The position numbers and the translations under genes were made by a program. Of a stretch of DNA of 47,259 nt, positions 1 to 47,259 are shown one piece after another. The stretch is from positions 1 to 47,259 of IMG/VR virus record IMGVR_UViG_3300030329_005929; one strand, 5' to 3'. Below the pieces are notes generated by a model. It did no database searches. It was not told the origin of the DNA and was given only the letters and a program-made list of their open reading frames with translations. Position 1 is the first letter of the stretch, and every line of letters begins with the position of its first letter. Source of the DNA: a virus.

Positions 1-39
1 ACTTATCTTATTATATCTAGGATTCCTCTATTTCAAGAC

Positions 40-47
40 TATAAATA
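40..47 (+). promoter_or_regulatory. late promoter element TATAAATA (holin)
   Basis: Perfect match to the T4 late consensus, 6 nt before the holin ATG. Confidence 0.7.
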
Positions 48-53
48 ATACAT

Positions 54-371
54 ATGGAACCTGATAAGTCCCTATTAAGTGAATTTGTAAGCGGTGGCTG
101 GATTGTACCTCTCATTGGGGCAGGTGGAATGTTGGCTCGTTTACTGTCTTCAGGTAATAAACTGACATGGGTTCAACAACTTAAAAAAATTCTCACTGCT
201 GCTATTGCATCGCTAATAGCTTGGTTTGTATTAGAACAAACAGAAATATCCTCTTTATATAAAGCTATGACTTATGGTATTATAGGCGTAATATCACCGG
301 AGGTTATAGCAGGAATCGTAAAACTTGGTAAGCGCTTCGCTGATAATCCAGAGAAGGTTATTAAAAAATGA
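54..371 (+). CDS. LydA-type phage holin
   Basis: This is a 105-residue membrane protein. It has an N-terminal hydrophobic segment (about residues 12-30, GGWIVPLIGAGGMLARLL), a second one (about 46-62, AAIASLIAWFVLE) and a third weaker one (about 69-86), followed by a basic tail ending KVIKK. The order 'GGW-IVPLIGAGGMLARLL...W..QLKK...A..AS..AW' is what I know from the LydA holin family, whose members form inner-membrane lesions that release the endolysin. The next gene overlaps its stop by ATGA, so the two are probably translated together. No endolysin is seen nearby. The start is set by ATG six bases after a TATAAATA late-promoter element. The holin assignment rests on size, topology and the motif only. 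Confidence 0.65.
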   Translation: MEPDKSLLSEFVSGGWIVPLIGAGGMLARLLSSGNKLTWVQQLKKILTAAIASLIAWFVLEQTEISSLYKAMTYGIIGVISPEVIAGIVKLGKRFADNPEKVIKK

Positions 372-607
372 AACCAAAGTATCTAGTTTATATACTAGCA
401 GCTATAATTGTAGCGTTTGTTCTTCGTGGTTACTTTGCTGCCGAAGAGGTACAGGTGATATTACAAGCAGCGAATGAAGGTAATATAAAGGATATAAATT
501 GCCCAGCAGCCTGTGAATCTATCGATAATTTTCAAACACATTTAATATTATCTGCTGTGTTTGCTGTAGCTATCGCTACATGTTGTCGATTAAAAGCGCC
601 GAAGTAA
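368..607 (+). CDS. small two-helix membrane protein, possible holin partner
   Basis: The 79-residue protein has a hydrophobic helix near each end (about residues 5-23 and 58-73). They flank a roughly 35-residue polar loop that carries two cysteines (CPAAC). The start ATG overlaps the holin stop codon (ATGA), which points to translational coupling and a shared lysis role. It could be an antiholin, a second holin or a spanin-like protein. No lipobox is evident, and nothing in the sequence chooses among these. It is not a homologue of anything I can name. Confidence 0.5.
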   Translation: MKPKYLVYILAAIIVAFVLRGYFAAEEVQVILQAANEGNIKDINCPAACESIDNFQTHLILSAVFAVAIATCCRLKAPK

Positions 608-618
608 TTACACCTTTA

Positions 619-626
619 CATAAATA
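619..626 (+). promoter_or_regulatory. late promoter element CATAAATA (repeat fibre)
   Basis: One mismatch to the T4 consensus, 5 nt before the fibre start. Confidence 0.65.
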
Positions 627-631
627 TATGT

Positions 632-2845
632 ATGGGAATTAAAATTACTGGGTTACCCGACAATCAATTACCTTATGACGGTAATGAGTTAATGGCAGTT
701 GTTGAGTCTGGTCAAACGCGACGCGGGTCCTTAAGTTCATTTTTAAATTATTTATCCGGAGCAGAATATGATATCGATCATGGAGGGTCTAATAAACCGG
801 TTCAGCCTATCGCATCGCCATTAAAAAACAATTATTTTTGCACTACGCAAACAATCGCAGGTAATATAAGTGGTACAGGTAACATAGTATTAGGTGAAAA
901 TGGAGAAGGTGGTACATGTGCTGCAGCCCTAGGTACCTGTAACGCTGCAGCTGGTAGTTGTGCAACCGTGGCGGGAGGATATGAAGGTAATGCTAGCGGC
1001 GCTACATCGTTTGTCGGTGGTGGATTTTCTAACGTAGCATCAGGATTGAGCTCTGCTGTGGTTGGTGGAGCTAGCGGTAGAGCATCTGGCATAGGAAGTA
1101 TTGCTGGTGGTGGATTTAGTAACCAAGCGATTGGTAACCATTCGGTGTTAGCCGGGGGCGTGAGTAGTAGAGCTTTTGGAACGTGCTCATTTATTGGCGG
1201 GGGATGTAAAAATATAGCCAGTGGCGCAGAGTCGACTATTACTGGAGGCGCTAGCGCAATTGCATCAGGTACTCAATCAGTTGTCGGTGGTGGTTGTATA
1301 AATTTAGCATCTGGAGCAGGATCACTTATTGTGGGCGGTCTAAGTAGTTTAGCATCTGGAGCAGAAGCAGCTATACTGGGCGGGGTTTGTAATATAGCAA
1401 CCGGTCAACGATCGGTGGTTGTCGGTGGTGGTTGTAATACAACCTCAGGTATTAGTGCTGCAACGGTTGCAGGTGATACTAATACTAGTAGTGGCCCAGC
1501 TGCGTTTATTGGTGCAGGTAAAAACAACGAAGCTGCTGCAACATACACCTCTATTGTAGGTGGCTTGAGTAATTTAGTTACCGGTGAAGGGGCTTCAGTT
1601 GTAGGTGGCGTGAGTGGTGCAGCCTGTGGGACATGTTCGGTTGTTGTTGGTGGTGATAATAATGTTGCTGAGGGGAAAAATTCTTTTGTTGGAGGAGGAA
1701 GCCGTAACATAGCATCTGGGCTAAGCTCTTTTGTGGGTGGTGGTACATGCAATATAACTAGGAGTGTAGGATCTACTGTGGTCGGTGGGGCAAGTAGTAT
1801 AGCTTGTGGTAGATTCACGTTTATTGGCGGTGGGTATAATAATTACATAAATGGCTGTGGGGAAGATGAATGCTTTTCTCGTGGGGCTGTATTAGTTGGT
1901 GGATATAACAATATTACCAATGGTGAAATGAGTACAATTGTCGGTGGTAATGATAATCTGACGACTATATGCGCACTTAGTTCATTTATTGGCGGAGGTA
2001 GCGACAATTACATTGAGCAATGCGGTAGCGCTATTGTTGCCGGGTTAGGTAACTGTGTTAATTCCTGTACCGGGTTTATTGGAGCGGGAACATATAACAC
2101 AATTGCAACCGAGGCCGGTGTTATAGTTGGTGGTCTCAGTAGTTGTATTAGTGATGGTTCTTATTCGTTTATCGGCGGCGGGTGTCACAATGTTACCGGT
2201 GGCCATAAAGCTTCTATTCTAGGTGGATTTTGCAATCAGGCACTAGGTGATTTCTCCGCGGTCGGCGGTGGCTGTAAACACTTAATTGCCGTTAATGGAG
2301 ATAGAAGCTCAATATTTTCTGGTATTAGTAACCTAGTGCTTAGCACGGAAGCATTTATTGGAGCAGGATGTTGTAATGCAGTTTATGCTAGTGGTACAGT
2401 AATTGCCGGGGGTTCAGAAAATAAGGTCTGCGACAGCGGCGCGGCCGTCGTTGGAGGATGCTCGAATGTTGCCAGTGGATGTCAATCCTTTGTAGGCGGC
2501 GGGGAGCAAAACTACGCAACCAACGACCGAACCACAGTCGCTGGTGGATTTAGTAGCTGTGCTACTACTGGAGGCGCTACTGTTGTGGGTGGAGAATATA
2601 ATCGCGCAGCAGGGGCAAACAGTATAGTGGGTGGTAGTAGAAACAGATCAACCCATACCGGTGCACATATTTTAGGCACAAAGACGAATTCAATATCATC
2701 ACACGCGTTCCACGCAAACAGATTATTTTTAAGTGCTGGTAGCATGTATGTCAATGAAGATCCGAAGATAGCCGGAGCAGTGTGGTTAAGCGGTGGCGGG
2801 GCAGCTGCTCTAGGTTCTTATCACTTAATGATAAGCAATCCATAA
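632..2845 (+). CDS. YadA-head-like repeat tail fibre/adhesin, cysteine-rich
   Basis: After an N-terminal segment of roughly 90 residues (MGIKITGLPDNQLPYDG, a phage tail attachment-like opening), the 737-residue protein is a run of about 36-40 units of 14-16 residues. The pattern is GGGxxNxASGxxSxVxGG, typical of the left-handed parallel beta-roll of YadA/Hia trimeric adhesin heads. About 29 cysteines recur at equivalent turn positions (GGGC, GTCS), which is unusual for these repeats. The last 80 residues (HTGAHILGTKT onward) leave the repeat and may form the tip or trimerisation part. By family knowledge such proteins form trimeric fibres that bind host surfaces. The role as a phage fibre is inferred from the repeats and the location next to lysis and glycosyltransferase genes. 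A CATAAATA element lies 5 nt before the chosen ATG. Confidence 0.75.
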   Translation: MGIKITGLPDNQLPYDGNELMAVVESGQTRRGSLSSFLNYLSGAEYDIDHGGSNKPVQPIASPLKNNYFCTTQTIAGNISGTGNIVLGENGEGGTCAAALGTCNAAAGSCATVAGGYEGNASGATSFVGGGFSNVASGLSSAVVGGASGRASGIGSIAGGGFSNQAIGNHSVLAGGVSSRAFGTCSFIGGGCKNIASGAESTITGGASAIASGTQSVVGGGCINLASGAGSLIVGGLSSLASGAEAAILGGVCNIATGQRSVVVGGGCNTTSGISAATVAGDTNTSSGPAAFIGAGKNNEAAATYTSIVGGLSNLVTGEGASVVGGVSGAACGTCSVVVGGDNNVAEGKNSFVGGGSRNIASGLSSFVGGGTCNITRSVGSTVVGGASSIACGRFTFIGGGYNNYINGCGEDECFSRGAVLVGGYNNITNGEMSTIVGGNDNLTTICALSSFIGGGSDNYIEQCGSAIVAGLGNCVNSCTGFIGAGTYNTIATEAGVIVGGLSSCISDGSYSFIGGGCHNVTGGHKASILGGFCNQALGDFSAVGGGCKHLIAVNGDRSSIFSGISNLVLSTEAFIGAGCCNAVYASGTVIAGGSENKVCDSGAAVVGGCSNVASGCQSFVGGGEQNYATNDRTTVAGGFSSCATTGGATVVGGEYNRAAGANSIVGGSRNRSTHTGAHILGTKTNSISSHAFHANRLFLSAGSMYVNEDPKIAGAVWLSGGGAAALGSYHLMISNP
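900..2660 (+). repeat. degenerate tandem repeats encoding YadA-like beta-roll
   Basis: Coding repeats with a period of about 45-48 nt, marked by recurring 'ggtggtgg...agtaa...gcatctgg' segments. They are diverged at DNA level but regular at protein level. Boundaries are approximate. Confidence 0.7.
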
Positions 2846-2880
2846 GTTGCAATATACGATAAAGCGTCATAATTATATCA

Positions 2881-3780
2881 ATGGCGACAACCGTATTTCA
2901 AATTGAAGGTGGTGTAGGAAAACATATAGCTGCAACAGCTGTAATAAAGGCATATAAAAATGCCTACCCTAAGAGAAAGATAGTAGTAGTATGTGCCTTT
3001 CCGGAAATCTTTTTAAGAAATAAAGATGTAGCGAGGCATTATAGACTAGGATTCGTACCTTACTTTTATGAAGATTATATTCTTAACAAAGATGTGGAGG
3101 TGTTCGCGCAAGATCCTTATAGACAGACTGCACATATAACTAAAGAGAAACATTTAGTACAGACATGGTGCGATATGGTAGGTGTACCATATAATAATGA
3201 ACCAACACAACTAACCTTTAACTTCAGAGAACAAGAAGTTGGGGCGGCAACAATCGATGCACTTATACCTAAAAATAATAAGCCGCTTTTAATTTTTCAG
3301 CCATTTGGAGGGCCTGGAAAAGATCATCAACCACACCCATATGCCTGGACTAGAGATCTACACCCATCAGTAGCGCAAGCAGTAGTAGACAAGTTAAAAG
3401 ACAAATATAATATTTTACATATATGTTATGAGTTTCATCCACGCCTGGAGGATTGTATTCGATATGATAGTATGATATCAAAGAAAGAATTATTTAGCAT
3501 GCTACCCTTTTCTGAAAAAAGATTGTTTATTGATTCTTCTCTGCAGCATGCGGCCGCGGCTATGGGATTACCTTCAACTGTTACGTGGGTAGCTACTAAA
3601 CCAGAACAATTTGGTTACCCTTTTCATAACAATTTGATGCCTGTCAAAGAATTTCCACGGGGGCTAGTTGACTCGTATCTATATGATTATAGCTTTAATG
3701 GCGTCATTCATGAATGCCCTTACGAATATGTAACAGATATCCACGATGCAGATACAATTGTTAATGCGGTTCTATCTTAA
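2881..3780 (+). CDS. GT9-like (heptosyltransferase-type) glycosyltransferase
   Basis: The 299-residue protein has GT-B features of family GT9. There is an N-terminal Rossmann strand and glycine loop, FQIEGGVGKHIAATAVIKA (residues 6-24, like the GGIGD.l.atP.l..l of heptosyltransferases). A mid-protein strand, LLIFQPFGGPGKD, starts the second domain. A C-terminal donor-binding region, FIDSSLQHAAAAMGLPS, corresponds to the 'DSg..HlAaAlg.P' motif. Such enzymes transfer sugars from nucleotide-sugar donors. The acceptor is unknown. It lies directly after the repeat fibre gene and converges with the gp14-like gene, with overlapping stop codons. Modification of the phage's own fibres or of host surface glycans are both possible and are inference. 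Only a degenerate late-promoter-like CATAATTA lies 5 nt upstream. Confidence 0.65.
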   Translation: MATTVFQIEGGVGKHIAATAVIKAYKNAYPKRKIVVVCAFPEIFLRNKDVARHYRLGFVPYFYEDYILNKDVEVFAQDPYRQTAHITKEKHLVQTWCDMVGVPYNNEPTQLTFNFREQEVGAATIDALIPKNNKPLLIFQPFGGPGKDHQPHPYAWTRDLHPSVAQAVVDKLKDKYNILHICYEFHPRLEDCIRYDSMISKKELFSMLPFSEKRLFIDSSLQHAAAAMGLPSTVTWVATKPEQFGYPFHNNLMPVKEFPRGLVDSYLYDYSFNGVIHECPYEYVTDIHDADTIVNAVLS

Positions 3781-4625
3781 TAATAAGAACCATATATATC
3801 GGTATCATTAACGCTCATATCTAACACATCTTTCTTAGAAGAAGTATCGATATCATATGGATCGTTACCAGATTCACGATAGGTTTTACCTTCAGATGAT
3901 GTTTGATCGGTAAGTGTAGAGGACACCACTCCGCTGAACGAACTATCAAATATCTGCTCATTAACAGGCTCGCTTTGTGGCCAATCAGTATTTGAAAGAG
4001 CTCCTGTGTCATAAGTAGCGCGCGCTGAAAGACCGTCTTCGAAGGAATATTCAAATCGCTTACCTCTTAAACGATATACATAATGGCCTAGAGCGGGGTT
4101 CAACGCGGCCATATCCTGATCCATTCTCTCCGTGATCTGATAAACTACTTCACCTCGACCATTGGGCCTGTCGCAACCTAATGCACTTAAGCTTATTAAA
4201 TCTCCTGATTTTGGTTCTATTGATTGATTATAAGAAGCATAATCAAATTTTGATGATACAGAGGTTGTAAACGAACTTATGTGGACAAATGCAGTAAATT
4301 CATCTCCAGGATCAAATCCGAATTTAGTTAAACTAACAGCGTCATCTGAGAGCTCAATATACATTTGCATCTCAATAGGCCCGAAGAACTCTTGTGTTGG
4401 GTCTTGGCCATATAACATATCCGCAGATAATGTATTAAATGTGTTTATAAAATAGCTAATAGGTATGCCATAATTGTTAATTAAATCACTAAACGCCTGA
4501 TTATATACTAACTGCTCGCACTGAAGATTGCCCGGGTTAACAAACTTTCCACATGCTGGGATAGCTGCTGCCGCGAATATTTCATCCGGTGTAGATGTTG
4601 CTGTATTTTCGTTACAAAGTGGCAT
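3777..4625 (-). CDS. gp14: neck protein, T4 gp14-like
   Basis: The 282-residue protein aligns by eye with T4 gp14, a component of the head-tail neck that completes DNA-filled heads. Shared features in order are a 'L...YGI...YF...F..LS.DMLYGQD...EF' block (about residues 45-85), 'LTKFGFDPGDEFTAFVHISSF' (about 98-118), 'EPKSGDLISLSALGCDRP' matching the gp14 EPKEGDLIYF block, and a 'HYVYRLRGKRFEYSFE' block. The C-terminal 70 residues are low-complexity Ser/Asp. It is the second gene of a minus-strand pair, one base after the nucleotidyltransferase gene, and has no own promoter element. Length is close to T4 gp14 (about 256 residues). Confidence 0.75.
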   Translation of the reverse strand: MPLCNENTATSTPDEIFAAAAIPACGKFVNPGNLQCEQLVYNQAFSDLINNYGIPISYFINTFNTLSADMLYGQDPTQEFFGPIEMQMYIELSDDAVSLTKFGFDPGDEFTAFVHISSFTTSVSSKFDYASYNQSIEPKSGDLISLSALGCDRPNGRGEVVYQITERMDQDMAALNPALGHYVYRLRGKRFEYSFEDGLSARATYDTGALSNTDWPQSEPVNEQIFDSSFSGVVSSTLTDQTSSEGKTYRESGNDPYDIDTSSKKDVLDMSVNDTDIYGSYY

Positions 4626-4626
4626 T

Positions 4627-5661
4627 TTATTTTTTTTCTAGCATTCCGCACTGATTACCTTCTTCATCTTCATACATTTTTACATGTACGCCAGAATTTC
4701 CCAACCCTTTAACTTGGCCCGGGGCATACTGCACATCGTATAACCCCAGTGTATTGTGCAGTGGCTGACCCATGAGTAGGATTTGGCCGGCTCCATTATT
4801 AATTAAATTTCTTACGTGTGGGCACTTGTGCTGGTGTACCTTAGGTTCAGTATTAAGATGCTTTTTTGTAGGTCCAATCCTATTAGGATTTTTACCATTA
4901 CGCATATGAGGATTCATTATTGGGTTGCCCTGAAAGTACTCGAAAAAGGTCTTAAAATTTTCCATATAAATTTTATCGTAAGAATTGGCAATAATATCTA
5001 TTAGATCGCTTATAACATCTGAATTACGTAAAATTTTAAAAGCTAGGTTTTCTACACTAAACTCACCTTCTCTAGCTAGACCACGCTTTCTCATTTTAGA
5101 AATTTTTTGCTTTAAGCGATTAGCTTTATCATGAAGATCTTTAGCAGCAGTACCCTTTACCTCTCCCAGCTTATCTTTTAAAATCCTTACATCATCTTTT
5201 ATTGTACTAGCCTTCTTGTACACATCTCGTTCATCTATAGAAGGCGGGTCGTATGAAGGCTCAGTAACCCACTCATCATTTAATAGAGAATAAAGACCGG
5301 AAGCAATATGAGGTTCGTCTTTATCTTGCATATACATTTCAACGCCATGGTCTCTTAAATTAATATTATGTCTAAGGTTCCACCTAAAGCGCTGCCCATC
5401 CACCGCCTTTTTAACTAGATCCTCATCCTCGTTAATATCCTTATAATCTATTAATACATGAACGTCTAGATCAGAATAATCATTATAATTGTAGTTACTA
5501 TTGCTACCAGTAAGAGTAATGTCATGTATGTCGACATTTTCTAAATCTAAATTATCAATAAAGTCCTCTGAAATATTCAGAAGCTTTTGTCTAATTTCTG
5601 GATCAAATTTTTTATCCTCTGACCAAAACTTTTTGTTAAGAGTTTTGTTATAGAACCTCAC
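4627..5661 (-). CDS. nucleotidyltransferase-domain protein with C-terminal extension
   Basis: The 344-residue protein has an N-terminal minimal nucleotidyltransferase (pol-beta-like) domain. G52-S53 is followed by D64-x-D66 (SDLDVHVLID), with a probable third acidic residue in GVEMY (E108). These are the metal-binding positions of the GS-x(9-12)-DxD family. A Lys-rich helical or coiled segment follows (about 150-195). The remaining C-terminal part, with His/Cys residues (HQHKCPH), resembles nothing I recognise. The start is GTG, chosen because an AATAAATA element sits exactly 5 nt upstream. Substrate is unknown. Co-transcription with the gp14-like gene suggests a virion- or packaging-linked role, but that is inference. 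Confidence 0.6.
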   Translation of the reverse strand: MRFYNKTLNKKFWSEDKKFDPEIRQKLLNISEDFIDNLDLENVDIHDITLTGSNSNYNYNDYSDLDVHVLIDYKDINEDEDLVKKAVDGQRFRWNLRHNINLRDHGVEMYMQDKDEPHIASGLYSLLNDEWVTEPSYDPPSIDERDVYKKASTIKDDVRILKDKLGEVKGTAAKDLHDKANRLKQKISKMRKRGLAREGEFSVENLAFKILRNSDVISDLIDIIANSYDKIYMENFKTFFEYFQGNPIMNPHMRNGKNPNRIGPTKKHLNTEPKVHQHKCPHVRNLINNGAGQILLMGQPLHNTLGLYDVQYAPGQVKGLGNSGVHVKMYEDEEGNQCGMLEKK

Positions 5662-5666
5662 ATCTA

Positions 5667-5674
5667 TATTTATT
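5667..5674 (-). promoter_or_regulatory. late promoter element AATAAATA (nucleotidyltransferase, gp14)
   Basis: It lies directly behind the upstream terminator and 5 nt before the GTG start, and would serve the two-gene minus-strand unit. Confidence 0.6.
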
Positions 5675-5677
5675 AAA

Positions 5678-5709
5678 AAAGCCCGAAGAGGTGTAACTCA
5701 ACGGGCTTT
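5678..5709 (-). terminator. intrinsic terminator after the acidic repeat gene
   Basis: An 8-bp stem (AAAGCCCG/CGGGCTTT) has an inner GAG/CTC stem. Read on the minus strand, it is followed by a run of T. It lies between the stop of the 5735-6700 gene and the late promoter of the next minus-strand gene. Confidence 0.8.
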
Positions 5710-5734
5710 ATTAATTTAAATTTTAATTAAAGAC

Positions 5735-6700
5735 TTAAGCGCCGGGGAGCGGGCCAGGCTTAAGAGTACCAACTTTGTTATTTTTGAGGGCGTGGTCAAC
5801 TGTGTGATTCAGTGTTGATCCAGCATCTACACCGTATCCTCCACCATCTTTTTGTGCAAGACCGGTAGCAGGTTTAAGTTTACCAACTTTGTTTTGTCCG
5901 CCTTTACCGTAATTTATTTCTCCTTTAAGAGTTGAGCCGGCATCTACACCGTATCCCCCACCATCTTTCATTACTGCTTCTTCATCCTCTTCAAAGTCCA
6001 ATGTTTCAGTTTCATCGACTTCTACTTCAGTCTCAACTTCAACTTCTTGATCTTCTAAAGCTGCTGTAAGAATATCACAGAGGGTTTGTGCTAATTCGCT
6101 AGGTAAAGTGACTGTAATATCCTCTGGCTCTTCTTCGGTAATACCAAGAGCTTTGAGGTCTTCAGTCTCAGAAAATTCCTCTTCGAACTCTTCCGAAACC
6201 ATTACCTTATTATAAAGTTTATCAAATACGGATTGTTTGGCCATAAAATTATTTAGGCTCTTACGGGCGTTTTTCTCGTGTTCTGACAAAATTTCTTCAT
6301 CTTCTTCGTTTTCTCCGACGCCTTTATTATCTTCCTCTTCTTCATCTTCTTCTGGTCCCCCAACATTACCTGTATATGGCACTTGCCCAAATTCCGGACC
6401 AGTTGGCTCTGGCCTCTGATTACCTATTCCGGGGTTGTTGCCATCGCCATAAGTAAGGCCCTTTATATTATAAAGATTTTCGTCCTTTTCCTTATCAGTC
6501 ATTACATCTATATCAACTGCTGCTGGTTTAAACCCTCCCTTTTCTGTAGGTCCACTGTCCTTTGTTATAAGATCGGCGTTTCCAATCTCACCCACGGGTA
6601 CTGTTTTTTCTTCTTTTACTAACATTGGTTTTATACCGTTGAGCATATCACCGTATATTGCACCTATAGAATATAAATCTTCTTTACGTTTATCAGACAT
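5735..6700 (-). CDS. acidic repeat protein, possibly prohead core or scaffold-like; function unknown
   Basis: The 321-residue protein is very acidic in its middle (runs of Glu/Asp at about 117-136, 166-190 and 215-240). It ends in two 39-residue direct repeats, each starting KDGGGYGVDAGSTL and ending KVG-LKP. The N-terminus (LYSIGAIYGDML) and the stretch NNFMAKQSVFDKLYNKVM look helical. There is no cysteine-rich or enzymatic motif. Acidic, helical, low-complexity proteins near terminase genes are often scaffold or prohead-core proteins in T4-like phages, but I see no direct similarity to gp22, gp67 or gp68. It is divergent from the terminase gene, has its own CATAAATA promoter and a terminator behind it, so it forms a single-gene unit. 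Confidence 0.6.
   Translation of the reverse strand: MSDKRKEDLYSIGAIYGDMLNGIKPMLVKEEKTVPVGEIGNADLITKDSGPTEKGGFKPAAVDIDVMTDKEKDENLYNIKGLTYGDGNNPGIGNQRPEPTGPEFGQVPYTGNVGGPEEDEEEEDNKGVGENEEDEEILSEHEKNARKSLNNFMAKQSVFDKLYNKVMVSEEFEEEFSETEDLKALGITEEEPEDITVTLPSELAQTLCDILTAALEDQEVEVETEVEVDETETLDFEEDEEAVMKDGGGYGVDAGSTLKGEINYGKGGQNKVGKLKPATGLAQKDGGGYGVDAGSTLNHTVDHALKNNKVGTLKPGPLPGA
5761..5994 (-). repeat. two direct repeats of about 117 nt at the 3' end of the acidic protein gene
   Basis: A segment around 5814-5852 recurs at 5931-5969 with few changes, and the flanking 'taccaactttgtt' is also repeated. The offset is 117 nt (39 codons), so the duplication is in frame. Confidence 0.75.
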
Positions 6701-6705
6701 GTAAT

Positions 6706-6713
6706 TATTTATG
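6706..6713 (-). promoter_or_regulatory. late promoter element CATAAATA (acidic protein)
   Basis: It is the minus-strand partner of a divergent pair, 5 nt before the ATG at 6700. Confidence 0.65.
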
Positions 6714-6719
6714 TTTTTA

Positions 6720-6727
6720 ATTAAATA
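6720..6727 (+). promoter_or_regulatory. late promoter element ATTAAATA (terminase)
   Basis: It is 5 nt before the GTG at 6733 and decides that start over the downstream ATG. Confidence 0.55.
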
Positions 6728-6732
6728 TTTCT

Positions 6733-8484
6733 GTGTCTAGGCAAGATAATATGTTCTACATGGGTAACCGCAACTTACCTAATGTTAATTGGAAGGGTGA
6801 ATACACTAAGCAACAGGTAAAAGATCTCAAAAAAGCTAGTGGTAATATACTTTACTTTGCTGAAAACTTTTTTCATATTGTTAATCTAGATAGAGGAAGA
6901 GAAAAAATTAAGCTTTATAAACCACAGAAGAGATCATTAAGGCTTATGCGAGATAATCGGTTCTTTTGCTTACTGGCTTCTAGACAGATTGGTAAATCTA
7001 CTATGATGTCTATATACATCCTCTGGCAGGCATGCTTTAATAGTGATCAACGTATATTGTTAGTAGCAAACAAAGAAGCTACTGCTATTGAAATCTTTCA
7101 GAGAGTGCGAATGGCATATGAAGAGCTTCCAAACTGGTTAAAGCCACCTGTTAAAGAATATGCTAAAACTTCTATGACATTAGAGAATGGAAGTAAGATA
7201 GGTATTACAACTACAACGGGTACTGCTGCACGTGGTCAGTCTGTTAACTGTCTAGTCATTGATGAGATGGCATTTATTGAGCCTCACTTGGTAGAAGAAT
7301 TCTGGAAATCGGTTTTCCCTATTATTACCTCTTCTAAAAAGTCTAAGGTGTTTGTATGCTCAACAGCTAATGGTACTGATAATCTATTTTATAAATTATA
7401 CCACGGAGCCATAGAAGGTGAAAATGGGTGGGCGCATGATAAGATAAAATGGAATGAAATACCCGGGCGTGATAAAGCTTGGGCGCAAGCTACTAAAACT
7501 GCTATTGGCTCAGCTGACGCCTGGTTACAAGAATTTGAATGTGAGTTTATTCATTCAGGTGAATCAACACTAGATGATGAACTATTCGAAGAAATGATGC
7601 AAAAAGTATCCAAGCCCAAAATTTTATTAGATGAAGGTCATTATAAAATTTGGGAAGAGCCAGACGACACTAAATTATATGTCGCAGGTGTTGATATATC
7701 AGAAGGTGTTGGTATCGATGCTTCTGTCATTCAAATATTAGATATTACTGACATAAGAGATATTAAACAAGTAGCTGTATATAGAAACAATAAGATACCA
7801 CCTTTAGAGTTTACTAATAGAGTATATAAAATTCTTCGAAATTGGGGATCACCTCTCGCTTTAATAGAGCGAAATAATTGCGGAGCTCAAGTGGTAGATA
7901 GGTTAGCTACTGATTTAGGATACGAAAAGATAGTATCATATGGAAATGCTAATGCACACAGACGCAATGTAATGAGAGGAATGATAGCCCATACTAACAC
8001 AAAATATAAAGGAGTATTAAACATGCGCTACTTTATGAATGAAGTGCGTACTGTTAGTATAAATGAAGAAGAAACAGTAATGGAGCTAAGAAACTTTGTC
8101 AGATATCCTAATGGTACATGGAAAGCTCGAGCTGGTTTTCATGACGACCGCGTAATGGCTATGCTTTATGGTCTCTTTATATTAGAGAAAGAAATAACAG
8201 AACGATTTTTCGAAATTGTAGAAGAGGATGATATGGGTAAGCCATTAGTAATAGAACCAATGGACTTCGGTGTACAATATTTTGAAGATCCTACATCTAT
8301 TTATCTAGATGAGGAGATCGTAGGGGGTAATAGTCGCTCATTACCAGCTATAGTTTGGGGAATGGGTGAAGAGCAAAATGCTGATATGGATGAGTTACAA
8401 TCCTTTGGCTTTCAATTACTTGGAGAAAAGCCACCTGATAATTGGCAAGGCGAAACATTAGGACAGGTGCCGTTTCATCGATAG
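6733..8484 (+). CDS. gp17: terminase large subunit, T4 gp17-like
   Basis: This is the DNA-packaging motor ATPase and nuclease. Visible motifs are Walker A ASRQIGKST (82-90), Walker B CLVIDE (173-178), the coupling motif CSTANGT (209-215), and an RNase H-like nuclease with acidic residues D321 (VAGVDISEG), E379 (ALIERNNCG) and D471/D472 (FHDDRVMAM). Length (583) is close to T4 gp17 (610). I chose the GTG start because ATTAAATA lies exactly 5 nt before it, the spacing seen for other late genes here; an ATG at codon 7 is the alternative. It stands next to tail genes. The gp16-like partner is 12 kb away on the other strand, unlike T4, where the two are adjacent. Confidence 0.95.
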   Translation: MSRQDNMFYMGNRNLPNVNWKGEYTKQQVKDLKKASGNILYFAENFFHIVNLDRGREKIKLYKPQKRSLRLMRDNRFFCLLASRQIGKSTMMSIYILWQACFNSDQRILLVANKEATAIEIFQRVRMAYEELPNWLKPPVKEYAKTSMTLENGSKIGITTTTGTAARGQSVNCLVIDEMAFIEPHLVEEFWKSVFPIITSSKKSKVFVCSTANGTDNLFYKLYHGAIEGENGWAHDKIKWNEIPGRDKAWAQATKTAIGSADAWLQEFECEFIHSGESTLDDELFEEMMQKVSKPKILLDEGHYKIWEEPDDTKLYVAGVDISEGVGIDASVIQILDITDIRDIKQVAVYRNNKIPPLEFTNRVYKILRNWGSPLALIERNNCGAQVVDRLATDLGYEKIVSYGNANAHRRNVMRGMIAHTNTKYKGVLNMRYFMNEVRTVSINEEETVMELRNFVRYPNGTWKARAGFHDDRVMAMLYGLFILEKEITERFFEIVEEDDMGKPLVIEPMDFGVQYFEDPTSIYLDEEIVGGNSRSLPAIVWGMGEEQNADMDELQSFGFQLLGEKPPDNWQGETLGQVPFHR

Positions 8485-8490
8485 TATATT

Positions 8491-8498
8491 AATAAATA
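8491..8498 (+). promoter_or_regulatory. late promoter element AATAAATA (tube-fold gene)
   Basis: Spacing to the ATG is 9 nt; an aagg lies immediately before the start codon. Confidence 0.55.
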
Positions 8499-8507
8499 AT
8501 AACAAGG

Positions 8508-9092
8508 ATGGCAGAAAATACATACCAGCAATCAATGCTAAATAAATCAAGGGGTGATAAATTCCTATTGGTTTTTGATATACCACCGGCACTCAGGGGT
8601 CGGAATACTAGGTGGATCGACAAACAATTTGGCGGTACTAATCTTACTAGTGATACAGTGCAATTTTCTATCTTTGGCACTGCAGTGCCGGAAGTTGCTG
8701 TTCCAGGAGTTGCTGCTAGATTTTCCGGAAGTACATATTATGTATCTTCTCACTCAAAAGAACCCTTTCCACCTGTTAATGTCAAATTTAATATAGATAA
8801 CGAATATAGAAACTATTGGTCTATATATCAATGGTTGAATTTATTACATGACGAAGAAGAAGGTCATTATGATGTACCCGGGGGTAGCTCTCTCCCTATT
8901 ACAGATTATCAAACCGATTTAACAATATTTGGTAAAGATGAATTTAACAATAATAGAATTAAATTTACATATACTAAGGCATTCCCCACGTCAATTGACG
9001 CTATAAGCTATGATTACCAAAAATCTGATGAGATAGTATCTGGCTTTACATTTGTTTATTCACAATTACACACAGAAGTAATTTATTACTAG
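8508..9092 (+). CDS. tail-tube-fold protein (gp19-related), first of four
   Basis: The 194-residue protein has the layout of myovirus tube proteins. It has an N-terminal strand 'DKFLLVFDIP', a loop with proline-rich 'AVPEVAVPGVAARFSGSTYYVSSHSK', then 'VNVKFNIDNEYRNYWSIYQWL' (the strand-helix segment that in gp19 reads WTVTVMNDE..), and a final pair of strands ending 'IVSGFTFVYSQLHTEVI'. It lies between terminase and sheath. It could be the main tube, a tube initiator (gp48/gp54-like) or a completion protein. Similarity to the 11642 and 12219 proteins is at fold level only. Confidence 0.6.
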   Translation: MAENTYQQSMLNKSRGDKFLLVFDIPPALRGRNTRWIDKQFGGTNLTSDTVQFSIFGTAVPEVAVPGVAARFSGSTYYVSSHSKEPFPPVNVKFNIDNEYRNYWSIYQWLNLLHDEEEGHYDVPGGSSLPITDYQTDLTIFGKDEFNNNRIKFTYTKAFPTSIDAISYDYQKSDEIVSGFTFVYSQLHTEVIYY

Positions 9093-9123
9093 CACAATTT
9101 TTAACATTATTTAATGGAAAAAG

Positions 9124-9131
9124 GATAAATA
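9124..9131 (+). promoter_or_regulatory. late promoter element GATAAATA (sheath)
   Basis: It is 5 nt before the sheath ATG, in a 44-nt intergenic gap. Confidence 0.65.
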
Positions 9132-9136
9132 ATTTT

Positions 9137-11614
9137 ATGGCACAACGAACGATCCGCTCACCGGGAGTAGAAATTAGAGAATCAGATCTGACACTTGGAA
9201 GCACTTCAAATGTCGGGACCAATGTTTATGTTACAGGATTTGCGCAGCAGGGACCTATAGATGAAGTCCTTCTTATTTCTTCTAAACAGGAACAATTACA
9301 AATATTTGGCCCCCCTACTACTTCTGCAGAAAGGTACTTTCACCATACAATTAGCGAATTATTAAATTCACCTGCTAATGTGTATGCATCTAGATTACCA
9401 TATGGTGCACACTTAGGCGACGGCTTCGGGTCTAAATACTCTGCGTTGGCTTACCCTGTAACTGCAGTGGAAAACACCGGTGCAAATTCTGGTCTCAATG
9501 GCGGTATTGCAACATTAAGCTTTTCTCATAGTGGTGTCTATGTATTAGGCGCCCCATTACACATTGAACTAACCCGGAGTCAATATTTGAGTTGCGTCGA
9601 AGGTACTGCATTTGATTGGAGTGATACTGGTGGAAGCGTTAAGGATCTTACTAACAATGCCCATACAACTGCTGGTGTGTTATCATCACTAGGAAGCGCC
9701 GGGATGGTTGTGTTAAACAAATCACAAACAACTATTGATGGCTCTTTCCAAGGATATTATGTAGGTCTTACAGATAATGCAAGTGTAAATCCCGCCTCTA
9801 ATTTTACAAGTGTTAAGAATGTTTATACATTAGATAACACCGGTGGCACTGTTACCTCAGTTATATCTGGAGGTGAGTGGACTAAGATCCCAGCTACAAC
9901 GCTACAGTTTGCAACCACAGCAAATTATAAAACTGGTCCAGATAGTAGTGCTTCAGAAGTGCAAGAAAATCTAACTGACTATGAAATTAATGGAGCAGAA
10001 TACCGAGATGTACTAAGTTTAGGTACATATAAATTACGTAAATCTATTTTCGGTGACGAAGCATTTAAATTAGATTACGTACTTGAAGATGGTATAGTAG
10101 GATCAATAAATTATTATAGAACAGAGTTAGACCAACAAGGAGGACCAGCTACTTCATTTTTTATAGGAAATAAAGATGCTGGATCTAGAAATGTTGAGAT
10201 ATTGGTGAATGATAATATTTCAAACAGACTATCTGGTGGTAATGCTCTAGATAGTAATGGTAATCCTACGAAATGGATTAGAGTATATAACAGTGATTTA
10301 GGTGACCATATGAGCACTGCTGCTGGTAGATCCGAAGTTGGATTCAATAACAATACGTTTGTTAATCTATCAGCTACACTTGGTAGCCCCTATTATGGAG
10401 CTAGCGCCCAAGGGTGGTTAGCAGATGTTGGTCCAGATGCAGGTAATATATTTGGTCTTGGAGCTTTCAGTAATGCTAAAATTTCTGATAAAGAAATTGG
10501 CGCGGTGCCTAATAAAATTGAAAGAGCATTAGATCGAATTAAAAACGACGAAGTATACGATATTGACATTGTATGCGAGGGTGGCTTAGGTACAATCTTT
10601 GCAGCTAGTTGTGCTGCAAGTACGACATACTTTGACGAATTTAATACCGACACATCGTTGCAACAAGCTATTAATGGATTAAGAACATCTAATGATATTT
10701 CCGGTGATGCTTTATCACTTAGAAATGATTATAATTCTGTGTTTAACTTGTTTAATAACTTCTGCAAGCCACCATACCTTGCAGGAGGCACAAGAGGTGA
10801 TTGTATCTTTATAGCAGATGTATTAAGGCCTATATTGATAACTGGACAAAAAACAAAAGTTCTAGATAATTCAGATCTTAACTTCCAGCAAGACGTATTA
10901 TGGCCTATTCGCCATCAGTTTGAATCTCAAAACACTTCATATGCAGCAGTGTATGGTCAGTGGGCTCAAGTTTTTGATAATTGGATTGGTCAGCAAGTCT
11001 GGGTTCCGTTTTCTGGATTTGCGGCCGCAGTAATGTGTCGTTCAGATGCCGTCGCAAATCCATGGACCGCACCGGCAGGATTTGCTCGAGGTACAATTAA
11101 CTCTTCTGATATAGCAATTAATCCTAATCAAAAGCAAAGAGATGAATTATACAAGGCTAATATTAACCCTGTTGCGTTCTTCCCAAATCAAGGTCAAGTA
11201 ATATTTGGACAAAAGACTCTTCTTAAGAAACCAAGTGCATTTGACAGAATTAATGTAAGGCGCCTATTCTTAGCTCTAGAACGACCTACTAAGAAGACTT
11301 CTAGAAACTTTGTTTTTGAACCTAACAATGAGTTTACACGGACCCGAATTGTTAATTCATTGACTCCAATCTTTGAGAACGCAAGAGTAACTGGTGGTCT
11401 CTTTGATTACTTAATTGTTTGTGATGAGCGAAACAATCCCGAAGGTGTAGTGGATGCTAATGAACTTAAAGTTGACATCTATATTAAACCTGTAAGAACA
11501 GCTGAATTTATATTAGTAACGTTCTTCGCAACTAGAACCACACAGTCCTTCCAGGAATTAGTAGGAGGTGGCGCAGTTGGAGCCGCTGGTGAACCTGCAG
11601 AAGAGGAAGCATAG
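9137..11614 (+). CDS. gp18: contractile tail sheath, T4 gp18-like
   Basis: This is the major sheath subunit, whose rearrangement drives tail contraction. The N-terminus IRSPGVEIRESDLT and the block 'NVYVTGFAQQGPIDEVLLISS..EQLQIFGPPT' match gp18 family starts. The C-terminal hundred residues match the conserved sheath core (TRTRIVNSLTPIFENARV, GLFDYLIVCDERNNPEGVVD, VDIYIKPVRTAEFILVTFFAT). At 825 residues it is longer than T4 gp18 (659). The excess lies in the middle (roughly residues 110-420), where Gly/Ser/Thr-rich, beta-like sequence probably forms surface-exposed insertion domains. GATAAATA lies 5 nt before the ATG. Confidence 0.93.
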   Translation: MAQRTIRSPGVEIRESDLTLGSTSNVGTNVYVTGFAQQGPIDEVLLISSKQEQLQIFGPPTTSAERYFHHTISELLNSPANVYASRLPYGAHLGDGFGSKYSALAYPVTAVENTGANSGLNGGIATLSFSHSGVYVLGAPLHIELTRSQYLSCVEGTAFDWSDTGGSVKDLTNNAHTTAGVLSSLGSAGMVVLNKSQTTIDGSFQGYYVGLTDNASVNPASNFTSVKNVYTLDNTGGTVTSVISGGEWTKIPATTLQFATTANYKTGPDSSASEVQENLTDYEINGAEYRDVLSLGTYKLRKSIFGDEAFKLDYVLEDGIVGSINYYRTELDQQGGPATSFFIGNKDAGSRNVEILVNDNISNRLSGGNALDSNGNPTKWIRVYNSDLGDHMSTAAGRSEVGFNNNTFVNLSATLGSPYYGASAQGWLADVGPDAGNIFGLGAFSNAKISDKEIGAVPNKIERALDRIKNDEVYDIDIVCEGGLGTIFAASCAASTTYFDEFNTDTSLQQAINGLRTSNDISGDALSLRNDYNSVFNLFNNFCKPPYLAGGTRGDCIFIADVLRPILITGQKTKVLDNSDLNFQQDVLWPIRHQFESQNTSYAAVYGQWAQVFDNWIGQQVWVPFSGFAAAVMCRSDAVANPWTAPAGFARGTINSSDIAINPNQKQRDELYKANINPVAFFPNQGQVIFGQKTLLKKPSAFDRINVRRLFLALERPTKKTSRNFVFEPNNEFTRTRIVNSLTPIFENARVTGGLFDYLIVCDERNNPEGVVDANELKVDIYIKPVRTAEFILVTFFATRTTQSFQELVGGGAVGAAGEPAEEEA

Positions 11615-11628
11615 TAACTATCTCCATG

Positions 11629-11636
11629 ACTAAATA
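11629..11636 (+). promoter_or_regulatory. late promoter element ACTAAATA (tube A)
   Basis: It is 5 nt before the ATG. Confidence 0.55.
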
Positions 11637-11641
11637 ATAAT

Positions 11642-12175
11642 ATGGCAGCAACGGTTTCAGAGTTTTATCGATTTGTAGCAGAGAAGGGCCTTTCACGGGA
11701 TTTTCTCTTTAGAGTAACTGATATTTCGATCCAAGGAGGCAACATCCAACAAGGAGAACTTGTACTGGCTCGCGCAGCATCTGTTCCAGGTAGAATAATT
11801 GAAGATAAAATAGCGAATTACGGTGGGCATGAATTTCATTTAGGTGGTAGAGCAGTCTACTCACAATCGGATGGCTATCCAATAGAATTTTATTGCGACG
11901 AGTCGTCGACGCTTCGAAATAATTTGGAACAGATGTCTAGAACTACGTTCGATGTTTTACCGGGTGCCGGGGCGGGGAACTATGGGATCGATCAGAACGC
12001 GTCTATTACTCTTAAGCAATTAAATAAGCAATTCCAAGGAATTAGCACAATTACCCTTAAAGGGGCATCAATAAGAGAAATAGGAGATATAGATTATATG
12101 ATTGCAGACGGTACCGGTGAAATTGTTTCATTTACAGCTACTTTTGCCTATCAATATTACGAGATGGGCGCATAA
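11642..12175 (+). CDS. gp19: tail tube protein, gp19-like (paralogue A)
   Basis: The 177-residue protein aligns by eye along the whole length of T4 gp19. Matching features are 'DFLFRVTDISIQG' at the N-terminus, 'LARAASVPGRIIEDKIANYGGHEFHLGGRA' (the gp19 'ATALPAGIVEKIPVGFMNRKINVAGDR' block), 'YPIEFYCDESSTLRNNLEQM', and the C-terminal 'IREIGDIDYMIADGTGEIVSFTATFAYQYYE'. The tube forms the DNA channel inside the sheath. It is followed by a close paralogue, and both have their own late promoter at the same spacing. Confidence 0.85.
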   Translation: MAATVSEFYRFVAEKGLSRDFLFRVTDISIQGGNIQQGELVLARAASVPGRIIEDKIANYGGHEFHLGGRAVYSQSDGYPIEFYCDESSTLRNNLEQMSRTTFDVLPGAGAGNYGIDQNASITLKQLNKQFQGISTITLKGASIREIGDIDYMIADGTGEIVSFTATFAYQYYEMGA

Positions 12176-12205
12176 CGCAATTTAATGATTAAAAAGGTAG
12201 TACAT

Positions 12206-12213
12206 ATTAAATA
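12206..12213 (+). promoter_or_regulatory. late promoter element ATTAAATA (tube B)
   Basis: It is 5 nt before the ATG. Confidence 0.55.
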
Positions 12214-12218
12214 TTAAT

Positions 12219-12758
12219 ATGGCTCTTGATGCACAATCTTTTTATAATACAGTTGCCAATACTGGGCTTGCGCGGGATTTTCTTTTTAGGGTAAAAAACA
12301 TTACCGTTGAGGGTGCAGTGTTGAACGATGAGGCCGGTGGGTTAATATATGCAAGAGCTGCAGCGTATCCTGGCCGGGTAATTGAAGATATGCCTGTAAA
12401 TTTTTATGGGCATGAATACCATCTTGCTGGCAGAGCCTTATATCCTAGTGCAGGGTCTTATACAGTAGAGTTTTATGTACCCGGTGATCTCAGTGTTCGG
12501 GAGATGCTGGAAAAGGGTTCGAGGACCTCGCATGAAATGGGAAAGGGAATAACCGGTATTGATAAAGGCGAGTATGTTCTACTTGAACCACAGAGCCCGA
12601 AAGACAGTAGTACTGGTGCGAGTCCCGGCAAACCAATAAAGCTACATGGAGCACAAATAAGAGAAATAGGAGATATAAACTATCTTATCGCAGACGGTAC
12701 CGGTGAAGTTGTTGTTTTCTCGGTTACTTTTGCATATCAGTATTATACACTGGAATAA
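12219..12758 (+). CDS. gp19: tail tube protein, gp19-like (paralogue B)
   Basis: The 179-residue protein is a tandem paralogue of the preceding one. Both share 'GL-RDFLFRV', 'ARAA-PGR-IED', 'GHE-HL-GRA', and the ending 'REIGD-(D/N)Y-IADGTGE-V-F--TFAYQYY'. Even at DNA level a stretch around the 'ataagagaaataggagata' segment is identical. It has a short insertion near residue 30 (NDEAGGLI) and another near 125 (SPKDSSTGASPGKP). One of the two may be a minor tube species or the tube's terminal ring. I cannot tell which is the major tube. Confidence 0.8.
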   Translation: MALDAQSFYNTVANTGLARDFLFRVKNITVEGAVLNDEAGGLIYARAAAYPGRVIEDMPVNFYGHEYHLAGRALYPSAGSYTVEFYVPGDLSVREMLEKGSRTSHEMGKGITGIDKGEYVLLEPQSPKDSSTGASPGKPIKLHGAQIREIGDINYLIADGTGEVVVFSVTFAYQYYTLE

Positions 12759-12792
12759 TATCGGTAATACATATCGGAATTACGTTATCGTA

Positions 12793-12800
12793 ATTAAATA
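12793..12800 (+). promoter_or_regulatory. late promoter element ATTAAATA (third tube-like gene)
   Basis: It is 5 nt before the ATG. Confidence 0.55.
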
Positions 12801-12805
12801 ATAAT

Positions 12806-13378
12806 ATGGCAGATGGCCCAGCTAGTGAATTTATGCAAAGTGGTAAGTTACCTTATCCGTTTGCTTGGACCGTTGACGTGTCTCGAGGTAGTACTGGTGG
12901 TGGGTCCCCGACCCAGCCGACACAGAGATGGATGGCACAGGAGGTAACAATACCCAGTGAAGTTACCATGTTTGATAATTTTGGACAGGAAAATAGAGGT
13001 GGATGGATGCCCGGATACGGGGTTATAGAGAGAGAAAGCTTTTTATCTAGATCTTTCACAGTTAACTTTTTTGCCACAGATGATGATAACGACCCTGAAT
13101 GGGCAATGCGGAAGTGGCTAAACGACATTGCTAATAAGGGCTTAGCAGAAGAAAGTAAACTGCAAGATGGGACTGTTGATTGTATTTTATATAAGAATGG
13201 TGGTAGCCCGCGGCAATACATTTCGGCAAAATATGCATTTCCTACACACTGCGAAGGGTTTACTGCTAACTACGGCTCCCAACCTTTTATAGTAAAATCA
13301 GTTACCTTTGCATGTCGCCAGCTCGATACAGACGGCTCGCAGGGCGTAACAGCTCCAGGGGCTTCCTTTGGGCTGTAA
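12806..13378 (+). CDS. tube-like or tail-terminator-like structural protein
   Basis: The 190-residue protein follows two gp19-like genes and has similar size and predicted beta content: 'PYPFAWTVDVSRG', 'WMAQEVTIPSEVTMFDNFGQENRGGWMPG', 'SFTVNFFATDDDNDPEWAMRKWLN' and 'PFIVKSVTFACRQLD'. The strand-then-helix segment with WAMRKWLNDIA is the part most like other tube-fold proteins. Clear sequence similarity to gp19 is absent. Candidates are a baseplate-tube junction protein or a diverged tube subunit. ATTAAATA lies 5 nt upstream. Confidence 0.5.
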   Translation: MADGPASEFMQSGKLPYPFAWTVDVSRGSTGGGSPTQPTQRWMAQEVTIPSEVTMFDNFGQENRGGWMPGYGVIERESFLSRSFTVNFFATDDDNDPEWAMRKWLNDIANKGLAEESKLQDGTVDCILYKNGGSPRQYISAKYAFPTHCEGFTANYGSQPFIVKSVTFACRQLDTDGSQGVTAPGASFGL

Positions 13379-13417
13379 GTACACTTGCAGAGGCTGTAAC
13401 TCGGGATAACTATTATT

Positions 13418-14200
13418 ATGCAATTTTCTGTTACCCTTCCAAACAAAAAGGAAGTAGTAGTAAAAGAAATTTTACTAAAGGATCTAAGATATCTTTCATT
13501 GTATGGAGAATCCTCTATACCTAAATCAATTAAGTTCTTAGAGTCTTTTATATGCACTAAAGATCTTAATGTAGTGGAAAAATTTTTAGCATTGCTCCTA
13601 CTACGAAAAGAATGTATCAGTGACTTTATCTCTCTAGATACTGATAAGGGGACTGTAAAAATGAGCTTAGACTACATATTAACTAATGTAAAGCATATAG
13701 AAGATGTTAAGCATACATTTATATTAAACGATGTGACGTATGTATTAAACTGCCCGACACAGTTTAACTTAGGCAATTATGACTCTATGTTCTCTGTAAT
13801 AGAGAGTATACAAATAGGAGACGAAAAAATACTAATTAATGAACTTACGGAAGAAGAATTTGCTCAACTTATAAACACACTACCAACAAGTTTATTCGGC
13901 ACTATAACAGAGTATTTGCGTAATTATGAGCATTTTCTTACAGTTAATTTGTGGGAAGAAAGAAAGAAGCTTAATATACAAGCAGGCGAAGAGCATATTC
14001 TTTCAAATAATTTTTCTTTGCTGTTAATAAGCCTTTTTAACATTGTACCACAGAGAGAATATAGGGAATTATTATTTACTTTATTAAAAATAATTCCGGA
14101 TGGCAATTTTATTGTAAATTCTACGTATAAAGATATCGAGCACTATCTTAAACTATACCAAGCAGACGTCGCGGCACATAATGCTGCCTTGAAAAACTAA
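13418..14200 (+). CDS. baseplate hub assembly protein, gp26/gp51 family (copy 1)
   Basis: The 260-residue protein starts 'MQFSVTLPNKKEVVVKEILLKDLRYLSLYG', which fits the T4 base-plate protein family containing gp26 and gp51 (an N-terminal polypeptide of the form 'v.lPs.g..v..r.l..ke...l'). An all-helical remainder follows, including a hydrophobic helix pair around 205-235 (NFSLLLISLFNIVPQREYRELLFTLLKII). In T4 these proteins assemble the hub. The gene is paired with a second family member immediately downstream, as expected if one plays gp26 and the other gp51. No clear late-promoter element precedes it. Confidence 0.55.
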   Translation: MQFSVTLPNKKEVVVKEILLKDLRYLSLYGESSIPKSIKFLESFICTKDLNVVEKFLALLLLRKECISDFISLDTDKGTVKMSLDYILTNVKHIEDVKHTFILNDVTYVLNCPTQFNLGNYDSMFSVIESIQIGDEKILINELTEEEFAQLINTLPTSLFGTITEYLRNYEHFLTVNLWEERKKLNIQAGEEHILSNNFSLLLISLFNIVPQREYRELLFTLLKIIPDGNFIVNSTYKDIEHYLKLYQADVAAHNAALKN

Positions 14201-14208
14201 ATTATAAA

Positions 14209-14216
14209 AATAAATA
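14209..14216 (+). promoter_or_regulatory. late promoter element AATAAATA (gp26/gp51 copy 2)
   Basis: It is 5 nt before the ATG, just after the stop of copy 1. Confidence 0.6.
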
Positions 14217-14221
14217 CCCTC

Positions 14222-14965
14222 ATGAGTAAAAACATATCCGATTTTATTTCAAAATTAGATAAACTTAATGACAGCGGCCAAGTAGAAGTATATATACCAT
14301 CGAAAAATACAACTGTACCCGTTAAGCCGTTTAATTTAAAGCAGCAAAAAGATATTATTTCATCAACCCTGGATGGTGTTAAAGGTTCATTAGATTTTAC
14401 TCATACCATTAATACAATTATTTTAGATAATTCTGGCATTACTGACTTAAAAATATATGATAAAATACCGTTTTGCGTTACTATGAGAGTAGATGCATTA
14501 GGAACGCGCTTCAATGTTGATGACACTGATATTGATTTGCAAGAAGTTTTAAATAATATATCAAAAGTTCCATTTGATCTAAAAGATGAAGAAGTAGTGG
14601 AGCATGAAAATTTAAAGATTACATTAAGAGTTCCTACCTTGGAGGAAGAGAGTAAATTACTAGCTACACACGGCCAAGAAATTAAGCCAAATACCGACGA
14701 GCTAAAAGATCACATTAGTACAGTATATTTATTAGAGATTTTAAAGCATATTACTAGCTTACAAATTGATGATGATACTGTCGACATGTCAAAAATTAGA
14801 ACAAGTGAGAAAATAAAATTAATTGAAAAGCTACCACTTAATGTATATACCCATATATCCAAATTTATACAAAAAATAAGTGATTACGAGATAAAAATTC
14901 TCACAGTAAATGATGTTACCGTACCTATTAATCCTCTGTTCTTTGATTCTGTTATTGATGAATAA
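14222..14965 (+). CDS. baseplate hub assembly protein, gp26/gp51 family (copy 2)
   Basis: The 247-residue protein has the family signature more clearly. 'VEVYIPSKNTTVPVKPFNLKQQKDIISS' (about 21-48) is followed by 'FTHTINTIILDN', a middle beta segment with 'LKITLRVPTLEEESKLLATH' and a helical C-terminus (HISKFIQKISDYEIKILTV). Length equals T4 gp51 (249), but gp26 is equally possible. AATAAATA lies 5 nt before the ATG, and the gene's own 3' end carries the promoter of the next gene. Confidence 0.65.
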   Translation: MSKNISDFISKLDKLNDSGQVEVYIPSKNTTVPVKPFNLKQQKDIISSTLDGVKGSLDFTHTINTIILDNSGITDLKIYDKIPFCVTMRVDALGTRFNVDDTDIDLQEVLNNISKVPFDLKDEEVVEHENLKITLRVPTLEEESKLLATHGQEIKPNTDELKDHISTVYLLEILKHITSLQIDDDTVDMSKIRTSEKIKLIEKLPLNVYTHISKFIQKISDYEIKILTVNDVTVPINPLFFDSVIDE

Positions 14966-14968
14966 ATA
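14961..14968 (+). promoter_or_regulatory. late promoter element AATAAATA (14974 gene)
   Basis: It overlaps the stop codon of the preceding gene; spacing to the ATG is 5 nt. Confidence 0.55.
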
Positions 14969-14973
14969 TACGT

Positions 14974-15753
14974 ATGGCTGATGATATTATGGGAAAACTA
15001 GAAGCGCTACAAGGTGGGGCTTCTAATATGGGTCAAAATTTACAAAGCAATACTGACGCAAACCGGCAACTGGCACACGAGGCGACTGTATTTTGGAAGA
15101 CTTATGCTAAGCTAAAGGGTTCATGGGAGGCGGATCCCAAAGGCGCTACGTCTATTAGGAAGCAAAAATCAGTTGTAGGTAAAGCGGCAGGAAAAGTTTC
15201 AAAGGAAGTGCAGACGGTAAAGAAAAAAATGGGACTGTTAGGTAAGATAATCAGTGGGATCGGAGCGACGGCGGCAGCGGGATTTATGGTAGTTAAGGGT
15301 ATATGGGAAGGTGGAAGATGGATATTCGAGAAACTAAAAGACTGGGCGACGGATGATCCAAAAGAAATTAAAAATATGGGAAAATTAATCAAGGAGCCTG
15401 GCTCGGGAGGAAGCAAACTCTCACGCGAGATGACAGGGGGGCTACAAAGTTCACTTCCAAATTCTCCATTTCAAAGTTCTGCAACTGACATGACCAAGAC
15501 AGAGCAGTCAATAGATGTCTCTAATAGATATCTTTCAGAAATAGCCAGCAGTCTTAGAAATATTACACGGGGTGGCAGTGCATCCGGTGGAAGTGCCCCT
15601 AGACAAGCGCGTTACCCTTCCTCTTCAAACACATACGCGTCTCAACCCCCTATGGGTGGCGGAGGAGGGCCCGGGCTAGTATCAGGACGCATGTCATACT
15701 GGGACTCTGCAAATAGCATGAATGGTGATGGTATTCCACAGGGTATGGTGTAA
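14974..15753 (+). CDS. unknown hub-region protein with one hydrophobic helix
   Basis: The 259-residue protein has three parts. The N-terminal half is basic and helical (KTYAKLKGSW, VSKEVQTVKKKMG). A hydrophobic segment lies at about 91-112 (LLGKIISGIGATAAAGFMVV), followed by an amphipathic helix (GGRWIFEKLKDWA). The Ser/Gly/Pro-rich C-terminus looks disordered (PMGGGGGPGLVSG). Hydrophobic-helix-bearing proteins next to hub genes can be tape-measure or hub-plug proteins. This one is far shorter than T4 gp29 (590) and I do not assign it. It is translated from its own late-type promoter overlapping the previous stop codon. Confidence 0.55.
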   Translation: MADDIMGKLEALQGGASNMGQNLQSNTDANRQLAHEATVFWKTYAKLKGSWEADPKGATSIRKQKSVVGKAAGKVSKEVQTVKKKMGLLGKIISGIGATAAAGFMVVKGIWEGGRWIFEKLKDWATDDPKEIKNMGKLIKEPGSGGSKLSREMTGGLQSSLPNSPFQSSATDMTKTEQSIDVSNRYLSEIASSLRNITRGGSASGGSAPRQARYPSSSNTYASQPPMGGGGGPGLVSGRMSYWDSANSMNGDGIPQGMV

Positions 15754-15779
15754 CATGTTGCGTATCTTAATACTGTATA

Positions 15780-15787
15780 CATAAATA
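15780..15787 (+). promoter_or_regulatory. late promoter element CATAAATA (gp48-like)
   Basis: It is 7 nt before the ATG, and likely drives the four-gene run to 19694. Confidence 0.6.
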
Positions 15788-15794
15788 TATATGT

Positions 15795-16577
15795 ATGGGG
15801 GACATAAGATTTGATCAATTAGACTGGACAACGGCATCTAGTAAAGGTAATTGCCCCTATCTCCATCTACATGGCGGTCGGCTGGAGGGATCGCAGCTTA
15901 AACAAAGCATTATTAATGCAATTAAAGCAGCTGGAGCAGGTGATAATTCGTATATAGAGGACTTATATGCATTCCAAGATGACGGGGAGACTGTTAGGAT
16001 GCCGTTTTTTAATACAACATTTAATTCATTTACTAATCAATTTGCCGATACCTTTTCTCAAATAACAACCCGTGGTACAAAAATATGGGGCGATGACATA
16101 GCAAATTCTATTCGAAACACTATCGATAGCTTGAGAGGAGGATGGGAGCAAGCAAAGGAAATGTTTACTACAGGCGTATATTTAGGTGACACTGAAGGAC
16201 CTCCGGGTACGTACATAGAAGTTCCTAAATTTTGGCAAGCATCAAACACTGTCCAGCCGATAGAGGTGGGCTTTGTTTTATCAAATACTGTCAGAGACGG
16301 AGGGGCAGAGAAGAATCTGAAAGCTATTAATGATTTTGCAAAATTAAATAAACCAGTGCGACATGGAATTAAACTTGATTATCCATGTGTATGGAAGTTG
16401 AAAGTGCCCGGGCACCGGTATATGGAATGGGCATATTGTAATTCATTTTCGGTTGGGATGCTGGGTACGAGAAAAATGAAGAACGGTGTTTTAATCCCAG
16501 AGGCATATTCTTGTCAGTTTTCATTCATATCACTTACAATGGAGGATGCTACTTTAATAGATAAAGCACAACAATGA
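15795..16577 (+). CDS. gp48: baseplate tail-tube initiator, gp48-like
   Basis: The 260-residue protein resembles T4 gp48 (and its relative gp54) in its C-terminal half: 'TVQPIEVGFVLSNT' , then 'LNKPVRHGIKLDYPCVWKLKVPGHRYMEWAYCNSFSVGMLGTRKM', equivalent to the gp48 block of the form 'P..YeV.IPG..y.p.AY.snf.v..LGsrR'. These proteins form the first rings on which the tube polymerises. The choice between gp48 and gp54 is not secure. The CATAAATA element lies 7 nt upstream; an ATG four bases earlier is out of frame. Its stop overlaps the next start (ATGA). Confidence 0.65.
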   Translation: MGDIRFDQLDWTTASSKGNCPYLHLHGGRLEGSQLKQSIINAIKAAGAGDNSYIEDLYAFQDDGETVRMPFFNTTFNSFTNQFADTFSQITTRGTKIWGDDIANSIRNTIDSLRGGWEQAKEMFTTGVYLGDTEGPPGTYIEVPKFWQASNTVQPIEVGFVLSNTVRDGGAEKNLKAINDFAKLNKPVRHGIKLDYPCVWKLKVPGHRYMEWAYCNSFSVGMLGTRKMKNGVLIPEAYSCQFSFISLTMEDATLIDKAQQ

Positions 16578-17008
16578 GTTTAACAGGAAAATTAGGAGAA
16601 TATTTAAATGACCTTCCGCCAAGGACAGCGGGGCTGTCAGCATTACCTCTGCGTAGATATGAGCGTATTTTTAAATTACATACACAGTCTCCAAAATTTC
16701 CACTATCAAACGATAAGCAGTTTTATTTTTATAATATTCTTAACAAATTAGAATTCCCGACCAATATTCAAAGTACACTGCTATCTTCATACCATGTTAA
16801 GTCTAGAGAACCTTTCACTACTATTTCTTATAAATTATACGGTGATATCGAAAGCTGGTGGCTGGTGTGGTACTTAAATAAGGACCAATTACATAGGCAA
16901 TTTTATGCTGAAGGTGGGCTAGAATTAAAATACTTACTTCCACCGGGTAGAGATATTATTTACCGGCAAATAACGCAATACACTACTGTTGGTAACAGAC
17001 ACTTTTAA
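16574..17008 (+). CDS. gp53: baseplate wedge protein, gp53-like
   Basis: The 144-residue protein carries the gp53 hallmark 'YKLYGDIESWWLVWYLNKD' (about 95-113), the LysM-like segment that in gp53 relatives reads 'YGd..yWWlv...N'. Before it are 'FYFYNILNKLEFP' and a strand region. T4 gp53 (196 residues) closes neighbouring wedges around the hub. This version is shorter. It overlaps the genes on both sides (4 nt and 1 nt), so translation is probably coupled. Confidence 0.75.
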   Translation: MSLTGKLGEYLNDLPPRTAGLSALPLRRYERIFKLHTQSPKFPLSNDKQFYFYNILNKLEFPTNIQSTLLSSYHVKSREPFTTISYKLYGDIESWWLVWYLNKDQLHRQFYAEGGLELKYLLPPGRDIIYRQITQYTTVGNRHF

Positions 17009-18363
17009 TGGCTGAGCAGAGAATAGACGGTAATAAATGGGATGCTGACTTTACCATCGGAAGTTCAAGTGGTGGGTCATCGGGGGAATTGCGTAAACTT
17101 GCTATACGGTCAATGACCATAGAAGAAAATATTTTCGAGCCCTTTTCTCGTGGAACAGTAAGTCTTATCGATCCAGATAATGCGATAGAACATGGTCATT
17201 TAACCAGGGGTGATGGAGACGATAGAGTCACTCTTAAGTTTCGACCCCAAGATTCTTCACCAGGTGACGCCGCGGGAGGTGTAGTAGATTTTACACTGAT
17301 AATAGACGGTGAAATAAATAGTGTAGCAAGGGCAGATCGACTCAATAGTGTAAAGACCTACCAAGTGCTGGATGAAAATTATTTTAAATTAAATGAACCT
17401 ATTCCCTACGGTGAAAGATTTAGAGGGTTAATTGGAGATATACTGCTAAGGATTTTTAAAAAATTTAATATACCGGTTGACGAAGAAGGGTGGTCGTCAG
17501 GTGACCATGAAATAGATCTTTTCCCGGAGCATATTTTACCACCTACTTCTTTTAGATATTCTGATCTAGTAAAATATTTAGTAAAAATAAATTACAACGA
17601 CTTAGACGGGACATATGTTAGGTCTCTTTTATACTGGGATAGGGCTAAGATGAAATATGTTTTTAGGAGCATGGATAGTATATATAAGAACGCAAATGCT
17701 GAGGAGGCGTTTGTCGCAGCAGATGGCGCTGGAAAAAATGCAACACCTGGAGATAATGCTAATAACACTGGAAGCAACACGAATAGTACTGTTACAAGCC
17801 AACTGCATAGCAGCGGTGTAACAACACCAATGTTAACTGTAAGTAATTCATATTTTATGAATTTTCTGGTAGCAGGGTACGACCCTCAGCTGGGGGAGCA
17901 CGGGTTAAGAGAAATACGAATAGAAGACGTTAAGGACAAATGGTCAAAGGCGCTACAGATTGACCAGTTTCCTGTATTAGGTGGAAAGGCCAAGCCCTTT
18001 TTACCTCTAAATACTGCTAAAAAGCAAGAACTGTTTAGAACCTTTAGCTTGCCATTTTCTTTAGATAAAGTTGCAAAATTAGCTGAAGCGGAAATGATTG
18101 CTAACATGACTTTCTTTAATATGGAATTGTCGCTTCACCAACTTGGAGATGTAACTAGGCGTATTGGGATGTTTGTAGATGTAATGAATCTAGCTAAAGC
18201 ATCTAACGGCGACGCTAAGCTATGCGGACGGTGGTTGGTTACTAAGTGCACTCATGAATTTGTAAATAATTCATATTATAATTCGTTATTTTGCACCAAG
18301 GTCTACGTTGGCCCCGGGGCTGAAGAGAATTCTAACGTTGAAAATATAAATAGAGACTGTTAA
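17008..18363 (+). CDS. baseplate hub protein, gp27-like
   Basis: The 451-residue protein starts with a beta-rich hub domain, 'RKLAIRSMTIEENIFEPFSRGTVSLIDPDNAIEHG' (about 28-63), the fold found in gp27/gp44-type hub proteins that receive the tube and spike. Further hub-like elements are 'VKTYQVLDENYFKLNEPI', 'SFRYSDLVKYLVKINYND' and a late 'GRWLVTKCTHEFVNNSYYN' strand pair (about 408-426) typical of hub C-termini. T4 gp27 has 391 residues. A low-complexity Asn/Thr-rich segment around 245-265 looks like a linker. No lysozyme (gp5) domain is present here or elsewhere in the window. Confidence 0.6.
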   Translation: MAEQRIDGNKWDADFTIGSSSGGSSGELRKLAIRSMTIEENIFEPFSRGTVSLIDPDNAIEHGHLTRGDGDDRVTLKFRPQDSSPGDAAGGVVDFTLIIDGEINSVARADRLNSVKTYQVLDENYFKLNEPIPYGERFRGLIGDILLRIFKKFNIPVDEEGWSSGDHEIDLFPEHILPPTSFRYSDLVKYLVKINYNDLDGTYVRSLLYWDRAKMKYVFRSMDSIYKNANAEEAFVAADGAGKNATPGDNANNTGSNTNSTVTSQLHSSGVTTPMLTVSNSYFMNFLVAGYDPQLGEHGLREIRIEDVKDKWSKALQIDQFPVLGGKAKPFLPLNTAKKQELFRTFSLPFSLDKVAKLAEAEMIANMTFFNMELSLHQLGDVTRRIGMFVDVMNLAKASNGDAKLCGRWLVTKCTHEFVNNSYYNSLFCTKVYVGPGAEENSNVENINRDC

Positions 18364-18368
18364 GGGCA

Positions 18369-19694
18369 ATGGCTATAGATGCAATAAATATATTACAGGA
18401 CAGTAATCCAATAGTTAATAAAAAGGTTGAATTATTAAGACCTTTAGAAAAAACTGTAGGTCAATTTGACGCTCTTATTGGCTGGCCGTTTCAAGACCAG
18501 CCCGGTAAAGGTAATTCTAAAGACCCAGCTAAATTACCATGTTCCGGAGCTGATGATCAGTACACGGATGCAGATAAGAATTTTTTAGAGGACTTTAAAA
18601 AAATCTTTCATCTAGGATCTGATCAGGCAGACACGTTTATTACTAATTTAAGTGATAGTGGTGATGATCTAGATCCAGAATCAGTACTGTACTACGTTAA
18701 TCAGCTTCTCAACGGACCTTTTGCTCCATTGGCAAACGCTGCTCGTGGTGAGGGCCGAGCAAATTTTAAAGAAGCACCTGATATTATGGGTGTTATAGGA
18801 GATCATAGTATTACACTCGGTATCTTAAGAGGAGAGGCGCGACCAAACTCATCTGCACCCGTCGGTGGGTCCTGGGCCCCCACAAATGCCGCGGCACTAA
18901 CATATAATAAATGCCCGGAATTTATAAAAACCTTACTTGGTGAAAATACAGCAAATGTCCAAGGAATATATAATAGCAGTAGTCAAGCGCTTAGGGTAGG
19001 TGAAATTATAATGCCTCAAATAGACAAACTTGTTCAATATAGAGTAAGCAATGAAAACGTGGTGTTCGTTAGAGATCCTGCTGACCCACAAGCAGGGAGG
19101 TTGCAGCCCGATGCACATGTAGTGGAAGATCCTGAAGCCCCTCCAGGTTGGGGTACAGAAGATGGTGACGGTCTACTACAGTATTTTGGATTATATCCAG
19201 AGCTTAGAGTTCTCCAGCACGATGGTCAAAATCATAGAACTCATGGAAATATAGGTGTTAAGGATGTAGAATTTTATAATACTCTAATTAGAGTCGGACC
19301 TGAAATTCTTAGCGCGGTAGATGATTTTATAGGAAGAGATGATTGGAACTTATGCGTGTTTAGAAAATCTATAAATTATTTTAATCCTAATAAGAATAAA
19401 GCAGTATCAGAAAATCAAGCTATTTCTAGAGTTTTAGAATATATAGTAAGAGAATTTGGCGTCGCAGATAGAGAAAATCCTGGCGAAGAAACAATTACAA
19501 CCGAAACAACCTTTAAAGAGACCGATTTATTTGGAAACGCATTTGTCTCTGATGAACGGATGAAATTTGAATTAAAGATTCCAGATCATAAAGGACAGGG
19601 TGATGATGCTACATTTAAGTTATATACAGTAGAGGGTCAATTAGGCAGCGGTAAAGGGGAACCTGACCCCCAAAGTATAATCAACGAGTGTTAA
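18369..19694 (+). CDS. unknown baseplate-region protein
   Basis: The 441-residue protein follows the hub gene by 5 nt with a weak ribosome site (taaggg). It is acidic, with mixed alpha/beta composition and no motif that I recognise. Recognisable pieces are a helical region with 'NFLEDFKKIFHLGSDQADTFI', a 'GVIGDHSITLGILRGEARP' segment and a C-terminal 'NAFVSDERMKFELKIPDHKGQGDD' strand region. The position between hub and convergent gp16-like gene suggests a structural or hub-associated protein. That is inference only. Confidence 0.5.
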   Translation: MAIDAINILQDSNPIVNKKVELLRPLEKTVGQFDALIGWPFQDQPGKGNSKDPAKLPCSGADDQYTDADKNFLEDFKKIFHLGSDQADTFITNLSDSGDDLDPESVLYYVNQLLNGPFAPLANAARGEGRANFKEAPDIMGVIGDHSITLGILRGEARPNSSAPVGGSWAPTNAAALTYNKCPEFIKTLLGENTANVQGIYNSSSQALRVGEIIMPQIDKLVQYRVSNENVVFVRDPADPQAGRLQPDAHVVEDPEAPPGWGTEDGDGLLQYFGLYPELRVLQHDGQNHRTHGNIGVKDVEFYNTLIRVGPEILSAVDDFIGRDDWNLCVFRKSINYFNPNKNKAVSENQAISRVLEYIVREFGVADRENPGEETITTETTFKETDLFGNAFVSDERMKFELKIPDHKGQGDDATFKLYTVEGQLGSGKGEPDPQSIINEC

Positions 19695-19695
19695 C

Positions 19696-20142
19696 CTACA
19701 CATCTATCACATCACTATCATCTTTATCTACAATAGCTTGCATTATATCTTCTCGGGAAAGAAGAACCTTAGTTTGATTGTCGACTAAACTAATGCGCTC
19801 TTTGGATTGAACATCCATCTTTTTAACTTCTTTTTGAGTCTCATTTCTTTCATTAGAGCTGTGCAATTTTTGTAGCGTATCTATAGAACCGGCGGTTGCT
19901 TTAATTACTTCTGCTAAAGCCGCAACATCTCTATTTTCTGGCGCCGATGAAATATAATCGTTAACGTTATCTACAATTTCTAAAGACTTACTGACAAGCT
20001 TACCAGATGACTTCATAATAAACTCCTCTAGGTTTTCTTTATTGATGTGGACATCTTTTTCCTTTTCCCGTACAGCTTCTTTACTACCCTTAATTTGAGT
20101 AATAATATCGTTTACCGCTTCATCTAATTCGTGATTAGCCAT
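19696..20142 (-). CDS. small terminase subunit-like protein (gp16-like)
   Basis: The 148-residue protein has the layout of T4 gp16. A helical coiled centre runs 'NLEEFIMKSSGKLVSKSLEIVDNVNDYISSAPENRDVAALAEVIKATAGSIDTL' (about 34-87), parallel to the gp16 'R.N...l...a......A....sPR..EV.a.lm.t....n..l..lh' block. A charged tail and a short 'TKVLLSREDIMQAI' end follow, matching the gp16 'vFvGS..dL...i' element in position. It would bind DNA and regulate the large terminase. The match is to pattern rather than strong identity. It is transcribed alone, opposite to its neighbours, from ATTAAATA 8 nt upstream. Confidence 0.55.
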   Translation of the reverse strand: MANHELDEAVNDIITQIKGSKEAVREKEKDVHINKENLEEFIMKSSGKLVSKSLEIVDNVNDYISSAPENRDVAALAEVIKATAGSIDTLQKLHSSNERNETQKEVKKMDVQSKERISLVDNQTKVLLSREDIMQAIVDKDDSDVIDV

Positions 20143-20150
20143 TACACATA

Positions 20151-20158
20151 TATTTAAT
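20151..20158 (-). promoter_or_regulatory. late promoter element ATTAAATA (gp16-like)
   Basis: Spacing to the minus-strand ATG is 8 nt. Confidence 0.5.
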
Positions 20159-20164
20159 CTATAG

Positions 20165-20192
20165 TTGAATTTTTTTATTACCCCGCTATTAT
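20165..20192 (+). promoter_or_regulatory. possible host-type (sigma70) promoter for dUTPase and gp44
   Basis: TTGAAT and TATTAT are 16 bp apart, and the start codon lies 6 nt past the -10 hexamer. No late octamer is present, as expected for early replication genes. Confidence 0.4.
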
Positions 20193-20198
20193 ATAGTA

Positions 20199-20621
20199 AT
20201 GTTATTAAAGTTTAAGAAAACTAATGAGAGGGCGGTTCTCCCCTGTAAAAACCATAAGGATGATACAGGTCTCGATGTAACGGCGGTTGTAGATAAAGTT
20301 ATACCTGCGCGTGGGTCTGCTGTAATAGATGTTGGTTTAGAGTTTGCGCATATTGACCCGGGGTTTTGGATCAAAATAGAGGGTAGATCCGGTATGGGAT
20401 TTAAACACGGGATTTTACCACATCCTGGGATAATTGATAGTGGATATAGAGGCGATGCTGGTGTTAAGCTATACAATCTTACAGATAAAGATTACGAAGT
20501 CAAAGCTGGTGATAGAATTGCGCAATTTGTAGTATATACTAATCATACAGTCGAAGTACAAGAGGGTGACATTCAAGAGACTGAAAGGGGTGCTAAAGGT
20601 TTTGGTTCTTCTGGTAAATAA
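20199..20621 (+). CDS. dut: dUTP diphosphatase (dUTPase)
   Basis: This is a trimeric dUTPase that hydrolyses dUTP to dUMP and pyrophosphate, lowering uracil incorporation and feeding dTMP synthesis. All five motifs are present in order: DTGLDVTA (22-29), EGRSGMGFK (61-69), GIIDSGYRGD (77-86) with the catalytic Asp, GDRIAQ (104-109) and the C-terminal RGAKGFGSSG (130-139). The 140-residue length is normal. It is followed by gp44 after 2 nt, so the pair forms a replication mini-operon inside a late structural region. Confidence 0.95.
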   Translation: MLLKFKKTNERAVLPCKNHKDDTGLDVTAVVDKVIPARGSAVIDVGLEFAHIDPGFWIKIEGRSGMGFKHGILPHPGIIDSGYRGDAGVKLYNLTDKDYEVKAGDRIAQFVVYTNHTVEVQEGDIQETERGAKGFGSSGK

Positions 20622-20623
20622 TT

Positions 20624-21544
20624 ATGGTAGATTTTGATAAAATTTGGGTAGAAAAATATCGTCCGCAGACGCTAGATGATATTATATTGGATAATGAAAC
20701 ATTACGAGTAGTCAAAGAGTTTAAAAATGAAATTCCTAATCTTTTATTTGTTGGTAATCCCGGTACCGGTAAAACAACGTTAGCAAGAGTTATTGTTAAT
20801 GATATTCTAAAATGTAATTATTTGTATATTAATGCTTCCGACGAGTCTGGTATTGATACGATCAGACATAACATTACTAACTTTGCACAGACTAAATCTT
20901 TTGATGGGGGCGTTAAGGTCGTAATTCTAGACGAGGGTGACGGGTTGACGACTCAAGCCCAAGCAGCGCTTCGTAATACTATGGAGTCATATGCTAAGTA
21001 TTGTAGGTTTATTATTACAGCAAACTACAAGCATAAGATTATTCCAGCTGTGCAGTCAAGATGTCAGTCGCTGATTATTAAGCCAGTCTTAGACTTAGCA
21101 GTTAAGAGGTGCTATAACATTTTACAACAGGAGAGTGTAACAGTTCCTGAAGAGCAGAAAAAGAAGTTTGTACAGTTGGTTAAAAAGAGTTTTCCGGATC
21201 TTAGAAAAACAATCAACGAACTTCAAAAGAATATTATTGACTCAGAGCTTTGCATTACAAGTATTAATACTGATAACGAGCTACTAGAAACAATTTACAA
21301 AAAAATAGCTAGTGAAAAATGTTTAGATGCTAGAAGATATCTCATTGAGAATGAAGATAGGTTTCAAGGTGATTACGATACATTACTTTGCAACTATCTA
21401 GATTTTATCTACAATGCTAATATTGCAGATATAAAAAAGAAAGAGATGATTGCTATTATTGCAGATCATCTCTATAAGAGTGCGTTTGTTGTAGATAAAG
21501 AAATAAACGCGTTCGCGTGTTTTGTAAATCTAGAAAAGATTTAA
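20624..21544 (+). CDS. gp44: sliding-clamp loader large subunit, T4 gp44-like
   Basis: This is an AAA+ ATPase that with gp62 loads the gp45 clamp for replication and late transcription. It shows the N-terminal 'WVEKYRPQTLDDIIL', Walker A GNPGTGKTT (44-52), Walker B VVILDEGDG (99-107), sensor 'RFIITANY' and the arginine finger SRC (145-147). The 306-residue length is close to T4 gp44 (319). gp62 and gp45 are not adjacent, unlike T4. The stop abuts the stop of the convergent unknown gene (21544/21545). Confidence 0.93.
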   Translation: MVDFDKIWVEKYRPQTLDDIILDNETLRVVKEFKNEIPNLLFVGNPGTGKTTLARVIVNDILKCNYLYINASDESGIDTIRHNITNFAQTKSFDGGVKVVILDEGDGLTTQAQAALRNTMESYAKYCRFIITANYKHKIIPAVQSRCQSLIIKPVLDLAVKRCYNILQQESVTVPEEQKKKFVQLVKKSFPDLRKTINELQKNIIDSELCITSINTDNELLETIYKKIASEKCLDARRYLIENEDRFQGDYDTLLCNYLDFIYNANIADIKKKEMIAIIADHLYKSAFVVDKEINAFACFVNLEKI

Positions 21545-22141
21545 TTACCCCTTAGTCAAATCACCAAGATACTCATTGGTATAAGAAGCTACCGCTTGTG
21601 ATGGTGTTGCAGGATCAGAAGGAATTACGGTGTTTTTCTTCGGGAGAGACCTATTTGTGGGTACTAAATCATGAGGCTCTGTTCCACCGGGATCAGCTCT
21701 GTTAGCGAGATTTTCTTCATCTTCTACAAATTCTTCCGGCTTGATATTAACTTTATCTGCTCTTTTTAATGCATCAGGAATTGGTGCAAGGTTAGGAGCA
21801 TATTGCACGGATTGCCCTAAGTCACCTGGAATAGAGCAGTAATGAGAATATCTACCACCGCCGGTATCTAATGCTATATTTAAAATAACATTTAATGTAG
21901 ATGTCTGGCTGCTTGCTGGGTATCTTGCCGGCGAAGAATCTTTAATTCCGACAATTTGAATATTGAGCCCTGAATCAATTATTTGGTCAATTAGCTCTTG
22001 AGTTTTGGCACCAAGTGCTTTGTAGCTATCTTGACTCTTGAAATTATCGTTAAACTTAAAAATGTCACCTACGAGGAATCCTCCTCGCTCATACCTCCGC
22101 ATATAAGACTCATGTAACTTAACAAATTTTTTACCTGCCAT
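21545..22141 (-). CDS. unknown, probable structural protein
   Basis: I place the start at 22141 (MAGKKFVKLHESYMRRYERGGFLVGD) because TATAAATA lies exactly 5 nt upstream; the frame stays open to 22228. The 198-residue protein starts with a short basic region and 'RGGFLVGDIFKFND', then a helical and beta part (YKALGAKTQELIDQIIDSGLNIQIVGIKD). It ends with a long Pro/Ser/Asp-rich, probably disordered tail. I do not know its function. The late promoter suggests it is a virion protein. It converges on gp44 with abutting stop codons. Confidence 0.6.
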   Translation of the reverse strand: MAGKKFVKLHESYMRRYERGGFLVGDIFKFNDNFKSQDSYKALGAKTQELIDQIIDSGLNIQIVGIKDSSPARYPASSQTSTLNVILNIALDTGGGRYSHYCSIPGDLGQSVQYAPNLAPIPDALKRADKVNIKPEEFVEDEENLANRADPGGTEPHDLVPTNRSLPKKNTVIPSDPATPSQAVASYTNEYLGDLTKG

Positions 22142-22146
22142 AATAT

Positions 22147-22154
22147 TATTTATA
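22147..22154 (-). promoter_or_regulatory. late promoter element TATAAATA (21545-22141 gene)
   Basis: A perfect consensus 5 nt before the ATG at 22141. It fixes that start inside a longer open frame. Confidence 0.7.
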
Positions 22155-22187
22155 CAACTCTGCAGATAATCACACAGATATGCAAGT

Positions 22188-22454
22188 TTAATCTCTAAGA
22201 AATTCTGCGATTGTATGGAAAGCATCAAATAGCTCTATATCATCTTCTATAGCAGGTCCTAAATCTTCCTCAATTTCGAAAGAGTGTGTGGTATATACCG
22301 ACCTTTGACTTACCCACCGCTCATCCTTAATATATACTCGCTCATACGAAGGGTCTGGAAGATTTAATCTTGAATACAACTCTTTTTTAAGAGCACTTAC
22401 TAGTTCTTTAGGTTCTATTTCTACTTCAACAGCAGTTTTACCTTTGACATGCAT
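22188..22454 (-). CDS. small acidic protein, unknown
   Basis: The 88-residue protein begins with alternating charged and hydrophobic residues (GKTAVEVEIEPKELVSALKKEL). It has a strand-like 'YERVYIKDERWV' and an acidic helical end (FDAFHTIAEFLRD). It is the first gene of a two-gene minus-strand unit. Two overlapping TATAAT-like hexamers lie just upstream on the minus strand (22461-22471), with no convincing -35. No function is suggested. Confidence 0.55.
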   Translation of the reverse strand: MHVKGKTAVEVEIEPKELVSALKKELYSRLNLPDPSYERVYIKDERWVSQRSVYTTHSFEIEEDLGPAIEDDIELFDAFHTIAEFLRD

Positions 22455-22502
22455 ACTTTAATTATATTATAGTTCCTTAAATTCGATTTACCACTGTGGG
22501 GT

Positions 22503-22510
22503 ATTAAATA
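22503..22510 (+). promoter_or_regulatory. late promoter element ATTAAATA (gp25)
   Basis: It is 7 nt before the ATG and would drive the gp25-gp6-PKD gene run. Confidence 0.55.
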
Positions 22511-22517
22511 TAATAAA

Positions 22518-23012
22518 ATGCCTAGTATAAAGTTAAACGAACTATCAGTTGATAAAGCAAAAAATACTGCTTTAAGCGAAGGCTATGTCTTTAAAGATTT
22601 ACTATTTCCAATTGAGAACCGCGTATCTTATAGTGACCAGCTTGAAAAACATCATGAGATACATGACGTTCAAGGTCTTTATGACCTACAATGTATTCAA
22701 AATAGCATAGCGAATTGCCTTATTACCTCACCTGGTGAGAAAATACTTAACCCAACATTTGGTATTAATTTAAGACAATTTTTATTTTCTCCTATTGATG
22801 ATTTTCAAAGTACAAAAATTAGAGATATAATAACATCTCGTCTACCAAAAATGGAACCTAGAATACAATTACAAAATGTGCAGATTATACCCTACGTAGA
22901 CCAACAACAATACGAGATCGTAATCGATTACGATGTGGAATCTCTAGATATGTATGGTGCAACACAGAGAGCAATATTAAATAATAATGGATACACCATC
23001 ACAACCGAATAA
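22518..23012 (+). CDS. gp25: baseplate wedge protein, gp25-like
   Basis: The 164-residue protein belongs to the gp25/GpW lysozyme-like wedge family, which joins hub, wedge and sheath. The core 'LYDLQCIQNSIANCLITSPGEKILNPTFGINLRQFLFSPID' (about 53-93) contains the family's 'i..sI...L.T..GER..np.fG..l...lf.p' pattern, and 'PRIQLQNVQIIPYVDQQQYEIVIDYDV' completes the domain. It directly precedes gp6, the same order as in other T4-like phages and in R-type contractile systems. Confidence 0.85.
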   Translation: MPSIKLNELSVDKAKNTALSEGYVFKDLLFPIENRVSYSDQLEKHHEIHDVQGLYDLQCIQNSIANCLITSPGEKILNPTFGINLRQFLFSPIDDFQSTKIRDIITSRLPKMEPRIQLQNVQIIPYVDQQQYEIVIDYDVESLDMYGATQRAILNNNGYTITTE

Positions 23013-23027
23013 CTTTGTTTCTTAATT

Positions 23028-24863
23028 ATGTCTGATCAGAACACATCAAATGATTTCTTGGATTTTAATCTACCTCAAAAAGCTTATGCAGGGTTTGATG
23101 CACTAACATTAAAAAACTATATTATAGAAAGATTAAATGAAAACGAAAAATTTACAGATCAAAATTTTGAAGGAAGTAACTTAGCAGCTGTAATTGATAT
23201 TATAGCTTACTCCTATCATGTACTGCTATTTTATTTAAACAACACGGCATCAGAAGTAAATTTTGACCAAGCAAGTTTATATGAAAATATGAACAGAATT
23301 GTGAAGCTTATTGGTTATAAGCCTACTGGTAGGCAAACTTCTATTGTTCCAATTAATGCTGTAGCATCAGCAAATTTAGCTAAAGGTAATTACACTATTC
23401 GTAAATATTCCTATTTTTTAATCGACGATATACAATATACATTTTTAGATGACGTTACTTTTAACAAAACTGCAGCAGGTGTTGAAGATATAAAAGCAAT
23501 CAATGACAACGTTGTATTATATCAAGGTGGTGTAGCTGAGTACCCGGCATATACTGCCCAGGGAGAAAAATTCGAAGGTTTAACAGTTGTAGTAGATAAC
23601 ATAGTAAATGAAGATGATGAGAGGTTTATAGCGGACAATACAATAAGTGTTAATGTACAGGAGCGTGGGGATGGCTTATATCATGAATATTCTGAAGTGG
23701 AGAGCTTGTTCCTCTCAAAACCTGCTGATCGGGTATTTGAAAAGAGATTAAATGAAAACGGGCATTATGACATCAAATTTGGTGACGGGGCGTTCGGACG
23801 GAAGCTCGCTGAGGGAGACACAGTAGCAATTAACTACATACTGTCTGATAATAGGAGAGGAATAATAAGCAAAGATGCAATAAACGGTAATAAGTTATTC
23901 ATTTATGATTCTTCAAGGCAGAGGGCTATATTTAACGACACCTTTTTAAACAGAGATGAGACAACCTTTATTACTGTCGCAAATAGTGCACAATTAACTT
24001 TTAATAATCCAATTAATTCTACTACACTAGCCGAAGCAGAAACTGTCGATCAAATCAGAAAAAACGCGCCAAAAATATTTTCTTCACAGATGAGATTAGT
24101 CACGGAGAGTGATTATGAGGCTCTGTTTATTAAGCATCTACCTAGTATTATTAACAGCATACAAGTTGTTAGTAATACACAATACATAAATGAATACATT
24201 CAATATTTTTATAATTTGGGCGTAGATCCAAATAAAGTTAACCGTGTATTAATCAATCAGGTAAATTTTGCCGACTCTTGCGACTTTAATAACGTTAATG
24301 TTTTTGTAGTTCCTAAATTTGTACTTACTGAAGATAAATCTTTTCCGCCATATGTAAGCAACTCGTTTAAGAATTTAATGATTGACTTGACACAAGATAA
24401 AAAAATGATATCTAACGAAGTAGTACCTAGAGACCCCGTGTACATGGCATATGGGCTAGGTTACACCCCTGGAGGCGAGCTAAGTACTTCAATTTTAGAT
24501 AATACAAACCTATATGTAGTTAGAGATAGAACAAATAAAATAAATAAACACACATTAAGTACCAGAGTCGGTAATCTTATAAAACAATTTTTTCTACCTG
24601 AAAACAATATGTTAGGCCAAAAATTAAGTCTATCAACATTAACATCTTCTATTTTATCACTCGAGGGAGTTAAAAGAATATATACCCAAAACCCTGAGAC
24701 GAATGATTTGTTTAATGGAATTTCCTTTTTATCCTTTAACCCGCTTTACCCCGAAACAGATATTGAATTAGTTAATCAAGATACCACGCTACCGTTTTTT
24801 AAATTCCCATACTTATACTCCCCGCTAGCTATTTCAAATCAAATAATTGTCAGAGATGAGTAA
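23028..24863 (+). CDS. gp6: baseplate wedge protein, gp6-like (baseplate J family)
   Basis: The 611-residue protein is the wedge subunit that forms the inner baseplate ring. Family features are the N-terminal 'FDALTLKNYIIERLNENEKFTDQNFEGSNLAAVIDIIAYSYHVLLFYLNNTASEVNFDQASLYENMNRIVKLIGYKPTG' block (about 19-97), typical of gp6/gpJ N-termini, and mid 'IKFGDGAFGRKLAEGDTVAINYILSD' followed by 'DQIRKNAPKIFSSQMRLVTESDYEALF', the conserved baseplate-J element. T4 gp6 has 660 residues. It follows gp25 by 15 nt and overlaps the next gene by 8 nt. Confidence 0.9.
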   Translation: MSDQNTSNDFLDFNLPQKAYAGFDALTLKNYIIERLNENEKFTDQNFEGSNLAAVIDIIAYSYHVLLFYLNNTASEVNFDQASLYENMNRIVKLIGYKPTGRQTSIVPINAVASANLAKGNYTIRKYSYFLIDDIQYTFLDDVTFNKTAAGVEDIKAINDNVVLYQGGVAEYPAYTAQGEKFEGLTVVVDNIVNEDDERFIADNTISVNVQERGDGLYHEYSEVESLFLSKPADRVFEKRLNENGHYDIKFGDGAFGRKLAEGDTVAINYILSDNRRGIISKDAINGNKLFIYDSSRQRAIFNDTFLNRDETTFITVANSAQLTFNNPINSTTLAEAETVDQIRKNAPKIFSSQMRLVTESDYEALFIKHLPSIINSIQVVSNTQYINEYIQYFYNLGVDPNKVNRVLINQVNFADSCDFNNVNVFVVPKFVLTEDKSFPPYVSNSFKNLMIDLTQDKKMISNEVVPRDPVYMAYGLGYTPGGELSTSILDNTNLYVVRDRTNKINKHTLSTRVGNLIKQFFLPENNMLGQKLSLSTLTSSILSLEGVKRIYTQNPETNDLFNGISFLSFNPLYPETDIELVNQDTTLPFFKFPYLYSPLAISNQIIVRDE

Positions 24864-27078
24864 TATATCTACAGACTTTGCAACTCTTGACGTTCTAGAT
24901 TATAAAAACGAATCACCAACAACAAAAGAAGGGTTGGTGCTGTCATCGTATAATCTTCCCATTACTCCTCTACTATTTAAAGTTAAAATCCCCACCGACA
25001 CACCATTTAAAGCTGCCGCGTTTGACATACACACAGCCACCTTTGATTGGGGCGACGGTACGTCGAGCTTTGGTCCGAGCGCTGTGCATGTGTATCAATA
25101 CCCGGGTCGCTATAATGTAAAGGTAACTCTAAGAGATAGTAATAATAATTCTGTTTTTACCTCGGCTAGTGCTAATGTTGATATATATGATTATATAACA
25201 AACACTTTTAGTATTGAATTCCCTGGTACTAGTACCGGTGCGGATGGCGGTGGATTTGACGGAAAAGGTCGGCTGAGTAATTTAAACTTATCTGCTGGTC
25301 AATTTTCTGACCCACTAAGTGCATACATACAAAGCCCTTATTATCAGGACAATCAAAATATAACATTTAAATTATCAGGCAGTAAATATGATAACTACTT
25401 TAATTTAGAATCTAATAAATTTAATCACCTTAAAACTTTTTACTCTTTTTATAAAAAAAATACTCTATCCAATCTTTCTGCGGCTGAGTACGTTGAAATT
25501 AAAAACATAGCGCTGTCTGCAGCAAATATGTACGCGAGAATTTCTAGCTTTGGAACTGATTTAAGTTCAGTTAAAATAGTACCAAGTGAACCAGGGCATC
25601 CGGATGCAATTGTAGTTGGTACTTCCGGGGAAGATATTTTTTATTTTAAAACAGAAGAACAGACCGATCCTATTTACCTATCTTTTGCAAAGGACAGTGA
25701 GAATATAAACCAGGCAGTTAAAGGTGGGCGTAAAGATGCAAACTTTTCTACTAATTTTAGTATAACTTTATCTACCTTTGTGGGGTCAACATCAGGTCAA
25801 TCATTAAGCAACATAGAGATAACATCCACAGGATTAGGTAGCGAAGGCGACGGTGTAAATTCCTTTTCAATAACTCCAGTACAGTATAAAGGTGTCGGTA
25901 TACCGTTCATACTAACCCCTAAAAATAACGACAATTACGCTGTAAAAGCCCTGTCGAGTACTCCGAACCCATACTTTAAAGTATTATCATCCAGTCACTC
26001 TCTTGCGCACCCTCTATGTGTTGTACCATCAAAATATTATACTATTTCAAGTATAAGTCATCTTATATCTACTTTTAGTACCAATTTCTGGTACAGGGGA
26101 CTATTTACATTTAATGATAATATTTCATCGGCGCCGACCATACTAACCTTAAGTGCTTCTAATGATTATTCATTTGCATCGACTATAACTACGTTAACAG
26201 GTGTCGCTTCTCTATGTTGCTTCCCAAGGAATTATTACGATTTATATAAACACAACGAAGATTTTGATTTTGAGCGAACGATTAAAGATTTAAGATTTCA
26301 GGAAATTCTAATAAATGAAAATATATTTTTTACAGATTTTTTAGGATCTATATTTGGTAGCGTTAGCAGTAGCCATACATTATTAGGGAAAACGGTGTAT
26401 GAGAAAATATTTAATTTTATACAAAACAATAACGACTTGGATTTTTGCGATGTTAATAGTTTAATTAATTTAGCTAACATGGTAAATCAACCAGGACTAG
26501 TATTTAATAGATCTCAATTTGAAGGTATACCACAAATAAAACGGACAATTGACTTGTTAAGCACAAGCTATAACAAATTTAGAGGGACGAGAAATAAATT
26601 TAATGAAAATTTTGCTAGTATGGGGCATATTGACAAAGAAACGTTTGGAAAAAATATAAGTAGCGCGGAAATTAACACATACACTTATGTTGTAACAGCA
26701 GGTACTCCTATTGTAGCTAAAGAAAAATTTGGAGGCACTTATACTAAGCTAAATACTTACCAGCCTCTAAGCACCGTAGTGCTACGAGATGGTAGTACTA
26801 CTCAATATAGTCTAAGCGAAATTACAAGCTTATCAGCTTGGGGCTGGCCCTTAACACTACCTACTACTTATGATATAGGAACCGTTAACCGGTATTATTC
26901 CTTTCATGAATATAATAGTCATATTGACGGAACAGTTGTAGGCGGTATTATAGATTTCGTTAACCCTCAAACAGGTGTAAGTTTTGATACTCCACTGAGC
27001 AGCTTAGAAGGTAAAAATAATATTTTCGATAGAATACTTACTAATACGCTATTTAGTAGTCTATCTTTATTTGAGTAA
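24856..27078 (+). CDS. large baseplate protein with N-terminal PKD-like domain
   Basis: I chose the ATG at 24856, which overlaps the gp6 stop; the frame extends to a TTG nine bases earlier. The roughly 740-residue protein has a PKD-type beta-sandwich at about 35-115 with 'ATFDWGDGTSSFG' and 'HVYQYPGRYNVKVTLRD', the usual WDFGDG...YxxpGxYxV signature. Its middle is beta-rich Ser/Thr sequence. Its C-terminal third is more helical (EKIFNFIQNNNDLDFCDVNSLINLANMV). By position after gp6 it takes the place of gp7/gp8 in T4, but I see no clear sequence match to either. Confidence 0.6.
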   Translation: MSNISTDFATLDVLDYKNESPTTKEGLVLSSYNLPITPLLFKVKIPTDTPFKAAAFDIHTATFDWGDGTSSFGPSAVHVYQYPGRYNVKVTLRDSNNNSVFTSASANVDIYDYITNTFSIEFPGTSTGADGGGFDGKGRLSNLNLSAGQFSDPLSAYIQSPYYQDNQNITFKLSGSKYDNYFNLESNKFNHLKTFYSFYKKNTLSNLSAAEYVEIKNIALSAANMYARISSFGTDLSSVKIVPSEPGHPDAIVVGTSGEDIFYFKTEEQTDPIYLSFAKDSENINQAVKGGRKDANFSTNFSITLSTFVGSTSGQSLSNIEITSTGLGSEGDGVNSFSITPVQYKGVGIPFILTPKNNDNYAVKALSSTPNPYFKVLSSSHSLAHPLCVVPSKYYTISSISHLISTFSTNFWYRGLFTFNDNISSAPTILTLSASNDYSFASTITTLTGVASLCCFPRNYYDLYKHNEDFDFERTIKDLRFQEILINENIFFTDFLGSIFGSVSSSHTLLGKTVYEKIFNFIQNNNDLDFCDVNSLINLANMVNQPGLVFNRSQFEGIPQIKRTIDLLSTSYNKFRGTRNKFNENFASMGHIDKETFGKNISSAEINTYTYVVTAGTPIVAKEKFGGTYTKLNTYQPLSTVVLRDGSTTQYSLSEITSLSAWGWPLTLPTTYDIGTVNRYYSFHEYNSHIDGTVVGGIIDFVNPQTGVSFDTPLSSLEGKNNIFDRILTNTLFSSLSLFE

Positions 27079-27084
27079 TAAATA
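27077..27084 (+). promoter_or_regulatory. late promoter element AATAAATA (27091 gene)
   Basis: It overlaps the stop of the PKD gene; spacing to the ATG is 6 nt. Confidence 0.55.
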
Positions 27085-27090
27085 TACTTA

Positions 27091-29994
27091 ATGGGTGATA
27101 TAATAAACGGATTTCCGGAAGTAAATCTATCTATAACAAATCCTAATGTTAGTAGAGAGGATGCAAGCGATAGAAATGCGCCTTTTACTTTCTTGCAGTT
27201 TATACAAAATATAGACGCATCTCTACTTGCTCCGGATACTATCCAGCAGTTCTATACTACATATTTAACTAGATGGAACAATATCACCTCCGTAAAGTCA
27301 CATAGTGATAATGAATTAATAATTGAACAATATAAAGACTTTTTAAAGGATATTACTTTAAATTATTCTACAAACGCTGAAAGAAAATTTTTATCCCAAA
27401 TAGATTTTAATGATAAAAACGATTTAAGAATTGCGGCTTCTTTTTACAGTAGTAAGCTTAGAAATATAATATCTTATTATACTGATAAAAGAACAAAATT
27501 ATCCTTTTCTAGTGTTAAAGCTCAGCTAAAAGGTACACATCTAAATTTAGAGCAATCAGCTCTCGACTTAATCTTAAATTTTTTAGAAAACAGGAGCACT
27601 GGTAATATAGAATACGATATAGATTCTATTAAAAAGGATCTATCTATATCTGTTACAGAGTACTTTGATAACTTTGCTCAATATTTTAACCAGACGCCTG
27701 ACCCTGAAGAATATGGGCGCAACTTTGTAGAGTATGATCCTGCGGGCCAGCCGGAGGATAATTTATTTTTAACTGATGATCTTGATCTTATTTTACAGTC
27801 ATTTGGTGAAATTGATTTTGATGATATTACAGACCCTCTTATCTTAAAAGAAGTAGATGAGCTGTTTGACAACAAGAGACAGCAAACAAAAAAATACATA
27901 GGGACAGATTACTACTATCTGGAAACCGATGATGACGGTAAGCCTACAGTCAACGTTTTGTTTAAAGCAGACGCGCCAGCAGCAAATTATTTAAATCAGC
28001 GATATCCGACAACTGCTTCTGTATTTTCACAAGATATAATAAGTGAAAGAAATTTAGGATTCTTTAAGCCATCAAATTCTAGCATAGTATCTATTCAAAG
28101 TAAGAGATTAGAGTTTTTTACCAAAGAAGCGTATGGCCCTAATGAACTGTATATTTTTCCGGATCCTAATATCTATACAAATGATCAAAATATTTTTACT
28201 TTCGTTATTGATACATCTAGAGCTATTAACGATATAAGTAAAGGCTTAGCAGTAAACCAGCCAAACACGGATAAAAATAGTACTTCGTTTGTGGGTTATA
28301 ATTCTAAAATACCCCAAAATAGAAATATTAATACAGATTTATCCTTTTTATTCGACGCTGGATATATTGATGATAGTAAAACAGATTTATTTGGAAATAC
28401 TTTCGGATTAATAAAAGACAACAACTACTACAGAAGTACCTTTATTAACGAAACACCAACAAGAATAAAAAGCCTTATTTTTAACGGATATCAATTTTTT
28501 GATACACTGTATGGTGAAGGTTATAATTTTAATTACAGTACCGCAGATTCTTCAACCTTTCCACAGACCATAAGATCTGGCCTCTCCACCTTTACTAATG
28601 GAATGACCGGTAAAGGTGAAGGTACAATAAATTCTGATACACCTGGTAACTGGGCTACCTTCCCAACATCTGCATATAATATTTTCTTCAGGTACTTTAA
28701 TCCATATCAAGAGCTGCTGACCCCATCAGACTTTGCAAAAGTAGACTACGAAGATCCTAACAGACCAATTAACGGTAGCGTCAAGGAGGCCGCGTATTTT
28801 AGATATTCTGACTCTGAGGAACTAGCTAGTACATTAAGTACAGACCTAAGCGCGTTTACCTCGTCTTTTGAAGGCGGTGGAGGTAGTTATTACTTTACCG
28901 AATTGATAGAGGGCGGGGTTGCACAGTATGATGGTAGCCCTTTAAGTATCAGCAAGAGTACAATTATTCGCGCGTTATCTGATACTACTTTTGCTACAAC
29001 TTCCGGAGACTTTACTTTAAATGCAAGGTTGTCGGGAGGCAAAGGAAATTCCGGAAACGGTGTACAGGAACTTGAAGGAGGGTTATTTACTGATAATATA
29101 ATTTTTGAATTTACACCTGACGAAGAACAGTTTGTGTATAACGACCAGGTTTTTGTTGATACGGAAACTTTAACTATATCTGCAGACAAAGAAAGTTTCT
29201 TTAAGAAAGAAAAGCACCTGGGTAAGGTTTATATTAAAAATGCTTCTATCTCCCCGACATTGTCACCAGTGCAGGAGATGACAAAGACCTTGCCATATAT
29301 TTCTACTAAATACAACAACACAATTTGTGACGAGCTTTCTACATCAGTAAATAATTTTGATATTGTTTACGATACTCTGTTTGTAGAAACTAGTTCATAC
29401 CTTGTTATAGAAAAGACTGAATACTCTAATAATGGATTTGTTGATCCCCGTACATTGGGTATTTCGCTATCACATAGCTCCGATTTTTATAATAAGTTAA
29501 GTAACAGATTTAAAGTAGGAAATGATATTTTCTATTGTAGGTTAGTACATGAGCAGATAGATGACCTTTCTTCTTTCAGAGCTTATCCTGAAATTTGGAA
29601 GTATAATTATAATAAAGGAACTAATACACAGGTATATCCCACAACAGATAACCCTGTTATTTCTTCTGCTGCATTTTTTGCATGCACGGGTAATAATGTA
29701 AAATACTTAGAATTTAGCAAACCACTTCTAACATACAGTAGTGATAATGAAATGTTTAATTTAGGCTTCCTGGCTAAAGATCAAAATCAGTCTCCGTCAC
29801 TGTTCAATTATCTATTTCAATATAGTAATAAAATTGAATTTGTTAATACGGAGCTATATACAGGTAACACTTCTAACTTTACCTATCTCTTCCTAGATAA
29901 TGATGATGTTTTAGACACTCGCTTTTTATCATTCTCGTTATCTGGTAATGAACCGGTAAGTGCGTCAGCTTTAACTCAATCTATAGTACTATGA
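27091..29994 (+). CDS. very large baseplate or peripheral tail protein, unknown
   Basis: The 967-residue protein has a helical N-terminal part (about 30-230; 'FYTTYLTRWNNI', 'AASFYSSKLRNIISYYTDKRTKLSF') and an acidic stretch 'DDLDLILQSFGEIDFDDITD'. A long beta-rich remainder contains a Gly-rich hinge 'SFEGGGGSYYFTELIEGG'. Length is similar to T4 gp7 (1032), and the helical part could correspond to gp7's wedge-core region, but this is only a positional suggestion. AATAAATA overlaps the previous stop region 6 nt before the ATG. The 3' end overlaps the next start (ATGA). Confidence 0.55.
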   Translation: MGDIINGFPEVNLSITNPNVSREDASDRNAPFTFLQFIQNIDASLLAPDTIQQFYTTYLTRWNNITSVKSHSDNELIIEQYKDFLKDITLNYSTNAERKFLSQIDFNDKNDLRIAASFYSSKLRNIISYYTDKRTKLSFSSVKAQLKGTHLNLEQSALDLILNFLENRSTGNIEYDIDSIKKDLSISVTEYFDNFAQYFNQTPDPEEYGRNFVEYDPAGQPEDNLFLTDDLDLILQSFGEIDFDDITDPLILKEVDELFDNKRQQTKKYIGTDYYYLETDDDGKPTVNVLFKADAPAANYLNQRYPTTASVFSQDIISERNLGFFKPSNSSIVSIQSKRLEFFTKEAYGPNELYIFPDPNIYTNDQNIFTFVIDTSRAINDISKGLAVNQPNTDKNSTSFVGYNSKIPQNRNINTDLSFLFDAGYIDDSKTDLFGNTFGLIKDNNYYRSTFINETPTRIKSLIFNGYQFFDTLYGEGYNFNYSTADSSTFPQTIRSGLSTFTNGMTGKGEGTINSDTPGNWATFPTSAYNIFFRYFNPYQELLTPSDFAKVDYEDPNRPINGSVKEAAYFRYSDSEELASTLSTDLSAFTSSFEGGGGSYYFTELIEGGVAQYDGSPLSISKSTIIRALSDTTFATTSGDFTLNARLSGGKGNSGNGVQELEGGLFTDNIIFEFTPDEEQFVYNDQVFVDTETLTISADKESFFKKEKHLGKVYIKNASISPTLSPVQEMTKTLPYISTKYNNTICDELSTSVNNFDIVYDTLFVETSSYLVIEKTEYSNNGFVDPRTLGISLSHSSDFYNKLSNRFKVGNDIFYCRLVHEQIDDLSSFRAYPEIWKYNYNKGTNTQVYPTTDNPVISSAAFFACTGNNVKYLEFSKPLLTYSSDNEMFNLGFLAKDQNQSPSLFNYLFQYSNKIEFVNTELYTGNTSNFTYLFLDNDDVLDTRFLSFSLSGNEPVSASALTQSIVL

Positions 29995-31253
29995 ACACTT
30001 ATACTTTCTCCATATCTACTACATCACCTGATAACGAAAAAACTTATAGTGAAATAAATTTGTTCGACCAGACAAATTTTACTATAGACATGACGGATGT
30101 TTACTCAGATGTGTTTCCTAATTATATTGCCTTTAATTGGGGTGATAACTCACCTATTGAAGAACCTGATATTAAAATTTTTCGAGATTATAAGACTGAA
30201 TCTATATACCCAGAAATTTTAAATAATGCTTCTCCAGTATTTTTAAATACAACCTATAGCCATATATATTACCCATCAGATTTTGCACTAAAAAAATCTA
30301 TGACTCTAAGAATTAATATAGGCTACATTACAGGGGCGCTGACAAAATTAACTGTGCCAGTAACAGTTAGAGCTGAAAGTTATTATGAGACTATTGGTGA
30401 TATGGAAATAACTGGAATAGATTTATTAAATGATGAAAATAATAGCTCTAGGTTTACCTTTTTAACAAAAAAAGATAATCATCTTATTCAAACAGACAAT
30501 ACAACCGAAAAAGCAGAACAGATTTTTACGGATAGGGTTCCAGCTGCTCATGCAACACCGACCTTTTTCTCTCCCGGGAGGTCTAGAGCTAAACAGGGAC
30601 CCAGGGCAGCGCGCTCTTCAACAGGTTCTGGAAAGTTTCTCAGTGAGCTATTTGATCCGGAGCTTAAGCAGTGGGGCGAATGGGGACCACCAGGAAAAAT
30701 GGATAACATTTTTGCTAGTCCATTTGGATTTCACCCGGGTGTCAACGTTCCGAAGCCATGGAAGGGCTGGAGCCCTTGGAAAGTAGATCAAGGTGTTTGG
30801 GACCTCCCACCTAAGACTTTGCGCGAAAATATAGAGGAGCTGCGGGGTAGGATAAAGCCACAACCTGATCCCGCAAGGCCGGTTCCGGAAGATCAATTGA
30901 TAGGTAAAAAGAAAATAAACTGCCCACCATTTCCAAAGTGGGCGCGAGAGTACTATAAAAGAGGTAGTGATCCTGGAAATCCAAGGGGTAAGAATTTCAC
31001 TCCCCATTTAGGAAGGCGGGCGATGGATTGGGAGAACCCGTCCGAGAGCGATAAGCAAACTACTTTCCCTCCATATTATCTTTATCTTGAAAGTTTGTAC
31101 CTGCAAAGACCTCGGAAAATAACACTCTTCCAATTAATGCATTGCACGAAACTAGCCACCGGGTCGTATCCTGGTCAATGGGATGTAGATCAAATGTTCG
31201 AAGAAGGAAAAGGCCCGCAGCGAAAGCCGCCAGAGGGATTCTTCGAAGAATAA
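29991..31253 (+). CDS. chimeric protein: PKD-like N-terminus plus Pro/Trp-rich C-terminus
   Basis: The 420-residue product has two unlike halves. Residues 1-175 are AT-rich-coded beta sequence with a PKD-like 'IAFNWGDNSPIEEP' and 'YSHIYYP'. From about residue 180 the protein becomes rich in Pro, Gly, Trp and Arg ('WGEWGPPGKMDN', 'PKPWKGWSPWKVDQGVWDLPP', 'CPPFPKWAREYYKRGSDPGNP'), matching the style of the fibre-region proteins at 35990 and 42800. DNA composition shifts at the same point, near 30530. Translational coupling to the previous gene is indicated by the ATGA overlap. Function is unknown; a peripheral tail protein is inferred. Confidence 0.6.
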   Translation: MNTYTFSISTTSPDNEKTYSEINLFDQTNFTIDMTDVYSDVFPNYIAFNWGDNSPIEEPDIKIFRDYKTESIYPEILNNASPVFLNTTYSHIYYPSDFALKKSMTLRINIGYITGALTKLTVPVTVRAESYYETIGDMEITGIDLLNDENNSSRFTFLTKKDNHLIQTDNTTEKAEQIFTDRVPAAHATPTFFSPGRSRAKQGPRAARSSTGSGKFLSELFDPELKQWGEWGPPGKMDNIFASPFGFHPGVNVPKPWKGWSPWKVDQGVWDLPPKTLRENIEELRGRIKPQPDPARPVPEDQLIGKKKINCPPFPKWAREYYKRGSDPGNPRGKNFTPHLGRRAMDWENPSESDKQTTFPPYYLYLESLYLQRPRKITLFQLMHCTKLATGSYPGQWDVDQMFEEGKGPQRKPPEGFFEE

Positions 31254-31288
31254 TAGATCTTCATTAATTCTGTTAAATCTATATGCAG

Positions 31289-31296
31289 CATAAATA
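31289..31296 (+). promoter_or_regulatory. late promoter element CATAAATA (LamG-like gene)
   Basis: It is 6 nt before the ATG, in a 49-nt gap. Confidence 0.65.
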
Positions 31297-31302
31297 TATT
31301 CA

Positions 31303-33645
31303 ATGGGGTCATTAATAAAGTCTAGTTTAAGCGCTTTAAGCTCTGTACGTGCAAATCTAGCACCAGTTGGGCTTGAACTTGATCAATTCGGGAGAGCATA
31401 TAACGGGGACTTTGGTTTTAATTTTATAGCAGCATTATCTGGGGCCGAGGACTTTAAGAACTTAAATTTTACTAATTTTTATCTTTCTAATAACATATTA
31501 TTAGATAACGTTACTTCTTTTACAGGAGATGCTAGCCCAAATAAAACTACTATCTTACCTAATAATTTCTTTTCTACTCTAAATTTTTCTCAATCCGGTA
31601 GTAACTACTTAGGGTTTAAAATTTCTAGTGAAGAGCCTTTTAAGGCAACTGAAGACACATTTAATGCTCAATTTTATGGATCAACTTTAATATTAACTAC
31701 TAAAAAAATAGCACCCAAATTTGAAATTACAATAGTTGATGATTTTACGTGTAGGGTAGCTTTTTTACTCAACAATTTCCGGTATTATTTAGTAGTATCT
31801 GATGATCAACCTGAAGCTCATAACTTACCACCAAATACAAGATATGTGCTATTTGTAGGTGAAAATAAACTTCCTCTCTCTGGAGCCAACCTAGAATATA
31901 ACATTACTAGATATTTAGATAACAGTTATTTAAATTTATATACAACAAAAGGTGACGGTAAGTATATTTTACAAAGCACTGGTACCAAAATTATAGCTAA
32001 TAATATTACGTCTTCAGCTGACGCGGCGGGTGGATTAAATGAGTTTTTTATTACCCAAAGAAGCATTAAATTAGACCAAGAAACTAAAATAACAATCCCA
32101 TCACCATACAATACATCGTATGTAACTTATAATAGTGAAAACGAGGGTATTGATAACACTAAGAGTGATTTTAACCTAACTTCTAATTATATTCTTTACA
32201 GTTCTAGCAACGATAATACACAAAATTTTAATTTAATAAATTTAAAAAATATTGCTAATAACAACGATGAGTTTACATCTTCTAATAATCTACTTTCTAC
32301 CTCTTCAACATCTATTTTCGCACAAGATTTAAGGAGATATACTTCAATTTTTTCTGACATTCATAGTGAAAAGGCTGAGACCTTATCCCTAAATTATGTC
32401 TACAATAATGTCGACATTAAGGTGCGGCCAGGTGTCACATACTTTACAGCACCCTCATCCTTAACACCCTTTAAGAAAATAAACATTAATGATACTAAGT
32501 TTACTGACTGTGGCGCGTTTCCCTTTACACAGCCGTGGTTATCAGATAGAGTGTATAGATTAGAAGATGATGGAGTTAAAAGCGAAGATGCTACTTATCT
32601 TTGTACCTGGTTATCTGGCGCTATGGGGAAAAGAGGAAACTGGGTTGATAGATATTATTACCCTAATCTTATATCTTTAAGTGCAGCACTGTCGGCTAAT
32701 GGAACCTATAATGCTACCTATGATGATGTTATTGAAAATTTATTAAAAACCAATTCCGGGCTAAAGGACTCAGTTATAAACAGATTATATTTCGATAAAA
32801 AGAGCGATTTTGTTTTTGAAATTAACAAACGATATAAATACGAAAGAGTTACAAAAGAAGATTTTGCATTAGTTATACCAGACAATTATTTTAATCAACC
32901 TGCTATAGCTGATAACTATTTTCGTACAATTAATGATAATGGTGGATTTGTATTTGGGTTTACTATAGATAATAACAGTGATAATTTCATAATCGAAACG
33001 GAACGAAATGATATTGACGCTGGCATTACTTTGACGAGAAATGGTAACGAGATTAAGCTCATATTTAAAGTATACGATGACTCTTCCGAAGTAGTATCAC
33101 ATTTTAATTATTTGTTTAATATTGACCCGTATGCAAAAAATAATATTATTTTATCTTTTAATGCTTCTCTGGGTACATTTAATCTATATCTAAACACGGA
33201 AATAATATATTCGTTTGAGGTAAATGTTGAGCAAATGATCGGAAAAAATATACTTTTCGGTAATTTTATTATGTATGGAGACAACATAACGACATCTACT
33301 TTACCAGCTTCTAGAGACATTGAAAATGTATATTTATCCCTTTCCCCTGTAGATAAAGATGTTGAGCTAGCAACTGTGTTTAATCAAAACCTAAATGATA
33401 TTCAGGACATAACTATTTCTCTGCCCTGTGGAATGAGAAATTTAACTGATACTATAGCAACAATAAATTCTATTAATACTAATCTAAAAAGTAAGAGTAA
33501 TGTTGTTGATATTAACATTAAAAATTTAAATATAAATAGCAATAATATTGCTGACGAGGTTAAGTCTCTATTATGGACAAGTATTAGGGACGCTGTTCCG
33601 GAAACTACAACTATTAATAATATTAATTTTATAGACTATAAATGA
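31303..33645 (+). CDS. large tail protein with LamG/concanavalin-like domain
   Basis: The 780-residue protein is Asn/Ser/Thr-rich and almost entirely beta. Around residues 546-660 'GGFVFGFTIDNNSDNFIIETERND', 'GITLTRNGNEIKLIFKVYDD' and 'IILSFNASLGTFNLYLNTEIIYSF' have the strand pattern of LamG/concanavalin A-like sandwiches, often carbohydrate-binding. The rest is not recognised. Codon third positions are strongly A/T (3 of 20 G/C in a block at 33481). CATAAATA is 6 nt upstream. It is coupled to the following gene by ATGA. Confidence 0.6.
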   Translation: MGSLIKSSLSALSSVRANLAPVGLELDQFGRAYNGDFGFNFIAALSGAEDFKNLNFTNFYLSNNILLDNVTSFTGDASPNKTTILPNNFFSTLNFSQSGSNYLGFKISSEEPFKATEDTFNAQFYGSTLILTTKKIAPKFEITIVDDFTCRVAFLLNNFRYYLVVSDDQPEAHNLPPNTRYVLFVGENKLPLSGANLEYNITRYLDNSYLNLYTTKGDGKYILQSTGTKIIANNITSSADAAGGLNEFFITQRSIKLDQETKITIPSPYNTSYVTYNSENEGIDNTKSDFNLTSNYILYSSSNDNTQNFNLINLKNIANNNDEFTSSNNLLSTSSTSIFAQDLRRYTSIFSDIHSEKAETLSLNYVYNNVDIKVRPGVTYFTAPSSLTPFKKININDTKFTDCGAFPFTQPWLSDRVYRLEDDGVKSEDATYLCTWLSGAMGKRGNWVDRYYYPNLISLSAALSANGTYNATYDDVIENLLKTNSGLKDSVINRLYFDKKSDFVFEINKRYKYERVTKEDFALVIPDNYFNQPAIADNYFRTINDNGGFVFGFTIDNNSDNFIIETERNDIDAGITLTRNGNEIKLIFKVYDDSSEVVSHFNYLFNIDPYAKNNIILSFNASLGTFNLYLNTEIIYSFEVNVEQMIGKNILFGNFIMYGDNITTSTLPASRDIENVYLSLSPVDKDVELATVFNQNLNDIQDITISLPCGMRNLTDTIATINSINTNLKSKSNVVDINIKNLNINSNNIADEVKSLLWTSIRDAVPETTTINNINFIDYK

Positions 33646-35987
33646 TTTCTTATTTTAAATATACCGCTGGCGAGTCATTTACTTTAAATGGTAGAGATTA
33701 TACAGGCTTTTTTAATGTTCAAAACGGGTCTGCGTTTGTAGGTAAGGTTCCAACTCCAACTGCACCTCTGCTAGATATTAAAGATACTATGCTAACTAAT
33801 GCATACTTAGCTAAAAAAGAATTTGATAGAACTGCAGCGCCGGTGCAAGTATCTGATATAGTATCACCACCAGAAATTTCTCCTAGAAATGTAATCGATC
33901 AAACATTTCTAGATAGAAATTTAGGTATACTGAATAATAATAATTTAAATTTATATAGTTCAAATTTGACCTCTAATTTAAATTTGGTCAATTTTCAAGA
34001 TTCATTTACTGATAATACTAGTTACTTTCTAGGCGTGTCAGCTGGATTTACTGATACAAAGGATAGCGATACAAAGTTGGCTAAAGATAATAATCATGCT
34101 TTGCAAATAGTTCCGTTTAGCCATACAAATGAGTTAACACTGGGAATTAGTAATTTAGATAATACAGTAGATAGTGCTCTTATTGTTAATGGTGATAAAT
34201 CTTTTAAATATCTGACTACTACTACTGCAGGTTCACAAACTCTTAGTGGTACTTTTGCAAAAAACGGTTCACTAAAAAGCATTAAGCAAGGTGAATTCGA
34301 AGCCGCATCTGCTCTCTTGTACAATGATCATGCTAAGATTTTATACAATGTTGTGCAAATGACAGATAATAATTTTACTCCATTTGGTAATATGGATGAA
34401 GAAATTGAACTACTGCCTGATCAAGTAACCCAATCAAATGAGCTAGCCATGAAGCGAGATCAGTTACAGGTACGTAGCGATTTAGCTGACGGGTCGCGAC
34501 CTAGTACGTTTGATACACCAGAAGAAGCTACAGACGTAGCTGCATTAATAGGCTGCGGTGGCTACCATGCTCACGACGGTGAGGGTGGTTATATGCCTTG
34601 TTTAACAATGGAGAGCTTTATGAGTTTGACAGATCTTTCTACAATACAGTTAGAAATGAAAGAGGTCAATAAAGAGGCTGCCGAATTAGGCCAGGTAGCA
34701 GAAACTTATTGCATAAAGGTATATGACGCTAATTCTTATATCACCACCGGAAATTTACAGTTAAAAGATAAAATTACAATCGAGGAAAGAATTACAGACG
34801 GTAAAATACGAATCGGTAACACCTTAAAGGGATACATAATTGGTGCAGGTGGGCGTAAGCAGATTGTATTAAGTGAAATATCTTCCAGTGAGATTTTTGG
34901 TATAGTTAATACGGTTTCCAATTCCGAGCAAATAATAGCGTTTGATATAAATGATGTAGATGATAGCATTATAGTAGTAACTAGTGTCGACGGTATTTGC
35001 GATACACTTAATTTATATCGCTTAGATTCTGAAAATCTTCAAGATCTGGATCCTAATAACACGTTCTTTGCGCCTCAGGATGAAACATTGTACAGAAGAG
35101 ACCATCCAGAATTGACAACCCCAGTAGCTGGTTTTGTAGGTTATATAGTTAGGTATCAAAAAAGCTCCGCTAATTACAATCTCTGCCCTGTACAGAATAT
35201 TAGTATAAAGTTCTCAAGTTACGATTCCAATGTATTTGTGTTAACAGATAACGGAAATGTAATTACTAGCTTTATATCTAATCCCGGTGGCCCTGCTAGT
35301 TTCGGATCTAGAGATAGTCTTTTGTACCCACGTGAAAATAAATGGGGTGAATTTAATCAAAAACCTGAAAGCTCGCAATTAAAGTGGAACACAAATAATT
35401 TACCATCTAATTATTTTAACAATATTAATTTTTTATACGGGGAATATGAAGGTGAAATATATACCCTATTACATAATATCGGTAGGATATACTTATCATC
35501 TTCTAAGCAACTTTTATATAATAATTTTGTACCTTTAGATCTAGTACACAACTACAACAAAGGAATTGGCGTAGAATCAAGCTTAGGTATATCATTAAAT
35601 AGCGAGCTTCAAGCTATTATAAAAGACGCGCTTAATATATTTTATAACGTTAATATTATTCCTGTGCCTAAAGTAATTGACGGTGTGTCTGTTTTAGGGG
35701 GGTATACGAGTCCTAAAGACATTCCAATAAATTTTAGAGATCTTGAATTTCATGAAAATGAAGAAGTAAACTATAATACAGTCTGGCGCGTCTTTAGCAA
35801 AATTTATGAATTTCAAAAAGATATTATGAATAGGGTTATTAATCCTCCAACAGATGAGATAACTGCTGTAACCTCTATGACAGTTAATTACGTAGATAGT
35901 AACGGAGATATGATTGAGGTCCAGCACAACGATGACGGAACTGCAGTTGTACGGGATATAAATAATGTTAGAGAGGGGGGAGTGTAA
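33642..35987 (+). CDS. large tail protein with Cys/His motif, unknown
   Basis: The 781-residue protein is mostly beta. A compact motif C305-G-G-Y-H309-A-H311, with C320 shortly after (GGYMPC), could bind a metal ion. It sits before a helical segment (STIQLEMKEVNKEAAELG). A segment 'NVFVLTDNGNVITSFISNPGG' has the look of a propeller blade. The N-terminus has low-complexity Asn/Ser. Peripheral baseplate or fibre base are plausible by position. I do not recognise a family. Confidence 0.55.
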   Translation: MISYFKYTAGESFTLNGRDYTGFFNVQNGSAFVGKVPTPTAPLLDIKDTMLTNAYLAKKEFDRTAAPVQVSDIVSPPEISPRNVIDQTFLDRNLGILNNNNLNLYSSNLTSNLNLVNFQDSFTDNTSYFLGVSAGFTDTKDSDTKLAKDNNHALQIVPFSHTNELTLGISNLDNTVDSALIVNGDKSFKYLTTTTAGSQTLSGTFAKNGSLKSIKQGEFEAASALLYNDHAKILYNVVQMTDNNFTPFGNMDEEIELLPDQVTQSNELAMKRDQLQVRSDLADGSRPSTFDTPEEATDVAALIGCGGYHAHDGEGGYMPCLTMESFMSLTDLSTIQLEMKEVNKEAAELGQVAETYCIKVYDANSYITTGNLQLKDKITIEERITDGKIRIGNTLKGYIIGAGGRKQIVLSEISSSEIFGIVNTVSNSEQIIAFDINDVDDSIIVVTSVDGICDTLNLYRLDSENLQDLDPNNTFFAPQDETLYRRDHPELTTPVAGFVGYIVRYQKSSANYNLCPVQNISIKFSSYDSNVFVLTDNGNVITSFISNPGGPASFGSRDSLLYPRENKWGEFNQKPESSQLKWNTNNLPSNYFNNINFLYGEYEGEIYTLLHNIGRIYLSSSKQLLYNNFVPLDLVHNYNKGIGVESSLGISLNSELQAIIKDALNIFYNVNIIPVPKVIDGVSVLGGYTSPKDIPINFRDLEFHENEEVNYNTVWRVFSKIYEFQKDIMNRVINPPTDEITAVTSMTVNYVDSNGDMIEVQHNDDGTAVVRDINNVREGGV

Positions 35988-35989
35988 TA

Positions 35990-37582
35990 ATGTCTTATCA
36001 CGATGTAACCACACCAAGCCCTATGAGTATGCCCTATGATGGTCCGTCGGTTGAAAATACAACTACTACTACTACAACTACTCCTACTCCATTTAGTACA
36101 ACCACGACAACGCCTGTCCCTTATAGTACAACCACAACTACACCTGCACCCGAGGACTGTTGTACTCCAAATGTTTTATCTAAATATGGGCCGAATGATA
36201 AAGTTCCAGCCGGTCGCGATAAAGGTACGTTGTTCCGATTAATTCCAGGATGGAAGCCTGGTGATTGGTGGTGGGGTGATGAAAAAAATAATATATTTAC
36301 AGAAAATAATATTAACCCGGAAAAACCTCCAAAGAATATGGTCGTACACACCTGGGAGGGTTGCTGGAAGATAAATCCAAAAGCCATGGAGGGGAGTTCT
36401 GGTATTCACCAGCTCAAAGCTGCTCAAAGCCGTGATCCTGCTAGCTCTTACCCCGGTCGGCGTGCACAATTTGCTAATCAGCCATATAGATTTTTATGGA
36501 TTAAGTGTCCTTGTTGTCCTGAAAAAGATTGGCGACCAAAAGTATCTAGACCCCCGGCTCCGGCGAAACCGACAGAGCCAAAGCCAACAGAGCCAAAGCC
36601 AACAGAGCCAAAGCCAACAGAGCCAAAGCCAGGGTCAGAGGATAAGCCAATTGAAACTAAACCCGGTGGCGGGGCGAATCCGGATATGAAGGAGCACGAG
36701 AAATGGCTTAGAGATAGAAATAAAGAGGCGGAAGAAGAGGAGAAAAAAAGAGCAGAGATAGAAGGGGAACCTGGGGATGAGCCACAACCTGATCCACAGA
36801 TAGGAGGAGGGCCCGGGGATGAACCACAACCTGACCCACAACAACCATCGACTAGACCGTCTGGGCAAGGAGAGCTAGAGAGTGGTGAATTTGGTGGTAT
36901 TCTTTGCTGCAATCCGGTTACATACTGGTGGGTGTGTCCCCCATGGAATGTACAAATTAACATGTTTAATCCGAAACGAGGGACCGTGGTTCCAGTAAGG
37001 AGCCAGGTATGGTGTGATACTTGGCTAGCGAGTCTTGCTGCATCAAAGCGATTTCCGACAGCTGGTGAGCAAAATGCTGTAGGTAATAGAGGATATAGTA
37101 ATGATCAATTTAACGATGATCTAGCTAACGTAAATTTAAGAGGTGTGGTAGTAGGGTGGTGTAAAGATGAAGAATGGCGTCAAGACGCTCGAGGAGTGAT
37201 GAATAACAAAGGAATAGTACCAAATCTCGGGAAGGAAAAAATTCATGACGTTAAAAAGTGTAAGTGCTATAGAGTAAGACCAGGAAAAGAAGCTGATGTT
37301 AAAAATTGGTTTTTTGTTCCCCCGACTGCAGCTGGAGGTACATATAACTATAAAGATCAAAAATCGCCTTCGGGCCCATCAATGTGGGAAGAATGTAAAT
37401 GTTGCCCGGGGTGGCAGGGTAAAGTTACAAAATTTAGGCGGATGGGTGTACAGACATCTGGTAAACCAGGAGGCGCGCCCAGAGAACAGACTGCATGGTT
37501 GGTGCGGAAGGATTTCGAGCCGGATGGAACAGGAGAGTTTACTCGATCAAAGAGGAAATACTGGTGCCCGCCACCATTTTAG
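35990..37582 (+). CDS. Trp/Pro/Cys-rich modular fibre-region protein with Thr linkers
   Basis: The 530-residue protein begins MSYH, then a mucin-like threonine/proline linker (about 24-54) of three units. Module 1 runs from C57-C58 to C173-P-C175-C176 and contains 'GDWWWGDEKNNIF' and 'PEKPPKNMVV'. A Pro/Lys/Glu linker with four PTEPK repeats and an acidic-Pro segment follows. Module 2 runs from C306-C307 to C469-K-C471-C472, with 'YWWVCPPWN'. The end is 'RKYWCPPPF'. A strong ribosome site (aggggggag) precedes the ATG. The 45883 gene starts with the same MSYH plus Thr-rich style, and the 42800 gene has the same module type. I recognise no known family. Tail adhesin or decoration is inferred from position. 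Confidence 0.65.
   Translation: MSYHDVTTPSPMSMPYDGPSVENTTTTTTTTPTPFSTTTTTPVPYSTTTTTPAPEDCCTPNVLSKYGPNDKVPAGRDKGTLFRLIPGWKPGDWWWGDEKNNIFTENNINPEKPPKNMVVHTWEGCWKINPKAMEGSSGIHQLKAAQSRDPASSYPGRRAQFANQPYRFLWIKCPCCPEKDWRPKVSRPPAPAKPTEPKPTEPKPTEPKPTEPKPGSEDKPIETKPGGGANPDMKEHEKWLRDRNKEAEEEEKKRAEIEGEPGDEPQPDPQIGGGPGDEPQPDPQQPSTRPSGQGELESGEFGGILCCNPVTYWWVCPPWNVQINMFNPKRGTVVPVRSQVWCDTWLASLAASKRFPTAGEQNAVGNRGYSNDQFNDDLANVNLRGVVVGWCKDEEWRQDARGVMNNKGIVPNLGKEKIHDVKKCKCYRVRPGKEADVKNWFFVPPTAAGGTYNYKDQKSPSGPSMWEECKCCPGWQGKVTKFRRMGVQTSGKPGGAPREQTAWLVRKDFEPDGTGEFTRSKRKYWCPPPF
36058..36150 (+). repeat. threonine-codon repeats (TTTTT-P-x-P-x-S units)
   Basis: Three units of five or more ACN codons, each followed by P-x-P and Tyr/Phe-Ser, encoding an extended linker. 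Confidence 0.75.
36572..36631 (+). repeat. four perfect-register 15-bp tandem repeats (PTEPK)
   Basis: The unit acagagccaaagcca occurs four times in a row without change. In-frame gain or loss of units would alter linker length without a frameshift. Confidence 0.9.
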
Positions 37583-37620
37583 GATACATTAAAACAATAG
37601 ATAGTATTTTGAGTAAGTTG

Positions 37621-37628
37621 TATAAATA
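37621..37628 (+). promoter_or_regulatory. late promoter element TATAAATA (collar-domain fibre)
   Basis: A perfect consensus, 5 nt before the ATG. Confidence 0.7.
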
Positions 37629-37633
37629 ATGTT

Positions 37634-38254
37634 ATGGGAGAAAGTCTAGAAGATCAATTTATATCTGATTCATATACCTCTATTCTTCATTTAAGTGGAG
37701 CTGATCTTAGTACTCCACCTAATACACTAAATGGGGTATACGATGGTGCAGGGCATGGTACAGGAATTTCTTTGAGTGGTACAAGAGTGGTTGTTAACAA
37801 TTATGTTCAACCTGAAGGGCCTGCAACACCGATTCAGTGGCTAGATGCATTTTTCCCAGTTAATTCTATTAAATTAACTTTTGATGATACAAACCCCGGG
37901 GATACCATGGCTAATACAACATGGGAATTAATATCACAAGGACGATTTTTGGTAGGCGTAGGATCTGGAACAGATATAAATGAAACTGTTGGTACTTATG
38001 TTGCTGGTGAGAATAACGGAGAATACAGTCATGTATTATCTGTAGATGAATTAGCAAAGCACAGTCACGAAATTGAAGAAAAGGTGATAGGTAGTAATAA
38101 TCCACGCACCGGGGTTGTTAAAGGTGGTGAATTTATCGGCGGTAGAGAACAACAAGGAGGCGTTCAATATAATACACTTTCAGCAGGAGATAACAAAGCC
38201 CATAACAACGTACCTCCTGGGTATGGTGTCTATGTTTGGCTAAGAACAGGATAA
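37634..38254 (+). CDS. tail collar-domain fibre protein (short tail fibre-like)
   Basis: The 206-residue protein ends in a phage collar-type fibre tip: 'TTWELISQGRFLVGVGSGTD', then 'GEYSHVLSVDELAKHSHEI' with the HxH pair that coordinates metal in T4 gp12-like knobs, and the final 'NNVPPGYGVYVWLRTG', the usual last strand of such domains. The first 75 residues are probably the attachment region. It is preceded by TATAAATA at 5 nt. It may be the short fibre that anchors the virion irreversibly to the host. Confidence 0.75.
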   Translation: MGESLEDQFISDSYTSILHLSGADLSTPPNTLNGVYDGAGHGTGISLSGTRVVVNNYVQPEGPATPIQWLDAFFPVNSIKLTFDDTNPGDTMANTTWELISQGRFLVGVGSGTDINETVGTYVAGENNGEYSHVLSVDELAKHSHEIEEKVIGSNNPRTGVVKGGEFIGGREQQGGVQYNTLSAGDNKAHNNVPPGYGVYVWLRTG

Positions 38255-38263
38255 TAAGCAATC

Positions 38264-39802
38264 ATGGCAGATATTACTATAGTAAAATTAAAAGTAAGAC
38301 GCGGGACTGATGCCCAGAGAAAAACTATTGTCTTAGATCAAGGTGAAGTAGGCTATACATTAGATACAAAAAGACTATTTGTTGGTGATGGATCTAAGCT
38401 TGGGGGCAACGTTGTTGGAAATACCGGGCTAGGTACATTTACATCAATACAATCATTAGGAGATGTTGTCGGAGCTCAAGTTGGAGATATTGGATATGCT
38501 AACAGTTCTCTGTTTATGCTAACCTCCATTCCTTATGAATATAACTCCGGGGGATCATATTTATCAGGATTTGCTTACATTGGCACTAAAGCAGAAGATA
38601 CAACACCTACTATAAGTTTTGACGATGATGGCCGGATAACAGTTGCAAAAAATTCTTTAGATGCACAATCGTTTAAAGGGTTATTTTTTGGAAACGGTAT
38701 CCTTTCTGGGGGGGATGGGGAAATATCAACAAGTTTAAATAATGAATATTTTGTGTTATCTACAGATGCAACTGCACCTAGAATAACACCGAAGCAAAAT
38801 TCTATAACGAAAAGAGAGATAGCTACTTCCGCTCTTTCTAGTGGTCTTGTTGGCGGAGACGATCTAGCAGTTAAATTACACATAAATGAGGATACTTTTA
38901 GCTTTGCTGATGACGGGTCTCTTATATTAGAAAATTTAGGTACAAATACTGTACTATTCTCCACGTTTGCTGCAACAGCCATCGGTAATGGCTTAAACTT
39001 AAATAACTCAACTAAACAATTAGAAGCTACATTTCAAAAAGTTAACAACTCATTAAATTTAGTTGATGGTGTTTTATCGATTGCTTCAGGTGTATCTGCT
39101 AATGAAGGAGCCACTAACACAGCTCCAGAATTACCGTATGTGGAAGTGTCTGATGGAATAGTTACAGCTTTAAGAAGTTCAATATTTGATACAGTTACTG
39201 CAACTGGGTTGTCTGGTGAAGGTACTGGAGATGACGTACCGGTTGGCTCAGTATTACCACATGCCCGGGCATTTAGTGGTGCAACTGGTAACATTCCACC
39301 GGGATATTTACTTTGCGATGGTGGTGCATATGACAGTGCATTAGATGAATATAAAGATTTATTTGATGTAATTGGTTCCAATTGGAATACAGCATATGGT
39401 GCATCTGATCCCGGTGGTACATTGTTTAGGGTGCCTAACTTAACAGGTGGTGATGTATTTATGTATGGTGCAAACACATCAGCACCGGGTAGCACAACTT
39501 ACAAATTAAGTGCTACAACATCTACTGCAAGCCACGTACTATCAGTCCAAGGGTATAACTACATTATTAGGTACTCTAAAGGTGTAGGTGATTTTGACCT
39601 ATTTAACGGCCAGCCCAATCAAGTGTCCAAAAAGCTTAATAAAGACGTGCAGATTAAGACTTATGCTGGGGTTGATTCATCCGGAGCTACTATGCAATTA
39701 AGTTCAGCTGGTTTTATGTTATTTGCGTTATCTGGTGATGTTAGAAGCAGTTTAAGTAACGAAATGTATGATAGATTTGCAATCCCCGTATATAACTGGT
39801 AA
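38264..39802 (+). CDS. tail fibre with Mtd-type N-terminus and collar domain (1)
   Basis: The 512-residue protein opens with 'KLKVRRGTDAQRKTIVLDQGEVGYTLDTKRLFVGDG' (about 7-42), the domain known from major tropism determinant N-termini and many phage fibres. A long beta shaft follows, with short repeats (FSFADDGSLILENLG, SLNLVDGVLSIASG). A collar domain is at about 325-420 (VGSVLPHARAFSG, GNIPPGYLLCDGGAYD, GTLFRVPNLTGG). The last 90 residues differ from its paralogue downstream and are probably the receptor-specific part. A ribosome site (acagga) is 10 nt upstream. The two fibres may form alternative or mixed trimers. Confidence 0.8.
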   Translation: MADITIVKLKVRRGTDAQRKTIVLDQGEVGYTLDTKRLFVGDGSKLGGNVVGNTGLGTFTSIQSLGDVVGAQVGDIGYANSSLFMLTSIPYEYNSGGSYLSGFAYIGTKAEDTTPTISFDDDGRITVAKNSLDAQSFKGLFFGNGILSGGDGEISTSLNNEYFVLSTDATAPRITPKQNSITKREIATSALSSGLVGGDDLAVKLHINEDTFSFADDGSLILENLGTNTVLFSTFAATAIGNGLNLNNSTKQLEATFQKVNNSLNLVDGVLSIASGVSANEGATNTAPELPYVEVSDGIVTALRSSIFDTVTATGLSGEGTGDDVPVGSVLPHARAFSGATGNIPPGYLLCDGGAYDSALDEYKDLFDVIGSNWNTAYGASDPGGTLFRVPNLTGGDVFMYGANTSAPGSTTYKLSATTSTASHVLSVQGYNYIIRYSKGVGDFDLFNGQPNQVSKKLNKDVQIKTYAGVDSSGATMQLSSAGFMLFALSGDVRSSLSNEMYDRFAIPVYNW

Positions 39803-39810
39803 ATTAAATA
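39803..39810 (+). promoter_or_regulatory. late promoter element ATTAAATA (second Mtd-type fibre)
   Basis: Spacing to the ATG is 9 nt. Confidence 0.5.
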
Positions 39811-39819
39811 TTTAAAACA

Positions 39820-41457
39820 ATGGCTATAGAAATTTTAGAAAATACTCTCTTAAAGCTTTTAGTTAGGCGCGGTACAGACGCTGACAGGCAACAAATAACT
39901 CTTGAAAGTGGTGAATTAGGCTTTACCACTGATACAGAGAGGTTATTTATTGGGGACGGTACTACTGCTGGAGGTGTTTTAGTAGGTAATAAGTACAAAG
40001 GTGCAGCTGGAGATGTAACCTCTCTATCGCCTGTAAATATAGGTGACTATGTATATGATAATGATGATAATGTTCTATACATATGTACTACAAATGATGG
40101 CTCTTCACAAGGTGATTGGACAGCCGTAGCCAATAGCCTAAGTGCGCTTGATAATACTTTAATTATAGATAGTAAGAGTCGAGGTAGAGTAGGAAAAACT
40201 TCTGATGGTGGTGGGTTATCTGCTGGTAATATTAGTAATTCAGCTCTTGGTGATTCTTTACTGTTAGACGCATCAGATACAGTAACATTAAGTTCTGCTA
40301 TTAGCGTTGATGCTATTTACCGCAAAACTACAAATGTTAATAGCTTTTTATCCTTACCATCTAAACTTAAAATAAGTGAAATTGATTATACTTTTCCGGG
40401 AGTTTCACCTGCTGCAGATTCATTCTTAGGTGCTGATGCAGCTGGTGTATTAAGCTGGGGAGTACCGGGCGTTGTGACTTCAGGTGTAGCTCCCACTACT
40501 GCAGCACTAGTTCCTGTAGGTACTATAGTGCCATATGTATCAGCTGCTGGAAATGTTCCTTACGGGTGGTTACCGTGTGATGGTAGATCAGTAGGTACTG
40601 CTGATTTCCCGGACTTATCTGGTGTAATCCATTATGCATATGGTGGATCGGGTACTTCATTTAAAGTACCTGACCTCACCAACAAAGCTGTATATGGTAA
40701 TAGTGATCCTGAAGCGAGTACGTTATATGGCTTAAGTGCTAGTGCTGGTAGTACCGGTGCTAGTATATCTGCATCCGGAATGATGTTTATTATCAAGGCT
40801 ATGGATGGGATAACAAGCCCAACACTAACCGTTACAAAAAATCTGTCTTGCACTGTTAATAGTTTGTTAAGAAAAACTGATGTGGAGTTTGACCCATTAA
40901 GTGGAGATATTGTTATAGAAAGCGTACAACCTGGAGTTGTGGTATTTGATAAAAATGTAGGTGGAGCTTCTTTTACATTCCCATCTAGTGTACACTATGT
41001 AAAATATTATGTTACTGGAGCTGGCGCCCAGGGGGGTAATGAATCTGGTGGGGCTGCAGCGACGGTAATTGGTTATTTATCTGCCTGGCCGGGTGCAGTA
41101 TTTGATATTCAAGTAGGTGAACCTTCTGTAAACAAAGGCGGAAATGGAGGCGCTAGTACAATTAGTAAAGATAGTAATCTTATTATCAAATCAAATGGGG
41201 GCCTCGTCGGCGGGTTCCGTGGCGAAGGATCTATTGATACATCTAGTAATCATACAGTTGGTGGGTATGTGTTATCTGGTGCCGGTGGCGGTACACCGAC
41301 GTATAATAGTAATGCACAAGCAGATGGTGCTGCTTCTTATTGGGGTGGAATGGGGGCACCGGGTGCAGGTGGTGGTTCTGAAGCAGGTGATGCTATTGGT
41401 ATACAACGCGGTCAAAATAAAGTAGCCCAAGGCATAGTCATGTTTGAGTGGTCATAG
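39820..41457 (+). CDS. tail fibre with Mtd-type N-terminus, collar domain and Gly-rich tip (2)
   Basis: The 545-residue paralogue of the preceding fibre has 'KLLVRRGTDADRQQITLESGELGFTTDTERLFIGDG' at the N-terminus. A collar domain lies at about 225-300 (PVGTIVPYVSAAGNVPYGWLPCDGRSVG, TSFKVPDLTNKAVYGNS). The C-terminal tip of about 150 residues is glycine-rich (GAGAQGGNESGGAA, VGGYVLSGAGGGTP, MGAPGAGGGSEAG). Such Gly-rich tips resemble polyglycine-type adhesins (gp38-like) that carry receptor specificity. The gene ends next to an AT palindrome and small genes. Confidence 0.8.
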   Translation: MAIEILENTLLKLLVRRGTDADRQQITLESGELGFTTDTERLFIGDGTTAGGVLVGNKYKGAAGDVTSLSPVNIGDYVYDNDDNVLYICTTNDGSSQGDWTAVANSLSALDNTLIIDSKSRGRVGKTSDGGGLSAGNISNSALGDSLLLDASDTVTLSSAISVDAIYRKTTNVNSFLSLPSKLKISEIDYTFPGVSPAADSFLGADAAGVLSWGVPGVVTSGVAPTTAALVPVGTIVPYVSAAGNVPYGWLPCDGRSVGTADFPDLSGVIHYAYGGSGTSFKVPDLTNKAVYGNSDPEASTLYGLSASAGSTGASISASGMMFIIKAMDGITSPTLTVTKNLSCTVNSLLRKTDVEFDPLSGDIVIESVQPGVVVFDKNVGGASFTFPSSVHYVKYYVTGAGAQGGNESGGAAATVIGYLSAWPGAVFDIQVGEPSVNKGGNGGASTISKDSNLIIKSNGGLVGGFRGEGSIDTSSNHTVGGYVLSGAGGGTPTYNSNAQADGAASYWGGMGAPGAGGGSEAGDAIGIQRGQNKVAQGIVMFEWS

Positions 41458-41476
41458 TTGATATATAATATATCAA
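41458..41476. other. perfect AT-rich palindrome
   Basis: TTGATATAT and ATATATCAA flank a single central a, directly after the fibre stop codon. No T-tract follows, so it is a weak candidate for a terminator or a protein-binding site. Confidence 0.4.
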
Positions 41477-41489
41477 CCCTAACTATGAT

Positions 41490-41654
41490 ATGGAGGAATT
41501 AATAGTAGAAGGTCTCGATTACGAGGATTTTGTAGTAATAAAAAAGGTTCTAGAGAACAATACCACCTTTACAACCGAAGAGAGAGAAGATTATGCTGAT
41601 ACTCTCACTATAATTCAAAAGGTTAACAAAATTATAGAAGCGTTTAATGACTAA
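41490..41654 (+). CDS. small acidic protein of 54 residues, unknown
   Basis: An ATG frame of 54 codons encodes a mainly helical acidic peptide starting MEELIVEGLDYEDFVVIKKV and ending KIIEAFND. It fills the only gap between the fibre gene and the 41663 gene, and its stop codon overlaps that gene's ACTAAATA element. Codon usage is like its neighbours. No ribosome site precedes the ATG. It may be a fibre-assembly helper, but nothing in the sequence shows this. Confidence 0.5.
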   Translation: MEELIVEGLDYEDFVVIKKVLENNTTFTTEEREDYADTLTIIQKVNKIIEAFND

Positions 41655-41657
41655 ATA
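41650..41657 (+). promoter_or_regulatory. late promoter element ACTAAATA (71-residue gene)
   Basis: It overlaps the stop of the 54-residue gene; spacing to the ATG is 5 nt. Confidence 0.5.
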
Positions 41658-41662
41658 CTCAT

Positions 41663-41878
41663 ATGAAGGCCAGTTCTGGTTGGAAAGGTAGCTCTTTATG
41701 TGAAGAGTTCTCTGATTATGTCCTACAAGATGATAGTAATAATAGTATATTAGTTAATATACCTGAAAAGCATTTTGGCACTATATTTAGAGAGCTTACA
41801 AAACTCGGATACAAAATGGTTTTTAAGGCGAGGATAAATAAAACTAAATCTCTAACTTGTACTTTTATAAAGATTTGA
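41663..41878 (+). CDS. small protein of 71 residues, unknown
   Basis: A short mixed alpha/beta protein ('LCEEFSDYVLQDDSNNSILVNIPEKHFGTIFRELTKLGYKMVFKARI') with a basic C-terminal half. ACTAAATA lies exactly 5 nt upstream, which supports it as a real late gene. It separates the two Mtd-type fibres from the lectin-like gene. No function is recognised. Confidence 0.6.
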   Translation: MKASSGWKGSSLCEEFSDYVLQDDSNNSILVNIPEKHFGTIFRELTKLGYKMVFKARINKTKSLTCTFIKI

Positions 41879-41881
41879 GGA

Positions 41882-41889
41882 ATTAAATA
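41882..41889 (+). promoter_or_regulatory. late promoter element ATTAAATA (lectin-like gene)
   Basis: It is 9 nt before the ATG and would also serve the giant 42800 gene. Confidence 0.5.
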
Positions 41890-41898
41890 TAATAAGTA

Positions 41899-42798
41899 AT
41901 GGCCGTCTTTGATTTATCTGAAATAAATTTACCAGCATATGCTCGGTTTTATAATTTTATAGAAACTAAGCAGAGGTTTAATTCAAATTATGATATAGTT
42001 TGGTCTTTTCAGTATAAGCTTCCGAGTACTAGCTTAAGCGGGAATGCTTGGCCTAAAACTCAAATGGGGTTTACAACATTTTTAACCACCTTATCATCTC
42101 CTATTTCCTCGCTACCTGGTCAATACCTAGGAGACTCAGATCCCTTTGTTTTATCTGGTGCAAAAGGATCAAGTATAACTACACAAGGGGGAACTGTAAT
42201 TCAGAATGAAGATTCTGAAACTTTAACAATAGACAGTACAACTTTAAGTGGTCACATAGTAAAAATTGCCTTCGATACAACCGGCTTATACGCTTTATCT
42301 GGAAAGGCAAGTCGGCCAGGTGTTTCCTTTTACAATACACATCCACAGGCTCTTATTATTCGAGATTTTAGAGATAACGTATTATGCAATGTACCATTGA
42401 GCTCAATGAATACAGCTTTTAGTAGTTTGTCTACAGATGACTTTAGGACACTGAGATTTAGATATGCTAATCTTGGGCGTAAATTACATATAGATTTCCG
42501 GGAAAGCACTACTACTCTTTTTACACCCGTAACATCATTTAATTTAGGTTATACTATAGCAAATTTCAACGAGCTTGATAATGTATATTGTGGATTCTCT
42601 TTTTGCACCCCTCTATCAAATGGAGCTGGTCCTGGTGCCGGTGGCGTAGCATTGAGTGCCGGTAATTTCTTTTTAAAGGACTTTCACATAGAAGGTTATC
42701 AAGGTGGGACCGTATTAACTCAAACAATAACTAGTGAACCTCTTTCATCTAATCCTAATACGAGCATCACGACAGTTACTAACATAACAGCCGCATAA
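41899..42798 (+). CDS. beta-sandwich (lectin-like) tail protein, unknown specificity
   Basis: The 299-residue protein has alternating strands that look like a concanavalin-type sandwich. Examples are 'DIVWSFQYKLPSTSLSGNAWPKTQMGFTTFLTT', 'HIVKIAFDTTGLYAL', 'RTLRFRYANLGRKLHIDFRE' and 'VYCGFSFCTPLSNG'. The end is Thr/Ser-rich (TTVTNITAA). Such folds on phage tails often bind sugars. I infer an adhesin or decoration protein. Its stop is followed by the next start after 1 nt, so the two are probably one operon. Confidence 0.5.
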   Translation: MAVFDLSEINLPAYARFYNFIETKQRFNSNYDIVWSFQYKLPSTSLSGNAWPKTQMGFTTFLTTLSSPISSLPGQYLGDSDPFVLSGAKGSSITTQGGTVIQNEDSETLTIDSTTLSGHIVKIAFDTTGLYALSGKASRPGVSFYNTHPQALIIRDFRDNVLCNVPLSSMNTAFSSLSTDDFRTLRFRYANLGRKLHIDFRESTTTLFTPVTSFNLGYTIANFNELDNVYCGFSFCTPLSNGAGPGAGGVALSAGNFFLKDFHIEGYQGGTVLTQTITSEPLSSNPNTSITTVTNITAA

Positions 42799-42799
42799 T

Positions 42800-45700
42800 A
42801 TGGCCACCGGAGAACTAGGACTTAAATTTAAGGCGGAAAAGGACTGTCATATTACTCTCGAGGGAGCTGAGCTAGGTGGGCCCATTTATAGAGTATATGA
42901 TAGACAGTCCGGTGCGTTACTGGATACAATTGCAATATCACCAGCAATATGGACAGAGAGTGGGGAAAAAATTAGTGAAGAAAATTTTCCTAACAGGACG
43001 TATCATCCTAATAGATATGTTGTAGGAGATGATCAATATGCGGGACTAATAATAGAAAGCCGTGGGGCTAGTGAAGAAATTCAAATACGGTGTGGTCCTG
43101 CGCCAGCGCCAACTGTACAACCTCGAGGTCGAGTAAGACGTGATCGAGGTAGAGATGTAGCTAATGAAGTTAGACAGGCGTTTAATGTAGATGATGTTAG
43201 ATACGGTCCACCGTGGTTGGTAACAGAAAAAGTATGGAAAGAGCTAATTCCAGGTGAAATGTTCGATAAATTAGCTGCACAGGGTATCCGCAATCAAGCC
43301 GCAGTAATACTTGTAGATGAAACTTCTCCACCAGGAGAATTTGGAGGCCTTTCTCCATGGTTTCCGCAAGACATTGTTAAGGAAAACCTTCCTGCAAAAC
43401 CAGCTGAACCACCACCCAAAGATCCTAGATTACAAGAAACTGAAGCGGAAAAATGGAGAAGGGAAGAGATTGAAATGCAGGTAACGGTATGGGATCAATA
43501 CAAAGCTTTAGATAAAAAAGCACAAAAGGGGCTTAAACCATTACATGCTGATTTTCGTGAATCCAGAGATCCAAATGCCCCACCTGGGTGGGGATTTTCA
43601 GCTACTAAGCCCGCGCCACACTGGTATCTTGACCCGGTTGTTGCTTCTTTGGGAGAACGTCTCGTAATACCGCCCGGACCTCGGCAAGCTCAAGTTGACC
43701 CGGATCCGGATCCCGGATTACCGTGGGATGAGAATGTATTTCTAACTACTACTACTATGCCACCACAGAAGGAGGATTGCTGTAATCCTAAAGGTTCTTG
43801 GTACTGGGAAAGATTGGAACTTGTTAATGGGGCACTTAAACCTATAGATTGGAACAAGCATTTAAGAGCGGGTACTAAACCAGTATATCCAGAAGATCTA
43901 TCTTCTCTTGTACTGGATGAAAATCTCCAGAAATTTGAGGTAGGTGGAAATAATAACTGGTGGAATTGGATGATAGATGAAGCTAAGAAGCATGTTAATG
44001 ATCCAGAGTATGCCCCGTGGTTTGCCGACCCGGAAACTATAGAAAATTATAATATATTTACCGAATGGATAGCCCCTAGGTTCGATGCGAACGGTATTCC
44101 GCTTCCTCGGCCGCCTATATTTGATCAAGCTAATGCATTCTTAAAGCAAAATGTATATCCTAGATATGAACAGGCTGCTACGGTGTGGTGGAATTCTTAT
44201 AAGAGTATTTGGTTAGAGCTTAAAATGCTAACCGTTATGGACCCTGACGTGGATGATCCAAACAGAGAAAAGCAAATTCCAAACTACCCTCCTAATGCAA
44301 CAGTAGGCCGTAATTCTATATGCCCTAAAAACATAGCTGATGACTGCTTAGTATTAAAACATAAGAATGACCCAGATCTCGTGGCACGGTTAACAGTTTC
44401 CGGAGATGCAATTCAAGATGAAAGGGGAGCTATGGTTATACCTACACTTCCGGAAAGACAGCGCCAGTGGCCTCCTGTTTTTATTAATGGTAGGATTGTC
44501 GGTGGGCCTCCGGATGAACCACCTCCAATACCAGGTGTATCTAGTCTAGTACAACCAAATTATGGTGAGCACCCGGTAGTAGTTGATTATGATAGAGATC
44601 ATGATGATGAAGAATTTGAAATATGTTTTAAGGCTATAGATCCCAAGTGGATAGCTGCTCACTGGACTATAGACCCGGCTATTGATATTTTATCAATGGG
44701 GCAACCACGAGAAGGTCCTGGAGGAAAGCAAATACAACAAAGAATTCTATATGTAAAGGATTTAAAAGTTGGAGATAAAGGTCAAGGGTGGGAAGTTTGC
44801 AAATGTTGTGCCACTTCAACTAGTACAACTACAACACTGCCAATTGTTACGACGACTCCGCCTCCAAGCGTAAAAGTCTCTCCAAATGCTTTAAACCAAG
44901 GGGAATGGTTTTGGAACAATAATAATGATAATTTCTTAACGCCTTTTGATGGTATTCCTGAAAAAAATATGGCATTTTGGCAGCTGCCTCTGGATAATGT
45001 TCGAATTTTACGTGCAATGATCACAAAGTGGGAAAACCTAACAAGAGCTTATGTCCCTCTTATTGGAGGTCGTCTTGGAAGACTACGACTGCGAGGCCGG
45101 GGAGCTCTTCCCGAGGTTGAAATTGGACCAATGGCGGGTCAGGGCCGAGCTGCTGAGCGTTTTGGGCGAGAGTATCTACGAGACGCTGGATATCCGGATC
45201 CCCCGAAGTATAAAGAGCCAACCGGTGCTGAATTAGAAGATCCTGATTATTTTAAAAATCTACCATCACTTGCTAAACAGCCATGCCCTACTCCATGGCC
45301 ATGGTTCTGGACCAAAGTTGGGTGGAGAAAGGCGGTTCCAGGTGGGGTTGCAGAACAGCCATATTGGCCATTTTCTGGTAAGGGCCCGGGACCAAGACCT
45401 ACTGGAGAGGAAATAATAGAAAGGTGGTTTGCAACTGCAATGCCACCAGCAGTTCCCGCAGGAGGTGTTCCTAGGGCACCTGTAGCGCCTATTGGTGGGG
45501 AGGGTCCTGGTAAACCTGTTATAGGCCAAGAGGCCGGGGGCCCTGGTATCTTTGAGGGAGGAATTAATCCAATGGCCGGCCTGGATCCAAATATCCGAGT
45601 GCTTCTACCCCAAGAAGGTCGAAACTGGAGAGGTAAAGGAGATCCTTTCGAAGGTGGGCCACCATGGTATAAGTGGGATGGTCTATTTTTCTTGCAATGG

Positions 45701-45868
45701 ATTCCGGTAGGGTGGCCATGCCCTGAAAAGCCCTCCACGCCTGAAGACTGGGAATCACCGGATGGAATATTAAGTCCGGGTAAATGGGACCATTTATGGG
45801 AGGATCCCAGGCCTCCAAACTGGTTCCAGGGCCTCGAGGGGGTTGATTGGGGGAACGCGCCTACCTAA
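42800..45868 (+). CDS. giant Trp/Pro/Gly-rich modular protein (CC-module family)
   Basis: The 1022-residue protein has an N-terminal beta domain (about 1-100, 'ELGLKFKAEKDCHITLEG'), an Arg-rich stretch (RGRVRRDRGRD) and a charged Pro-rich helical region. A Thr-linker 'FLTTTTMPPQKED' leads into a module from C327-C328 to C667-K-C669-C670, then a second Thr linker 'TSTSTTTTLPIVTTTPPP'. The next module begins 'QGEWFWNNNNDNFLTPFDGIPEKNM', which parallels 'GDWWWGDEKNNIFTENN' of the 35990 protein. The final 250 residues are Gly/Pro/Trp-rich with 'PTPWPWFWTKVGW' and 'GWPCPEKPS'. No known fold is evident. It follows the lectin-like gene without a promoter. Confidence 0.65.
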   Translation: MATGELGLKFKAEKDCHITLEGAELGGPIYRVYDRQSGALLDTIAISPAIWTESGEKISEENFPNRTYHPNRYVVGDDQYAGLIIESRGASEEIQIRCGPAPAPTVQPRGRVRRDRGRDVANEVRQAFNVDDVRYGPPWLVTEKVWKELIPGEMFDKLAAQGIRNQAAVILVDETSPPGEFGGLSPWFPQDIVKENLPAKPAEPPPKDPRLQETEAEKWRREEIEMQVTVWDQYKALDKKAQKGLKPLHADFRESRDPNAPPGWGFSATKPAPHWYLDPVVASLGERLVIPPGPRQAQVDPDPDPGLPWDENVFLTTTTMPPQKEDCCNPKGSWYWERLELVNGALKPIDWNKHLRAGTKPVYPEDLSSLVLDENLQKFEVGGNNNWWNWMIDEAKKHVNDPEYAPWFADPETIENYNIFTEWIAPRFDANGIPLPRPPIFDQANAFLKQNVYPRYEQAATVWWNSYKSIWLELKMLTVMDPDVDDPNREKQIPNYPPNATVGRNSICPKNIADDCLVLKHKNDPDLVARLTVSGDAIQDERGAMVIPTLPERQRQWPPVFINGRIVGGPPDEPPPIPGVSSLVQPNYGEHPVVVDYDRDHDDEEFEICFKAIDPKWIAAHWTIDPAIDILSMGQPREGPGGKQIQQRILYVKDLKVGDKGQGWEVCKCCATSTSTTTTLPIVTTTPPPSVKVSPNALNQGEWFWNNNNDNFLTPFDGIPEKNMAFWQLPLDNVRILRAMITKWENLTRAYVPLIGGRLGRLRLRGRGALPEVEIGPMAGQGRAAERFGREYLRDAGYPDPPKYKEPTGAELEDPDYFKNLPSLAKQPCPTPWPWFWTKVGWRKAVPGGVAEQPYWPFSGKGPGPRPTGEEIIERWFATAMPPAVPAGGVPRAPVAPIGGEGPGKPVIGQEAGGPGIFEGGINPMAGLDPNIRVLLPQEGRNWRGKGDPFEGGPPWYKWDGLFFLQWIPVGWPCPEKPSTPEDWESPDGILSPGKWDHLWEDPRPPNWFQGLEGVDWGNAPT

Positions 45869-45871
45869 ATA
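45864..45871 (+). promoter_or_regulatory. late promoter-like element CCTAAATA (last gene)
   Basis: It overlaps the preceding stop codon; the 11-nt spacing is the longest of the set. Confidence 0.35.
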
Positions 45872-45882
45872 AAAATGTAACA

Positions 45883-47259
45883 ATGTCTTATCATAACGAA
45901 ATAACATCGCAAGGTACTACTACCGTGACGACTCCATTTCCATGGGAAAAACCACGTGATTTTGGGGCTGATTGGTCAACTACACCCCCGCCATGTGATT
46001 GTATAACTGGTATTTTGTACTTACCGGATCGAGGTAGGTATTCGAGCGATGATACTATTGAAGGAATATCCGATGAAAATTGGGATAGATTTCCTCGGCT
46101 ATTACAGGCACCTCAGGACCCTGGTTGGGATACCGTGATCGATGTACCGGAAGGATGGGCAATAAGTATTGAGGATCCACGAGAATCGCCGAATTATAAC
46201 CCAGAGTGCTGGGTAGTATATAAAAAGGCCTGGCGGACACATGCCCCTGCAGGTTCACTCGCTACAGACGGCACTCCAATTGGAACTCCAGGTGTTGCTC
46301 TAACCCCGGAAGAGTTAGAAGAATTAAAGCTTCCTCTACCCGGAGAGCCAGGAGGCCCGCCGGAAAATTATATTCGAACAGAAACTCGAATATTTTGTAA
46401 GGGTAAAGATCCGAGAGAAGGGGAAAGTGGGGAGCATGATTTTAGTATCCCTGAAGATCCGCAAGGCCATTGGCCCTGCTTACCGATAGATATCTCATTG
46501 CCTGACTTTGATATGGTTGATGATGCAGGGAATATATTGCCATGGCCAGATCAAACTCCCGCCCACAGGGCCGACGAAAGGATCCAGGCAGAAGGCTTTA
46601 GAGATCGGCTTAAGAGCTTTGGGCTCTACCCTCTGGAAGAGATGTCTGATGAAGAGCTTGATGCAATAGGCAGACTAAAACGAGGTGAAGTCAGCCCAGG
46701 CGGGGTCCGTCGACCGGAAAGTGTCGATCCCGGTGGGTTGAACCAGGATATCCCCACCTGGTCTGACATGAACAACCAGGTAAAGGAGGATCGTAAGTTG
46801 TGGGACGAGATGTCCGAATCGCAAAAAGAAGGATGGCGAGATTGGCTTAAACAAGAGTGGGATAGGGAGAGGGAATTGAAAGAGGCCTGGTCAGGATTTC
46901 CACGGGAATCGGAACACCGGTTTGAGGAGGGTGAAGAGAATGTTATCGACATTAAGCTCCCTGGGAAGGAAATACAGGATAAGCTTCAGAAACATGGAGA
47001 AAAATGGAGAAACAGTAAAGGGTTTGTACCATCTGAAGATTCATGGTCACCGCCTGGTTGGGGATGGGATCCTGAAAAGGGGTGGATACAAGGGAATCCG
47101 GAGCACGATATTATTGGGGGACGGGATGCTAAGATAGAGCCATTTATAGACAGCTATAGCGGGCCTCTCGGCGGCCCACAGCGCAATGCCTTTGAGGGAA
47201 TCGGCGATGGTATCATTCCACGGCGGATTAACAGGATTTATTTTAAGATTACAGACCCT
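45883..47259 (+). CDS. partial Trp/Pro-rich protein, runs off the window
   Basis: An open frame of 459 codons starts at ATG and has no stop before the window end. The N-terminus MSYHNEITSQGTTTVTTPFP resembles the 35990 protein (MSYH plus a Thr-rich stretch). Further on are C-x-C (PPPCDCITG) and Trp-rich segments (PPGWGWDPEKGWIQG). A charged helical region is in the middle (KEDRKLWDEMSESQKEGWRDWLKQEW). Third codon positions become more G/C-rich along the gene (11 of 40 at the start, 31 of 50 near 46672-46821). Its late-type element CCTAAATA is 11 nt upstream. Function is unknown. Confidence 0.7.
   Translation, partial: MSYHNEITSQGTTTVTTPFPWEKPRDFGADWSTTPPPCDCITGILYLPDRGRYSSDDTIEGISDENWDRFPRLLQAPQDPGWDTVIDVPEGWAISIEDPRESPNYNPECWVVYKKAWRTHAPAGSLATDGTPIGTPGVALTPEELEELKLPLPGEPGGPPENYIRTETRIFCKGKDPREGESGEHDFSIPEDPQGHWPCLPIDISLPDFDMVDDAGNILPWPDQTPAHRADERIQAEGFRDRLKSFGLYPLEEMSDEELDAIGRLKRGEVSPGGVRRPESVDPGGLNQDIPTWSDMNNQVKEDRKLWDEMSESQKEGWRDWLKQEWDRERELKEAWSGFPRESEHRFEEGEENVIDIKLPGKEIQDKLQKHGEKWRNSKGFVPSEDSWSPPGWGWDPEKGWIQGNPEHDIIGGRDAKIEPFIDSYSGPLGGPQRNAFEGIGDGIIPRRINRIYFKITDP

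Follow-up and report, generated by a model that had tools for sequence, protein, structure and literature searches.

The 47,259-base viral record IMGVR_UViG_3300030329_005929, the whole of which was analysed and is hereafter called the window, encodes a previously undescribed six-cysteine module in the most variable, and probably host-binding, protein of a group of T4-like viruses. The domain family defined by these modules is real and new, and the locus that holds it is of a known kind. On balance we favour the reading that gene 42800 (genes are named by their first position in the window), with its companions 35990 and 45883, provides a variable host-recognition protein built of six-cysteine clasps with exchangeable inserts. 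In each module an insert is flanked by two conserved segments, the opening half with the pattern CCxP...W[WFY][WFY] and the closing half with C[FYW]...W..CxCC. The features of the window are collected in Table 1, where window-free denotes profiles built solely from other phages' sequences.

Table 1. Coordinates of the modular and W/P-rich features of the window.
Feature	Position	Strand	Evidence or remark
Gene 42800, 1022 aa	42800..45868	+	positional counterpart of relatives' 1,900-2,400-aa modular protein
N-terminal domain of 42800, GGPxYRxYD...ESxGxxxEIxxxC	42800..43099	+	window-free HMM, E 9e-10 in a search of the window ORFs; alignment
Opening half 1 of 42800, CCNPKGSWYWERLEL	43778..43849	+	window-free model 10.6 bits
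Insert ('payload') 1 of 42800, aa 351-607	43850..44620	+	unrelated to insert of matching G037 module, p=0.65
Closing half 1 of 42800, CFKAIDPKWIAAHW..PAIDIL...GDKGQGWEVCKCC	44621..44809	+	window-free HMM 49.6 bits, E 6e-15
Thr/Ser linker of 42800, ATSTSTTTTLPIVTTTPPPS	44810..44869	+	
Opening half 2 of 42800, GEWFWNNNNDNFLTPFDGIPEKNMAFW	44861..44989	+	window-free HMM 23.8 bits, E 3e-7
Trp/Pro/Gly-rich tail of 42800	44990..45865	+	insert region after opening half 2
Gene 35990, 530 aa	35990..37582	+	two six-Cys modules, both complete and diverged, plus a Thr-rich N-terminus
Thr/Ser/Pro stalk of 35990, TTTTTTTTPTPFSTTTTTPVPYSTTTTTP	36059..36151	+	
Module 1 of 35990, aa 57-176	36158..36517	+	CCTP...WWWGDEKNNIF...PEKPPKNM...C125WK...WIKCPCC
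Module 2 of 35990, aa 306-472	36905..37405	+	CCNP...WW...C426YRV...WEECKCC; four additional Cys
W/P-rich C-terminal half of 29991	30561..31250	+	composition only; homologous to C-terminus of G037 orthologue
Gene 45883, incomplete at contig end	45883..47259	+	W/P-rich, no module; N-terminus MSYH...TTT like 35990

Source phage and related records

The window carries the genes of a T4-like contractile-tailed phage, among them terminase, sheath, tubes, baseplate wedge and clamp loader. Its terminase is 33-38% identical to those of the nearest cultured phages and 77-96% identical to those of many uncultured relatives, the 96% match being to G037, a 196,877-base contig. Judged by sequence, the window derives from a deep-branching T4-like phage whose group lacks a close relative in culture; the group is probably marine, going by its likeness to marine phage groups rather than by sample records.

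Pattern searches of viral contigs with 35990, 42800, 45883 and 41899 singly gave no matches, and relatives were retrieved via the terminase and then searched by tblastn inside those records. Gene 42800 matched open reading frames in G009, G011 and G037, and an alignment of the closing half added records G047 to G050 plus one further record. The module family comprises about eight related T4-like contigs at one hypervariable locus, its members being either single proteins of 1,915-2,437 residues (about 1,900-2,400) or, in G037, a set of genes.

Database, fold and literature searches

The module family had no match in Pfam, PHROGs or NCBIfam, nor among PDB sequences, and tblastn of the cultured phages in INPHARED with 35990, 42800, the G011 protein and 41899 likewise found none. 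Scanning prokaryote genomes for GW[EK].C.CCP returned at least 119 stretches; among the matches listed no family member was recognised by HMM, and those translated were short chance ORFs. The range of the family may be wider than found. An AF2 model of a relative's module reached a pLDDT of 78 and a pTM of 0.65, with no Foldseek match in PDB plus BFVD at E<=0.001. The literature searched, on phage adhesins rich in Cys and on glycosylation of tail fibres, yielded no earlier description of the module. The preliminary description, made from the letters of the window, had recognised no family with this signature, and this agrees with both the profile searches, which match no established family, and the lack of a fold match for the relative's module.

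Modules of genes 42800 and 35990

The cysteines of 42800 lie at C327-328...C667/669/670. In module 1 the CCxP and the aromatic triplet are both complete, and the closing motif C[FYW]...W..CxCC occurs once in the gene. Opening half 2 has WFW and lacks the CC pair, and a closing half for it is absent both from the same gene and from the window. The N-terminal domain is common to G009, G011, G037, G047 and G048, and a PDB profile search with it gave no match. When module 1 was compared with module 2 of G037 both halves matched (0/1,000 shuffles), with no similarity between their inserts of 257 and 321 residues (p=0.65). No homologue of the Trp/Pro/Gly-rich tail was found.

Gene 35990 is an additional gene between 33642 and 37634, with no counterpart among the relatives searched by tblastn. 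Its cysteines lie at C57-58...C173/175/176 and C306-307...C469/471/472. The opening CCxP and W[WFY][WFY] are complete in module 1, module 2 having WW only, and the closing motif is present twice. At least two CxCC arose in 3/20,000 shuffles of 35990, and the ordered pattern CC...C[FYWL][KR]...CxCC in 1/20,000; neither the double W..C.CC of this gene nor its W[WFY][WFY]x5N[IVYF][LF] arose in any of 20,000. Window-free profiles did not match 35990, nor did a model with 42800 added, and since independent profiles miss this gene its membership rests on motif order and spacing and on the shuffles. The halves of module 1 are about 10 residues apart by the boundaries chosen. A structure prediction of this module, with a pLDDT of 44, was discarded.

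The genes and cysteine positions that the preliminary description gave for 35990 and 42800 are as claimed. Its cysteine list was right in the CC and CxCC and omitted a sixth conserved cysteine per module, in C[FYW][KR] (C125 and C426 in 35990, C609 in 42800). It had also placed WWW/WFW segments, Asn-rich stretches and PEK--KNM inside the modules, which is true of module 1 of 35990 and not of 42800, where the WFW/Asn-rich/PEKNM stretch (residues ~703-725) comes after the module and belongs to a second one as its opening half.

Composition of the W/P-rich genes

Trp and Pro contents of 35990, 42800 and 45883 are 3.7-6.4 SD above those of other window genes, and in 29991 the rise is confined to the C-terminal half (W 3.9% and P 13.5% vs 0.5% and 5.3% in the N-terminal half), which bears out the unusual composition noted earlier. 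The same description had confined the full cysteine pattern to 35990 and 42800, and indeed the six-cysteine closing motif C[FYW]...W..CxCC is absent from 29991 and 45883. A single family over all four genes, as it had proposed, is not supported because 29991 and 45883 show just the composition. No homologue of 45883 was detectable, and a by-eye likeness of this gene to the second insert of the G037 orthologue of 33642 was rejected after failing a shuffle test. GC content at 4-fold sites is raised to 0.37 in the C-terminal half of 29991 (p 0.001) and 0.40 in 45883 (p 9e-8) vs 0.22 in core genes, and more weakly in 35990 (0.29, p 0.02) and 42800 (0.27, p 0.04); this rise in the W/P-rich segments is compatible with recent acquisition and is no proof of it.

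Module halves alternate around variable inserts

Four elements persist in all 16 aligned modules, namely CCxP, one Trp, the middle Cys and, in the closing half, W..C; the full CxCC is missing from one. Among 4,560 ORFs of the loci examined, W..C.CC is confined to members of the module family. Opening (O) and closing (C) halves follow one another strictly as O-C-O-C, never OO or CC, in G009, G011, G047, G048, G050, G037 and 42800, at distances of 52-1,141 residues across the family. Between relatives the halves are 51-73% identical vs 32-56% for the inserts, and in the near-identical G009 and G048 identities are 98-99% for halves, 92% for inserts and 71% for linkers. In G037 one module is divided between two genes, its opening half in one and its closing half in the first part of the other, and three W/P-rich genes intervene; 42800 resembles this arrangement with its unclosed opening half at the end followed by W/P-rich sequence. 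The preliminary description was correct in seeing modules; it missed that the two ends of a module are distinct halves, in strict alternation, with variable inserts between them.

Two of the three W/P-rich genes of G037 (L093:18616 to L094:6517) are 53% identical paralogues of 972 and 924 aa that begin MAYNALYLAG..., and their dN/dS of about 0.3 points to purifying selection.

A trypsin-like domain, an unusual insert for a fibre-type protein, was seen at L114:1138-1860, L117:1327-2049, L119:1234-1956, L115:1804-2487, L102:15494-16285(-) and L111:16226-16936(-). In G009, G011, G047 and G050 it is the first module's insert, and it also occurs in the adhesins of G006 and G030. As in trypsin-like serine proteases, the triad residues, namely His, Asp and DS[SG].P, are invariant in these relatives' inserts; the resemblance differs from a true assignment in being sub-threshold, with urokinase as the sole PDB profile match (E 0.25) and Pfam below significance, and no such domain was detected in the window proteins.

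A hypervariable locus beside glycosyltransferase genes

The gene after the 41899 orthologue encodes the modular protein in G009, G011, G047, G048 and G050, and in G006, G015, G016, G021, G027, G030 and G034 the same slot is held by other large variable proteins, for which the labels beta-helix-like, protease-like and Thr-rich were mostly read by eye. Nearly all of them end in a conserved tail of the type C...CNxLxF. The slot is a hypervariable gene at a fixed place among structural and fibre genes. Since the relatives' modular proteins occupy the slot of beta-helix, protease-like or Thr-rich proteins, the best reading of the 42800-type protein, from its place and variability, is an adhesin or distal fibre. 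Adhesins or virion decoration had been suggested earlier from the location among fibres, and the position after the 41899 orthologue supports the former; the proposed joining of modules by Thr-rich linkers is also supported, by a modular protein with such linkers at the distal-fibre locus.

A GT2 gene directly follows the adhesin in 8/8 records with Thr/Ser runs of at least 12, and in 0/4 where the adhesin is without long runs. In record G042 the GT2 gene is present and the intervening adhesin is not, which weakens the link to glycosylation; with this record included the association gives a Fisher p of 0.007, phylogeny being ignored. The contig of the window ends before the GT2 slot. In the relatives the Thr/Ser stalks are probably O-glycosylated, for which the neighbouring glycosyltransferase would be the candidate enzyme, and a specific hypothesis, glycosylation of a virion stalk, can thereby be offered.

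Behind the adhesin in G047 (L114:7279-10846) and G050 (L119:7298-10081) there is a GT29 (sialyltransferase-like) gene. A PIG-L deacetylase that bears a CTP-dependent riboflavin-kinase-like domain is also found in these regions of G047/G050, together with a fusion of glycosyltransferase and methyltransferase, G047 having both GT29-like and PIG-L-like genes behind its adhesin.

Alternative explanations of the module

The alternation of halves, their conservation, the diverged inserts, the split module of G037 and the unclosed half of 42800 together argue for a clasp with exchangeable inserts. Counting against it, the window supplies no closing half for the last 42800 module. We infer that the two halves make one fold with a disulfide or metal tie, and that 42800-type proteins are present in the virion and bind the host. 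The opening and closing halves would fold together as a discontinuous six-cysteine clasp, tied by disulfides or metal, which would hold out an insert that could be swapped or enlarged with the frame undisturbed, and Thr/Ser/Pro stalks would string such clasps in series. A bolder form of this model, which we entertain tentatively, holds that the halves make a new fold serving as a general display frame, covalently or metal-locked, able to take inserts as small as a short loop or as large as a protease domain, and that the G037 module functions even when divided between two polypeptides, with entire genes placed between its two halves. Opening and closing halves could instead be two independent small Cys-rich tandem domains with ordinary domains between them. 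This would suit the modelled module of the relative, whose CC end has a pLDDT <50 (counted against the clasp) and whose N-terminal 13 residues are disordered, as well as the retention in 42800 of an opening half without CC; the correlation between O and C similarities (Mantel r 0.71) could also be plain co-inheritance. We none-the-less consider independent domains unlikely, given that no protein shows an OO or CC order, that the halves are conserved as a pair with the middle replaced, and that a lone Cys pair on one side against four Cys on the other would sit uneasily with two small units, each stabilised separately.

The genes end a long structural run of the same orientation, directly behind fibre-type genes, and their hypervariability is typical of receptor-binding proteins; no signal peptide was noticed. 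These points make it quite improbable that the product is not an adhesin and acts on the infected cell or is released, for example blocking superinfecting phages, with the glycosyltransferases acting on the host envelope, as might be proposed for a host-recognition-cluster product from the protease-like inserts of the relatives and from pelagimyophage clusters, in which tail fibres occur together with glycosyltransferases whose proposed role is modification of the host O-chain (PMC7029224). Unrelated W/P/G/C-rich, low-complexity genes with chance Cys patterns would explain why BLAST finds no significant mutual similarity among 35990, 42800 and 45883 and why 29991 and 45883 do share composition alone. 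Such coincidence is barely credible against the shuffle tests, the window-free HMM matches and the homologous modules in about eight other records, and for 42800 the matches and the relatives' modules refute it.

Relation to known systems

Modular receptor-binding proteins of T4-like phages keep a constant frame and swap their C-terminal tips. The window family resembles these proteins and fibres in its constant frame, exchangeable distal parts and place at the end of a structural gene run, and differs in carrying its inserts between two Cys-bearing halves, serially on Thr/Ser stalks. Extracellular Cys-rich repeats such as von Willebrand factor C or TIL domains likewise combine vicinal Cys pairs with CxC(C) motifs in modules set in series; the present module differs in lacking a Pfam, NCBIfam or PDB sequence match, and the relative's model in lacking a Foldseek match. 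T4-like marine phages are known to carry hypervariable adhesin loci, and we know of no described mechanism by which their parts are exchanged without breakage.

If true, a two-part clasp around replaceable inserts would give viruses a new means of swapping recognition parts, a concrete answer to how parts are exchanged and possibly a display scaffold. W..CxCC offers a marker for the host-recognition gene in a group of phages that has no close member in culture. The clasp model would further predict, after 45883, a gene starting with a closing half (C[FY]...GWExCxCC), then GT2 and then the conserved YIDERFHSMKHDLK gene, and in metagenomic reads a diversity of inserts exceeding that of the clasp halves.

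The locus is also akin to the host recognition cluster of pelagimyophages and cyanomyophages, in which tail fibres stand next to glycosyltransferase genes that the authors favour as modifying the host O-chain (PMC7029224). Both concern T4-like phages, for the window probably marine, with a hypervariable island in the structural region that holds fibre or receptor-binding and glycosyltransferase genes. The domains reported from the published clusters are instead of the collagen, YadA, concanavalin and YHYH kinds, and cysteine is nowhere mentioned in that paper (PMC7029224). The window terminase, at 33-38% identity, also stands apart from those of the nearest cultured phages.

Other structural genes of the window

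Inserts make the length of the 33642 family variable, with 1,570 aa in G037 (L093:7786-12498, W/P-rich inserts), 1,254 aa in G042 (L270:341-4102) and 781 aa in the window (33642-35987), the window product having a sub-threshold DUF3721-like stretch. The tube protein appears triplicated because three window genes (8508-9092, 11642-12175 and 12219-12758) match the tail-tube family phrog_45. Directly after the baseplate wedge gene stands a 743-aa gene (24847-27078) with a PKD domain near its N-terminus (Pfam E 3e-8). The 737-aa product of 632-2845 has ~20% Gly and an unusually high Cys content of 3.9%, and contains repeated SxVGGGxxNxASG units similar to YadA-type head repeats.
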